DNA from: a virus
Reading direction: 5' to 3' (one strand)
DNA: 40,608 nt
IMG/VR virus record: IMGVR_UViG_3300037041_001261
Coordinates: 1-40,608 of that record
Shown here piece after piece: positions 1 to 40,608 of this stretch. How positions within the stretch are numbered: the stretch's first letter is position 1; every line of letters begins with the position of its first letter. The notes beneath the pieces are model-generated. The model searched no databases and had not been told where the DNA came from. It worked only from the letters and a program-made list of their open reading frames with translations. The position numbers were made by a program, and so were the translations under genes.

Positions 1-1489
1 TCCCCGTCGCTCCCTGAGTACCAGTTCCAGTCTGTCCCTGTGGCCCGGTGACGCCAGTCATCCCCGTCAGTCCCTGTGTCCCGGTTCCCGTCTGACCTTG
101 TGGCCCCGTTGCGCCGGTCGTGCCTGTCGCCCCCTGCGTTCCGGCTCCGGTATCGCCCCTTACTCCGGTAACTCCGGTTATCCCCTGAATCCCTGCCCCA
201 GTCTGACCCTGCGGGCCTGTATCTCCCCGTGGCCCCGTCTGTCCGGTAAGGCCTTGCGTCCCCGCTCCGGTATCACCCTTCGGGCCGGTCGGCCCCGTTG
301 TACCGGTGGCACCCTGTGTCCCGGTTCCCGTCTGTCCTTGTGGCCCAGTTGCGCCGGTTACTCCGGGGACGTTAGAAATACCCGTCATACCCTGAGGCCC
401 GGTCGGGCCGGTCGTTCCCTGTGGCCCCGTTGTACCGGTGATGCCCCGTGGCCCGGTGTTGCCGGTGACGCCTTGTGGCCCGGTGGTTCCCGTTATGCCT
501 TGTGGCCCTGTAACGCCCGTCATACCGGTTAAACCTTGCGGGCCTGTTGAGCCTGTCGTTCCCTGAATCCCCGCACCCGTCTGGCCCTGTGGCCCCGTCT
601 GTCCTGTCACGCCTTGTGGCCCCGTTACTCCGGTGGCACCTTGACCGGTCTGTCCTTGAGGGCCGGTTGCGCCTGTCAATCCTTGAACTCCCGCCCCGGT
701 CTGACCTTGTGAACCCGTGTCTCCTTTGGGGCCAGTCGTACCCGTAATACCCTGGATGCCCGCGCCGGTGATACCCTGTGGCCCAGTGGTTCCCGTGACA
801 CCTTGTATCCCAGCACCCGTAATTCCCTGCGGGCCAGTTGTTCCGGTCATGCCTTGAGGCCCGGTTGTCCCGGTAACTCCCTGTATGCCCGCTCCGGTAT
901 CCCCACGTATCCCCGTATCACCCCTTGGGCCTGTCTGCCCGGTAAGGCCTTGTGTCCCCGCTCCGGTTTGTCCTTGTGGCCCGGTTTCTCCCTTTGGCCC
1001 GGTAGTCCCCGTCGCTCCTTGCGTACCGGCCCCCGTTTGACCTTGCAAACCAGTTTCGCCTTTCGGGCCGGTTGCTCCGGTCAAGCCAGATGTCCCAACG
1101 CCCGTTTGGCCCTGGACACCGGTATCACCTTTCTGGCCGGTATCGCCCTTCATGCCGGTGACGCCCTGCCCTCCCTCACCAGTAACACCTTGAGGGCCAA
1201 GCCCTGTTATGCCCTGAACGCCCGTAACCCCGGTAACTCCTTGAACACCAAGGCCCGTAGCTCCCTGTATGCCCGCTCCGGTTACGCCTTGAATTCCCGT
1301 CGGCCCCGGAACGTCTGACACGCCGGTAGCGCCTTGATAACCGATGGGGCCGGTATCGCCCTGGATGCCCGTGGCCCCTCTTGCCCCTTGCCTTGTCAGG
1401 GTAACGGCTATGGCCGGAACGGTCTGGTTCGACACGGTTATGTCAAGGTGATTCGCCGCCCTCAGGATAATTGTTATTCTATATGCCAT
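1..1489 (-). CDS. Collagen-like Gly-X-Thr fibre protein, 3' end cut by window edge
   Basis: About 496 codons are visible and stay open to the left edge, so the C-terminal trimerisation or receptor-binding part is missing. The start is ATG at 1489 with GGGTGA five bases upstream, 15 bases after the stop of the glycosyltransferase gene. Residues 1 to about 34 ([16 protein letters not shown] onward) are not collagen-like and probably form the anchor. From about residue 35 the chain is Gly-X-Y triplets with threonine in most Y positions (GVTG, GATG, GQTG, GDTG) and Gln or Lys frequent before Gly. The triplets are broken at fairly even intervals by G-x-G steps such as TGAGIQG. Such repeats form trimeric rods in phage tail fibres and bacterial surface proteins. 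The reading frame was followed in several stretches and held. The role as tail or surface fibre is inferred from position and repeats. Confidence 0.85.
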
Positions 1490-1504
1490 TAGTTCACCCT
1501 ATGT

Positions 1505-2773
1505 CTATGATGGCTTTACAGCATAAGCATAAACGCTCGGTGTATCCATGCCATCGTAGTTGTAAATGTCCTGAATCTGAAATCCGATGTTCTCGAGAAC
1601 TTGCCGAAGCTGGGTCTTTGACAGCCCGCCTCGGTGTATCTGTGCCTCGTCCACCGGGTCATCCTCGGTCAAATGCCACGGATGTTTTGTCGTCGTGGCC
1701 TGTTGACCATACATACAGTAGATGAACCAACGCCACTTCTCATCTTCCCCGGACGAGAGGAACTTCTTGCAGACCAGCTCAACGTCCGGCATGCCAAGGT
1801 CGAGCCTTCCCCCAGGCTTCAGAACCCGGAACCATTCCTTTAACGTCTTACTGAAATCACGATAAGGAATATGTTCGAGGGCGTGGTGTGAGCTTATCTC
1901 ATCGGCTATCTCGTCGGCAAAGGGAAGCGACCTCATGTCCGCCTGGATGTCGGCGTTCTCATCAATGTCCACGGTAATGTAGTTGTTCCAGTTCGTCCGG
2001 CCACTCCCCACGTTGAGGCGAACCTCGTCATGCGGTTCGAAGTAGTGGCCCTGTTGCCAGTTGATAAGTTTATCCCGGTTACGGATAAGCTCGGCATCGT
2101 CCACAATAGCGTCGTAGGATGAGATGTCTATGGTCTTGTTTGGGATGGCCCCTACAATGTTCCGGTATCCAACGGACGATGTGCAGTCGAAATAGAACTG
2201 TCCCCAGCGTTGAAAATGGTAGGCGTTGATGATATTCGGGTCGTCGTGCGTCCATGTGTATTGCTTGTAGGCATGATATACGATGCCGTCCGCTATCCCT
2301 ATCGTGTATCCGTTCGCCCGGCACTCGACGCTGTATGTCGTGTCAACAGACGAATTTGGGAACGGAAGATTCCTGTCACCCTCGATGTGACCGATACGCC
2401 GGGAGTCCACAAACTGGAAGTATCCTATCGCCCAGCCGATGTCTTTGGCCTCCAGAGGAACGTCGAAGGCGTACAGCGGGTCAAAGGTCGAATAGCATGT
2501 TACCATTGCGTGGTGGCCCGCCAGGAGTAAACTGAGGGCATTGGGAATTGTGTCCTTGTCCAGAAATTCTATGTCGTCATCAAGGAAAAGCCAGAACCTC
2601 TTGCCGGTAGCTTTGAACTTCTGCCGGAGAGCTTCAAAGTTCTCGACAATAGGTTTGTTGTCGAGCTGAACTATAAAAGGTATTTCGGGGTAAAAGCGTT
2701 TGACAGAATCAAGCAGACGAGGAAGATACGTCGTCCGGTGGGTGAAGGTTCCCATAACTATATCATGTAACAT
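1505..2773 (-). CDS. Glycosyltransferase (GT-A) fused to SAM-dependent methyltransferase
   Basis: A 422-aa two-domain enzyme. Residues 1 to about 200 look like a GT-A glycosyltransferase: the start resembles GT2 (IVMGTFTHRTTYLPRLLDSV) and an acidic DDD (65-67) sits after a hydrophobic strand (FWLFLDDDIEFLD), the usual place of the nucleotide-sugar/metal-binding DxD motif. Residues about 250-420 look like a class I methyltransferase: SAM motif RLNVGSG (252-258), then YITVDID, then HHALEHIP and WFRVLKPGGRLDLGMPD, as in the Methyltransf_11 family. The ATG shares one base with the stop of the preceding Ig-like gene (TGATG), and the collagen-like fibre gene follows after 15 bases. I infer that the enzyme adds a sugar, and methylates it or a nearby group, on a virion fibre. 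Host surface glycan modification is an alternative. The domain calls are firm; the substrate is unknown. Confidence 0.85.
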   Translation of the reverse strand: MLHDIVMGTFTHRTTYLPRLLDSVKRFYPEIPFIVQLDNKPIVENFEALRQKFKATGKRFWLFLDDDIEFLDKDTIPNALSLLLAGHHAMVTCYSTFDPLYAFDVPLEAKDIGWAIGYFQFVDSRRIGHIEGDRNLPFPNSSVDTTYSVECRANGYTIGIADGIVYHAYKQYTWTHDDPNIINAYHFQRWGQFYFDCTSSVGYRNIVGAIPNKTIDISSYDAIVDDAELIRNRDKLINWQQGHYFEPHDEVRLNVGSGRTNWNNYITVDIDENADIQADMRSLPFADEIADEISSHHALEHIPYRDFSKTLKEWFRVLKPGGRLDLGMPDVELVCKKFLSSGEDEKWRWFIYCMYGQQATTTKHPWHLTEDDPVDEAQIHRGGLSKTQLRQVLENIGFQIQDIYNYDGMDTPSVYAYAVKPS

Positions 2774-3105
2774 CAGACCTCCACGAACAGGTTTCCCGTC
2801 ATGATGGTCTGGACGAGGCCTACATCTGTCGTGACACGGAGCTTATACCAGTATTTCCCTTGATTGAAAAGGCTGGTGTCGGCGGGGATGAGATTAACCG
2901 CCGTCTGTCCCAGAGCCGGGTCAGTATGCACGGTTATTGTCCTCGCTATGATATCATCCTCGGAATACATGTTTTCTTTTGCTGTGAACTCTACAATCCA
3001 ATCCGTGATATCCTCGGGCGTTCCGTCGTCGTTCAGGAACTCCATGTTCAAGGGTTCTGAGTCGCCCCTCGTTATTGTCAGGTCTATATTTCTGTCACCT
3101 TTCAC
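2773..3105 (-). CDS. Ig-like baseplate/fibre N-terminal domain protein (BppU_N-like)
   Basis: A 110-aa protein. The opening LTITRGDSEPLNMEFLNDDG followed by PEDITDW, and the later IPADTSLFNQGKYWYKLRV, match the pattern of the N-terminal beta-sandwich of phage upper-baseplate proteins (BppU_N-like): a strand, an RGD/S turn, 'DG..eDiT' and a closing 'G.Y.Y.v' strand. In that family the domain attaches receptor-binding fibres to the virion. The start is GTG at 3105, overlapping the stop of the giant gene as GTGA, with GGGGGTGAG just upstream; no ATG fits. It is the first of three genes after the giant gene and is followed directly by the GT-methyltransferase and the collagen-like fibre, so it may be an adaptor for that fibre. 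The fold assignment is by pattern only. Confidence 0.6.
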   Translation of the reverse strand: MKGDRNIDLTITRGDSEPLNMEFLNDDGTPEDITDWIVEFTAKENMYSEDDIIARTITVHTDPALGQTAVNLIPADTSLFNQGKYWYKLRVTTDVGLVQTIMTGNLFVEV

Positions 3106-6100
3106 CGCTCACCCCCGGCCTTTGTTTTATACCGTTCCTTGTTTCTTTCGGCCTTTGTCATGACCTCTCTGGAATTCTTTATCAAACTGCTCATCTTCAG
3201 CGGGGCCACTATTAATTGTACTCCACGGTCGCGTCGCATATCGTTGAAATTCTTGACATCTCCCAACACTTCTTTCATCGCCTCTTTGTCCTTATTATGC
3301 CGTGCTATGCGGAACTCGTCAAACACTTTCTCACGTTTCTCCCGGAAGAACTGTTCTATGTTCTGGACGTTCCGCTCATCTTCCATATTTTCGGCGTACC
3401 GGATGGGCTGAAAACCGGCGCCACGGGTGATTCCTTCTGATGCGGACAGCTTCATCGGTTTACCGTCCGGGCCTGGTATAAGTTTGCCGTGTGCCGTCGT
3501 GGCCGCGTCTGTTGTCATCCTTGCCGCCTTCATCATGGAGGCGATAAATTCCGGGGCCATTGACTCTGTGGCCCTTTCGAACTGTCCGGTTGATGCGTAC
3601 TTTCCGGCAAGGGCGACCTTCTTGACTATCCCGCCCACAGCACCCGTCACGGTATCGGATGGTGATTCTCCCACGAAGGGGACTCCCATTGCCAGGGAAC
3701 CAGTTACGCTGATACCGAGAAGGGTAGGAATCCCGTGGACTCCCATTCTCTCGAGCGTATTCCCGCCCACGGCCCGGAGCTGTTTCTTGACCGCCGCCAC
3801 AGGGTTGTACCCGGTCGTCTTGGTTATCAATTCTAGGATGTCTTTCAGGAACGGTAGGGCCAGAAGCCCGCCAAAGAGGAAGAGATAGGCCAGAGAGTGC
3901 GCCCAGACCTTCCAGTCCCCGGCTGTAATCATGGAGTTGACGTAGTTGTAGTTGAACGATTTAAACGTCATGAGGGTGTGGATGGACTGGCTGGTGATGT
4001 CGCCACCGGCCGCGTACCGGGGAAGGTTCTCCCGACCCATCATGTAGTGGGTGTTGTAAATGTATTCCTTGGCCTTTTCCATCGACAGTTGGTACCGTTT
4101 CTCTACGTTTGGTTCGTTCTTCAGGTGTTCCATATAGACCCTGAACATAGCCAGGCCCGCAGATTTCCTGTTGAATATTTCCATAGCCGAGAACGGCATA
4201 CCCAATATCTGAATAGTCCGGTTGTACTTCTCTCCGAGGACGCTCTGCATCCGGCCCTCAAGCTCTTTAATCCATTGGTCTTGTGCGACACCCTTTATCA
4301 GCATCTCCTGGATGAACCTTTTCTCGAGGTCACTAAGGTGGTCGCCTTTAATGGAGTAGTCCTTCTTGTTGACCTTGGACATTCCGATGTCCTTCATCGC
4401 AATGGAGTACAGCTTCTCCGCCGTGCCTACCTTTGCTATGCCCAACGCCCGCAATTCTTTCTGAAGGAATGGCATGCCGGTGACAAAGTTCTGTGTCAAC
4501 TGAAGGACAATGGGTCGAATGGAACCGGCCAGGTAATAGGTGAACATGAAGCTCCTTGCCACCGCCGATATCTTGTCGCCTTTGTCATAATTACGGAGCA
4601 TGTCCCGCATGTACGTTGACAAATCTTCATAGAGGGCATCGCTCTTCTTCGGCACATCCTTGAGCAAATCAAGGAACTCGTGGGCCGCTTCCTGTTTCGT
4701 GACCATACCTGTGAAGCCGGTGACGTAATCTTTAAGGACTCCCTGCAATCCGGTTTCCTTATACCCCATGATGTTCGGGGATTTCCTCTTGATACCGAAC
4801 CGGCCAAACCCGCGGGCCTTCAGTTCGTTGACGAGGTTGTTCAGAATCTCTTGCTTGATGACGTTCAGCTCGTTCTCTTTCAGGTCGTCCTTGGCCTTCA
4901 TCCGCTCGATGGCGTTGCCAAGAAGGCGTAGCATGTTCTCATCCCTGACGCCGTAGAACGTCGCATCCGCCGGTTTGGTTACCTTGTTCATATCGACGTT
5001 ATCCGCGCCGTATTCTTTAACGAGCCGGTCGTAGACCTGTTTTGATTCTACAAGGGAGGCGAACTGTTCGTTCCACACCTTGCGTTTCTTCGTCTTGCCG
5101 TTCTCGTCCATGTCCTCGACGAAAGCCTCGACGTAGTATTTGCCCTCGCGTACGTGCGGGAAGTAGGCTATCCATCTGCCCAGGGAGTTGCGTATCTTCC
5201 GTATCTGGCTCAGACCGTGGGCCATGAAGGAATATGCTGATATAATGTTATTGAAATATTCATTGACGATTGTGTCGTCTATTCCTGGTATCTCGCTCTT
5301 AATCCAGGCTTTCAGAAGTTCTTCATACTTTGTCCGGAGCTTCGGTTTACCCGCCGACCGGATGAACCCGATGAGATACTTCTGATTCACGCCCCCGTAC
5401 GCAACCTCGTTGAGAAGGTTGAACCACGGCTCGTTCTTATAAGGACGCAGGGTCATATCCAGAATGGACTTGAACCAATCCTTGTGGATGGTGTCAAGGG
5501 TAGACCTGACATGACGGTATGTGTCTATGTCCATCTCTGTCAGCTTGAACCGTTCCCTCAGTTCCTTGTCCCCGTATCCCCGGAGAAGCTCCAGCTCGTC
5601 GAGCTGTTCCTTTAGCTCGGCGGCCATCCCGTATTCCCCGGCCTTGAGTGCTTCCTTATACTGCTTCTTCAGGTCTTGTTTCCTCTGCGGAAGCTCGCGG
5701 TCGCCCTCGATGAAAGCCTTTTCCAGACGAGCAACCTTGTCGCCCTTCATAGACAGAAAGCTGTCAAGCGATGACAGGTATGCGTGGTTCTTTTCCTGTC
5801 GTGCCTCGACCCGGCGTTCCATAACGCCGACGGCCCTCTTCCAGAGGGTGCTACCTGACAGGGCTTTATAGAAGGGAAGGTAAAAGTATTTCTTGAACCA
5901 ACCGATGTTCTCACCGTTGGCGGCGACAGCCTTGTCCATCTGCTCCCGGTATTTCTTGTTGCCCTTATAGTCCGCGTACTGCTTGGCGGTATCTTTCATG
6001 CTCTGTATCATCTTGTTCGTTTCGTCGAGGAACCTCTGGATGTCCCCGGCCTCTTTGTCTGCCACTTTGTCTTTTATGGCGGGGATGTTCTTCCTCAGTT

Positions 6101-9100
6101 CTGAGAATAGGGGCATCATCTGGGGACGGACATCGCTGAAGTTCTCCCCCAACGCCCCCCGCATCTGTGCCGCCCAGTCCGCATAGGTCTGTCCGGTAAA
6201 GGCCCGCCTTCCAAGTTCCGTCAGGTAAGGCAAGGTCAGGATGGCGGAGTTACCCCGGTTCAGGGTTTCATTGACCCTGGCCACAAGGGTAGCAACCTCG
6301 AGGTTGTTCAGCTCTTCTTCTTTTCCGTCCCTGACAATGCTATCTCCCTTAGACCAGCCCAGAATTCCCTCGATTCCGGATTCTTGTCCTTCTTTGCGAA
6401 AATCTGAACTATAATCTTGGCGGCCGGTGTCATCGACTTCAAATTTTTCCAGGTCGTTTGCAATACTGTCGAATCTGTCTGAGAAGTTTTTAAAGACACT
6501 ATTAATCCTCCTTTCTAGTTTTCTGAACTCAAGTCCGCCAAACCGGGCCGCGAGGTTCGAGAACCGTATTCCCCATGCTTCACCGTGGCCCTGGATAATT
6601 CTCCCGCTTACAGAACCGGCCATATGGGCCAACTCGTGTATGAGAACCATGGCATACACAGACGACCGAATCTCGTCGTCCGTCAATGACCCGAACCCGT
6701 AGATGTCGTTGCTCTTTATGTCCTTTAAAAAGTTTGTCCCCATGCTGAACGGGTTGATGGCGACCCCGGATTTGATGCCGTACTTCGGGTCCATATTCGT
6801 GGTGTTGAACCCGTGTACCCCGGAGTCCAAGGTGAAGAACATCTCGGGAAGGTTCATCGAGGGGATAACCCTTTTTACCGTGGCATTAAACTCGTCAAAG
6901 ATGGTGGCAAGAGCGTCGAACACATCCTTGTTCCCGGTGACAAGAGCCATTACCTCATCATAGTGTTCCTTGAAAGGGACATGACACACGATGTCCATGT
7001 TCGGGCCGACAATGGGCGACCGCTGAAACTGTTCCCCCATCCTCGTGAACCGCTCATCCCTGTCATTCCTCAAACGTGCCGCAAGGTCTTGCCCTATGCT
7101 GTCCTTGAGAAGGTTCTGCCACTCTTCCGTAAGTTTGGTGCGGTTGTCACGGAGCGGATAGTTGGCTGTATCCTGGGAGGCCACCGTCTGTTTGAAGTTG
7201 ACTGACACCACAAAGTCGGGCTGTTTGTCCGACAGGAACTGAAGTTCGTTTGTCATGACGTTGGGAAGCTGGAGTCCCTTTATAAAGAACCGGGTTCTTA
7301 TCCGGTAGGCCTCGTTCTGGGGTGAACCGTATTTGTTAACCGGTTTATACTTGACCTCAACGATGTTTCCTTTGCCGTCGTCAAGAGTCGTGGTGTTGTA
7401 TTTGCTCTGGACATCAGTCCAGCCTTCCGTTCTAATATACCTGGCGTTGGAATTGTTCATACGCATCATTTTAAAACCGTCTATATGAAAGTTGTCCTCG
7501 TAATCGTCTTTCATGGCGGTGTGTATGTTGTATCCTGTTTCGCTCTGTCCTTGCCACGCAGGATAAAGCACGTCGGCGGGATTGGTTGATTCCTCTATAA
7601 AATAAAGGGCAATCCTTGTCCCCCCGTCGATGTCGGTCGTACCAGAGATAAAGTCGTCATAATAGTAAAGCGCGTCGCCTTGTGTTTCAAAGTGTTCCTT
7701 AGAACGGTTCATAAGGTCTACGGCCTCGGCCATAAAACCTGGGTTTTTGGTTTTCCTAACTGTCACATCCGGGCCTTTATCTCCACTACCCTTTATTGGA
7801 ATATCTTCCGGGGCCATGTTGATGCTTGATATTATCCCATCAGGGGTAGGGGAACCGTCAGATTCGCTTGTTTCCCTGGCAATCTCTTTTGCCGACATCC
7901 CCGCGTCACGGAGTTGTTTCTCCCTCTTTGCCCGGTCAAAGACCGTATCTATTCTGATATAGTTGGCCCCATTCACGATGGCCACATTGGCCTTCCCGAA
8001 CCCTCCAATATCTGCGGCCCCCTTGTTGGTGCCAGATATCTTCAACAGTTTGCTAGAAATATCTTCCGGCCCCATCCCGTGTCCATTATCGTAGAAAACA
8101 ACCTTGCTAACTGTTTTGGCATTACCAAATACGTCCGGTCGTTCGGCTTGTAAACGGTCAAACTCGGGATTACCACTTGTTAGGGTGTTTAGAGAGGTTA
8201 AGAATATCCTGTCCTTCTGTCCTCTTGTGGCATCAATAGAATTCTGGAGGATTTCGTTGAGGATGGTTCCCGACGGGTTGTCGTTGGTAAGGTCTTTTCT
8301 CTCGTTCCTTAACCAATCTTTTATTTCCATGCTTCTTTCTACTTTGTAGACCTTCTTCTTGTCCAGCGGGTCGTATGCGTCCTCGCGGAGCATCATGTCG
8401 ATACCCAGGGCGTATGCCTCCTGGCCGAACCACAAGCCTTGCTTCAGGGTTTCTTTCATGTTCCGGCGCAGGGTTGTCTGCTGGCTCTTCGACAGCCTTT
8501 CCCCCATCGTCCACATTGTTTCCGTACCGCCCGACTTGGACATGGTGAAGGCATCCGATAGTATCCGGTTGATAAAGAGGTCTGTGGCGTTACGGTGAAC
8601 AAGGTCGGCCCTCTGGTCGCCAAAGGTGTCCCGGTTGATATTGATGTTAAGGTACGCCTCTGTAGCGCCGTTCGCCCTCGCATGCCCCCGGATGTAGTTG
8701 ACCATCTTATCCTTGTCCTCGAGCATGGATATCGGGATGTCATGGACTGCCCTGACGGTGCCGCGAATGTCTACGAACACGACAATCCCCTTGTTCTCCC
8801 GGTTGTTTGCCGTGCGGAAGGCATTGAGAAGCCCGTCTTGACTATAAAATACCCCGTTCCTCAGGTCGGCCAGACTCCCGTATTCCGTTTCCCCGGTCTT
8901 GTCTATCGAGGATTGAATGAGGGGGTCTATGTCGTGGAACTTGAAGGAGTGTTTGAAATCCTGTTTGCCTATCCATCCCGTCATCTTCTTTCCCTTGTAG
9001 CTCTTGGGAATCTTGGACATGTCCTTGCCCGGCACGAATGTGTATTCGTTGCTGTCGATGATGTATGCCCCGTTATAGGTTATGTCGGGATAGGCCTGGG

Positions 9101-12100
9101 AGAGTTGGTTAAGCCTTTGGTCCATCCGCATGTCAGCTTCGGAGGCGTCGGCATGTCCTGACGGGTGGTTGTGCATCTGGTAGAAACCGTCCGCTCCAGC
9201 CGCCCTCATCCTTTTGATGACTTCTTCGAACTGCCGTACTTCTACGTTAAGGGCCGGAGTACAGTTCGGCACATACGAGGTAAGGGTTTCCATACCAAGC
9301 ACTTGCGTCCGTCCATCCGGTAAGGACTTCGTGTAGATGAACCGTGCCGATTCATACTGCGGGTTCCTGAAGGGCTGGGACATTCCAACAAGCTCTTCTA
9401 TGGAGTTGAAGGTCTTGCCGTTCATGGTGTAATACCCGCTCTGTATCATGTTGGCCGTGATGGCCCGGTAGACCTCGATAATTTCCGGGGTCACGCCCTC
9501 TATAGCAAAGAGCCTTCCCATGTCATCGACAACCACATCAGCGGCGAACTGGGCCTCGTTCTTGGTCATGTACGGGTTGTAATAGTTTATCGCCGCCCGC
9601 ATGAGGGCCGCATCACTATATGTTATGGCCTCATCAAGGGCGTGTCCGGCGGCCTCTTCGCTGACAAAAGAATCACCGTCAGGGTTGAACCCTATAGCCT
9701 GGTCGATGTCCGTACCGTACTGTATCCGGCGTAGGGTTTCCAGTTTCCTCTGGAGGATGACCCCACGTTTGTAATCGCTGAAGGCCTCGTCGGCCCGGTA
9801 AAATACGACTGTTGCCGGGGACTTCGAGTTCCGTCTGCTGACCCGCCCAATCGTCTGGTCGAACTGGTCGCCAGCATAGTTCAGGGTTGCAACAAGCATG
9901 ATGCGTGGCTCGTTCCCTACCTGGTCGTCGAGGCTTATGCCAACGCCACCGGAGGCCGGGGTCATTAAGGCCACCCTGCAATTCGGGTCATTCTGAAAGC
10001 TGTCTACCGCAGATGATTTGTCGCCCTTCCCGTATATCTTTGCATGAGGGATGTTGAGCGATTCCATCTTTTTGGACAATAACGGCAACAACTGGTCACG
10101 GGTAACGGGTGCATAGATGACAGCCGTAGGTATCCGCTCGGGAGATAACCCGGCAAGATGTGCAACGTCGGCGCCTTCGGCCACGATAACAATCTTCGGT
10201 CTCTTGCCGTCTGCCCGCGGGGCCAACTCTTTTTGTATCCTTTCCCAGATGACATTGAACTTGGCGTGTTCCGCCCGGTAGGTGTTCTCTCGGAGTTGTC
10301 CGTTCACCGGGTTCTTATACTTAAATGGTTTGCCGTCCTCGCCTATCCAGTTGTTAAGGCCGAAAGCCTCGTCAATCAGGTCTATCTCTGCCTTGTCCTC
10401 GGGAGCAAGTATGACCGCCTCGTTCTCGATGGTTCCATAGAAAGGATACTCCCGACGTATCATGGAACCCTGGGATATTGCCGCGTTCCTCAAGGCTATA
10501 ATGTTGTCCCAGACCTTGGGCCAGGTCATCCCGGCATTGAGGACGGCGAACTTCTTTATCTTGCCGTCCGCGTCTGGGAGAGCCGAAACCGTGTATCCCA
10601 GCATCTTCTCCACTTCTTTTTCGGTAAGGCCCGTTATCTGTGAAAGGTAATAGGTCGCGCCGGTAGGCTTATCCATCGGGGTAGCCGTGGCAAAGACAGA
10701 GTAGTCAGCGTTTATCCCGTCAAAGAGATTTGACCGTTTTGATTCCACGTTCTTGAGCCGGTGAGATTCATCAGCTATCCGGGCCGCAAAGACCGTGTTC
10801 GCAAGGTCAATAGGTATGAGTTGGTTTGCTGTGGTCTTGGCCTTCTCGTTCCGCTTCCTCTGTTTCTCTGCGTCCGAAAGGCCGGATATGGATTCTTCAA
10901 AGTTGTGCTTGGACAGCAACCCGTCGTATGTCACCAACAGGATGTTGGTCTGCGGAAGATTCATTGCCTTCAGTTCTTTTTCAAAGAATCCCTGGACTAG
11001 CTTGTTGGGGGTTACGATAAGAACGGGGCCGGGAAAGTTTCTGGTTCCTGGGCCACCAGCCTTGGCCGCCTCTTCAGCCCTATCTGCCAGCATGCGGGCG
11101 GCCACCAGAAGCTCTCTGGTCTTGCCTACGCCGGTGCCATCAGCAAGGAGGAAGGCTTTGCCGCCATTCTCCTGGCTCCTTCCTATGAGGTTTATCGCTA
11201 TTTTTTGGTAGTCGTCAACGGCGTTTTCAAGGCCGGGATACTTTGCATAAGTTTCCACCGGTCTGGCTTTTGGAATACTTCCGCCTCCAGGGATGATAAT
11301 TCCAGGTCGCCCTTTATTACCTTTTCCTCCAGTTGTTCCAGGAATGGTCTGTCCGCTTCCAGTACCCTTGGAAAATCTTTCATATGCTTGCCTCCATATG
11401 TCCGGCCCATACTTGCTTAAAGCCTGATTAAATATAGCACCGTATTTGCCGGTTTTCAAGGCCATCTCCAGCTTTGGATAGCTGTTTATTACGGGATTGT
11501 CAGTAATAAGTTTGGCTACAAGTTTATCGAGGGTCGCAAGGTTCTCCGGGGAGGGCTGGACATATTCCTCGACGCCCATGACCCTGCTTCTGTTTACCTC
11601 TTCCTTGGAAATAGCCTCTCCCAGCATGTCTGTCCCTTCCGGCTGTATCGGGGTATCGTTGTCCTCGAGAACGAATACATCGTCGGTTGTGACATTCTCG
11701 TTGGCCTTTATCTGCCCAAAGGTTTCTTTGTTTTGTATCTGGTCTAGGAGTCCTTCTTTTTCCAGAACAAGGTAGTGTCGGGTCGTGTCGTCAAGTTCCT
11801 CGATACCCTGTTGTAATTCCGAATCAATCTCGTCAATTCTATTAAGCGTTGCCGAAACGAAGTCGTCCCATTCTCTCTCGGCTGTCAGAGCCTCTTCCGA
11901 CATAAGGTCATACCCGGATTCCGCTTCCGCTTCCGCCTCTGTAATGTTCTGTTCTATCTGTTCAATGGTTACGGCCTGTTTTTCTTTCATCCCTTTTACA
12001 ATGGTATCGAAAAGGTACTGTGCCACATCACCCTGATAGCTGGGGGGCGCGGGAGGAATATACTTCTGTTCTATTAAGATGTTTGCCATCTCCTCCATAT

Positions 12101-15100
12101 CGTGCGCTCTGGCCGGGTCGTTGACGGTGATGTAACTCGCGAGGTTCCTTCTCTCACCTCTAACGTTTTTAAACCCTAGTTCTGCTGGATAGTTGTTTTC
12201 TTCTTCCTTTGTCCCATATCCTGTCTGCGGGTCCCAGACGGAAGGACGCAAACCGCCCAGCGATTTTATTATGGTGCTGAGCTTCCTTGGCGGTTTCTGT
12301 TTTTCCTTTATACTCCCCGCCTGGAGCATGGCCGTCATGTAGCTTTCCATGACCTTGTTGCGGAGATGGTCGCCACGGAGCAGTTCATCAAAGGGCAAGA
12401 ACTGGACAGTCAAGGTATCTGACCCCTTGCTGTATGTCATGATGTACCGTCCGCCCGGTGTTTCCAATGTCCTGTTGTCCGGAAGCATAAGCCAGTATTC
12501 CCAGTTCCCGTTCTGATTATAGGCAAGGGACGTTACGACACCAGATTCACTTCTCGACCATGTGATGTTGTCTTTCCTTCCTGTCCGGTCGGTAATATTA
12601 AACTGTCCCTGGAAAAAGCTGGAATCGTGGACGCGGGCAATACCAGAGGTGTTGTTGCGGGTCAACCAGTTCTTTGCCTTGGTTATCTGTTTGGCTATAC
12701 CAGATGCTGTCATTGTGGCGGCGCCGGTGATGGAATCGTAACTCCACTTCCCGGTAGAGATTATGTGGGCAAGTTCCTGGCCTCCGACATACGTCCCCAA
12801 GGTCTTTTCTATCAGTTCGTTGGAATCGAAGATGGCCGGTGCGGCCCCAACGGTTTCCGTCTTGCTCGTCTGGGGGAGTCCCAGGTCGGGCAGATTGAAA
12901 AGAACTTTGATTGCCTGGAGGTATGACCGCTCTCTCCCGGTGCCTTTGATGTTCTCGAGGAAGAAGTCCCGTACCGCGGACTCCCTGAGAACCTTAATAG
13001 GATGCTGGCTCGGTAACGTGAACGGGACGTTATCCAAAGACCCTACGACCTGGATGTCGTTGCCCATTTTGATAGGGGCTTGATTTAGGCCGATATCTTT
13101 TGTGGCTATCCTTGCCCCGCTCAACTTTCCTTGTGTCGTCATCACCGGATGTCCGGTCTTGCCAAAATCCACCCCGGTAAGGGATTTCAATGTCACGGTC
13201 TGAGCCGCTGGTGCAAGAAGGTTCCGGGCGGCCATTTTTTCCGCACCCTTTCCAGTTGCTCCATCTCTCTTTGCGGCGGCCACGGCATCTTCCCACTCGC
13301 TCAGTTTCGGCATCAACGCCTTGCGTTCGGCAAAGGCCAACGGCTGGGGCTGTGTCTGTAGGGCGTTCTCAATACTCTGTATGGCCTTCACCATCTCCGG
13401 GTTTATTTCATACCGGTTCTCTTTCACATTCTTGACCACAAAGTTGTTCTTGATAAGCTCTACCATCGTTCCGGACGGCAAGAAGTTCGCCCTTGCAACA
13501 GCCGGTGTCACGATGTTTTCCAGTTTTCTTATCTGCTCGAGGGCCGGGCCTATTGTCTTATACAGTTTGTCGGCGGCCCTCTGTAGTTCTCTTAATGATT
13601 GGCGAGATACAAAGTCGGAACCCTTTTGCTTGTCGGCCTCTTTCATAATTCCGGCCAGTTCCTCATAGGTGTCGTTGACCCTCTGCCTGAGGTCTGTTAG
13701 TTCGCCTATCACCCGTTTGTATTCTTGCTGGGAGAAACGAACCCTTTCTATCTTCTCGCGCTCTTCCGGGGTCTGTTTCGTTTCCAAGAAGTGGGAGCCA
13801 TGTCCCTCTTGCTGTGTGAGGCGTGTCCTTGAGGATGACGGAACGGTGGATGCAGGGACTATCTCGACCTTATCCATGCCAAGTACGCCCCGCATTAATT
13901 TAATCATGCTTGTCGACGCATCGTTGATAACCTTGGCTACACCGTAGAAACCCTTCTTTGCCCCTCTTTCCGTAGCACCATGCAGGGCTATCGGTGGTGT
14001 TCCAGCAGTAATCTGTCGGTGTTCTCCTACTGCTCTTGCCACGGCTTGCTGTTGCGGTATGCCAGAACTGAGGAGCTTCATGGTCATGTCGACAACCTTG
14101 TCAATGTCTGTCCGTGATGCCATCTTCGGTTTGACGACAGCAACAGCCATGTTAACACCCGGCATGGGTATCGCGGTGTTCATCTCCTTTGTCACGATGC
14201 CCCGGATTTTCGCTATATCCTTGACCCGGCGATGTACCTCGGCACCAAGTTGTGGGGCGGTCAGGGTTGTGGCTATGCCCTTGACTGCGGCTCGGCCTTT
14301 TGTCGGAGGAGTCCCTTCGGTTGCCTCCACTCCTGGTCGGCTCAGTATCGGGCCTTCTATGGCACTCGTTGCCTTCTCGGGCATCGGTATCGCTTCCGGG
14401 CCAAGTTTCGCCTGTCCTACTGTCGGAGCCACATAGTCTGAGGTCGTCAGCTTCTTGTTCTGGGCAACGTCGCTTATCAAACCGTCCAGGGCTGTCTTTG
14501 CAGAAGCCTCGTCGGAAAACCTACCGGTCTTTTGGTCGTATCCCGCGGTGTCCGGGCTGAAGCGGATAAGCTGGGTGGCCTCTACCTCTTTCGTCATGCC
14601 GGTTGTTTCATCGACAAACTTATCGACAACAAGCTCACCCTTCTCGTCGAACTTCTTTCCCCAAATAGAAAAGCCCCCAGAAGGGCCAGGTGAAAGCGTG
14701 AAGAGGTTCCCCGCCTCGGTTTTCTTGGCCTTCACGGCCTCGATTTCGGCAAGGATTTCTTCCGGGGACGACTTGAGGGCATCACCGGGTACTCCGGTAT
14801 TGAGCCATGCCTGGGTGTTGCGGACTATCTCGTCGCTCTGGGACTGTAACCTTTGCTCTGCCTTTGTCTTGGCCTTATAATTATTATTACGGGCGAGAGC
14901 CACCGCACTACCTGTCGTCCAGTCAATCTCTCCCAGCTCTTTTTCTATGTCTGCGGAAAGACCGTCGGTCGGCCAGATACCGCGTTTCTCCATCTCCACT
15001 TGCATCTTTCCCATGGCGGTTGCAAGTCCGACGTCATCGGGAAGAACCTTCTGAACCCTTACCGCATTTGAATATGCCGATATAAGGTCGTCAGGGTTAA

Positions 15101-16184
15101 GGACGGTATGCCCGTTCAGTTCTACGGCCTTCTGAATATCGCGCGACCAGTTCTTGTTCTCCTGTTTCTCGGCCCACTTTACAACGGGGTGCATCGACGG
15201 CCCCATCACTCCGGCCATCGTTACCGAGGAAATGGCCGTATCTTTTAATTCTCCAAGGAGTTCTCCCCAGGTAAGTTTGGGATTAGTTGTCGCTGTGTTT
15301 ATTATCCCCGACTCGATGAGGGTGGCAAGTTGTTCGCCAGGAGCATCCGTAAGAGCGGCCATGAGGGTTCTTTTCCCCAGGCTGTGTTTCGGGTTTACGA
15401 GAGCTTCGAGCGGGAGTTTCTCTGTCCAGTATTCAGTAAAGGTGTTCGTTAGGAACGCCGCTATGGATGTTGCCGGGTCGAATCCGGCCTCTCTTTTCTC
15501 GGCGTAGTCTTGCCCGCCTGATTCAAGGGCCATGGGAAGGAGAGGTTTGAACTTACCTTTTGTCAATATGGAAGCGGCGATGAGGGGTATCATCTGCCCC
15601 ATGCTCTGGAACCCGCTTGCCATCCCGGCCTCGATTGTTCCCGGTGTCAGTTCCGGCATCATCGCTTTAGTGAGGGCTTTACCTTTCTCCCCTATCCATT
15701 TGCCCGCGAACGCTGGTTCTAGGCCCAGACCTTTTTCAACATCGGAGATGCTGGTGTCAAGAAACCCTGGGACTTCCCGGCTCATTATATCGTCTGAGGC
15801 GGCGTCAAAGATTTTCTTTATTGGGCCAAAGATATCGTACGGAAGCTCTTTCTCTGGGCCTTTTACGATATCATTTAGCGTCGCGTTCCCGGTAAGCAAG
15901 TCAAAGGCGTGTCCAAGGTATTTGGGAGAACTCAACGCCCAGCCTATGGCTTTAAGTGTCCCGGCGGCGAGGTTCTGCCCGGTCGTTTCTTCTATTGCCC
16001 TCGTGACACCGCCGACACCTTCTACCGTACCACCGACACCACCAGCCTGAAGAGCCTGAACCAATTTCAACGGGGTCTTTAAAGAAAGTCCTCCGACTGA
16101 ACCGTCGTCTACTTCGTCCCAAACAGACTTCGGGGCGGCGGGTGCGCCAACTCCGGTTGCTTCGTCATCCCAAACATTAGCCAC
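3102..16184 (-). CDS. Giant 4360-aa polyvalent virion protein: helicase, JAB, GHKL ATPase, metallopeptidase
   Basis: A single open frame of 13 kb. The start is GTG at 16184 with AAGGGGGGG upstream, 13 bases after the preceding gene. Domains by approximate residue: 1-340, duplicated VWD motifs and amphipathic helices; 820-1050, coiled-coil-rich; 1300-1400, a helical domain with IIKSLGGL of the kind found in large polyvalent proteins; 1560-1640, a Gly/Pro-rich linker; 1640-2170, SF2 helicase of Strawberry-notch type (Walker A ADGTGVGKT 1681-1689, DESH 1805-1808, FATATP, QTIGRVSRR from 2110); 2279-2390, JAB/RadC-like (HNHPSG 2338-2343); about 2620-2900, GHKL ATPase (NEILQNSIDA 2643-2652, DNGHGM from 2699, GGFGKA from 2727); 3183-3205, HELAH with HGE (SprT-like zincin); 3400-4360, helical with YFPHVREGKYY near 3675 and a hydrophobic segment from 4094. 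It lies beside probable internal virion proteins, so it is likely ejected into the host. All catalytic roles are inferred from motifs. Confidence 0.9.
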   Translation of the reverse strand: MANVWDDEATGVGAPAAPKSVWDEVDDGSVGGLSLKTPLKLVQALQAGGVGGTVEGVGGVTRAIEETTGQNLAAGTLKAIGWALSSPKYLGHAFDLLTGNATLNDIVKGPEKELPYDIFGPIKKIFDAASDDIMSREVPGFLDTSISDVEKGLGLEPAFAGKWIGEKGKALTKAMMPELTPGTIEAGMASGFQSMGQMIPLIAASILTKGKFKPLLPMALESGGQDYAEKREAGFDPATSIAAFLTNTFTEYWTEKLPLEALVNPKHSLGKRTLMAALTDAPGEQLATLIESGIINTATTNPKLTWGELLGELKDTAISSVTMAGVMGPSMHPVVKWAEKQENKNWSRDIQKAVELNGHTVLNPDDLISAYSNAVRVQKVLPDDVGLATAMGKMQVEMEKRGIWPTDGLSADIEKELGEIDWTTGSAVALARNNNYKAKTKAEQRLQSQSDEIVRNTQAWLNTGVPGDALKSSPEEILAEIEAVKAKKTEAGNLFTLSPGPSGGFSIWGKKFDEKGELVVDKFVDETTGMTKEVEATQLIRFSPDTAGYDQKTGRFSDEASAKTALDGLISDVAQNKKLTTSDYVAPTVGQAKLGPEAIPMPEKATSAIEGPILSRPGVEATEGTPPTKGRAAVKGIATTLTAPQLGAEVHRRVKDIAKIRGIVTKEMNTAIPMPGVNMAVAVVKPKMASRTDIDKVVDMTMKLLSSGIPQQQAVARAVGEHRQITAGTPPIALHGATERGAKKGFYGVAKVINDASTSMIKLMRGVLGMDKVEIVPASTVPSSSRTRLTQQEGHGSHFLETKQTPEEREKIERVRFSQQEYKRVIGELTDLRQRVNDTYEELAGIMKEADKQKGSDFVSRQSLRELQRAADKLYKTIGPALEQIRKLENIVTPAVARANFLPSGTMVELIKNNFVVKNVKENRYEINPEMVKAIQSIENALQTQPQPLAFAERKALMPKLSEWEDAVAAAKRDGATGKGAEKMAARNLLAPAAQTVTLKSLTGVDFGKTGHPVMTTQGKLSGARIATKDIGLNQAPIKMGNDIQVVGSLDNVPFTLPSQHPIKVLRESAVRDFFLENIKGTGRERSYLQAIKVLFNLPDLGLPQTSKTETVGAAPAIFDSNELIEKTLGTYVGGQELAHIISTGKWSYDSITGAATMTASGIAKQITKAKNWLTRNNTSGIARVHDSSFFQGQFNITDRTGRKDNITWSRSESGVVTSLAYNQNGNWEYWLMLPDNRTLETPGGRYIMTYSKGSDTLTVQFLPFDELLRGDHLRNKVMESYMTAMLQAGSIKEKQKPPRKLSTIIKSLGGLRPSVWDPQTGYGTKEEENNYPAELGFKNVRGERRNLASYITVNDPARAHDMEEMANILIEQKYIPPAPPSYQGDVAQYLFDTIVKGMKEKQAVTIEQIEQNITEAEAEAESGYDLMSEEALTAEREWDDFVSATLNRIDEIDSELQQGIEELDDTTRHYLVLEKEGLLDQIQNKETFGQIKANENVTTDDVFVLEDNDTPIQPEGTDMLGEAISKEEVNRSRVMGVEEYVQPSPENLATLDKLVAKLITDNPVINSYPKLEMALKTGKYGAIFNQALSKYGPDIWRQAYERFSKGTGSGQTIPGTTGGKGNKGRPGIIIPGGGSIPKARPVETYAKYPGLENAVDDYQKIAINLIGRSQENGGKAFLLADGTGVGKTRELLVAARMLADRAEEAAKAGGPGTRNFPGPVLIVTPNKLVQGFFEKELKAMNLPQTNILLVTYDGLLSKHNFEESISGLSDAEKQRKRNEKAKTTANQLIPIDLANTVFAARIADESHRLKNVESKRSNLFDGINADYSVFATATPMDKPTGATYYLSQITGLTEKEVEKMLGYTVSALPDADGKIKKFAVLNAGMTWPKVWDNIIALRNAAISQGSMIRREYPFYGTIENEAVILAPEDKAEIDLIDEAFGLNNWIGEDGKPFKYKNPVNGQLRENTYRAEHAKFNVIWERIQKELAPRADGKRPKIVIVAEGADVAHLAGLSPERIPTAVIYAPVTRDQLLPLLSKKMESLNIPHAKIYGKGDKSSAVDSFQNDPNCRVALMTPASGGVGISLDDQVGNEPRIMLVATLNYAGDQFDQTIGRVSRRNSKSPATVVFYRADEAFSDYKRGVILQRKLETLRRIQYGTDIDQAIGFNPDGDSFVSEEAAGHALDEAITYSDAALMRAAINYYNPYMTKNEAQFAADVVVDDMGRLFAIEGVTPEIIEVYRAITANMIQSGYYTMNGKTFNSIEELVGMSQPFRNPQYESARFIYTKSLPDGRTQVLGMETLTSYVPNCTPALNVEVRQFEEVIKRMRAAGADGFYQMHNHPSGHADASEADMRMDQRLNQLSQAYPDITYNGAYIIDSNEYTFVPGKDMSKIPKSYKGKKMTGWIGKQDFKHSFKFHDIDPLIQSSIDKTGETEYGSLADLRNGVFYSQDGLLNAFRTANNRENKGIVVFVDIRGTVRAVHDIPISMLEDKDKMVNYIRGHARANGATEAYLNININRDTFGDQRADLVHRNATDLFINRILSDAFTMSKSGGTETMWTMGERLSKSQQTTLRRNMKETLKQGLWFGQEAYALGIDMMLREDAYDPLDKKKVYKVERSMEIKDWLRNERKDLTNDNPSGTILNEILQNSIDATRGQKDRIFLTSLNTLTSGNPEFDRLQAERPDVFGNAKTVSKVVFYDNGHGMGPEDISSKLLKISGTNKGAADIGGFGKANVAIVNGANYIRIDTVFDRAKREKQLRDAGMSAKEIARETSESDGSPTPDGIISSINMAPEDIPIKGSGDKGPDVTVRKTKNPGFMAEAVDLMNRSKEHFETQGDALYYYDDFISGTTDIDGGTRIALYFIEESTNPADVLYPAWQGQSETGYNIHTAMKDDYEDNFHIDGFKMMRMNNSNARYIRTEGWTDVQSKYNTTTLDDGKGNIVEVKYKPVNKYGSPQNEAYRIRTRFFIKGLQLPNVMTNELQFLSDKQPDFVVSVNFKQTVASQDTANYPLRDNRTKLTEEWQNLLKDSIGQDLAARLRNDRDERFTRMGEQFQRSPIVGPNMDIVCHVPFKEHYDEVMALVTGNKDVFDALATIFDEFNATVKRVIPSMNLPEMFFTLDSGVHGFNTTNMDPKYGIKSGVAINPFSMGTNFLKDIKSNDIYGFGSLTDDEIRSSVYAMVLIHELAHMAGSVSGRIIQGHGEAWGIRFSNLAARFGGLEFRKLERRINSVFKNFSDRFDSIANDLEKFEVDDTGRQDYSSDFRKEGQESGIEGILGWSKGDSIVRDGKEEELNNLEVATLVARVNETLNRGNSAILTLPYLTELGRRAFTGQTYADWAAQMRGALGENFSDVRPQMMPLFSELRKNIPAIKDKVADKEAGDIQRFLDETNKMIQSMKDTAKQYADYKGNKKYREQMDKAVAANGENIGWFKKYFYLPFYKALSGSTLWKRAVGVMERRVEARQEKNHAYLSSLDSFLSMKGDKVARLEKAFIEGDRELPQRKQDLKKQYKEALKAGEYGMAAELKEQLDELELLRGYGDKELRERFKLTEMDIDTYRHVRSTLDTIHKDWFKSILDMTLRPYKNEPWFNLLNEVAYGGVNQKYLIGFIRSAGKPKLRTKYEELLKAWIKSEIPGIDDTIVNEYFNNIISAYSFMAHGLSQIRKIRNSLGRWIAYFPHVREGKYYVEAFVEDMDENGKTKKRKVWNEQFASLVESKQVYDRLVKEYGADNVDMNKVTKPADATFYGVRDENMLRLLGNAIERMKAKDDLKENELNVIKQEILNNLVNELKARGFGRFGIKRKSPNIMGYKETGLQGVLKDYVTGFTGMVTKQEAAHEFLDLLKDVPKKSDALYEDLSTYMRDMLRNYDKGDKISAVARSFMFTYYLAGSIRPIVLQLTQNFVTGMPFLQKELRALGIAKVGTAEKLYSIAMKDIGMSKVNKKDYSIKGDHLSDLEKRFIQEMLIKGVAQDQWIKELEGRMQSVLGEKYNRTIQILGMPFSAMEIFNRKSAGLAMFRVYMEHLKNEPNVEKRYQLSMEKAKEYIYNTHYMMGRENLPRYAAGGDITSQSIHTLMTFKSFNYNYVNSMITAGDWKVWAHSLAYLFLFGGLLALPFLKDILELITKTTGYNPVAAVKKQLRAVGGNTLERMGVHGIPTLLGISVTGSLAMGVPFVGESPSDTVTGAVGGIVKKVALAGKYASTGQFERATESMAPEFIASMMKAARMTTDAATTAHGKLIPGPDGKPMKLSASEGITRGAGFQPIRYAENMEDERNVQNIEQFFREKREKVFDEFRIARHNKDKEAMKEVLGDVKNFNDMRRDRGVQLIVAPLKMSSLIKNSREVMTKAERNKERYKTKAGGER

Positions 16185-16197
16185 TATTTACCCCCCC

Positions 16198-17301
16198 TTA
16201 CCAGGTGAACCCGTCTTTCTTGGCCGCCGCCATGCCCTTCTCTTTACTGCCGTATTGCTTCGTGTAGGCCTTCGCCTGTTCCGCAGATAAGGTCTTTCCC
16301 TGAATGGCTCCACCGGCCTTTGACTTGTTCTGGCGATAATCAGAAATCATTGTGTGAAGTCTATCCATATCCGGTTTGGCATCAGGGTCATTCGGGTCAC
16401 CTCCAGCCATTTTCAACATGGCCGTGTAAAGAGGTGAGGGGATATCGTCAAACGCCTTTGCCTTGTATCCGTAGTAATCGGCCATCGCCTTTTTAGACGC
16501 TATCTCTGCCGGTGTTTCCAATGCCTTTTGTTCGGCGTTTGATTTCGCCGCCCCGGCGGTCATCAACGCGGCCTGACCACCCGGCATATTCGGCCCGTGA
16601 ATATCGAGAGCCGACCTTTCCATGGTGCCTTGTGCGCCAAGGGAGGTGGTCGGCATTACCTTTTCTAACAAGCCCAAAAGGCCTGTCATAACGCTTTTGT
16701 TTTTAACCATATCAATGGTCGAGGATGACCCGGAATAATCCGACACCGCCCGCTGGAACTTTGTAATAAGGTCGTCCGCTAGGCGGTCTGCCGAGCCTCT
16801 GTTTACGCCGGAAGGTGTCGTGTTTGTCGGTGTTTCCGGAGCGTTATCGTTAATAGACGACATTACCCCGCCCCGCATGGAAACCGAACTAGGTTTAGCT
16901 CCTGGGTCTGAATAACTCCAACTCTCACCCGTAGGCGTCGGGGCCGGAGATACCATTGTTGCCGGTTTACTGCCCGGAACTCCCAGGCCCGCAGAGGGTA
17001 TCGGGGTAGGGGTAGGGGTAGTGGTAGTTATATTTGGGGGGGCTGTCGTTCCATTGGTGGGAATTGAAGCCGCCGCCTGAGGAATCGTCGGGGTGGCCGG
17101 ATAGGTGAGTCCATACGCATCATTCGCAAATTGGTCTATCGGTGCGCTGGCAACTTTCCCTCCGCCTATAATGTCTGTTTTGACACCATAAGGGTTTGTC
17201 CCTTCAGAGGCTAAAGCCGATGACGTATAAGGGTCAAAGGGTTTCGCCCCCCGTTGCGATGGCCCCACTACGGCCTGTATAAAATCATCTATTAAACCCA
17301 T
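16198..17301 (-). CDS. Pro/Thr-rich probable internal virion protein
   Basis: A 367-aa protein. I place the start at ATG 17301 (MGLIDDFIQAVVG) because GGGAGGGG lies just upstream. The open frame extends further up, but that part overlaps the preceding gene and reads as its shadow. Residues 1-30 are helical. A long low-complexity part follows, with Pro/Thr/Ser/Gly runs (TTTTPTPTPIP), and residues from about 175 are helical and alanine-rich, with a lysine-rich end (YTKQYGSKEKGMAAAKKDGF). There are no catalytic motifs. It sits 14 bases after the coiled-coil protein and 13 bases before the giant gene. Proteins of this kind next to a giant polyvalent gene in short-tailed phages are usually internal (ejection) proteins. 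That role is inferred; no family is recognised. Confidence 0.7.
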   Translation of the reverse strand: MGLIDDFIQAVVGPSQRGAKPFDPYTSSALASEGTNPYGVKTDIIGGGKVASAPIDQFANDAYGLTYPATPTIPQAAASIPTNGTTAPPNITTTTPTPTPIPSAGLGVPGSKPATMVSPAPTPTGESWSYSDPGAKPSSVSMRGGVMSSINDNAPETPTNTTPSGVNRGSADRLADDLITKFQRAVSDYSGSSSTIDMVKNKSVMTGLLGLLEKVMPTTSLGAQGTMERSALDIHGPNMPGGQAALMTAGAAKSNAEQKALETPAEIASKKAMADYYGYKAKAFDDIPSPLYTAMLKMAGGDPNDPDAKPDMDRLHTMISDYRQNKSKAGGAIQGKTLSAEQAKAYTKQYGSKEKGMAAAKKDGFTW

Positions 17302-17315
17302 ATCCCCTCCCTTTT

Positions 17316-18818
17316 TTACATTGTTGCAGAAAACTGTTCCGACACGGAGCCAGATGCTTGTGCATGCGCCCCTGCCGTCATTGAAGCCAAAGCTCCGGCG
17401 GCTATTGTCGAGGCTATCTGTCCGCCATGTCCAGCGGCGGCGGAAAGTATCTGCGCCTTTTGAGCATAATACCGCAACAAAGCATCGTACTGTTTCAAAT
17501 AAAGTTCGGCCTGATGCGCCGCGCTCGTTACCCTCGCGTCTAGGAGTTTTATATTGACATCGTTGACCGATGCCCACGCCCCCGTGTAAGCCTTGAACCC
17601 GTCAATTTGGGCATTGAACCTTCCTATGATAGCATTATTCTTAGCAATGTATGTGTCTATTGTCAGTTTAAAAGCCTCAAGGTTTGCTTTCTTCACATCG
17701 ACCTGGGCCATGACTCCCTGTATCTGTGTCTTATACAGGTCAAACATCGTGGATATTCCCTGGAGTTGGCCTATATAGAGTTTTACCACGGAGTCGTTCA
17801 TGTCGACAACCATCTTCGCGGCCTCGACCTGTGTTTTATATGTTTCCGCCTTAAACTGTTCGGCCTGTAACCGGCCCTTGAACGCCTCTACCTGTACCCG
17901 AAATGCCTCGACCTCGGTCTGATACTTCGACGCCTCAATCTTGAACACCTCTACAGCGGCGTCCGCAACGGCCTTTGACAACGCAAAGGCTCGGTTGGCG
18001 TTCTTATCAAGCCAGTCCATCCATAAGGATTCTGCCTTTATCCCAGACTCTACCGCGAACTTGATATTATCCTGTTCCAGTTTCGCCTGGTCTATTGCGA
18101 TGTCCCGTGAACGGTCTATCATCCGGTTCGCATAATCCATGTGCATCTTCTGGAGGTTCTCCGCAAGAACACCGTCGGGAAGTGTAAGTCCGCGTTTCGT
18201 CCAATCGTCCATGAACTTGGTAATCTCATCTTCCATAACAAGGGCGTCGCGTTCCTGGTCGCGTGTCCAGATGGCGGTTTCTATCTCGGGCAACAACCCG
18301 GTGCCACCGTTCACGATATCGTTAAGGAGTTTTGCCTCGATAGCGTGAAAGAGTTCCGCGTCGTACAATGCCTCACCGCCCTCGATGTTAATGACCGGGA
18401 CGTTGATGTTCTCGATGGGTGTTACCGCATCGAACTCCACCTCGTTATATGATGGAGCGTCGGGCAGGGTCACCTCTTTGAGAAGCCCGTTCGCATAATC
18501 TGGAACCGTAGGCAAAGTGTACGAAGGTTCAACTGGCATGTTGGGTTCGACAAAAGACGGCGGGTTCGACGGTTCCGCCGGAAAGGCTGGTGTCCCCGGA
18601 AGATAGTTCAATAATGACGCCGCCGATGGAACAGGAATGTCCGCATAAGGAATTGAAATGTAAGGGGCGGAAGGCATGGGAAAATCAACGTTGTGGAGGT
18701 CATCAAGGAACGCCATAGCGTTTCCGTACCCCCCCATTGCAAAGCTGGAGGCAAAATGGAACTTACTTGCTACTAGACTGGTTACCCAATCAAGCATTGC
18801 GGTGGCGGATGCTGGCAT
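17316..18818 (-). CDS. Alanine-rich coiled-coil probable internal virion protein
   Basis: A 500-aa protein with start ATG at 18818 and AAAGGGGG upstream. Residues 1-130 are Pro/Ala-rich with repeated short motifs (PYADIPVPSA, PAFPAEPSNPPSF, MPVEPSYTLPTVPDY). Residues about 160-460 are one long heptad-rich helix (KYQTEVEAFRVQVEAF, QAEQFKAETYKTQVEAA), so a trimeric or larger coiled coil is likely. The last 50 residues are small and hydrophobic (GGQIASTIAAGALASM), like a membrane-active segment. This architecture suits an ejection or internal core protein. It lies between a 70-aa protein and the Pro/Thr-rich protein. A tail fibre shaft is an alternative. Confidence 0.7.
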   Translation of the reverse strand: MPASATAMLDWVTSLVASKFHFASSFAMGGYGNAMAFLDDLHNVDFPMPSAPYISIPYADIPVPSAASLLNYLPGTPAFPAEPSNPPSFVEPNMPVEPSYTLPTVPDYANGLLKEVTLPDAPSYNEVEFDAVTPIENINVPVINIEGGEALYDAELFHAIEAKLLNDIVNGGTGLLPEIETAIWTRDQERDALVMEDEITKFMDDWTKRGLTLPDGVLAENLQKMHMDYANRMIDRSRDIAIDQAKLEQDNIKFAVESGIKAESLWMDWLDKNANRAFALSKAVADAAVEVFKIEASKYQTEVEAFRVQVEAFKGRLQAEQFKAETYKTQVEAAKMVVDMNDSVVKLYIGQLQGISTMFDLYKTQIQGVMAQVDVKKANLEAFKLTIDTYIAKNNAIIGRFNAQIDGFKAYTGAWASVNDVNIKLLDARVTSAAHQAELYLKQYDALLRYYAQKAQILSAAAGHGGQIASTIAAGALASMTAGAHAQASGSVSEQFSATM

Positions 18819-18830
18819 TTTATACCCCCT

Positions 18831-19043
18831 TTATCCTTTCGGGGTTATGGACGTACCCATGTTCGCCATCCGTGGTCCCATGGTAGTCCCGGTTTCTACG
18901 ACTTGCATGGCGACCTCTTCCCCTGGAAATATCTCGTTCTTCTTTACTACCGCGTCAGCATAAGCCCGCCTAACATCTGTGGCATCCAACTTAAATTGTA
19001 CCGTGTCGGTTCCTTTCTTTAAAATTATCATATAACTTGCCAT
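18831..19043 (-). CDS. Small conserved-looking phage protein, unknown function
   Basis: A 70-aa protein with start ATG at 19043 and GGGAGGAT upstream. The sequence MASYMIILKKGTDTVQFKLDATDVRRAYADAV looks like a small beta-alpha domain. It has no cysteines, transmembrane segment or catalytic motif. It is 12 bases from both neighbours, between the aromatic-rich 753-aa protein and the coiled-coil internal protein, so it is probably a virion or assembly protein. I do not recognise the family. Confidence 0.65.
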   Translation of the reverse strand: MASYMIILKKGTDTVQFKLDATDVRRAYADAVVKKNEIFPGEEVAMQVVETGTTMGPRMANMGTSITPKG

Positions 19044-19055
19044 TTTTTATCCTCC

Positions 19056-21317
19056 CTAAGTAACGTTTCCCGCGGTGAACGGGTTATCTCTCTGGGTAAA
19101 CCCATATATTGGTGTGATAGTGTTCATAAACATTGGGCTGTCCGGAAGATGTTTTTGAATGGTTGTTTCTATTGTTGCCGTTCCTTCTTCATTTCTCTTC
19201 TCCCTCACAAGTACATGTACCGTCCACTCATCCTCTCCATTGTTTAGATATATACACGCCGTTGCCACCTTCTCTACGTCGAGGGGCGCATCGTCCCATT
19301 GAGTCCTGAAGTTTCCTCCTCCTCCCTTTGTAAAATCCGACTCATCACCCCCCCCCACCTCGGTAAGTATGTACTCCTGTTCAAGCGAGGGATAAGCGTT
19401 CATAGATACAATCTGGATGGTGGCTTCTTCAGTTATTAAGTCGGTTTCCCAAGATATATCCCCAGGAGTCGCCCACCCTTTAGGCCTATTGAAAGTTACA
19501 TAACCCTCCCTCGACTGAAGAACAAATCTTCCCGCGGGCGTAAGAACCACATCGCTTATTTTAATATCGTAGTAATATTCTAACCATACTTCCTCATACA
19601 TATCCTGTCCATTATACAAGTGTATATCGTTTATAGTTGCATGGTCAAAGTCTACCCCACCTTGAACAATGTACGGGTTAACAAATATTGTGCTCTCTAA
19701 CTCATATATTTCGTTATTCTGTTCGCAGGAAAATTCTACCTCTCTAATACAATTAATCCAAATGTCGGGGTCGTTGGACACCAAAGTGCCTGGGCTTTTG
19801 AATTGACCTTCGAAAACTCCTGTTCCTATTATATAGCTACCAGAAGCTATCGAAGGAAAGGACAACCAATTTAGTATACTGCCTATTCCCCAATATGACA
19901 CCTCTGGAAACGATGTCAGAAACATCCATGGCAAATCTTGGGCCAGGTTGTCACCACGGTAAGCAAGTAATGGTTGCACAAAAACCCCGGAGATGTTAAT
20001 TTCCGTTTCAGCAAACCTTTCATATTCTTCCTCCCCATACCCCTCGTTTCCATAAAATGACGAGGCGTTCCACCAGCTAAACCGGGTTTCTGTTGCGTTA
20101 TCATCCACCGTATAATACAAAGAAAAACTATAATCATAGTCTAGAAATTCCCATCTGGTATCGCTAATAAGAACAATCTCTCCATCTGCGGAACGGTTTT
20201 CTTCGCCCTCGCTTTCTCCGACCCACCAAAGGTTGTAGTATAGAACGTCGTCCACTACCCAATACTCCGTACCTCCGTCGGCTATAAGAATATAATAATA
20301 ATCTGAATAAATGTAAGACCCTCCGCGGCCGTACCAGTCCCAATACCAACCCTCAACATTCGTGTCGACGGAGAGTTCCCCTTCCTCGTCTAATCCAAGG
20401 ATGGGATAATAGTTCGTGAACTCGTCGCTGTGACTTTCACTCCAATCATACCACCAATCATATACATCATATCTGACGTTACTGAAAGGCGGGTCATAAA
20501 AAGAAGAATTATTTTCGCCAGAATAAACAACGCTCTCCGTCGGACCATCTCTGTAAATTTCGTCTGGATATAATGAATACTCAAGGTGGCTATGGTAAGG
20601 GTTAAGGGCGTTGACAAGATTCCATTTTCTCTTCCCCTCGTCCGATTTTGTGAGAAGCACACCCACGCCCGCCACCACATCATCTGGCCGACTAAACCCA
20701 AACAAAATCGTGCTTTTATTATCTTCCTTATACTCCTTTACGCCAAGGTCGTTATCAAAGACATAGTATGTTACTTCGTTGGCCTCCTTCCTGAGTGACT
20801 CTTCGTCTATCGGATACCAGGCCAAAGCATCTCTATCGCCATCATCAAATTTAATTTTAACCCTTGTAAACTCTTCTTCCAACTGTCGGGGGTCCAGTCC
20901 CCAGTCGTTTGAATCGCTCCAGTAATACCAATAGTAGTCCTCGCCCCAGGCCACACTCTCCGTGTATACTTCCCCTTCCATAGAATAGAGTTTGGTTTGC
21001 CTCCACCAATCGGCGTAATCTGGGTTAGAATCGTCGTCAATAACAAGCTGTATGTTGTCAACTATTGCGTTACGGGTAATAAATTTTCCATTTAGTTTTT
21101 TGGATTTATCCCCCCCAGTAAGCTCTACGTTAGCAATAAAAACTCCATCGCTTAATTTAGACAACCTGATGGTCATGTTTTTATCCCTATATGACTGGTT
21201 GTAAAGTCCGCTTGCTTCCAAAGATATTTGCATCCTCCTTATATGACCGTGCATAGCATCTCTGGCCTTTGGGCTGTTTAACATTTCCGTACTGCCTTTT
21301 AACTGATATGATATCAT
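19056..21317 (-). CDS. Trp/Tyr/Asp-rich 753-aa virion surface protein, unknown family
   Basis: The start is ATG at 21317, overlapping the stop of the preceding gene as ATGA. The composition is extraordinary: residues about 115-460 are crowded with Trp, Tyr, Asp and Glu (DYYWYYWSDSNDW, YDVYDWWYDW, YSDYYYILIADGG), with few basic residues. The pattern of alternating aromatics and turns implies a beta-rich, very acidic fold, perhaps carbohydrate-binding. Residues 1-100 and 560-753 are more ordinary (ISDVVLTPAGRFVLQ, ATIETTIQKHLPDSP). The DNA here also looks richer in A+T and codon choice looser than in the neighbours. Its place between the 801-aa fibre-like protein and the internal proteins suggests a tail or surface protein. 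The function is not recognised. Confidence 0.75.
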   Translation of the reverse strand: MISYQLKGSTEMLNSPKARDAMHGHIRRMQISLEASGLYNQSYRDKNMTIRLSKLSDGVFIANVELTGGDKSKKLNGKFITRNAIVDNIQLVIDDDSNPDYADWWRQTKLYSMEGEVYTESVAWGEDYYWYYWSDSNDWGLDPRQLEEEFTRVKIKFDDGDRDALAWYPIDEESLRKEANEVTYYVFDNDLGVKEYKEDNKSTILFGFSRPDDVVAGVGVLLTKSDEGKRKWNLVNALNPYHSHLEYSLYPDEIYRDGPTESVVYSGENNSSFYDPPFSNVRYDVYDWWYDWSESHSDEFTNYYPILGLDEEGELSVDTNVEGWYWDWYGRGGSYIYSDYYYILIADGGTEYWVVDDVLYYNLWWVGESEGEENRSADGEIVLISDTRWEFLDYDYSFSLYYTVDDNATETRFSWWNASSFYGNEGYGEEEYERFAETEINISGVFVQPLLAYRGDNLAQDLPWMFLTSFPEVSYWGIGSILNWLSFPSIASGSYIIGTGVFEGQFKSPGTLVSNDPDIWINCIREVEFSCEQNNEIYELESTIFVNPYIVQGGVDFDHATINDIHLYNGQDMYEEVWLEYYYDIKISDVVLTPAGRFVLQSREGYVTFNRPKGWATPGDISWETDLITEEATIQIVSMNAYPSLEQEYILTEVGGGDESDFTKGGGGNFRTQWDDAPLDVEKVATACIYLNNGEDEWTVHVLVREKRNEEGTATIETTIQKHLPDSPMFMNTITPIYGFTQRDNPFTAGNVT

Positions 21318-23719
21318 TTAATCCCTAGCAGGCTTTCCGCAAAGATTCGGATACGGTCTATCTCGAAGTCGCAACCGCCCTGGTTCTCGAACCTGAGAGC
21401 GACATATCTGCCTTTTAAACCCTTGCCTATCTTGACCCGGACACCGTGTTCGTCGTCATAAAGTCCCCGGATAGGATAGTCATATTCCGTTCCGTCGGCC
21501 TTGACCACGGTCATTGTCATATCGCCGTCCGTCTTGTATCCAAGAAATACATGGTCTGGTCTGACAATGTTTGGCTGAAGGCGGTCTTTCTTTTCCACAT
21601 CGATGAGTGTGGTTTCAATCCCGGCCTCGATGGGTTCTCCCGCATCGTCCTCGGCCAAACCAACAGCATATATTCCATCATAAGCGACGGCGTAAATGAT
21701 ACCATTCAATGAGAAAAAGCTATTGAACTCATAGTTCTCGTAGTGTGTGAGAGCGGAGGCTATGGTGTTCAACACCATAACATCAAAGGTGTCCCTCAAG
21801 GACGTAAGGGTTCTTACTCCTATCGGGGGCAACGTAACTAAAACGTTACCATTAACATCGAAGTGACCCGTCAACGCCCCATTTACCCAGGGTAGGGTGA
21901 CGTTGAGGATTCCCTTACTCCCCACCGTACCGTATAACCCTCCAGCAATGGCCGGAAGGTTAACAGATATGTTGGAAATCCTACCCGCTATGCCCGTCAT
22001 TGAAGATACGAGCGGAGGGATGTTTACCGCAAGGATACCCTGTCTGGATATGCTACCCGTAAGCGTGGTCTGAAGGGCCGGGATATAAACATCCATGACT
22101 CCAGCCTCTCCGGTTCTTCCCTCGAAGGTGGCGGTAAGGACTGGTATGTCTACTACCACAATATTGTGACCCTGCAAAACAGCCGTTATGGGGACCAATT
22201 CTGTGTCCAAATAGCTCAAGGTCATCTGTATTGCTGTTACCACATCAGATAATGTTATCTCGTCGGCAACTATACCGTTCTTTTCATAATCACACCCAAG
22301 GGTGTCCGAAAAGGACGTTACCTCGTCGTTGAAACCGTCTTTGTTGAGGCCCGCTACAGCTATGCCCTGTAAACCAAGATTTTCCTCTTTATAGACCGAC
22401 ACTTCAACCGCAAGAGTATCTCCAAGCGACAGAGCATCCTGGGCCTTGGCCATGTTGTCCGAAAGGGTGTCGGAGAGCGACACGCCCTCGGAGATTACCG
22501 GCATGTTATCGCTGAAGGTTTCCCCTACGCCAAATCCTTCCGATAGAGTTCCCTCTATGGGAGGAGGCGGGGCTTTCCCTATGGTTAGAACGGGTTTGCT
22601 TGCCGATTGATAATCTACGGTACACAAATACCTACCCGTATTTCCACTACTGTCATCATCATCAAGTATGATACCAATGGCGTTGCCGGAAACCCATCCG
22701 GGCCGGTTTATAATTTCCTGAATCACAGCGGTTAAGTCTGGGGTGCTGTATACCGTGTAATCTGTTATGACCGGGATGTCGTTCCATTGAACGAACTCGG
22801 TTGTCCTCACAAGAGCATCAAATTCATTGTGCGACGTGGGAGCAACAGAACTGTCGGAGTCCTCCGCAGAGATGTGGACTTTCATCCCCAAACCTGAGTT
22901 CCCGCTCGACGCAATAAGCGTTATCCCGGCGGCAAGTATTGTCGTTCCTTGAGCAATGTCAACGTTGGGAAAGCGAATATAGGATGAAGCATCGTTCGTG
23001 CCAAAATTACCAAACATACAAAAACTATTGTTAACAAATCCCCCAGCCGGGAAAGTGATGTAACAATCATCAGCGGTTACAGCGGGAGATTTACTTATAA
23101 GCGACATTGATGCCGGACGGATGGAAACAAGGGTCTGGACAAAGTTTGTGACGACATTTGTTACCGTCCACCCCATTTCTATTCTGCCGCCACCCGCCTT
23201 GGTGGACACGCCAATGGCCATAGAATTTGTAGTAACATTGAATCCATACAGTTTGGTCTGGTGGGCGTCTACGGTAAAAGTAGGAGTTCCGCTACTCAGA
23301 TAAGCTACCACGTCAAAAACTAAATCCCCGACAGCGGAGTCTATCTGGGTGTGAGGGGTGGTGTCATACCCGGTACTGGTTCCCGTACCTCGGATACCAT
23401 CGGCCTGATATACGCCGTTCAGTTCAAAAACGGTTATACAATAATAGTCCGTGTGTGAACCAGCATTAACGGTAAGCGTGTCTGTGCCAGCGGCGGGATT
23501 GGCAAGATAATAGACTTGTGTTTCCCTGCTGTTCCCGTCGTTGTTAACCTCGAGGGAAAGGTTTGCCGCCCCGTAGGTCACGCTTGTAATCGTTACATCG
23601 TTTCTACAGGCTATGAGGACAAGAAGAAACCTGTCGTCGCCCGTAGAAACGGTAAAAGACTTACTGGGATTCGGGCCTTGCCCCGAAAAATAGTCTGAAT
23701 TAGCAATGGTGATTGCCAA
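21314..23719 (-). CDS. Modular 801-aa tail/fibre-like structural protein with 21-aa repeats
   Basis: The start is TTG at 23719, chosen because AGGAG lies six bases upstream and no ATG fits before the conserved-looking N terminus (AITIANSDYFSGQGPNPSKS). Residues 1-200 form a beta domain seen in many phage surface proteins (DRFLLVLIACRND, YYCITVFELNGVYQADG). Residues 200-395 are a second beta region (SKSPAVTADDCYITFPAGGF). Residues 400-515 hold loose repeats around SLSDTLSDN and ITLSDVV. Residues 523-627 are five tandem 21-residue repeats of the form Vx(I/L)Px..., followed by the start of a sixth. The C-terminal 150 residues (LRFENQGGCDFEIDRIRIFAE) look like a discoidin-like or adaptor beta sandwich. 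It is probably a virion fibre or receptor-binding component. No enzyme motif is seen. Confidence 0.8.
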   Translation of the reverse strand: MAITIANSDYFSGQGPNPSKSFTVSTGDDRFLLVLIACRNDVTITSVTYGAANLSLEVNNDGNSRETQVYYLANPAAGTDTLTVNAGSHTDYYCITVFELNGVYQADGIRGTGTSTGYDTTPHTQIDSAVGDLVFDVVAYLSSGTPTFTVDAHQTKLYGFNVTTNSMAIGVSTKAGGGRIEMGWTVTNVVTNFVQTLVSIRPASMSLISKSPAVTADDCYITFPAGGFVNNSFCMFGNFGTNDASSYIRFPNVDIAQGTTILAAGITLIASSGNSGLGMKVHISAEDSDSSVAPTSHNEFDALVRTTEFVQWNDIPVITDYTVYSTPDLTAVIQEIINRPGWVSGNAIGIILDDDDSSGNTGRYLCTVDYQSASKPVLTIGKAPPPPIEGTLSEGFGVGETFSDNMPVISEGVSLSDTLSDNMAKAQDALSLGDTLAVEVSVYKEENLGLQGIAVAGLNKDGFNDEVTSFSDTLGCDYEKNGIVADEITLSDVVTAIQMTLSYLDTELVPITAVLQGHNIVVVDIPVLTATFEGRTGEAGVMDVYIPALQTTLTGSISRQGILAVNIPPLVSSMTGIAGRISNISVNLPAIAGGLYGTVGSKGILNVTLPWVNGALTGHFDVNGNVLVTLPPIGVRTLTSLRDTFDVMVLNTIASALTHYENYEFNSFFSLNGIIYAVAYDGIYAVGLAEDDAGEPIEAGIETTLIDVEKKDRLQPNIVRPDHVFLGYKTDGDMTMTVVKADGTEYDYPIRGLYDDEHGVRVKIGKGLKGRYVALRFENQGGCDFEIDRIRIFAESLLGIK
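21839..22153 (-). repeat. Five tandem 63-bp (21-residue) coding repeats
   Basis: Within the 801-aa protein, five consecutive units of exactly 21 residues begin VDIPVL, VYIPAL, VNIPPL, VNLPAI and VTLPWV, and a sixth begins VTLPPI at 21838. The shared pattern is V-x-(I/L)-P at 1-4, a hydrophobic at 6, a hydrophobic at 10, G at 12, then usually G/S and two aliphatics at 18-20. The DNA copies have diverged strongly, so the period is kept at protein level. A stacked beta repeat is likely. Confidence 0.85.
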
Positions 23720-23728
23720 GACCGACTC

Positions 23729-24301
23729 CTATACGTCTGAAGATGCTATCGTAATCGTTACATAAAGAACGTCCCCGCTCGTAACGGATTTTTCTGTCGT
23801 GAACCGGCTGGAACAGAAGAGCGTCCCGCCACCCGCCACGTCTGCTTTTGTTGTTGCCGCAGACCCACCACCGACAAGCATCCCACCGTAAATGGTCTTT
23901 GTGTTGTTGATGCTGAACTGGGCCTTGCTGGCCGTGTTCGTCATACTCTTACCTGACGCCGCCGCCTCTACATATGCCGGTCTGGTTCCTTCCGTATAGG
24001 CGGAGGACTCTGTAACGCCTGGAGTCGCGTAGGTGTTCCCTGCGGCCGGTGTGGAATCGCTCTCGAAGATGGCAACGTACCAAGCGGTAATCTGGGTCGT
24101 GGCATGGAACATGATATCGAGAATGGAGTTCAACCCTTGGTCGGTGCATATGTTGTGGTCACGGGTCTTTGACAAAAGTTTACCCTGACGGTAATGTTCA
24201 ACGTCCCACAAAGAGAAAACTTTTACCTTATGGTCTTTGATAAACAGTCCGTTCTTTTCAACGAAACCATCCATTTTAACGCCTATCCTTGCCCTGTTCA
24301 T
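23729..24301 (-). CDS. Phage structural protein (decoration or tail-associated), 190 aa
   Basis: The start is ATG at 24301 with GAGGGG upstream; an internal ATG at residue 10 is an alternative. The N terminus (WDVEHYRQGKLLSKTRDHN) runs into ICTDQGLNSILDIMF, then WYVAIFESDSTPAAGNTY, a small beta domain and SGDVLYVTITI at the end. This order (a 'N..T..G..ylLD' helix, a 'W.vai' strand, Gly/Ser/Thr-rich strands, and a closing 'v..gD.l.Vt') recurs in many Caudoviricetes virion proteins, and I recognise it as a pattern only. It lies between two beta-rich structural genes. The exact position in the virion is unknown. Confidence 0.7.
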   Translation of the reverse strand: MNRARIGVKMDGFVEKNGLFIKDHKVKVFSLWDVEHYRQGKLLSKTRDHNICTDQGLNSILDIMFHATTQITAWYVAIFESDSTPAAGNTYATPGVTESSAYTEGTRPAYVEAAASGKSMTNTASKAQFSINNTKTIYGGMLVGGGSAATTKADVAGGGTLFCSSRFTTEKSVTSGDVLYVTITIASSDV

Positions 24302-24313
24302 TTCGCACCCCTC

Positions 24314-25087
24314 TTACGTTAAGCTCGTCGGCATGGTGAATGTCGCCGTATCTATCGTGAATGTAGAGTTTATCTGTATTGCCGAGCTTCCCACGATAAG
24401 GTCGGCACCGCTTGTTCCCACCGAACCGTCAAGCCTGGCCAGCGTCGTGGAATCATTACCAGGCACGTCGGCAAACTCGCTCAACCTGAACCATCCAGCC
24501 GTCCCCGTAAGAACCGCCAGACCGCTCCAGACGTCCGCTGTTTTTGTGATTGCACCGCCCGATGATTCCAGTAGGCGAAGTCCGTTTCCGCTCGTTGCGG
24601 CCACCCAGTCCTCGACGACCGACAAGACCGCCGCCCCGGTGTTGCTGGCAACCGCCGTAAAGCTGTCACCCGCCGTTCTCGACTGCATAATGATGGCAGA
24701 CTCAGTAACGGTTGTACCGCCAGCGGCGACCGCAACAACTTCGGAATCCTCGTTGACAAGTTTTGCCAGGGCTTTGGCTATAATATCCGCCGTGTCCCCG
24801 CCAACAACTGTGTAGGTATATGCCGTGCCATTAACGGTAAGTACGTGCGTGTCTGCCGCGCTTCCCGCTGTGCTCACCTTGCAGAGCGATATCTGTTTCT
24901 CTGACCTGACCGTCACCGTGCCGGACGCCTTTGTAATTGATACCAACAAGGAGCCTGTGGCCCCACTATTGGAAGATGCGGGCTGTGTGCCGGTATATAT
25001 CCGAAGCGTAGAATCCTCGAACACACGGCGGAAACCCTTGCCGTTTAATATTTTATCTCTTGCTCCCTGGGAAAGTCTGAGTGACAT
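24314..25087 (-). CDS. Phage structural protein, 257 aa, Ser/Thr/Gly/Ala-rich beta protein
   Basis: The start is ATG at 25087 with AGGAGG five bases upstream. The N terminus MSLRLSQGARDKILNGKGFRRVFEDSTLRIYTG(T)QP follows a pattern common near neck/tail genes of phages (helix, then 'LRIYTGTQP'). Residues about 70-165 hold a repeat-like beta module (HVLTVNGTAYTYTVVGGDTA with a helix IIAKALAKLVNED, then SRTAGDSFTAVASNTGAAVL) that occurs singly or in tandem in other virion proteins. There are no cysteines beyond one and no catalytic motif. It is 9 bases after the tail-nozzle-like gene and 12 bases before the 190-aa protein. It is probably a tail or surface component. Confidence 0.7.
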   Translation of the reverse strand: MSLRLSQGARDKILNGKGFRRVFEDSTLRIYTGTQPASSNSGATGSLLVSITKASGTVTVRSEKQISLCKVSTAGSAADTHVLTVNGTAYTYTVVGGDTADIIAKALAKLVNEDSEVVAVAAGGTTVTESAIIMQSRTAGDSFTAVASNTGAAVLSVVEDWVAATSGNGLRLLESSGGAITKTADVWSGLAVLTGTAGWFRLSEFADVPGNDSTTLARLDGSVGTSGADLIVGSSAIQINSTFTIDTATFTMPTSLT

Positions 25088-25096
25088 TTACGCCTC

Positions 25097-26035
25097 CTAT
25101 CTGTATATTACCGACACATATCGGTGATGACCTGGGTCTGCGATGTACGTCGCGCAACCCTCTCTGGCTTGCATCATGGTGTACCTTTTCTCTGTTACGT
25201 TAATCGCGTCCCCGGAACTACCGCCGAAACAAATACCCTTATGAGATGTCCAAATGACGACCTTCCCAACGCCACCTTTCTCGCCTATGTTTTCTTTTGA
25301 GGTCACGATGTCGGTGTAGGGGATAGCGTCATAAGGAAAGATATCTTTCCGTTGCATCTCCTTCGGGGTTGCTCCATGTAAAAAATACGTCTTACCGGCG
25401 CCGACATACAAGCCGTCGTCAACAGCCCGCAAAAGCGTCAGTTCTTCTTCAAACGCGATGAAATTTCTTCGATAATCAATGGCATCCGTCCAGAGCGGGT
25501 CCGAAAAATATAGGTATCTCCCTTGTGCGACCCACAGCCTGGCGGCATAATATTCGATGAATTTTCCCGGTGGAAGAACCGATTTAAGGTCTTGCGTAGG
25601 AACCGGCAGGGAATAACAAACAGCGTTCTCAACGTATCCGATAACTTGGGAATTAGTAAAGTATACACGGTCGTTGGCCTCCACTTCCACATAGCTCATG
25701 CGTAACCCACGCGAAAGGTTAGCCAGCATTGTGGTGACGGATAAATCCTCGTTGAGCATATAAAGTGTTCCGTCGTCGACAAAGAAACCTATCTTGCCGT
25801 TTGACCACCCGCTATGCGAAGAGGTCGCGCTTACAACCTTTTCATACCCGCCCCGTCTTTTTATTTTCTTAGAATCGTCGATATCGACATTGGTTGCTGA
25901 ATAGACATAATCGCCTGGGTCGTCACGGTACTTCTTCTCCTTGGCTCTATCCCTGGGCGTGACGTTATCAATCCCCAGGAAGTCCCTTACCTGAGCAAGA
26001 AGCTCATATTTGTGTCCTTGGTCAGCTCTCGCCAT
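25097..26035 (-). CDS. Neck/tail nozzle-like beta-propeller protein, 312 aa
   Basis: The ATG at 26035 shares one base with the upstream TAA. After a short helix, NVDIDDSKKIKRRGGYEKV matches a motif typical of phage proteins that fold as beta-propeller-like nozzle or stabilisation proteins ('...vDid..g.l.rR.G...v'). Strands with aromatic residues follow: FFVDDGTLYML, DRVYFTNSQVIGYV, ARLWVAQGRYLYFSDPLWTD, RAVDDGLYVGAGKTYFL. In short-tailed phages such proteins form the tail tube end. It directly follows a connector-like adaptor and precedes structural genes, which supports the assignment. The propeller fold is inferred from repeating strand patterns. Confidence 0.65.
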   Translation of the reverse strand: MARADQGHKYELLAQVRDFLGIDNVTPRDRAKEKKYRDDPGDYVYSATNVDIDDSKKIKRRGGYEKVVSATSSHSGWSNGKIGFFVDDGTLYMLNEDLSVTTMLANLSRGLRMSYVEVEANDRVYFTNSQVIGYVENAVCYSLPVPTQDLKSVLPPGKFIEYYAARLWVAQGRYLYFSDPLWTDAIDYRRNFIAFEEELTLLRAVDDGLYVGAGKTYFLHGATPKEMQRKDIFPYDAIPYTDIVTSKENIGEKGGVGKVVIWTSHKGICFGGSSGDAINVTEKRYTMMQAREGCATYIADPGHHRYVSVIYR

Positions 26036-26718
26036 TACGTCCCATATATCCTCGAACGCATACGTTCAACCGGCCTACCTCGCCGGTTCTCCAGTTCTCT
26101 CGCCGTGGGGCGACGACCGAAGATAGCCTCGAACATCCCGCTGTATCTCTCCGCCTCAATTTGGTTATAGGTGGCGGAATCCTTCTTCGAATAGCAACGA
26201 TGACATACCCAATATGACAAGAACCTGTGATAAATGGCCGGTATCTCCGGGGTATCAACCCTGTCCACCATGCTGGTTATCGGGAGCCGAAACACCGTAA
26301 GGCGTATCACGCACCCGTTATACTGTAGACCCGGCGGTGGCACCAGTTTGAATTCCCTGACCATCTCACTCATAAAGTAATAGGGCAGACCCGGTGTAAA
26401 CGCTTTCCAATGAGTATTCAAATCATCGAGCTGGTCACGGGTAATCTTTGGGATATTGGTTATCGACCCGTTGTACTCGAGGTCTGCCCGTGTCGCATAG
26501 ATGACAAGAGGGTCAAGAAGATAGTTCGGTGTGTCCTCTATGCAGTAAACTTCGGTGAATTGTGCTGTTGAATCATCTGGAAGGAGCAACGCCCGGATAC
26601 AGGCCTCGTTCTCGGCCTCGTTGACATAGCGTATCAGCTCGTCATCTTCGTAACGATAGGGCTTGAGAAGGTCATCAAGCTCGACCCTGACCGATTCGAG
26701 TATCTCCCCCAAGGTCAT
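26035..26718 (-). CDS. Head-tail adaptor/connector-like protein, 227 aa
   Basis: The ATG at 26718 overlaps the upstream stop as ATGA. The N terminus MTLGEILESVRVELDDL with YEDDELIRYVNEAENEAC and the later IPAIYHRFLSYWVCHRCYSKKD are characteristic of helical connector (head completion/adaptor) proteins of phages, where paired helices flank a beta insertion. The C-terminal part (YSGMFEAIFGRRPTARELENRRGRPVERM) is basic. Adaptors of this kind bind the portal and carry the tail. It lies between a 103-aa unknown and the nozzle-like gene, a position typical of neck proteins. Confidence 0.7.
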   Translation of the reverse strand: MTLGEILESVRVELDDLLKPYRYEDDELIRYVNEAENEACIRALLLPDDSTAQFTEVYCIEDTPNYLLDPLVIYATRADLEYNGSITNIPKITRDQLDDLNTHWKAFTPGLPYYFMSEMVREFKLVPPPGLQYNGCVIRLTVFRLPITSMVDRVDTPEIPAIYHRFLSYWVCHRCYSKKDSATYNQIEAERYSGMFEAIFGRRPTARELENRRGRPVERMRSRIYGT

Positions 26719-27026
26719 TGCACAAATCTCCAGCTATACCGGGGAACCTGGTACTCTTTGTCCTCGCCCGTCTTTTCGTCTTTTTTCATGTACGTGTAGA
26801 CCGCGTTGTTCAGGTTCTCGATATAAGGTTCCGTAATCTCTACCGGGACACCCCTCTGAACCGTGATAGTCCTCTCGTTGACGCACAGGTTGACCTGTTG
26901 GTCGCCCTCATAGTTCTCCTGTTTGTCGATAACTATCTTGCGGCGAGGCCCGTCCCTCAGTTCCAAGGCGTCCGGCGCCAGGTTCTTTTCTGGCTTTGGT
27001 ACTTCTCTCTGTCCTACTGTCGGCAT
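26715..27026 (-). CDS. Small neck-region protein, unknown function, 103 aa
   Basis: The start is ATG at 27026 with AAGGGGGC upstream, just after the terminator hairpin, so it may head a new transcript or be reached by read-through. The protein is hydrophilic and mixed in charge. The second half (ITVQRGVPVEITEPYIENLNNAVYTY and then the end KEYQVPRYSWRFV) resembles small phage proteins that describe a beta strand pair and a helix near head-tail genes. No known family is recognised. Its overlap with the adaptor gene suggests co-translation with the neck proteins. Confidence 0.65.
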   Translation of the reverse strand: MPTVGQREVPKPEKNLAPDALELRDGPRRKIVIDKQENYEGDQQVNLCVNERTITVQRGVPVEITEPYIENLNNAVYTYMKKDEKTGEDKEYQVPRYSWRFVQ

Positions 27027-27040
27027 ATCTGCCCCCTTGT

Positions 27041-27073
27041 AAAAATCCCCTCTCCCGCCGAAACGAGAGAGGG
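27041..27073 (-). terminator. Rho-independent terminator after the small collagen-like genes
   Basis: On the minus strand a 10-bp stem (27073-27064 with 27057-27048, one mismatch, 6-base loop) is followed directly by GATTTTTAC, with five T at 27045-27041. It lies 8 bases past the stop of the collagen-like gene and just before the neck gene at 27026. A G+C-rich stem plus a T run is the classical form. The short T tract suggests partial read-through, which would separate abundant head transcripts from the neck and tail genes. Confidence 0.75.
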
Positions 27074-27081
27074 TTTAAAAT

Positions 27082-27384
27082 TTAAAGTGTTGGGCCTGTC
27101 ATACCGGTCACACCCTGCGACCCGGTAGTACCCTGGAGTCCTGTTACGCCCTGGAGTCCTGTTACGCCCTGAATGGCGGCTCCTGTAACTCCTGTAACGC
27201 CCACGGCTCCTGTAACGCCCACGGCTCCTGTCTGTCCCCGGATGCCCGTCGCGCCCTGCACGGTTGCGCCGGTAACTCCGGTCACACCCTTCGCGCCTGT
27301 TACCCCCTGCGGCCCGGTAGCACCAACACAAAGGGTTCCCGCTAATATTTCTCGCTTGATTTTCTCAAGCTGGTTTATACCCAT
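27082..27384 (-). CDS. Small collagen-like protein, 100 aa
   Basis: The start is ATG at 27384 with GGGAGG upstream. Residues 1-20 ([20 protein letters not shown]) are a helical anchor; the rest is Gly-X-Thr triplets (GVTG, GATG, GLQGVTG) with breaks such as GATVQG and GAAIQG. It ends GMTGPTL without a separate trimerisation domain. The neighbouring upstream gene has the same plan. Its place between head and neck genes suggests a capsid or neck fibre. A terminator follows immediately. The collagen-like repeat is certain; the location in the virion is inferred. Confidence 0.8.
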
Positions 27385-27395
27385 ACCAACCTCCC

Positions 27396-27704
27396 TTATG
27401 CGTGTTCAGCTCCGGTAACACCGCGAGGTCCGATTGAACCCGTTGTTCCCTCGATTCCGGTAATTCCAACAGCTCCAGTTGCTCCTGTGGTTCCAGAGAT
27501 TCTTCCGGTTGCCCCTCTCGGGCCTTGGATTCCCTGTGGTGCCACGCCAGTCACGCCTGTCACACCTGTGGCCCCGATGGCCCCGGTCTTGCCCTGTGAC
27601 CCCTCTGGAGAGTATCCAGAAGGCCCAGCCGCACCGGTGGGGGCCGTAATGACTCCATCGACCAACGACTGTCGGAACTGTTTAAGTTTGTTCCACGCCG
27701 TCAT
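27396..27704 (-). CDS. Small collagen-like protein, 102 aa, paralogue of the next gene
   Basis: The start is ATG at 27704, 10 bases after the 233-aa head protein. Residues 1-20 ([20 protein letters not shown]) are a helical anchor aligning with [18 protein letters not shown] of the neighbouring protein (hydrophobic at the same spacing, then Gly and aliphatic). Residues 23-100 are Gly-X-Y repeats, more varied than the neighbour ([19 protein letters not shown]), with a GVAPQG break where the neighbour has GATVQG. The two are likely diverged tandem duplicates. A small trimeric fibre on the head or neck is likely. Confidence 0.8.
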
Positions 27705-27714
27705 AACACACCCC

Positions 27715-28416
27715 CTATATAATGGGCATGCATGCCAAATCGGTAAAAGCTACCGCGCCGCCAGCGTTTGTAAAGGTCGTGATGTCGTCCGTGCCGGATG
27801 TAAAGGTCGTGTTGCTGTCGGTCGTTACAAGCATCTGCGCGACCGGTGCCGTTCCCCTCGGAAGGTCAGGAATAACACAGTCTACGATGAGGGTCACAGC
27901 GTCGCCCTCGGCCTCGTAAGCCATCCCGGCTTCAACAAACTGAAGGTAATTGTCGGTTGCGGCCTCAACGGTGAAAGTCTGGTTGTTGTCGCCGTCAGTA
28001 AACCCGGATATGGTCACCAGGTCGCCTACCCTGAAATAACCCAGCCCGCCGTCGGATGACAGGAGCTGTTTGCGGATTGCGTCAAACGCCAGGGTAGATT
28101 TGGTCAAGGAATATTTCCTGACCGCTACTCCCTTGGCTATGCCCACCGTCGCCGTCGGGGTGATATACACGAGATACTTACACCTGGTGTCGACAGCCTG
28201 TACTGCCAGGGCTGTCATGGCGACGTTATCGGTGATGCCTTTGGCGTACCATTTGCCATTGATGAAAAAGTCAAAGGCCGTGGCAAACTGGATGGTGTTG
28301 GGGTTTGTTCCTTCTGCCGTACCGGCCTCGCCCTCCGTTCCCGCCTTACATACTTCGAAAAACTGCCTCAAAACCTCGAGCATTGTTGCGTCTTTAATAC
28401 CGCTTAAAAGATTCAT
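27715..28416 (-). CDS. Head-associated protein, 233 aa, probable decoration/cement
   Basis: The start is ATG at 28416 with GGGAGGTAAAACCC upstream. It is the first gene after the capsid gene. Residues 1-30 are helical ([23 protein letters not shown]), then [29 protein letters not shown], strands with many Thr/Ala, a domain [20 protein letters not shown] in the middle, and a C-terminal hydrophobic strand ([13 protein letters not shown]). The middle segment 'gD.v.isGf....nn..f.V......l.' is a beta element found in phage head and tail proteins. The position directly after the major capsid gene points to a decoration or head completion protein. No family is assigned. Confidence 0.65.
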
Positions 28417-28445
28417 AGGGTTTTACCTCCCTCTCGTATTTGTTG

Positions 28446-29426
28446 TTACTCGGTGCAAGCTACTTCACCACGGCACATCCACATATCGTTTAAGATTACG
28501 ACACCCTGCATCGTTTTCCAGCCTACGGAGCCTCTCTGACCCAGAGGGTCGGTCTTGCTCGGAGCCGGGTTGATAACGATAGGTGTGATTGCAAATTCGC
28601 CCTTGAGGGCTGAAATTGCGTATGCGTTCCGGGCCAGGTAGAGAACCGGGTACACGTCGGCCAAGACTGCACTTGTGCTAATCATTGCTCCCTTTGCCGC
28701 GCCAGCATCCGCCCACGGGCCATAAATGCTGGAAAGAAGATAGCGTACATCGTCAACAGCTCCGACCTCGCATGTATAGGCGGGTGTCGAACCGTAATCT
28801 TTAACGTCGGTAAAGTTCGTCATACCCCTGATATCGGCCTCAAGGTCTGTGTGACCAATGGCGATAAAGGCGGGAAGAACGCTCTCTGTGTTGAAACTCG
28901 GCGTTGAAGAAACCTTGGTTGTGATTTTCTCTGCGTTCTGCCGTTTAAAGTTCCTGGTGATTTTTCTCTGCATGGTGGTGTTGATTGCCGTGTTGACAGA
29001 TGTCCTCAGGGCGCCGTTTGCGTACTGCACGTTGGTTCCCGCGCGGAGGATGTAATAACGCATTGTTTCGATGGTCTTTGCGGCCTGTTCGCCCAGGAGT
29101 GTTTCTGTTTCCTGGAGAATCGGGTCCTCGTGTGCGTCAAGGATGACATCGGTGATTTCCACAACGTCGCCATACTGGGAGAGGGTCATCGTGATGTCCT
29201 CGGACGAGAGCTTTTTGCTAACAGGTGTTACGCCTTCGCTAAGTGGCGTGGTTGCCAACGGAAGCGAAAGATACCGGCGAAATTTCATTGAGAGCGATTT
29301 GCCGCTCGGCAGGGGCTTTGAAGAACCGAACTGCTCTAAAAGCAAGTACGGCATGCCTCTGGTTAAAAGCTGAACGACTACAAATGCGGCCGTCCTGGGG
29401 CTAATATCTCCGTAAAGTGTATTCAT
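28446..29426 (-). CDS. Major capsid protein, N4-gp56 type
   Basis: A 326-aa protein with ATG at 29426, six bases after the scaffold gene. It fits the N4-gp56 major capsid family in order: MPYLLLEQFGSSKPLPSGKS near residue 25, FRRYLSLPLATTPLSEGVTP, the conserved LSQYGDVVEITDV, an ALRTS...N loop with TMQRKITRNFKRQNAEKI, GAVDDVRYLLSS, and the terminal DPLGQRGSVGWKTMQ with ILNDMWMCRGE. Family members form the HK97-fold shell. Length is a little below the family's usual 350-400 residues but no block is missing. Scaffold lies upstream and a probable decoration protein downstream. Confidence 0.93.
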   Translation of the reverse strand: MNTLYGDISPRTAAFVVVQLLTRGMPYLLLEQFGSSKPLPSGKSLSMKFRRYLSLPLATTPLSEGVTPVSKKLSSEDITMTLSQYGDVVEITDVILDAHEDPILQETETLLGEQAAKTIETMRYYILRAGTNVQYANGALRTSVNTAINTTMQRKITRNFKRQNAEKITTKVSSTPSFNTESVLPAFIAIGHTDLEADIRGMTNFTDVKDYGSTPAYTCEVGAVDDVRYLLSSIYGPWADAGAAKGAMISTSAVLADVYPVLYLARNAYAISALKGEFAITPIVINPAPSKTDPLGQRGSVGWKTMQGVVILNDMWMCRGEVACTE

Positions 29427-29432
29427 GGATTG

Positions 29433-30257
29433 CTACCTCCCATTCATTGATTGTTTTAGTGCTTCCTTGAAGGCTGAACTGAAATCGTTTTTGTCCGCCT
29501 TCACTTTGCCAGGGTTCCCTTCGTCCCCACCAGCCCCGGAGTGTTTGGTCTTAACCACGGTCAACGGCTGTGTTCTTGCGTCCGTCGATTTGGCTTCAGG
29601 TTCCGGTTCCGGTTCGCCCTTCTTCTCGTCGGCCAGATAGTAGCCCCGATATCCTTTTGCCTCGCGGAATCTATCTACAAGGTCAACCACCGCTTTGGTG
29701 TCGCCTTTTTCGTAGACTTGTATGTCTACGGCAGACCCAGTTCCCTTGGCCCACGTTTCCAGTTCCCCGGAATCCCTGTACTTGGTGAAGTCAGGGTGAT
29801 GGGCGATGATTGTGTTCTCGTGAACCTGTCGGGTAATCTCCCCCAAAGTGGGGGCGAGTTTTCCGACCAGCCCTTCGAGTGCCTGGTCCACAATCTTCTT
29901 GACGGGAGAGTAGATATAATCATATTCCTCGGCAAAATTTTTCAGGTCTTCGTCGGGTGCTATTTCCGGCTCGGGAGTGGGTTCCGGTCGGGATGAAAGA
30001 CTTGTGAGCTTTTCCTGTAATTCCTTGTTCTGCTGGGATAACTGGTCGAACATCCCTTTGAGCGAACTGTACTGCTGTTCGATATCCTTGTCTTTAGGTT
30101 CTGGCTCCGGCTCCGGGGTTGGTTCAGGTTCCGGTTCGGGTTCCGGCTCTATTTCTGGCTCCGGTTCCTCTTCTTCGGCCTTTAACGCATCCTGGAACAA
30201 AGATGAGAACTCTTCTTCCTGGGGTATCTCCGTGGGTTCGCCTTCAGGTATAACCAT
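29433..30257 (-). CDS. Acidic head scaffolding protein
   Basis: A 274-aa protein. The start is ATG 30257, with AAGGAGG six bases upstream; an in-frame TTG just before it is less likely. Residues 32-54 are an acidic Glu-Pro run, then a coiled coil (KDKDIEQQYSSLKGMFDQLSQQ, about 55-85), a helical middle and a second short Glu-Pro run. The C terminus (KADKNDFSSAFKEALKQSMNG) is the basic helix typical of scaffolds that bind the capsid protein. The same short motif appears at the N terminus (EFSSLFQDALK, 16-26). The gene lies between portal and capsid genes and is the first after the 30.3-kb promoter region. Confidence 0.85.
   Translation of the reverse strand: MVIPEGEPTEIPQEEEFSSLFQDALKAEEEEPEPEIEPEPEPEPEPTPEPEPEPKDKDIEQQYSSLKGMFDQLSQQNKELQEKLTSLSSRPEPTPEPEIAPDEDLKNFAEEYDYIYSPVKKIVDQALEGLVGKLAPTLGEITRQVHENTIIAHHPDFTKYRDSGELETWAKGTGSAVDIQVYEKGDTKAVVDLVDRFREAKGYRGYYLADEKKGEPEPEPEAKSTDARTQPLTVVKTKHSGAGGDEGNPGKVKADKNDFSSAFKEALKQSMNGR
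30096..30164 (-). repeat. Six-base tandem repeat coding Glu-Pro
   Basis: GAACCG/GAGCCG-type hexamers encode alternating Glu-Pro (residues 32-54 of the scaffold), broken by one Ile and one Thr. A shorter run lies near 29596-29616. Such simple coding repeats change length easily; the protein part is expected to be extended and disordered. Confidence 0.85.
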
Positions 30258-30309
30258 CAAATCCCTCCTTTTTTTTCACCCGCTTGCCGTGTTTCCACCG
30301 TAGGGTGCC

Positions 30310-30340
30310 GGGTTTTTACACTATATTGCCGTGTAATCCC
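30310..30340 (-). promoter_or_regulatory. Dyad (possible operator or leader hairpin) before scaffold
   Basis: Arms TTACAC and GTGTAA flank nine bases (TATATTGCC on the plus strand); GGG and CCC extend the pairing outside with unpaired T residues. It lies directly downstream of the 17-bp element and inside the expected leader of the scaffold-capsid transcript. It could bind a dimeric regulator or fold in RNA. The pairing is visible; the role is inferred. Confidence 0.4.
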
Positions 30341-30357
30341 GAAAAGTTTACGCTATG
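30341..30357 (-). repeat. 17-bp element, copy 2 (CATAGCGTAAACTTTTC)
   Basis: An identical 17-bp sequence occurs at 34120-34136 before the terminase gene, in the same orientation. Here it is about 6 to 22 bases downstream of the predicted start of the promoter at 30370-30398. Weaker similarity continues past it in both copies (ACAC, an A/T-rich stretch, then GTAAA). A shared regulator site or leader signal is likely. Confidence 0.65.
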
Positions 30358-30369
30358 TTTATTAATTCA

Positions 30370-30398
30370 TTTATATTTCGTTGCGTTACCTTTGTCAA
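30370..30398 (-). promoter_or_regulatory. Sigma70-type promoter for scaffold-capsid genes
   Basis: On the minus strand, TTGACA (30398-30393), a 17-base spacer and TATAAA (30375-30370). Start of transcription would be near 30363, about 105 bases before the scaffold ATG. The -35 box overlaps the TGA stop of the upstream 72-aa gene. Both hexamers are at or near consensus with ideal spacing, so this is the best promoter in the window. The 17-bp element and dyad lie in its leader. About 135 bases around it hold no gene. Confidence 0.75.
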
Positions 30399-30613
30399 GT
30401 GTTTTTCTCCGGCTGGGGAGCAAAGGCCTGGAGTAGTGTCACCACCGCCCGCATCCCGCCCTGCGCCCTCCAGAGCTGTTTCTCCTCTTCCGCCACCATA
30501 ACCTCGCTTCCAAGTTCCTGTAATGTTATGCCCAGCAACTCGACGACGAGCTTTCCAACCTCGGAATCCACACCCGTTTTAAGGGCCATAATGATTTCAT
30601 TTCTTCGCGCCAC
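30395..30613 (-). CDS. Small protein between portal and scaffold, unknown function
   Basis: A 72-aa protein. The start is GTG at 30613 because AAAGGAG lies seven bases upstream; it overlaps the portal end by 17 bases. It is mostly helical (KLVVELLGITLQELGSEVMVAEEEKQLWRAQGGMRAVVTLLQAFA) without cysteines or a signal. Its stop lies inside the -35 box of the scaffold promoter. Small helical proteins at this site in other phages are often assembly factors, but I do not recognise this one. Confidence 0.65.
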   Translation of the reverse strand: MARRNEIIMALKTGVDSEVGKLVVELLGITLQELGSEVMVAEEEKQLWRAQGGMRAVVTLLQAFAPQPEKNT

Positions 30614-32675
30614 TTGCTTTCTCCTTTAACTTCGAAAGGTCTTTGCCATACGTCCGGGCCTTGCTCAGTTTCTCGACGGCTGAAGCCCTCTTGAGGATGG
30701 AGTCCGCGGTCAGGTTGTCCATCGACGCGACCTCTTTCTCGAACATGCTCCCCGACCTGTCGGCCTCGACGGACTTCTTCTTTGCCGCCGCCAACTGTCC
30801 CAGGGCCGACGCTCTGAGCTTCTTGATGTTCGCTTCCATCGTCTGAATCTGAAGCTCCACGACCCTCGGGTCATTCATGGACTGCATGTACTCCTGGGCC
30901 TCGGCCTCGGTACGAATCATGTCCATGGGAAGGTTGAGGGCTTTCGCCTTCTCTCGGGAGTAAACGTCCATCTTGAGATAGGGTACCTCTTCCGCCCTCA
31001 TCGACTGGCTATACATGTTGAGTGCCTCGGTGAGAACTTCCTTCTGAAGCAAGCTGGTCGAGCCTTTTGCGATTATCTTGTAATCCCCTTTCAGCTCCTC
31101 TTTCTTCGAAAAGTCCATGTTCCACTTATACAAAGCCTTGATGATGTCGGCGTTAAAATCGTCGAAATTGCGGAGGATGTCCTTGACCATGATGTTGATA
31201 GTGCCGTGGCGGTACGATGCTCCCCTCGCTGTTTCCCTGTTCGCCCCTGGGTCTATCAGCATGTAAATGGGCAGGGCGGTTTCCAGGTCGCCAAAGTCCA
31301 TGAACTGTTTAATAATCTGGATGTATTCGTCGATGTGAGAATTGAACTCTATGGCCCTGATTGCTGGATACTGGGCCTCCATTCCCTGGCCCTCTCTTCT
31401 CCAGACCTTCCGGGGATAGAAGTCATCGACTTGCATATCCGGGGACATGAGCCTCTCGTTGACCTCGACCTGGGGGCCGGACACGCTTGCGGCGTTGTCG
31501 AGGCACATGCGGGCAGACGCGGATATCGCAATCTGGGAATCTCGCATGACCTTGGGCAATCCCTCTCCCCATATCGACGTTTCGTCTTTCTCAAAGTAGA
31601 AGAGGTAGTAGGGCCGTATTGCTTCGGGCATCGTGTTGAGGGCAATCTTGATGGGTTTGTCGCCCAGCACCCACGCCTGAATCTCCATCTCGGCATCGAC
31701 GTTGGGGATGTTGAGGCCTATCTTTTCCAGGTCTTGTCCCTCAATCTGCCCCCACCATTCCAGAACCTCGTACCGGTTCTTCTTGTAATAGTCGCTCGTT
31801 TCCTGGAGGAGTCGGAGCTGTTGCTCCCAGCTCTTGTGTGTGCAGTTTCCATCCGGGTTCGATTTTATGTACTCTACGATTGTGTCCGACAGAAAGTCGT
31901 CCCTTTTAGCCAGCACACGGAGGTCGTGACGGGACATGATGTGCCTCTGAAAGCACCCAAGTCCTTCCTTGAAGTCTATCCTCGACGGGTCTGGGTAGAA
32001 GTCCCACACGGGTATCCATTCGATGTACGGGTTCAACGCCTCTTTTGGCACCAGAACCCACCCGGTGTCGGTCATCGTCCATTCCTGGTAGCTCTCTTTC
32101 TCGACTAGCGGCCCCTTGATAAGGCCGGTGCCGTACTTCACCCCGGACTCCAGGGCGAGCTTGATGAGCCTTTCGTACTGGCACTCAACGAGCTGGTCAT
32201 CCATCTCGAGTTCCATCGCCTCACACGCCATCTTCGCGTACTGTCGGATGGCCTCTTCGACCTGTCCCTGCGATATCTCTGGTATTGAATTCGGGTCTTG
32301 TTTATTCTGGGCCGCCTGTTGCATGGCCATCTGCCGTTGTTCGTTGAGGGTCTGCATCACGAGGCGCATCCCCGCTTCCGGGATTGTAGACCTCGGCGTG
32401 GGTTTGATGCCCCAGTTCTTGTCCTCGAACGGGAAGAGCATGTCGTGGAGCCGGGAAAGAACGGTCACGCACCTGGCTCGGGTAATCTTCGGGTAGACCT
32501 TGGATTGTTTCCCGTCCATGAGGGCGTAAACCTCCGGGTCGTAAATGCCTTTATACTGCCGGAGCGACTGTAGCCAGTCCTCTTCTTTTGTTTTCCTCAT
32601 TTTTTCGTATGAATCGAAAAGCCCCCGGAGATGAAGGCCTATTTGGTCAAGTACAGATTCCTTCGATATTTCCAT
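30597..32675 (-). CDS. Portal (head-tail connector) protein, large short-tail type
   Basis: A 692-aa protein with ATG at 32675, ten bases after the terminase stop. Size and order fit the large portals of short-tailed phages: an N-terminal helical region (RGLFDSYEKMRKTKEEDW; SKVYPKITRARCVTVLSRLHDMLFP), a middle with VPKEALNPYIEWIPVWDFYPDPSRID and CFQRHIMSRHDL, then YRYL-like YYLFYFEKDETSIWGEGLPKVMRDSQ, NPGA-type DPGANRETARGASYRHG and a C-terminal helix-rich tail (VVELQIQTMEANIKKLRASALGQL; KEKASGAKK). Phrases such as 'P.WdF.PDP' and 'G.G.p..m.d.Q..in...r...dn' are portal hallmarks. It sits at the capsid vertex and docks the terminase. Confidence 0.9.
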   Translation of the reverse strand: MEISKESVLDQIGLHLRGLFDSYEKMRKTKEEDWLQSLRQYKGIYDPEVYALMDGKQSKVYPKITRARCVTVLSRLHDMLFPFEDKNWGIKPTPRSTIPEAGMRLVMQTLNEQRQMAMQQAAQNKQDPNSIPEISQGQVEEAIRQYAKMACEAMELEMDDQLVECQYERLIKLALESGVKYGTGLIKGPLVEKESYQEWTMTDTGWVLVPKEALNPYIEWIPVWDFYPDPSRIDFKEGLGCFQRHIMSRHDLRVLAKRDDFLSDTIVEYIKSNPDGNCTHKSWEQQLRLLQETSDYYKKNRYEVLEWWGQIEGQDLEKIGLNIPNVDAEMEIQAWVLGDKPIKIALNTMPEAIRPYYLFYFEKDETSIWGEGLPKVMRDSQIAISASARMCLDNAASVSGPQVEVNERLMSPDMQVDDFYPRKVWRREGQGMEAQYPAIRAIEFNSHIDEYIQIIKQFMDFGDLETALPIYMLIDPGANRETARGASYRHGTINIMVKDILRNFDDFNADIIKALYKWNMDFSKKEELKGDYKIIAKGSTSLLQKEVLTEALNMYSQSMRAEEVPYLKMDVYSREKAKALNLPMDMIRTEAEAQEYMQSMNDPRVVELQIQTMEANIKKLRASALGQLAAAKKKSVEADRSGSMFEKEVASMDNLTADSILKRASAVEKLSKARTYGKDLSKLKEKASGAKK

Positions 32676-32685
32676 TTATGCCCCC

Positions 32686-34080
32686 TCAATACCCGGCATA
32701 AGTGGCCGGTCTGTAAACTTTCTTCGGTATCTTGTCCCGCATCGACTGGCGCCGGAGCTGATTGAGCATCTGCCGGACATACAGCATGGCGTACTGCAAA
32801 GCATCGTGAGGGTGAGATGCCTCATTCTTTTCCGGCACACCAAGGTCGGTGAAGAAGTAGGCTCCATTAAACCCGCGTCTTAGGTTCACACAGCTCGGGT
32901 CGAGCTGAAAAACGGGTTCGCCGTTGATAAGGGCTTGACTTGACAGGAAGTATTCGACAGCGTTAATGCGGGCCATGATGGAGTTTGTATGGCTCGGTTT
33001 GATGTACGGATACCCTGCGTCCTCAAGCTCCATATAGCATGTGGTTTCATCGTTCTGAGAACGGTTGTTCCCCGTGGGGTCGCCAAACCCTACGATGTTG
33101 TTTGTCGGGAAGTGTGTCCTGATATACGGTGTGACCATTGTTTCGACGAACCTTCTGAGGCCCATCCCTTCCCCGGTGAGTTCTCCCAGGATTTTGACCT
33201 TGTTCTCGTGGACCTGGATAAACACAACGGCGGGGTATAAGGCAAAGTCCCAGCCGGTAACGACGTCGATGTGGGGCGTAACCAGAAGGTCGGACTTTGC
33301 AAGGTGAAGCTCCTCGTTGTACGCACCCGTGTAGACCGGTTTCCCCTTTGGCAGGGAACCGTACTGGTTGTCGATATAGACCCGGATAAACTCCGGGGTC
33401 TTGCCCACGGCCAGGTTGTCATAGTATGCGACCGGCAAGTTCGGAAGGTTCTCGGCGGCCTTGTCGCGTCCACTTGGTTGCATAAAGACGGCGACGTTGG
33501 CCGGACGTTCTTTCTCGGCAAGGACGTGGAGCCAACTCTCCTCTTCTGGAGGGTTCGAGTCCATCATCGTCCCGGCGTATGTCGCCCCGCCATGCCTCTT
33601 TGCGGGATAGCGGTCGATACGTCCGTCGAGGGCGTCGTAAATCTCTCTCTTGATTTCCCGTGCCTCGTTAATCCACGCCCCGGTCAATTCTAGGGACAGA
33701 AGGTTCTTAACGTGGTCGGGTCTATCAAGCGCACGAAACAGGAACTCCGCTCTAACTCCGGGAAACTTCGTGATGATATAGTCGTGGTCGCTGACGCGGT
33801 ACTCTCCATAAAGGGCGGGCGGGAACCAGTCAAAGAAGGACTTCATCGTCGTGTCTTTGAGCTGTTTGTAGGTGTTGCGGATAACGGCCCAGCGTGTACG
33901 CCGGACACCGTCTAGAGGGGATGGAGTCTGTTCGTGCGCCCTTCTTATCAAATCCATGATACAACCGGTAGACTTCCCGGAACCAAACGGCCCCTGGATA
34001 TATCTTATTCTGGCATTTGAAAGCGTGAACAAACGTATGGTGGGGACGGACGAGTAATCATAGACTACGACTTTCTTCAT
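32686..34080 (-). CDS. terL: Terminase large subunit
   Basis: A 464-aa DNA-packaging motor. The ATPase part has Walker A GPFGSGKST (30-38), then VIRNTYKQLKDTTMKSFFDW and a Walker B-like strand ending in NEARE (SLELTGAWINEARE). The RNase H-fold nuclease part has three acidic sites in the expected order: D278 in TGWDFALYP, D334 in GFGDPTGN and D426 in HPHDALQ. The start is ATG at 34080, with AGGA just upstream, 46 bases after the nuclease gene and behind the 34.1-kb element. Portal follows. No small terminase is recognised with confidence nearby. Confidence 0.93.
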   Translation of the reverse strand: MKKVVVYDYSSVPTIRLFTLSNARIRYIQGPFGSGKSTGCIMDLIRRAHEQTPSPLDGVRRTRWAVIRNTYKQLKDTTMKSFFDWFPPALYGEYRVSDHDYIITKFPGVRAEFLFRALDRPDHVKNLLSLELTGAWINEAREIKREIYDALDGRIDRYPAKRHGGATYAGTMMDSNPPEEESWLHVLAEKERPANVAVFMQPSGRDKAAENLPNLPVAYYDNLAVGKTPEFIRVYIDNQYGSLPKGKPVYTGAYNEELHLAKSDLLVTPHIDVVTGWDFALYPAVVFIQVHENKVKILGELTGEGMGLRRFVETMVTPYIRTHFPTNNIVGFGDPTGNNRSQNDETTCYMELEDAGYPYIKPSHTNSIMARINAVEYFLSSQALINGEPVFQLDPSCVNLRRGFNGAYFFTDLGVPEKNEASHPHDALQYAMLYVRQMLNQLRRQSMRDKIPKKVYRPATYAGY

Positions 34081-34088
34081 TTCCTATG

Positions 34089-34117
34089 ACGATACTTTAC
34101 ATATTTGGTTGTGTCAA
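34089..34117 (-). promoter_or_regulatory. Possible promoter before terminase
   Basis: TTGACA (34117-34112), 17 bases, TATCGT (34094-34089) on the minus strand. The -35 is perfect but the -10 is weak and the predicted start would fall at about the terminase ATG, leaving almost no leader. It lies immediately after the 17-bp element. Either a phage factor helps here or the TTGACA is part of a larger regulator site. Confidence 0.4.
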
Positions 34118-34119
34118 GG

Positions 34120-34136
34120 GAAAAGTTTACGCTATG
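34120..34136 (-). repeat. 17-bp element, copy 1 (CATAGCGTAAACTTTTC)
   Basis: Identical to 30341-30357 and in the same orientation. The TAA inside it is the stop codon of the nuclease gene. It lies 3 to 19 bases upstream of TTGACA. Presence in two gaps and nowhere else I could find, each before a virion operon, suggests a common control site. Confidence 0.65.
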
Positions 34137-34498
34137 ATTATTTCGACAGTTTCTCTAACGGTCTTATTTTGCTTGGGGTTTCGCCACTTGCCACGATAAT
34201 AATACGCCGTTACCGGCAACACCCCAAGGGAAATATCCCCTGAAGTGTTGTGGTGGGCTTCTAGCACAAAACACCGTTTCCCGGCAACAGTAGAGGCATC
34301 GCAGATTCTTTCAAGGGCTAGTTTTTGTCCAAAAGGTATCGGGGAGTCCCCGTGCTTAACCTCAACCAAAATAAAGATTTTGTTTTGAAAATCAATAAAA
34401 GCGTCTATGTCTGTGGGGCTTATGTTGCCAAAACACAAATCATCAAAAAGAATCAACTGACGGGCACGGTCTGTGTTCCGGAATTTGCCATTGCTCAT
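34127..34498 (-). CDS. PD-(D/E)XK-like nuclease, 123 aa
   Basis: The ATG at 34498 overlaps the preceding stop as ATGA; the frame extends further up but reads as a shadow of the gene before it. The core fits the PD-(D/E)XK fold: PTDIDAFIDF (28-37) supplies the Asp, FILVEVKHG (42-50) supplies E46-x-K48, and QKLALERICDA is the helix that usually follows. KRCFVLEAHHN is a further strand. It could act as a resolvase or packaging nuclease since it lies just before terminase. VRR-NUC and Holliday-junction-resolvase families share this pattern. The motif reading is good; the family is not settled. Confidence 0.7.
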   Translation of the reverse strand: MSNGKFRNTDRARQLILFDDLCFGNISPTDIDAFIDFQNKIFILVEVKHGDSPIPFGQKLALERICDASTVAGKRCFVLEAHHNTSGDISLGVLPVTAYYYRGKWRNPKQNKTVRETVEIIIA

Positions 34499-34809
34499 AT
34501 CTTCCCCGTCTGGAGGCACACGCTACCGTCCGACATTAAAACCGTCTGGTCGAGCATGAACCATTTCGGGACGAGCTTGTCCTTGACGAGCTGGTACAGG
34601 TATACGCCCTTTGTCTGGGGTGAGCCGGGCAAGTCCACATCGAGAAGCACCAGCCCTTTTTCGGCCATCGCCCTCGGCCAACTATCCGGCTCGATGATAC
34701 CATACTCCCGTAAAATATCGGTTAACGCTTGCCGCCTCTGCGCGACTTCTTCTGTGGGGGTTTCGGCCCATTGTTCAAGGACAGCTCCAAGAGCATCTTG
34801 TTCTTCCAT
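34495..34809 (-). CDS. Unknown protein, 104 aa
   Basis: The start is ATG at 34809 with AGGAGG eight bases upstream. It overlaps the preceding gene by 88 bases in another frame, an unusually long overlap, but the binding site is the best in the neighbourhood. The N-terminal half is acidic helical (EEVAQRRQALTDILREYGII) and the second half beta-rich (KGLVLLDVDLPG, VYLYQLVKDKLVPKWFMLDQ). Its place before the nuclease and terminase makes a packaging accessory or replication role conceivable. No family is recognised. Confidence 0.6.
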   Translation of the reverse strand: MEEQDALGAVLEQWAETPTEEVAQRRQALTDILREYGIIEPDSWPRAMAEKGLVLLDVDLPGSPQTKGVYLYQLVKDKLVPKWFMLDQTVLMSDGSVCLQTGKI

Positions 34810-34964
34810 TCCTCGTCCCTCCTGACTATGATGTTTTCGATAAAGTAATCCAAAAGGTCTATGACCTTATCCAGTTTTTTCATTGTGTTGAGCTGGGCCA
34901 TCTCTATCTGCTCGAGGTAGTCTTTCTCGGTCTTTAGCCTCTTGCTGACGGCGGCCCGTATCAT
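34722..34964 (-). CDS. Small basic helical protein, 80 aa
   Basis: I choose ATG at 34964 (MIRAAVSKRLKTEKDYLEQ) with GAAGGGG upstream. A TTG at 34994 with GGAG is an alternative that adds ten residues. The protein is one long helix (YLEQIEMAQLNTMKKLDKVIDLLDYFIENIIV) ending in a basic tail (KKSRRGGKR), which suggests a DNA- or RNA-binding accessory or a small terminase-like helper. It lies seven bases after the 73-aa gene. The function is not recognised. Confidence 0.55.
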   Translation of the reverse strand: MIRAAVSKRLKTEKDYLEQIEMAQLNTMKKLDKVIDLLDYFIENIIVRRDEEWKNKMLLELSLNNGPKPPQKKSRRGGKR

Positions 34965-34971
34965 GCCCCTT

Positions 34972-35193
34972 CTAATTTTCGATTCGCTGTACAATGCCTT
35001 TCTCCACGCCCTTGGCCAGGGTTGCTTCCCACCTCGGGTCTTGTGTCGCCACCAACTGGCCCTTTATAAACTCGAATACCTCGTCCTCGAACATTATCCT
35101 GAACTTGTTGAGGCACAGGAACCTGTATCTTGATTGCCAGGGACTCTTGTCTATGGCGATGATGGGTCGTATTTTGAGATTACCAGTTCGCAT
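34972..35193 (-). CDS. Unknown protein, 73 aa
   Basis: The start is ATG at 35193 with AAGGGG about eight bases upstream, overlapping the RusA-like gene by 43 bases in another frame. The protein is basic, with SRYRFLCLNKFRIMFEDEVFEF and a C-terminal VEKGIVQRI. A single cysteine is present and no metal motif. The context is small replication-module genes. It could be wrong as a gene, but the binding site and the absence of anything else in this stretch support it. Confidence 0.5.
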   Translation of the reverse strand: MRTGNLKIRPIIAIDKSPWQSRYRFLCLNKFRIMFEDEVFEFIKGQLVATQDPRWEATLAKGVEKGIVQRIEN

Positions 35194-35561
35194 CTTGGGT
35201 TCCCCTTATCTATGCTACCGAACCGGTAGTCAACACCCGGCAAGACCCTGTAGTTGTCGTTCGCTATAATTCCAATCTCTTGAAGGGCATCGTCCGTGAA
35301 CTTCTCGATGGCCGGTGCCACGTTCGGAATATCAAAGGCTCGGGCCGAACCGGGAAATATCGTGTATGTAAACTTATACGGCGGTAAAAAGGTTAAGACC
35401 CTGCCGCGGACGGCGTTCCGCACGACCTCGACCCAGAGAATCTTCGCCTGGTTCATGGTCATGTGATGCGTGTTCCGGTAGGTGTTCAGGTTTAATGCGA
35501 ACACCTTGTCCTCTTTCGTCTTACGAGGAATGATTAGCGTCAACGGTAGTATTATCTTCAT
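35151..35561 (-). CDS. RusA-like Holliday junction resolvase, 136 aa
   Basis: The ATG at 35561 overlaps the upstream stop as ATGA (the frame runs further up as a shadow). The core reads like RusA: AFDIPNVAPAIEKFTDDALQ with D76, N79, K86 and D89/D90, then GIIANDNYRV with D101. RusA uses acidic residues in a D-x-D-N...K...DAL...DD pattern to cut four-way junctions as a dimer. Here DIPN replaces DLDN, so one of the usual aspartates is missing and activity is uncertain. Phages use such enzymes to clear branched DNA before packaging. The N terminus (MKIILPLTLIIPR) is the first strand. Confidence 0.7.
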   Translation of the reverse strand: MKIILPLTLIIPRKTKEDKVFALNLNTYRNTHHMTMNQAKILWVEVVRNAVRGRVLTFLPPYKFTYTIFPGSARAFDIPNVAPAIEKFTDDALQEIGIIANDNYRVLPGVDYRFGSIDKGNPRCELVISKYDPSSP

Positions 35562-35731
35562 TTTTCGATAACATAAAACAGTTGTTCTTGTTGCTCTTTC
35601 TTCTTCCGGGGTGTGAGCTGTGCCTTGGTGGCGAACTTCGTACCCGTGAGAACACCCCACGCTCCGGAAACCCTCTTCTTCAGCTCTTTAAAGTCTAACG
35701 TCCCATTTTTCATTAGTTTGTTTTGTATCAT
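35558..35731 (-). CDS. Small basic protein, 57 aa
   Basis: MIQNKLMKNGTLDFKELKKRV through LFYVIEK. The start is ATG 35731 with GGGAG eight bases upstream; it overlaps the methyltransferase by 44 bases. A later ATG at 35713 has no binding site. The second half (WGVLTGTKFATKAQLTPRKKKEQQEQ) is basic. It is translationally coupled to the RusA-like gene. Probably nucleic-acid associated. The family is unknown. Confidence 0.55.
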   Translation of the reverse strand: MIQNKLMKNGTLDFKELKKRVSGAWGVLTGTKFATKAQLTPRKKKEQQEQLFYVIEK

Positions 35732-36305
35732 GATTTTTCTCCCATATGACGAAATATTGTTCCATATACGTTTCAACCCTGGCGTGAGGGAAGATGTCCA
35801 TAAGTTCAGCCTTGGTGTAGTGCTTGACGTGATAGCCCCGTCGTTCGGCCACGGATTGCGGGTCATAAGGACACGCCTCCCCGCTCGGGGTGCAGACGAT
35901 GAGAAGTTGGCCCGCCACTTCCATCAGGGTTTCGGCCAGAAGGTAGGGGAACTCGACATGCTCGAACATCTCCATACAGGTCACAATGTCGTAGGCCGGT
36001 TGAGGGGCCAGGGCGTCCGCCACGTCAAAGGCCAGGGTGACGTTCCCATAGTTCCTCTGTGCGTACTCCACGGCCTCCCGGCAGTTGTCTATACCTTTGG
36101 CCCAATGCATCGTTTCCATCGCCATGAGGGCCGTCCCGTAACCACACCCGCACCCGATGTCGATGAGGGTCGGATGGATAATCTTCTTCTCTTCCAGGAA
36201 TTGCCTGATTATGACCCGGGCCTTGCCGTGAAGGGCCAGGTGGACATACAGGTTGTCGCGGCTTGCCGGGTCGTCCGGCACTACCCTCTCGCCGGTGTAT
36301 TCCAT
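35688..36305 (-). CDS. Class I SAM-dependent methyltransferase, 205 aa
   Basis: The start is ATG 36305 (MEYTGERVVPDD), sharing one base with the stop before it (TGATG). An in-frame TTG directly before is less likely. The N terminus 'EYTGERvvP' is typical of small-molecule or glycan methyltransferases. SAM motif I is LIDIGCGCGYGT (47-58), followed by the acidic GID, then DIVTCMEMFEHVEFP and LLIVCTPSGE (post-motif strands). The shape is that of the Methyltransf_11/23 group rather than a DNA methylase: there is no DPPY or PC motif. Its target is unknown; modification of a nucleotide, sugar or host molecule is possible. It is the only such enzyme besides the fused one near the left end. Confidence 0.8.
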   Translation of the reverse strand: MEYTGERVVPDDPASRDNLYVHLALHGKARVIIRQFLEEKKIIHPTLIDIGCGCGYGTALMAMETMHWAKGIDNCREAVEYAQRNYGNVTLAFDVADALAPQPAYDIVTCMEMFEHVEFPYLLAETLMEVAGQLLIVCTPSGEACPYDPQSVAERRGYHVKHYTKAELMDIFPHARVETYMEQYFVIWEKNHDTKQTNEKWDVRL

Positions 36306-36619
36306 CAATTAAACCCCTTTATCCTGACCTCGTGGTCGGTTATTTTCTTCTCGCTCTCCTCTTCTATCTTGCCGTTCAAACCCTGGATGACAAACTGGTG
36401 TGTGTCTTTCTCGCTGGGTTTTGCCTTCGCGTCCCGGTCTGCCGCCATCTTCGCCAGGGCGACATAATCCCTCAGGACTTGCCGGGCGAACACCGGGTCG
36501 GCCTCCATCTGCGACTTGATGTATTTGAAGCCACCAAGGTCGTCTATGGTTTCGTGAAGCCCCCGGAGAACGGCGTCGATGCTAAATTCCTCAATCGCTT
36601 TCTTTTTTCGTACGGCCAT
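36305..36619 (-). CDS. Unknown protein, 104 aa
   Basis: The start is ATG at 36619, inside the coiled-coil gene (29-base overlap), with AAGGAG upstream (AAAAAGGAGTCACG). The sequence is helical and charged: SIDAVLRGLHETIDDLGGFKYIKSQM, then FARQVLRDYVALAKMAADRDAK. A short basic start (MAVRKKK) is DNA-binding-like. The small helical form recalls small-terminase-like or replication-accessory proteins, but no HTH is visible, so I leave it unnamed. Confidence 0.6.
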   Translation of the reverse strand: MAVRKKKAIEEFSIDAVLRGLHETIDDLGGFKYIKSQMEADPVFARQVLRDYVALAKMAADRDAKAKPSEKDTHQFVIQGLNGKIEEESEKKITDHEVRIKGFN

Positions 36620-36785
36620 CGTGACTCCTTTTTGCCACCAGCGTCTTTACCTCGTCTGCAAGGTCACGGCCCTCTTTCTTGAGGTCGCATATCTCGTCAA
36701 ACACCTCCTGAAGCTCGGCGTCCAACTCGTCCAACGCCTCCGCTATCTTTCCTATCAAGCTATATATTTTGGATTTTGACGCCAT
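36591..36785 (-). CDS. Short coiled-coil protein, 64 aa
   Basis: The start is ATG at 36785 with AAGGAG upstream. Heptads run through KIAEALDELDAELQEVFDEICDL and continue in the next helix (GRDLADEVKTLVA). It overlaps the HTH gene upstream by 31 bases. It could be an oligomerisation partner for the HTH protein or the next gene product. No family is recognised. Confidence 0.6.
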   Translation of the reverse strand: MASKSKIYSLIGKIAEALDELDAELQEVFDEICDLKKEGRDLADEVKTLVAKRSHDGRTKKESD

Positions 36786-37084
36786 TTTTCAGACTCCTTT
36801 TCCTTTTCTATAATTTTATGGTATTCTGGGTGCGCCTGTCCTAGCTTTTTAATAGCCTTCAATATCCCTTTTCTTACTGTTTCGTGCGATATGCCAAAAA
36901 GTTTGGCTATTTCTCTGAGAGAGAAAGACTTGCTACACCTTATTCCGACCCACAGGCAATAGACCTGACGCTCGAAAACGCTTAGTTCAGAAAACAGCTC
37001 GTCAACAGATACCTCAGGGTTTCTGCCTTTGCCTCTTCTAGCGTTTCTGCTACCCCCCACTTCGCCCCTGTTTTCCACATCCAC
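36755..37084 (-). CDS. Sigma-region-4-like HTH protein, up to 109 aa
   Basis: The start is uncertain: GTG at 37084, 37078 or 37060; the last has AGGGG five bases upstream and would give about 101 residues. The core LSVFERQVYCLWVGIRC then FSLREIAKLFGISHETVRKGILKAIKKL is an HTH of the sigma-70 region 4 / LuxR-like kind ('sxrEIAxxxgiSxxTVrkxxxxAxkKL'). In phages such small proteins often act as late-gene activators or sigma factors. It overlaps the 79-aa gene by about 100 bases. It may act on the 17-bp elements before terminase and scaffold; that link is inference only. Confidence 0.7.
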   Translation of the reverse strand: MDVENRGEVGGSRNARRGKGRNPEVSVDELFSELSVFERQVYCLWVGIRCSKSFSLREIAKLFGISHETVRKGILKAIKKLGQAHPEYHKIIEKEKESEKWRQNPKYIA

Positions 37085-37221
37085 CGTCCGTTTGTCATTT
37101 GTGCCACCGATGCCCCGACCTTCAGGAGTCTGCCTGTTTTCTTCCCCTCAACCCTGTAAGTGTGGAATCTCCCCCAGACATACATTCCGTCTTTCTTCAC
37201 CCAGGCCGTTTCAAAGTTCAT
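36982..37221 (-). CDS. Unknown protein, 79 aa
   Basis: The start is ATG at 37221, overlapping the zinc-ribbon gene by 11 bases. The sequence is rich in Trp and Gly (AWVKKDGMYVWGRFHTYRV, NGRWMWKTGAKWG), like a small SH3- or beta-barrel-type domain; it ends with a short helix (TLEEAKAETLRYLL). The same kind of 'W..G..v..v.gk.tgr..' pattern occurs in small phage proteins of unknown role. A long overlap with the HTH gene in another frame makes both ends of this pair less certain. Confidence 0.6.
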   Translation of the reverse strand: MNFETAWVKKDGMYVWGRFHTYRVEGKKTGRLLKVGASVAQMTNGRWMWKTGAKWGVAETLEEAKAETLRYLLTSCFLN

Positions 37222-37366
37222 CTTTTATTTCTATTTCCTTTCCACAGCCGGGACACAGCGATTCCCTGCCAATTAAGTGAACGGGGCTGTACTTGCCCCC
37301 GCACGACGATTTGTAGAAAATATGAATCACGCTCTCCGTCATCTTCCACTCGCATTTTTCGTTCAT
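37211..37366 (-). CDS. Zinc-ribbon micro-protein, 51 aa
   Basis: MNEKCEWKMTESVIHIFYKS then CGGKYSPVHLIGRESLCPGCGKEIEI. Cys at 5, 22, 38 and 41 with His at 15 and 31 gives a likely zinc ribbon (CPGC knuckle). The start is ATG 37366 overlapping the upstream stop as ATGA, with GAAGGAAG before it. Its size falls below common annotation limits. Such proteins are frequent in phage early regions and may bind nucleic acid or a host protein. Confidence 0.7.
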   Translation of the reverse strand: MNEKCEWKMTESVIHIFYKSSCGGKYSPVHLIGRESLCPGCGKEIEIKDEL

Positions 37367-37533
37367 TCTTCCTTCTTGTAAAACAAATAATTGCTTCCGT
37401 CAAACCCTATCTTGTCCGGGCGCCATGAGATGCCAAAATGAAGAAGGCACCCCGACTTGACGGACTTGATACCTCCAACCCCCATTGCCTCCACTTTTTC
37501 CCTCGGTACAACCAAATCAGGTTGTCTGCCCAT
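37363..37533 (-). CDS. Small protein after recT, 56 aa
   Basis: MGRQPDLVVPREKVEAMGVG through YLFYKKEE. The start is ATG 37533 with GAAGGA upstream; it overlaps the RecT-like gene by 17 bases and ends coupled to the zinc-ribbon gene. The middle holds LHFGISWRPD. One cysteine only. The function is not recognised; overlap and a good binding site support it as a real gene. Confidence 0.6.
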   Translation of the reverse strand: MGRQPDLVVPREKVEAMGVGGIKSVKSGCLLHFGISWRPDKIGFDGSNYLFYKKEE

Positions 37534-38377
37534 TTAACTTTTCCTTCAGCCCTTCGACCTTCTCGTCGGTCTTTTCTTTCGCGGTGTCGCCGCTTCCCAA
37601 CATCATGTCCGAATAGTCCTCATCGTCAAAGACAAATTCCCGCTCCAACTGCCCGGCCTCGGCCTTCTCCTCGAGCATCGTCGCCCGCTGAAGCTCCGGT
37701 GACTGGGGTATGTACTTGGCAAGCTGTCGGATGGCCGTCTTTTTAATCATGATTTCTTCCTGTTCGACCCAGATACAGGACGAAACCTTCTTCGCCTTGT
37801 ACGCCGCGTAACTGGCGGACTTGTCGCGTATCTTCATGACATCTTCCATCCACATCCAGACCATTCTCTTCCCGCCGCCGTTCAAAGTGACCACGGCATA
37901 GACGGCGACCTTCTTCTCGCCTCTCTCCGACGGGGGCAACGGAACATGTTTGATGTCCGGCTCACTCCCGCCCATGTATGCGTGGACTTCGTTCTCGTAG
38001 ACAATCTCGACAAAGAACGTCCCGATTCTCCCCGACCTGTCGGCCAGTTCCATCAAGCCCTTGTAGCCGGGGATGAACTGGACGGTGTACGCACCTTTCT
38101 TGCTGTCCCAGTATGGGACAAGGTATGCGTGGCCGCGGATGTCGTCAACGGTCAGGCCAAGTTGGGCCGACTGTATGAGGGCCGATATGAATGATTTCTG
38201 GTCGGCCAAAAGGAGCTTCGGGTTCTTCTGGGCCGTTGAGAAGGCTATGCGGGCGAACCGGTCAACCCGAATCTGCTCGGGCAACGCCCTCTCTATCTGG
38301 CCTTTGTACTTTTCAAGCATTGCCTGGAGCGATGTCGCCCTTGCCACCAGGTCTGTTGAAGATTTTTCATTTGCCAT
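37517..38377 (-). CDS. recT: RecT-family single-strand annealing protein
   Basis: A 286-aa protein with ATG at 38377 and GGAGG upstream. It matches RecT in order: RFARIAFSTAQKNPKLLLADQKSFISALIQSAQLGL near 40-80, GHAYLVPYWDSKKGAYTVQFIPGYKGLMELADRSG, then VVTLNGGGKRMVWMW and a C-terminal SASYAAYKAKKVSSCIWVEQEEIMIKKTAIRQLAKYIPQSPEL. The tail is acidic. RecT proteins anneal complementary DNA strands and usually pair with an exonuclease (RecE type). No exonuclease is seen in the window; it may lie beyond the right edge. The RusA- and PD-(D/E)XK-like genes are in the same cluster. Confidence 0.92.
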   Translation of the reverse strand: MANEKSSTDLVARATSLQAMLEKYKGQIERALPEQIRVDRFARIAFSTAQKNPKLLLADQKSFISALIQSAQLGLTVDDIRGHAYLVPYWDSKKGAYTVQFIPGYKGLMELADRSGRIGTFFVEIVYENEVHAYMGGSEPDIKHVPLPPSERGEKKVAVYAVVTLNGGGKRMVWMWMEDVMKIRDKSASYAAYKAKKVSSCIWVEQEEIMIKKTAIRQLAKYIPQSPELQRATMLEEKAEAGQLEREFVFDDEDYSDMMLGSGDTAKEKTDEKVEGLKEKLNGQTT

Positions 38378-38594
38378 TCTGTTCCTCCAGTATCAGGCGA
38401 ACCGCCTTTTTATATAATCCCTGTATCCGTGCAACGTGCCGTTTTAAATCCTCTGCATGCCGGGCCTTTTCCATGAGTTTTATCGTTTCCTTCAAGGGTT
38501 CCAGGTATTCCGGCCTTTTCTCGACGACCTCGGCCAGGGCCACGGGTTGCTTGTCCATCCACCAGAGGATGTAGTGACAGGTATACGTTGTCAT
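38367..38594 (-). CDS. Unknown helical protein, 75 aa
   Basis: The ATG at 38594 overlaps the stop before it as ATGA; the end overlaps recT by 11 bases. MTTYTCHYILWWMDKQPVALAEV is followed by a charged helical segment (LKETIKLMEKARHAEDLKRH; IQGLYKKAVRLILEEQ). No motif is recognised. Probably a recombination accessory by position only. Confidence 0.6.
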   Translation of the reverse strand: MTTYTCHYILWWMDKQPVALAEVVEKRPEYLEPLKETIKLMEKARHAEDLKRHVARIQGLYKKAVRLILEEQNGK

Positions 38595-38794
38595 TTTCCT
38601 TCCTCCCGATATATCTCCCAGAGAAGGGTTTTCTCCGGGGGCAATTCAAGCCTAACAGGAAAATAGTTCTTTTTTGCTGTGGAAAAGCTAATAGTTACAA
38701 ACCTGGCTCCATCAGGCATATTAAGGGACACGAACTTTTGTTCCCCTTTTTCGTCCCTGATTTTCAAGACCAGCTCTTTGTTATAAAAAGTCAT
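38591..38794 (-). CDS. Unknown beta-rich protein, 67 aa
   Basis: I choose ATG 38794 (MTFYNKELVLKIRDEKGEQK); the frame runs further up but that part is a shadow of the gene before it. It overlaps that gene by 14 bases. Strand-like stretches ARFVTISFSTAKK and YFPVRLELPP alternate with charge. No motif is seen. Confidence 0.6.
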   Translation of the reverse strand: MTFYNKELVLKIRDEKGEQKFVSLNMPDGARFVTISFSTAKKNYFPVRLELPPEKTLLWEIYREEGK

Positions 38795-39005
38795 TGTAAT
38801 CACCAAATTCCGGTTCAAACGGGGAGTGGCCATCTCCGATTTCTTCACGGGACGCACCGCTAGACGGAGGAATGACCGACAGTTCCGCAGTCCTCGGTTC
38901 CAAGGCTTGTGGAGTTTTTATTTGGACCTCCCCGAAATTCTTGCACAGGCGGTACCCCTTATCCATCCGCTCAAAGAGTGCCTCTGTTTCTTCCCAAACC
39001 GTCAT
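38781..39005 (-). CDS. Unknown acidic protein, 74 aa
   Basis: The ATG at 39005 overlaps the upstream stop as ATGA. MTVWEETEALFERMDKGYRL is a helix; KNFGEVQIKTPQALEP is a strand region; the tail is acidic and ends FGDYNDFL. An acidic aromatic C-terminal tail of this kind occurs in phage single-strand-binding proteins, but the N-terminal part is too short for an OB fold, so no name is given. Confidence 0.55.
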   Translation of the reverse strand: MTVWEETEALFERMDKGYRLCKNFGEVQIKTPQALEPRTAELSVIPPSSGASREEIGDGHSPFEPEFGDYNDFL

Positions 39006-39640
39006 ATGTCCGCCTCGGGGACAAATTCATCGTCATACACAAGCTCCGGCTGTTCTCCGCGAACCTTGTACGCCTTGGGATACCTGTCCACGATGTTGTC
39101 CACAAAGGTGTGATTCACCATGCTCAGGTTCACGATAAGCCTTCTCGCCATCACCCCGGCATCGTAATTATACGTTAATGTCAGCGCCCGCCCGACAACC
39201 ATGTTCGGGTCGTCCGGGTCTATCCAGACCGCCCGTTGCGACCCGTCTTTTCCATGAATCGTAGAGTTGGCCCTCAGGTAGGGTTTTCCCCCTTCCACGG
39301 GTTGCTTCTTCACAAGGACATCGTTGACGAGCTTTGCTATCTCTTCGTGCGACAGGGTTTTTTCGGTTTCCGTTTTTTCATACGCCTTCCTCCTCTGGTA
39401 GTCTGAGGTAATCCTGATGTCGCGGTATTTCTTTAAGAGGCGCAACAGGGTTGAAAACCCGAACCGGTGTTGGTCTGATTCAACCAACTCGTCGAGCGAA
39501 CGCTGTAAATCCAAATTCTCAAAGTCCCTCTGTACCTTCTCGAAGGCGAACCGGGCCATCTCCCTCATCCCGCGGTTCTCGACCGCCATGAGCTTAAAAG
39601 CCTCGAGCATCTTCTCGTCGTAGAAGTCCTTGTTAATCAT
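39002..39640 (-). CDS. Unknown replication-module protein, 212 aa
   Basis: The start is ATG at 39640, coupled to the preceding stop as ATGA. The N-terminal half is helical and charged (KVQRDFENLDLQRSLDELVES, STLLRLLKKYRDIRI); the second half has strands: WIDPDDPNMVVGRALTLTYNYDAG, then RLIVNLSMVNHTFVDN. No catalytic motif is apparent. Its position beside the replication protein suggests a DNA-metabolism role. Confidence 0.6.
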   Translation of the reverse strand: MINKDFYDEKMLEAFKLMAVENRGMREMARFAFEKVQRDFENLDLQRSLDELVESDQHRFGFSTLLRLLKKYRDIRITSDYQRRKAYEKTETEKTLSHEEIAKLVNDVLVKKQPVEGGKPYLRANSTIHGKDGSQRAVWIDPDDPNMVVGRALTLTYNYDAGVMARRLIVNLSMVNHTFVDNIVDRYPKAYKVRGEQPELVYDDEFVPEADI

Positions 39641-39933
39641 CTGGCCGTCACCCTGGGCCTCTGCATCGGTCTGGTAGTCGGCATCTCTCTGTTAGTCGGC
39701 ATCTCTGCATCGACAGGTTCCGGCCATGGGGGTGTCGGTGCATCCGCCTCTTTTGCCGTACGTTTGTAAAATTTATCTTCAACCCCGTGCGGGTCTTTCA
39801 GATATTCCGTCAGAAAGGGAATGACCTCATCTTCCCGCCGAAAGATAAAACACTCGCATCCCACGCTCACCGCCAGCATCCATTTGCCTGTCTGAAAATC
39901 TTGCCCTGCGTCCTTGATGCTTATATCTCTCAT
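39637..39933 (-). CDS. Unknown protein, 98 aa
   Basis: The start is ATG 39933 (MRDISIKDAGQDF), with AAGGAGGAGG upstream, the best ribosome-binding site nearby. A longer frame reading up to 40098 is a shadow of the gene before it. The first half is beta-alpha (KWMLAVSVGCECFIFRREDEVIPFLTEYL) and the last 30 residues are Pro/Met/Arg-rich with tandem MPTNREMPTTRPM. The function is unknown. Confidence 0.65.
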   Translation of the reverse strand: MRDISIKDAGQDFQTGKWMLAVSVGCECFIFRREDEVIPFLTEYLKDPHGVEDKFYKRTAKEADAPTPPWPEPVDAEMPTNREMPTTRPMQRPRVTAR

Positions 39934-39949
39934 TTTTCCTCCTCCTTTT

Positions 39950-40608
39950 TCATCTCCACAACGAATCCTTCTTCCCTTCCGGCAATGCCGTCCCTTCCGG
40001 TTCTTGCCAATCAATCCAGCCCTTTTCCTGTAGGAACCGTATCGGGTCTTTTGCAAAACCCTCTCTCGCCTGGGTGCTGTCCGCATAATTCCTCGCACCC
40101 TGAATCACCAGTTCCCGGTCGCCGTTCTTGAACCGCTTGTAATAAACCCTGCATTTCTCTTTTCCGTCCTTTTTTCCATTCCTACCGGGATACAACGCCC
40201 AGAAAGCGTCAAAGGAGAATTCGGGAGCCTCTTTCTCTTTTGATTTCTTTTCTTCCCTCGCGGGTCTTTCTGTTTTTTCGCGGCAGTCATATTTCAGCTT
40301 TAATTCGTAGTGTTCAACAAAAGACCTGATAAGCGAGGTTTCATGCAGGGTGAGGAAGTGGCTCTCCACACCTTTCTTTTGCCTGTCCGACAGATTATAC
40401 GCCGGGACATAGACCTGATGCTTGAAGAGGTTGATGACCCAGACCACAAGGTTCTCATGGTCGTATTCTATGAGTCCCATGTTCTCAAGCTCCTCAAAGG
40501 CCTTCCTGGCATCCGGTATGTTCATGCCCACAAGTGAACAGGTCATCTCTTGCGGAATGTAATACAGACCGGTGTAGTGAGCCATTTGGTTGGTTATCAG
40601 ACATGCAA
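39950..40608 (-). CDS. Replisome-organizer/DnaD-like replication protein, 5' end cut by window edge
   Basis: The frame stays open to the right edge (residues ACLITNQ precede the first ATG at 40585), so that ATG is internal and the N-terminal part lies outside. 'LITNQMAHYTGLYYIP' matches the usual middle of phage replication-initiation proteins ('yLlTNp....GiY.lp') after a winged-helix start. LEELENMGLIEYDHENLVVWV and LFKHQVY follow. After a charged linker the C terminus FSFDAFWALYPGRNGKKDGKEK is the helicase-loader-like domain seen in phage O/DnaT-type proteins. It probably recruits the helicase at the phage origin. Confidence 0.75.
   Translation of the reverse strand, partial: ACLITNQMAHYTGLYYIPQEMTCSLVGMNIPDARKAFEELENMGLIEYDHENLVVWVINLFKHQVYVPAYNLSDRQKKGVESHFLTLHETSLIRSFVEHYELKLKYDCREKTERPAREEKKSKEKEAPEFSFDAFWALYPGRNGKKDGKEKCRVYYKRFKNGDRELVIQGARNYADSTQAREGFAKDPIRFLQEKGWIDWQEPEGTALPEGKKDSLWR

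Follow-up and report, generated by a model that had tools for sequence, protein, structure and literature searches.

A giant, cysteine-poor candidate ejection protein of a metagenomic phage joins shared end modules to an unusual set of putative enzymatic domains

The window analysed here is the whole of IMG/VR virus record IMGVR_UViG_3300037041_001261 (40,608 bases), a linear metagenomic virus contig that may be incomplete. A single gene of 4360 codons, which begins with GTG and contains no internal stop when the open reading frames of the record are read, occupies 32% of the record (Table 1), in agreement with the earlier note, which had described one intact 13-kb frame filling about a third of the window. 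A run of seven G lies just upstream of the GTG, with a purine-rich ribosome site, and base composition, inspected as a check for assembly error, is even along the gene. On the same strand (minus), the order of genes is TerL (32686-34080), a portal/head-tail adaptor, the capsid protein (28446-29426), connector and tail proteins, two candidate ejection proteins, and the giant, which is followed by a tail-fibre-assembly-like gene, a methyltransferase-like gene, and a collagen-like fibre gene cut by the contig end. The giant thus lies downstream of the TerL, portal, capsid, and tail genes, the late virion-gene setting expected of polyvalent proteins (Iyer et al. 2017), and the two candidate internal proteins that had been noted beside it are indeed encoded directly upstream. 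Both are cysteine-free, and together with the giant they form a consecutive set that ends the virion block, as is typical of podovirus ejection proteins. The head-tail adaptor and capsid families, along with synteny with BPP-1 and VvAW1, identify the phage as a podovirus.

Several features of the neighbourhood are recorded for completeness. The ORF directly upstream of the giant is listed as 16198-17577 (-), which makes its 5' end run into the neighbouring gene; translation probably begins at the ATG at 17301, which is preceded by AAAAAAGGGAGGGGAT. A short way downstream of the giant, a gene of 422 aa (1505-2773, -) matches Methyltransf_11 (3e-12) in the C-terminal half of its product, a match that is not to a DNA methylase family; the N-terminal half has no assignment. 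The truncated fibre (2-1489, -) carries collagen-like G-x-y repeats, and two ORFs of ~100 aa near the capsid gene (27082-27384 and 27396-27704, both -) match the same collagen-like tail-fibre families. A Trp/Tyr-rich protein of 753 aa with no family match (19056-21317, -) is encoded in the part of the record with the lowest GC content.

Table 1. Coordinates of the giant gene, its predicted modules, and the two genes upstream (window positions; residues are those of the giant).
Feature	Position	Strand	Basis
Giant polyvalent protein gene, 4360 aa	3102..16184	-	Single open frame, GTG start, ribosome site, 3 Cys
N-terminal module, residues 173-326	15207..15668	-	Common to giants of BPP-1, VvAW1, Jess A, Skulduggery, Mel-JY34, G005
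SF2/SNF2-class helicase-like module, residues 1655-2140	9765..11222	-	SNF2-rel_dom, ResIII, phrog_62
RadC-like JAB domain, residues 2241-2384	9033..9464	-	RadC profile and JAMM motif
GHKL-like ATPase core, residues 2640-2760	7905..8267	-	HATPase_c_3 below cut-off; N-G1-G2 motifs
SprT-like zincin active site (putative), residues 3176-3212	6549..6659	-	HELAH at 3183, HGEAW; SprT-like profile below cut-off
C-terminal PLxRFG module, residues 3537-4341	3162..5576	-	NF032893 and independent profile
Candidate ejection protein, 367 aa, 0 Cys	16198..17301	-	Directly upstream of giant
Candidate ejection protein, 500 aa, 0 Cys	17316..18818	-	phrog_10969 (5e-57); homologue at same place in G011

Judged by sequence comparison, the parts that identify the giant are its N-terminal module and its C-terminal PLxRFG module; the earlier note saw the cargo domains between them and missed both shared ends. 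Residues 159-357 match gp01 of VvAW1, and parts of this stretch match Bbp10 of BPP-1 and a giant of a Caulobacter phage. An iterated profile of the N-terminal module, seeded from the window protein (first-pass single-sequence phmmer E values of 2e-21 to 4e-5), detects giants with different cargo at E values of 1e-21 to 2e-64, among them that of G005, a relative of the window phage, as well as four giants from viral contigs, including one that is a copy of BPP-1; it has no match among reversed sequences. At the other end, residues 3673-4324 match the NCBIfam model NF032893 'PLxRFG domain' ('tail-700') with 183 bits (E 9e-54, model positions 2-652 of 681) against a curated NCBI cut-off of 100 bits. 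When 13 other C-termini were combined into a profile that excluded the window protein, it recovered the whole module at 2e-40 (model 4-759 of 784) and did not match reversed controls. A weak HEPN_Apea match at residues 3601-3658 falls below the cut-off, and AlphaFold models of both ends were too poor to use (mean pLDDT 37 for the N-terminal and 49 for the C-terminal module).

By these matches, the chain has a BPP-1-type front, a PLxRFG-type back, and a middle of its own. The PLxRFG giants of Pseudomonas phages F116, H66, and 8P, Klebsiella phage LASTA, and Pseudoalteromonas phage Y7 resemble the window giant in their C-terminal 800 residues, size, and loss of cysteine, and they too are placed after small cysteine-free proteins. 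F116 divides its giant between two neighbouring genes, of 2129 and 1649 aa (L041:7015-18376). Bbp10 and gp01 share the N-terminal module of ~155 residues and the place after internal virion proteins but, unlike the window giant, do not match the PLxRFG profile, and their cargo differs (LPD22 and PBECR1 in Bbp10; a methylase-helicase and LPD38 in gp01). Since one such C-terminal module is matched by 69 phage records, the PLxRFG giants are an already known and well represented class, and novelty is to be sought in the cargo rather than in the giant itself.

Between the N-terminal module and the helicase-like module, residues 360-1640 or so carry no domain assignment. Two cargo domains are recognized by profiles over their cut-offs. 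The helicase-like module carries the motifs GTGVGKT (at about residue 1683), ADESH, ATATP, and QTIGRVSRRN; in slices of the protein it matches SNF2-rel_dom at 3.5e-8, above the Pfam cut-off, and ResIII at 4.7e-6. It belongs with the DNA helicases of phrog_62 (7e-28), and a PDB sequence search returned solely generic SNF2 remodellers and similar helicases. The earlier description as Strawberry-notch-like is not supported by profile: AAA_34 had no match in one scan and, on slices, only a 17-residue Walker-A match (E 0.022). The RadC-like JAB domain proposed at the same time is borne out by a Pfam RadC match of 2.6e-7 (31 bits versus a cut-off of 22.1) and an intact JAMM motif (HNHPSGHADASEAD at residue 2338); it is 32-33% identical over about 146 residues to the JAB domain of another PLxRFG giant (L089).

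The remaining two are recognized mainly by motifs. The segments EILQNSIDA, DNGHGM, and GGFGKAN supply the N, G1, and G2 motifs of a GHKL ATPase in order (residues 2644-2730), and HATPase_c_3 matches the best slice at 2e-4 with 21.8 bits, short of its curated cut-off of 25; a PDB sequence search with this region found nothing. It is thus described here as GHKL-like on motif grounds. Likewise, HELAH and HGEAW are both present in the putative zincin, and the SprT-like profile matches a slice at 2.8e-3 with 17.9 bits against a curated cut-off of 25.6. When the giant was shuffled 2000 times, the GHKL and SF2 motif sets never arose (0/2000 each), and those of JAMM and zincin arose once each (1/2000). 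The GHKL ATPase and SprT-like peptidase of the earlier note thus stand as complete motif sets and fall short at the level of curated profiles. A resemblance to rIIA of T4, a GHKL counter-defence protein, was considered and rejected, as 94 of 500 shuffles score as well. With the SNF2 and RadC domains over cut-off and the GHKL and SprT regions indicated by motif and sub-cut-off profile, several unrelated activities appear to be combined in one chain, which upholds the reading of the gene product as a phage-type polyvalent protein. Disparate enzymatic domains in one chain and a late-gene context are also the features described for polyvalent proteins by Iyer et al. 2017 (PMC5512222).

The unusual part of this payload was sought among 42 giant ORFs, of which three have the JAMM motif and 32 have HExxH. 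The three with JAMM are the window protein, L054, and L089, and Pfam assigns each of these domains to RadC. The GHKL motifs, and an HExxH followed by the SprT-type HG..[FWY], are found in the window protein only. The JAB domains of the other two giants lie at L089:2376-2978 and L054:11393-12055. The cargo of the sampled PLxRFG giants is mostly methylase-helicase, other zincins, or unknown, with neither a GHKL domain nor a SprT-type zincin, unlike that of the window giant. Pfam HATPase_c_3 had no match in 19 other records, a BLAST search with the JAB-GHKL-SprT region found nothing at 0.01 among 50,697 phage records, and against plasmids the same region gave three weak single-domain matches. Back-translated patterns, a method that reaches close relatives only, detected no relatives of the giant, its GHKL and SprT regions, or the upstream protein in viral contigs, and none of the GHKL or helicase-JAB regions in genome contigs. 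In the 2017 survey of polyvalent proteins, RadC is listed only in proteins of conjugative elements, and GHKL is absent from the main text (PMC5512222). From the comparison of giant ORFs and this survey, RadC in phage-type giants appears to be a modest extension of what is known, and the GHKL-like and SprT-like payload appears new as far as searched, with remote homologues escaping such searches. The suggestion that the order helicase-JAB-GHKL-zincin may be new agrees with this result, the combination having been seen nowhere else in the data searched.

An annotation that points in another direction is the PHROG 'DarB-like antirestriction', which matches the C-terminus of the giant at 2e-14. 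A protein of the DarB type would methylate DNA as it enters, travelling along it by means of a linked SNF2 motor, and so protect it against type I restriction; the dyad of methylase and helicase is common in giants with a PLxRFG C-terminus, and the window giant does have an SNF2-class motor. However, the label comes through the C-terminal module alone. A profile of the dyad built from four giants finds DarB of P1 (2e-69) and the giants of JC1 and LASTA, yet misses the window giant even at E 10, and no [NDS]PP[YFW] motif occurs in its 4360 residues. Without the dyad of adenine methylase and SNF2 motor, a DarB-like identity of the giant is largely refuted, and antirestriction of this kind is very improbable.

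The amino acid composition of the giant bears on where it acts. Only three cysteines are present in 4360 residues, whereas 37 would be expected from the other proteins of the window (66 in 7814 aa), a depletion of about 12-fold (P=8e-13). All three (at 2069, 2308, and 3067) lie within the cargo, leaving the 2740 residues of the ends with none, and the two proteins upstream have no cysteine in 867 residues (P=6e-4). Across the surveyed giants (L002-L007, L028, L030, L036, L041-L049, and L051-L095), 40 dereplicated large ORFs of related loci contain 10 cysteines in 130,256 residues, 35 of them having none at all; the split gene of F116 (4 in 2129) was left out of this count. The depletion exceeds 100-fold, as other ORFs of the same loci have 11.6 cysteines per 1000, although this control includes some spurious ORFs, which makes the typed genes, with about 8 per 1000, a more reliable reference. 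Cysteine alone shifts strongly, no other amino acid differing beyond about two-fold, and the three cysteines of the window giant are more than most of its class possess. The last genes before the giant are also mostly cysteine-free in VvAW1, BPP-1, JC1, LASTA, 1F273_PE002, and Skulduggery, and those of JC1 include proteins detected in virions (PMC9144972). As a positive control, the ejected proteins of T7, P22, and N4 contain 2 cysteines in 7952 residues versus 122 in 15,219 for the other proteins (p=6e-20). DarB of P1, a contractile-tail phage, has 9 in 2255. The lack of cysteine in N4-type polymerases has been noted and tied to cell entry via the tail and periplasm (PMC2784036, PMC3715699); no statement on its absence in the PLxRFG or related giants was found in the open-access literature.

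This composition weighs against the view that the giant is an ordinary internal or structural component retained in the virion, or serves packaging or replication in the producing cell, its enzymes acting late and not on entry. The gene does sit among late genes, and its SNF2, GHKL, and RadC domains would suit a task in either process. Yet a late enzyme of the cytoplasm has no evident reason to lose its cysteines, and the selective loss is common to ejected proteins that cross the envelope and is not seen in portal, tail, or replication proteins from the phages concerned, which makes such a role unlikely. Ejection, in contrast, is very probable, supported as it is by position, family membership, and the extreme depletion of cysteine. 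The order of small cysteine-free virion proteins followed by a giant recurs in VvAW1, BPP-1, LASTA, JC1, Skulduggery, and G011, and mass spectrometry of virions has detected a related but different giant, gp69 of JC1, through 51 unique peptides (PMC9144972); the C-terminus of gp69 is of another type (LPD38, not PLxRFG).

The virion RNA polymerase of N4 offers a likeness, with no claim of sequence similarity: it is a giant, cysteine-free protein with hydrophobic ends and an enzyme in mid-chain (PMC12633501), as here, and differs from the window giant in carrying an RNA polymerase as its cargo. Most of the strongly hydrophobic segments of the giants and the N4 polymerase fall within the first sixth or the last third of the chain; in the window giant the hydropathy threshold is passed only by C-terminal segments, its own N-terminal module having none above it. 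The published topologies of T7 gp16 (PMC8954989) and the N4 polymerase (PMC12633501) likewise have hydrophobic segments near the ends. From the resemblance to the N4 polymerase in the placement of these segments, we infer that the ends could serve as a delivery chassis with the enzymatic centre on the cytoplasmic side.

In the ejection model, the giant would come last in a podovirus set of ejection proteins and be its largest member, with the cargo enzymes carried between the N-terminal and PLxRFG modules. It would be packaged in the head and leave through the tail largely unfolded, as suggested by the model for the N4 polymerase and by the near absence of cysteine, and would then span the envelope like T7 gp16 or the N4 polymerase, presenting its cargo at the cytoplasmic mouth where the DNA enters. 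There, the SNF2-class motor may move on the incoming double-stranded DNA, the GHKL-like ATPase may serve as a clamp or switch on DNA, the RadC-like JAB domain may process nucleic acid, and the SprT-like zincin may strip host proteins from the DNA or cleave the chain into functional parts. Taken as a whole, with packaging, ejection, topology, and the activities and targets of the cargo all inferred steps, an ejected protein that uses its ends to bring exchangeable cargo into the cytoplasm, in this case a payload for handling DNA, is the probable reading; a DNA-protecting or DNA-handling role, deduced from the families of the domains, has about even chances of being correct.

The zincin might instead mainly process the giant itself, releasing helicase, JAB, and GHKL fragments at packaging or ejection, a proposal that is compatible with ejection and departs from the main explanation only in the job given to the zincin. 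Iyer and co-workers proposed that zincins of polyvalent proteins process their own chain and predicted this for DdrB of P1 (PMC5512222), and the presence of HExxH in most of the giant ORFs is in keeping with such a function. However, the window zincin is SprT-like, a type unlike all others in that set, and the N4 polymerase has such a domain yet is packaged uncut (PMC5512222), so that self-processing as the main function is possible but rather doubtful.

A wider proposal, offered tentatively and at somewhat less than even chances, regards these giants as a general delivery chassis in which selection for passage through the envelope keeps the entire chain free of thiols; the window giant would carry an undescribed SNF2-RadC-GHKL-SprT payload that escorts the genome, and its three cysteines, all in the cargo, would mark a recent capture of that payload. 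For annotation, the phrog_10089 match (3105-5597) covers the C-terminal module alone, and giants without any methylase can therefore receive the 'DarB-like antirestriction' label; caution is needed wherever a shared C-terminus may carry it onto such proteins. For the biology of the family, a single pair of end modules is joined to very different enzymes across related phages, which makes the ends testable as a chassis for protein delivery, and the class gains a GHKL-like ATPase and a SprT-like zincin among its payloads. In three classical podoviruses, ejected virion proteins can be told from non-ejected ones by their cysteine content, which also singles out about 40 giants; what was once remarked of the N4 polymerase thus becomes a simple means of predicting unknown ejection proteins.
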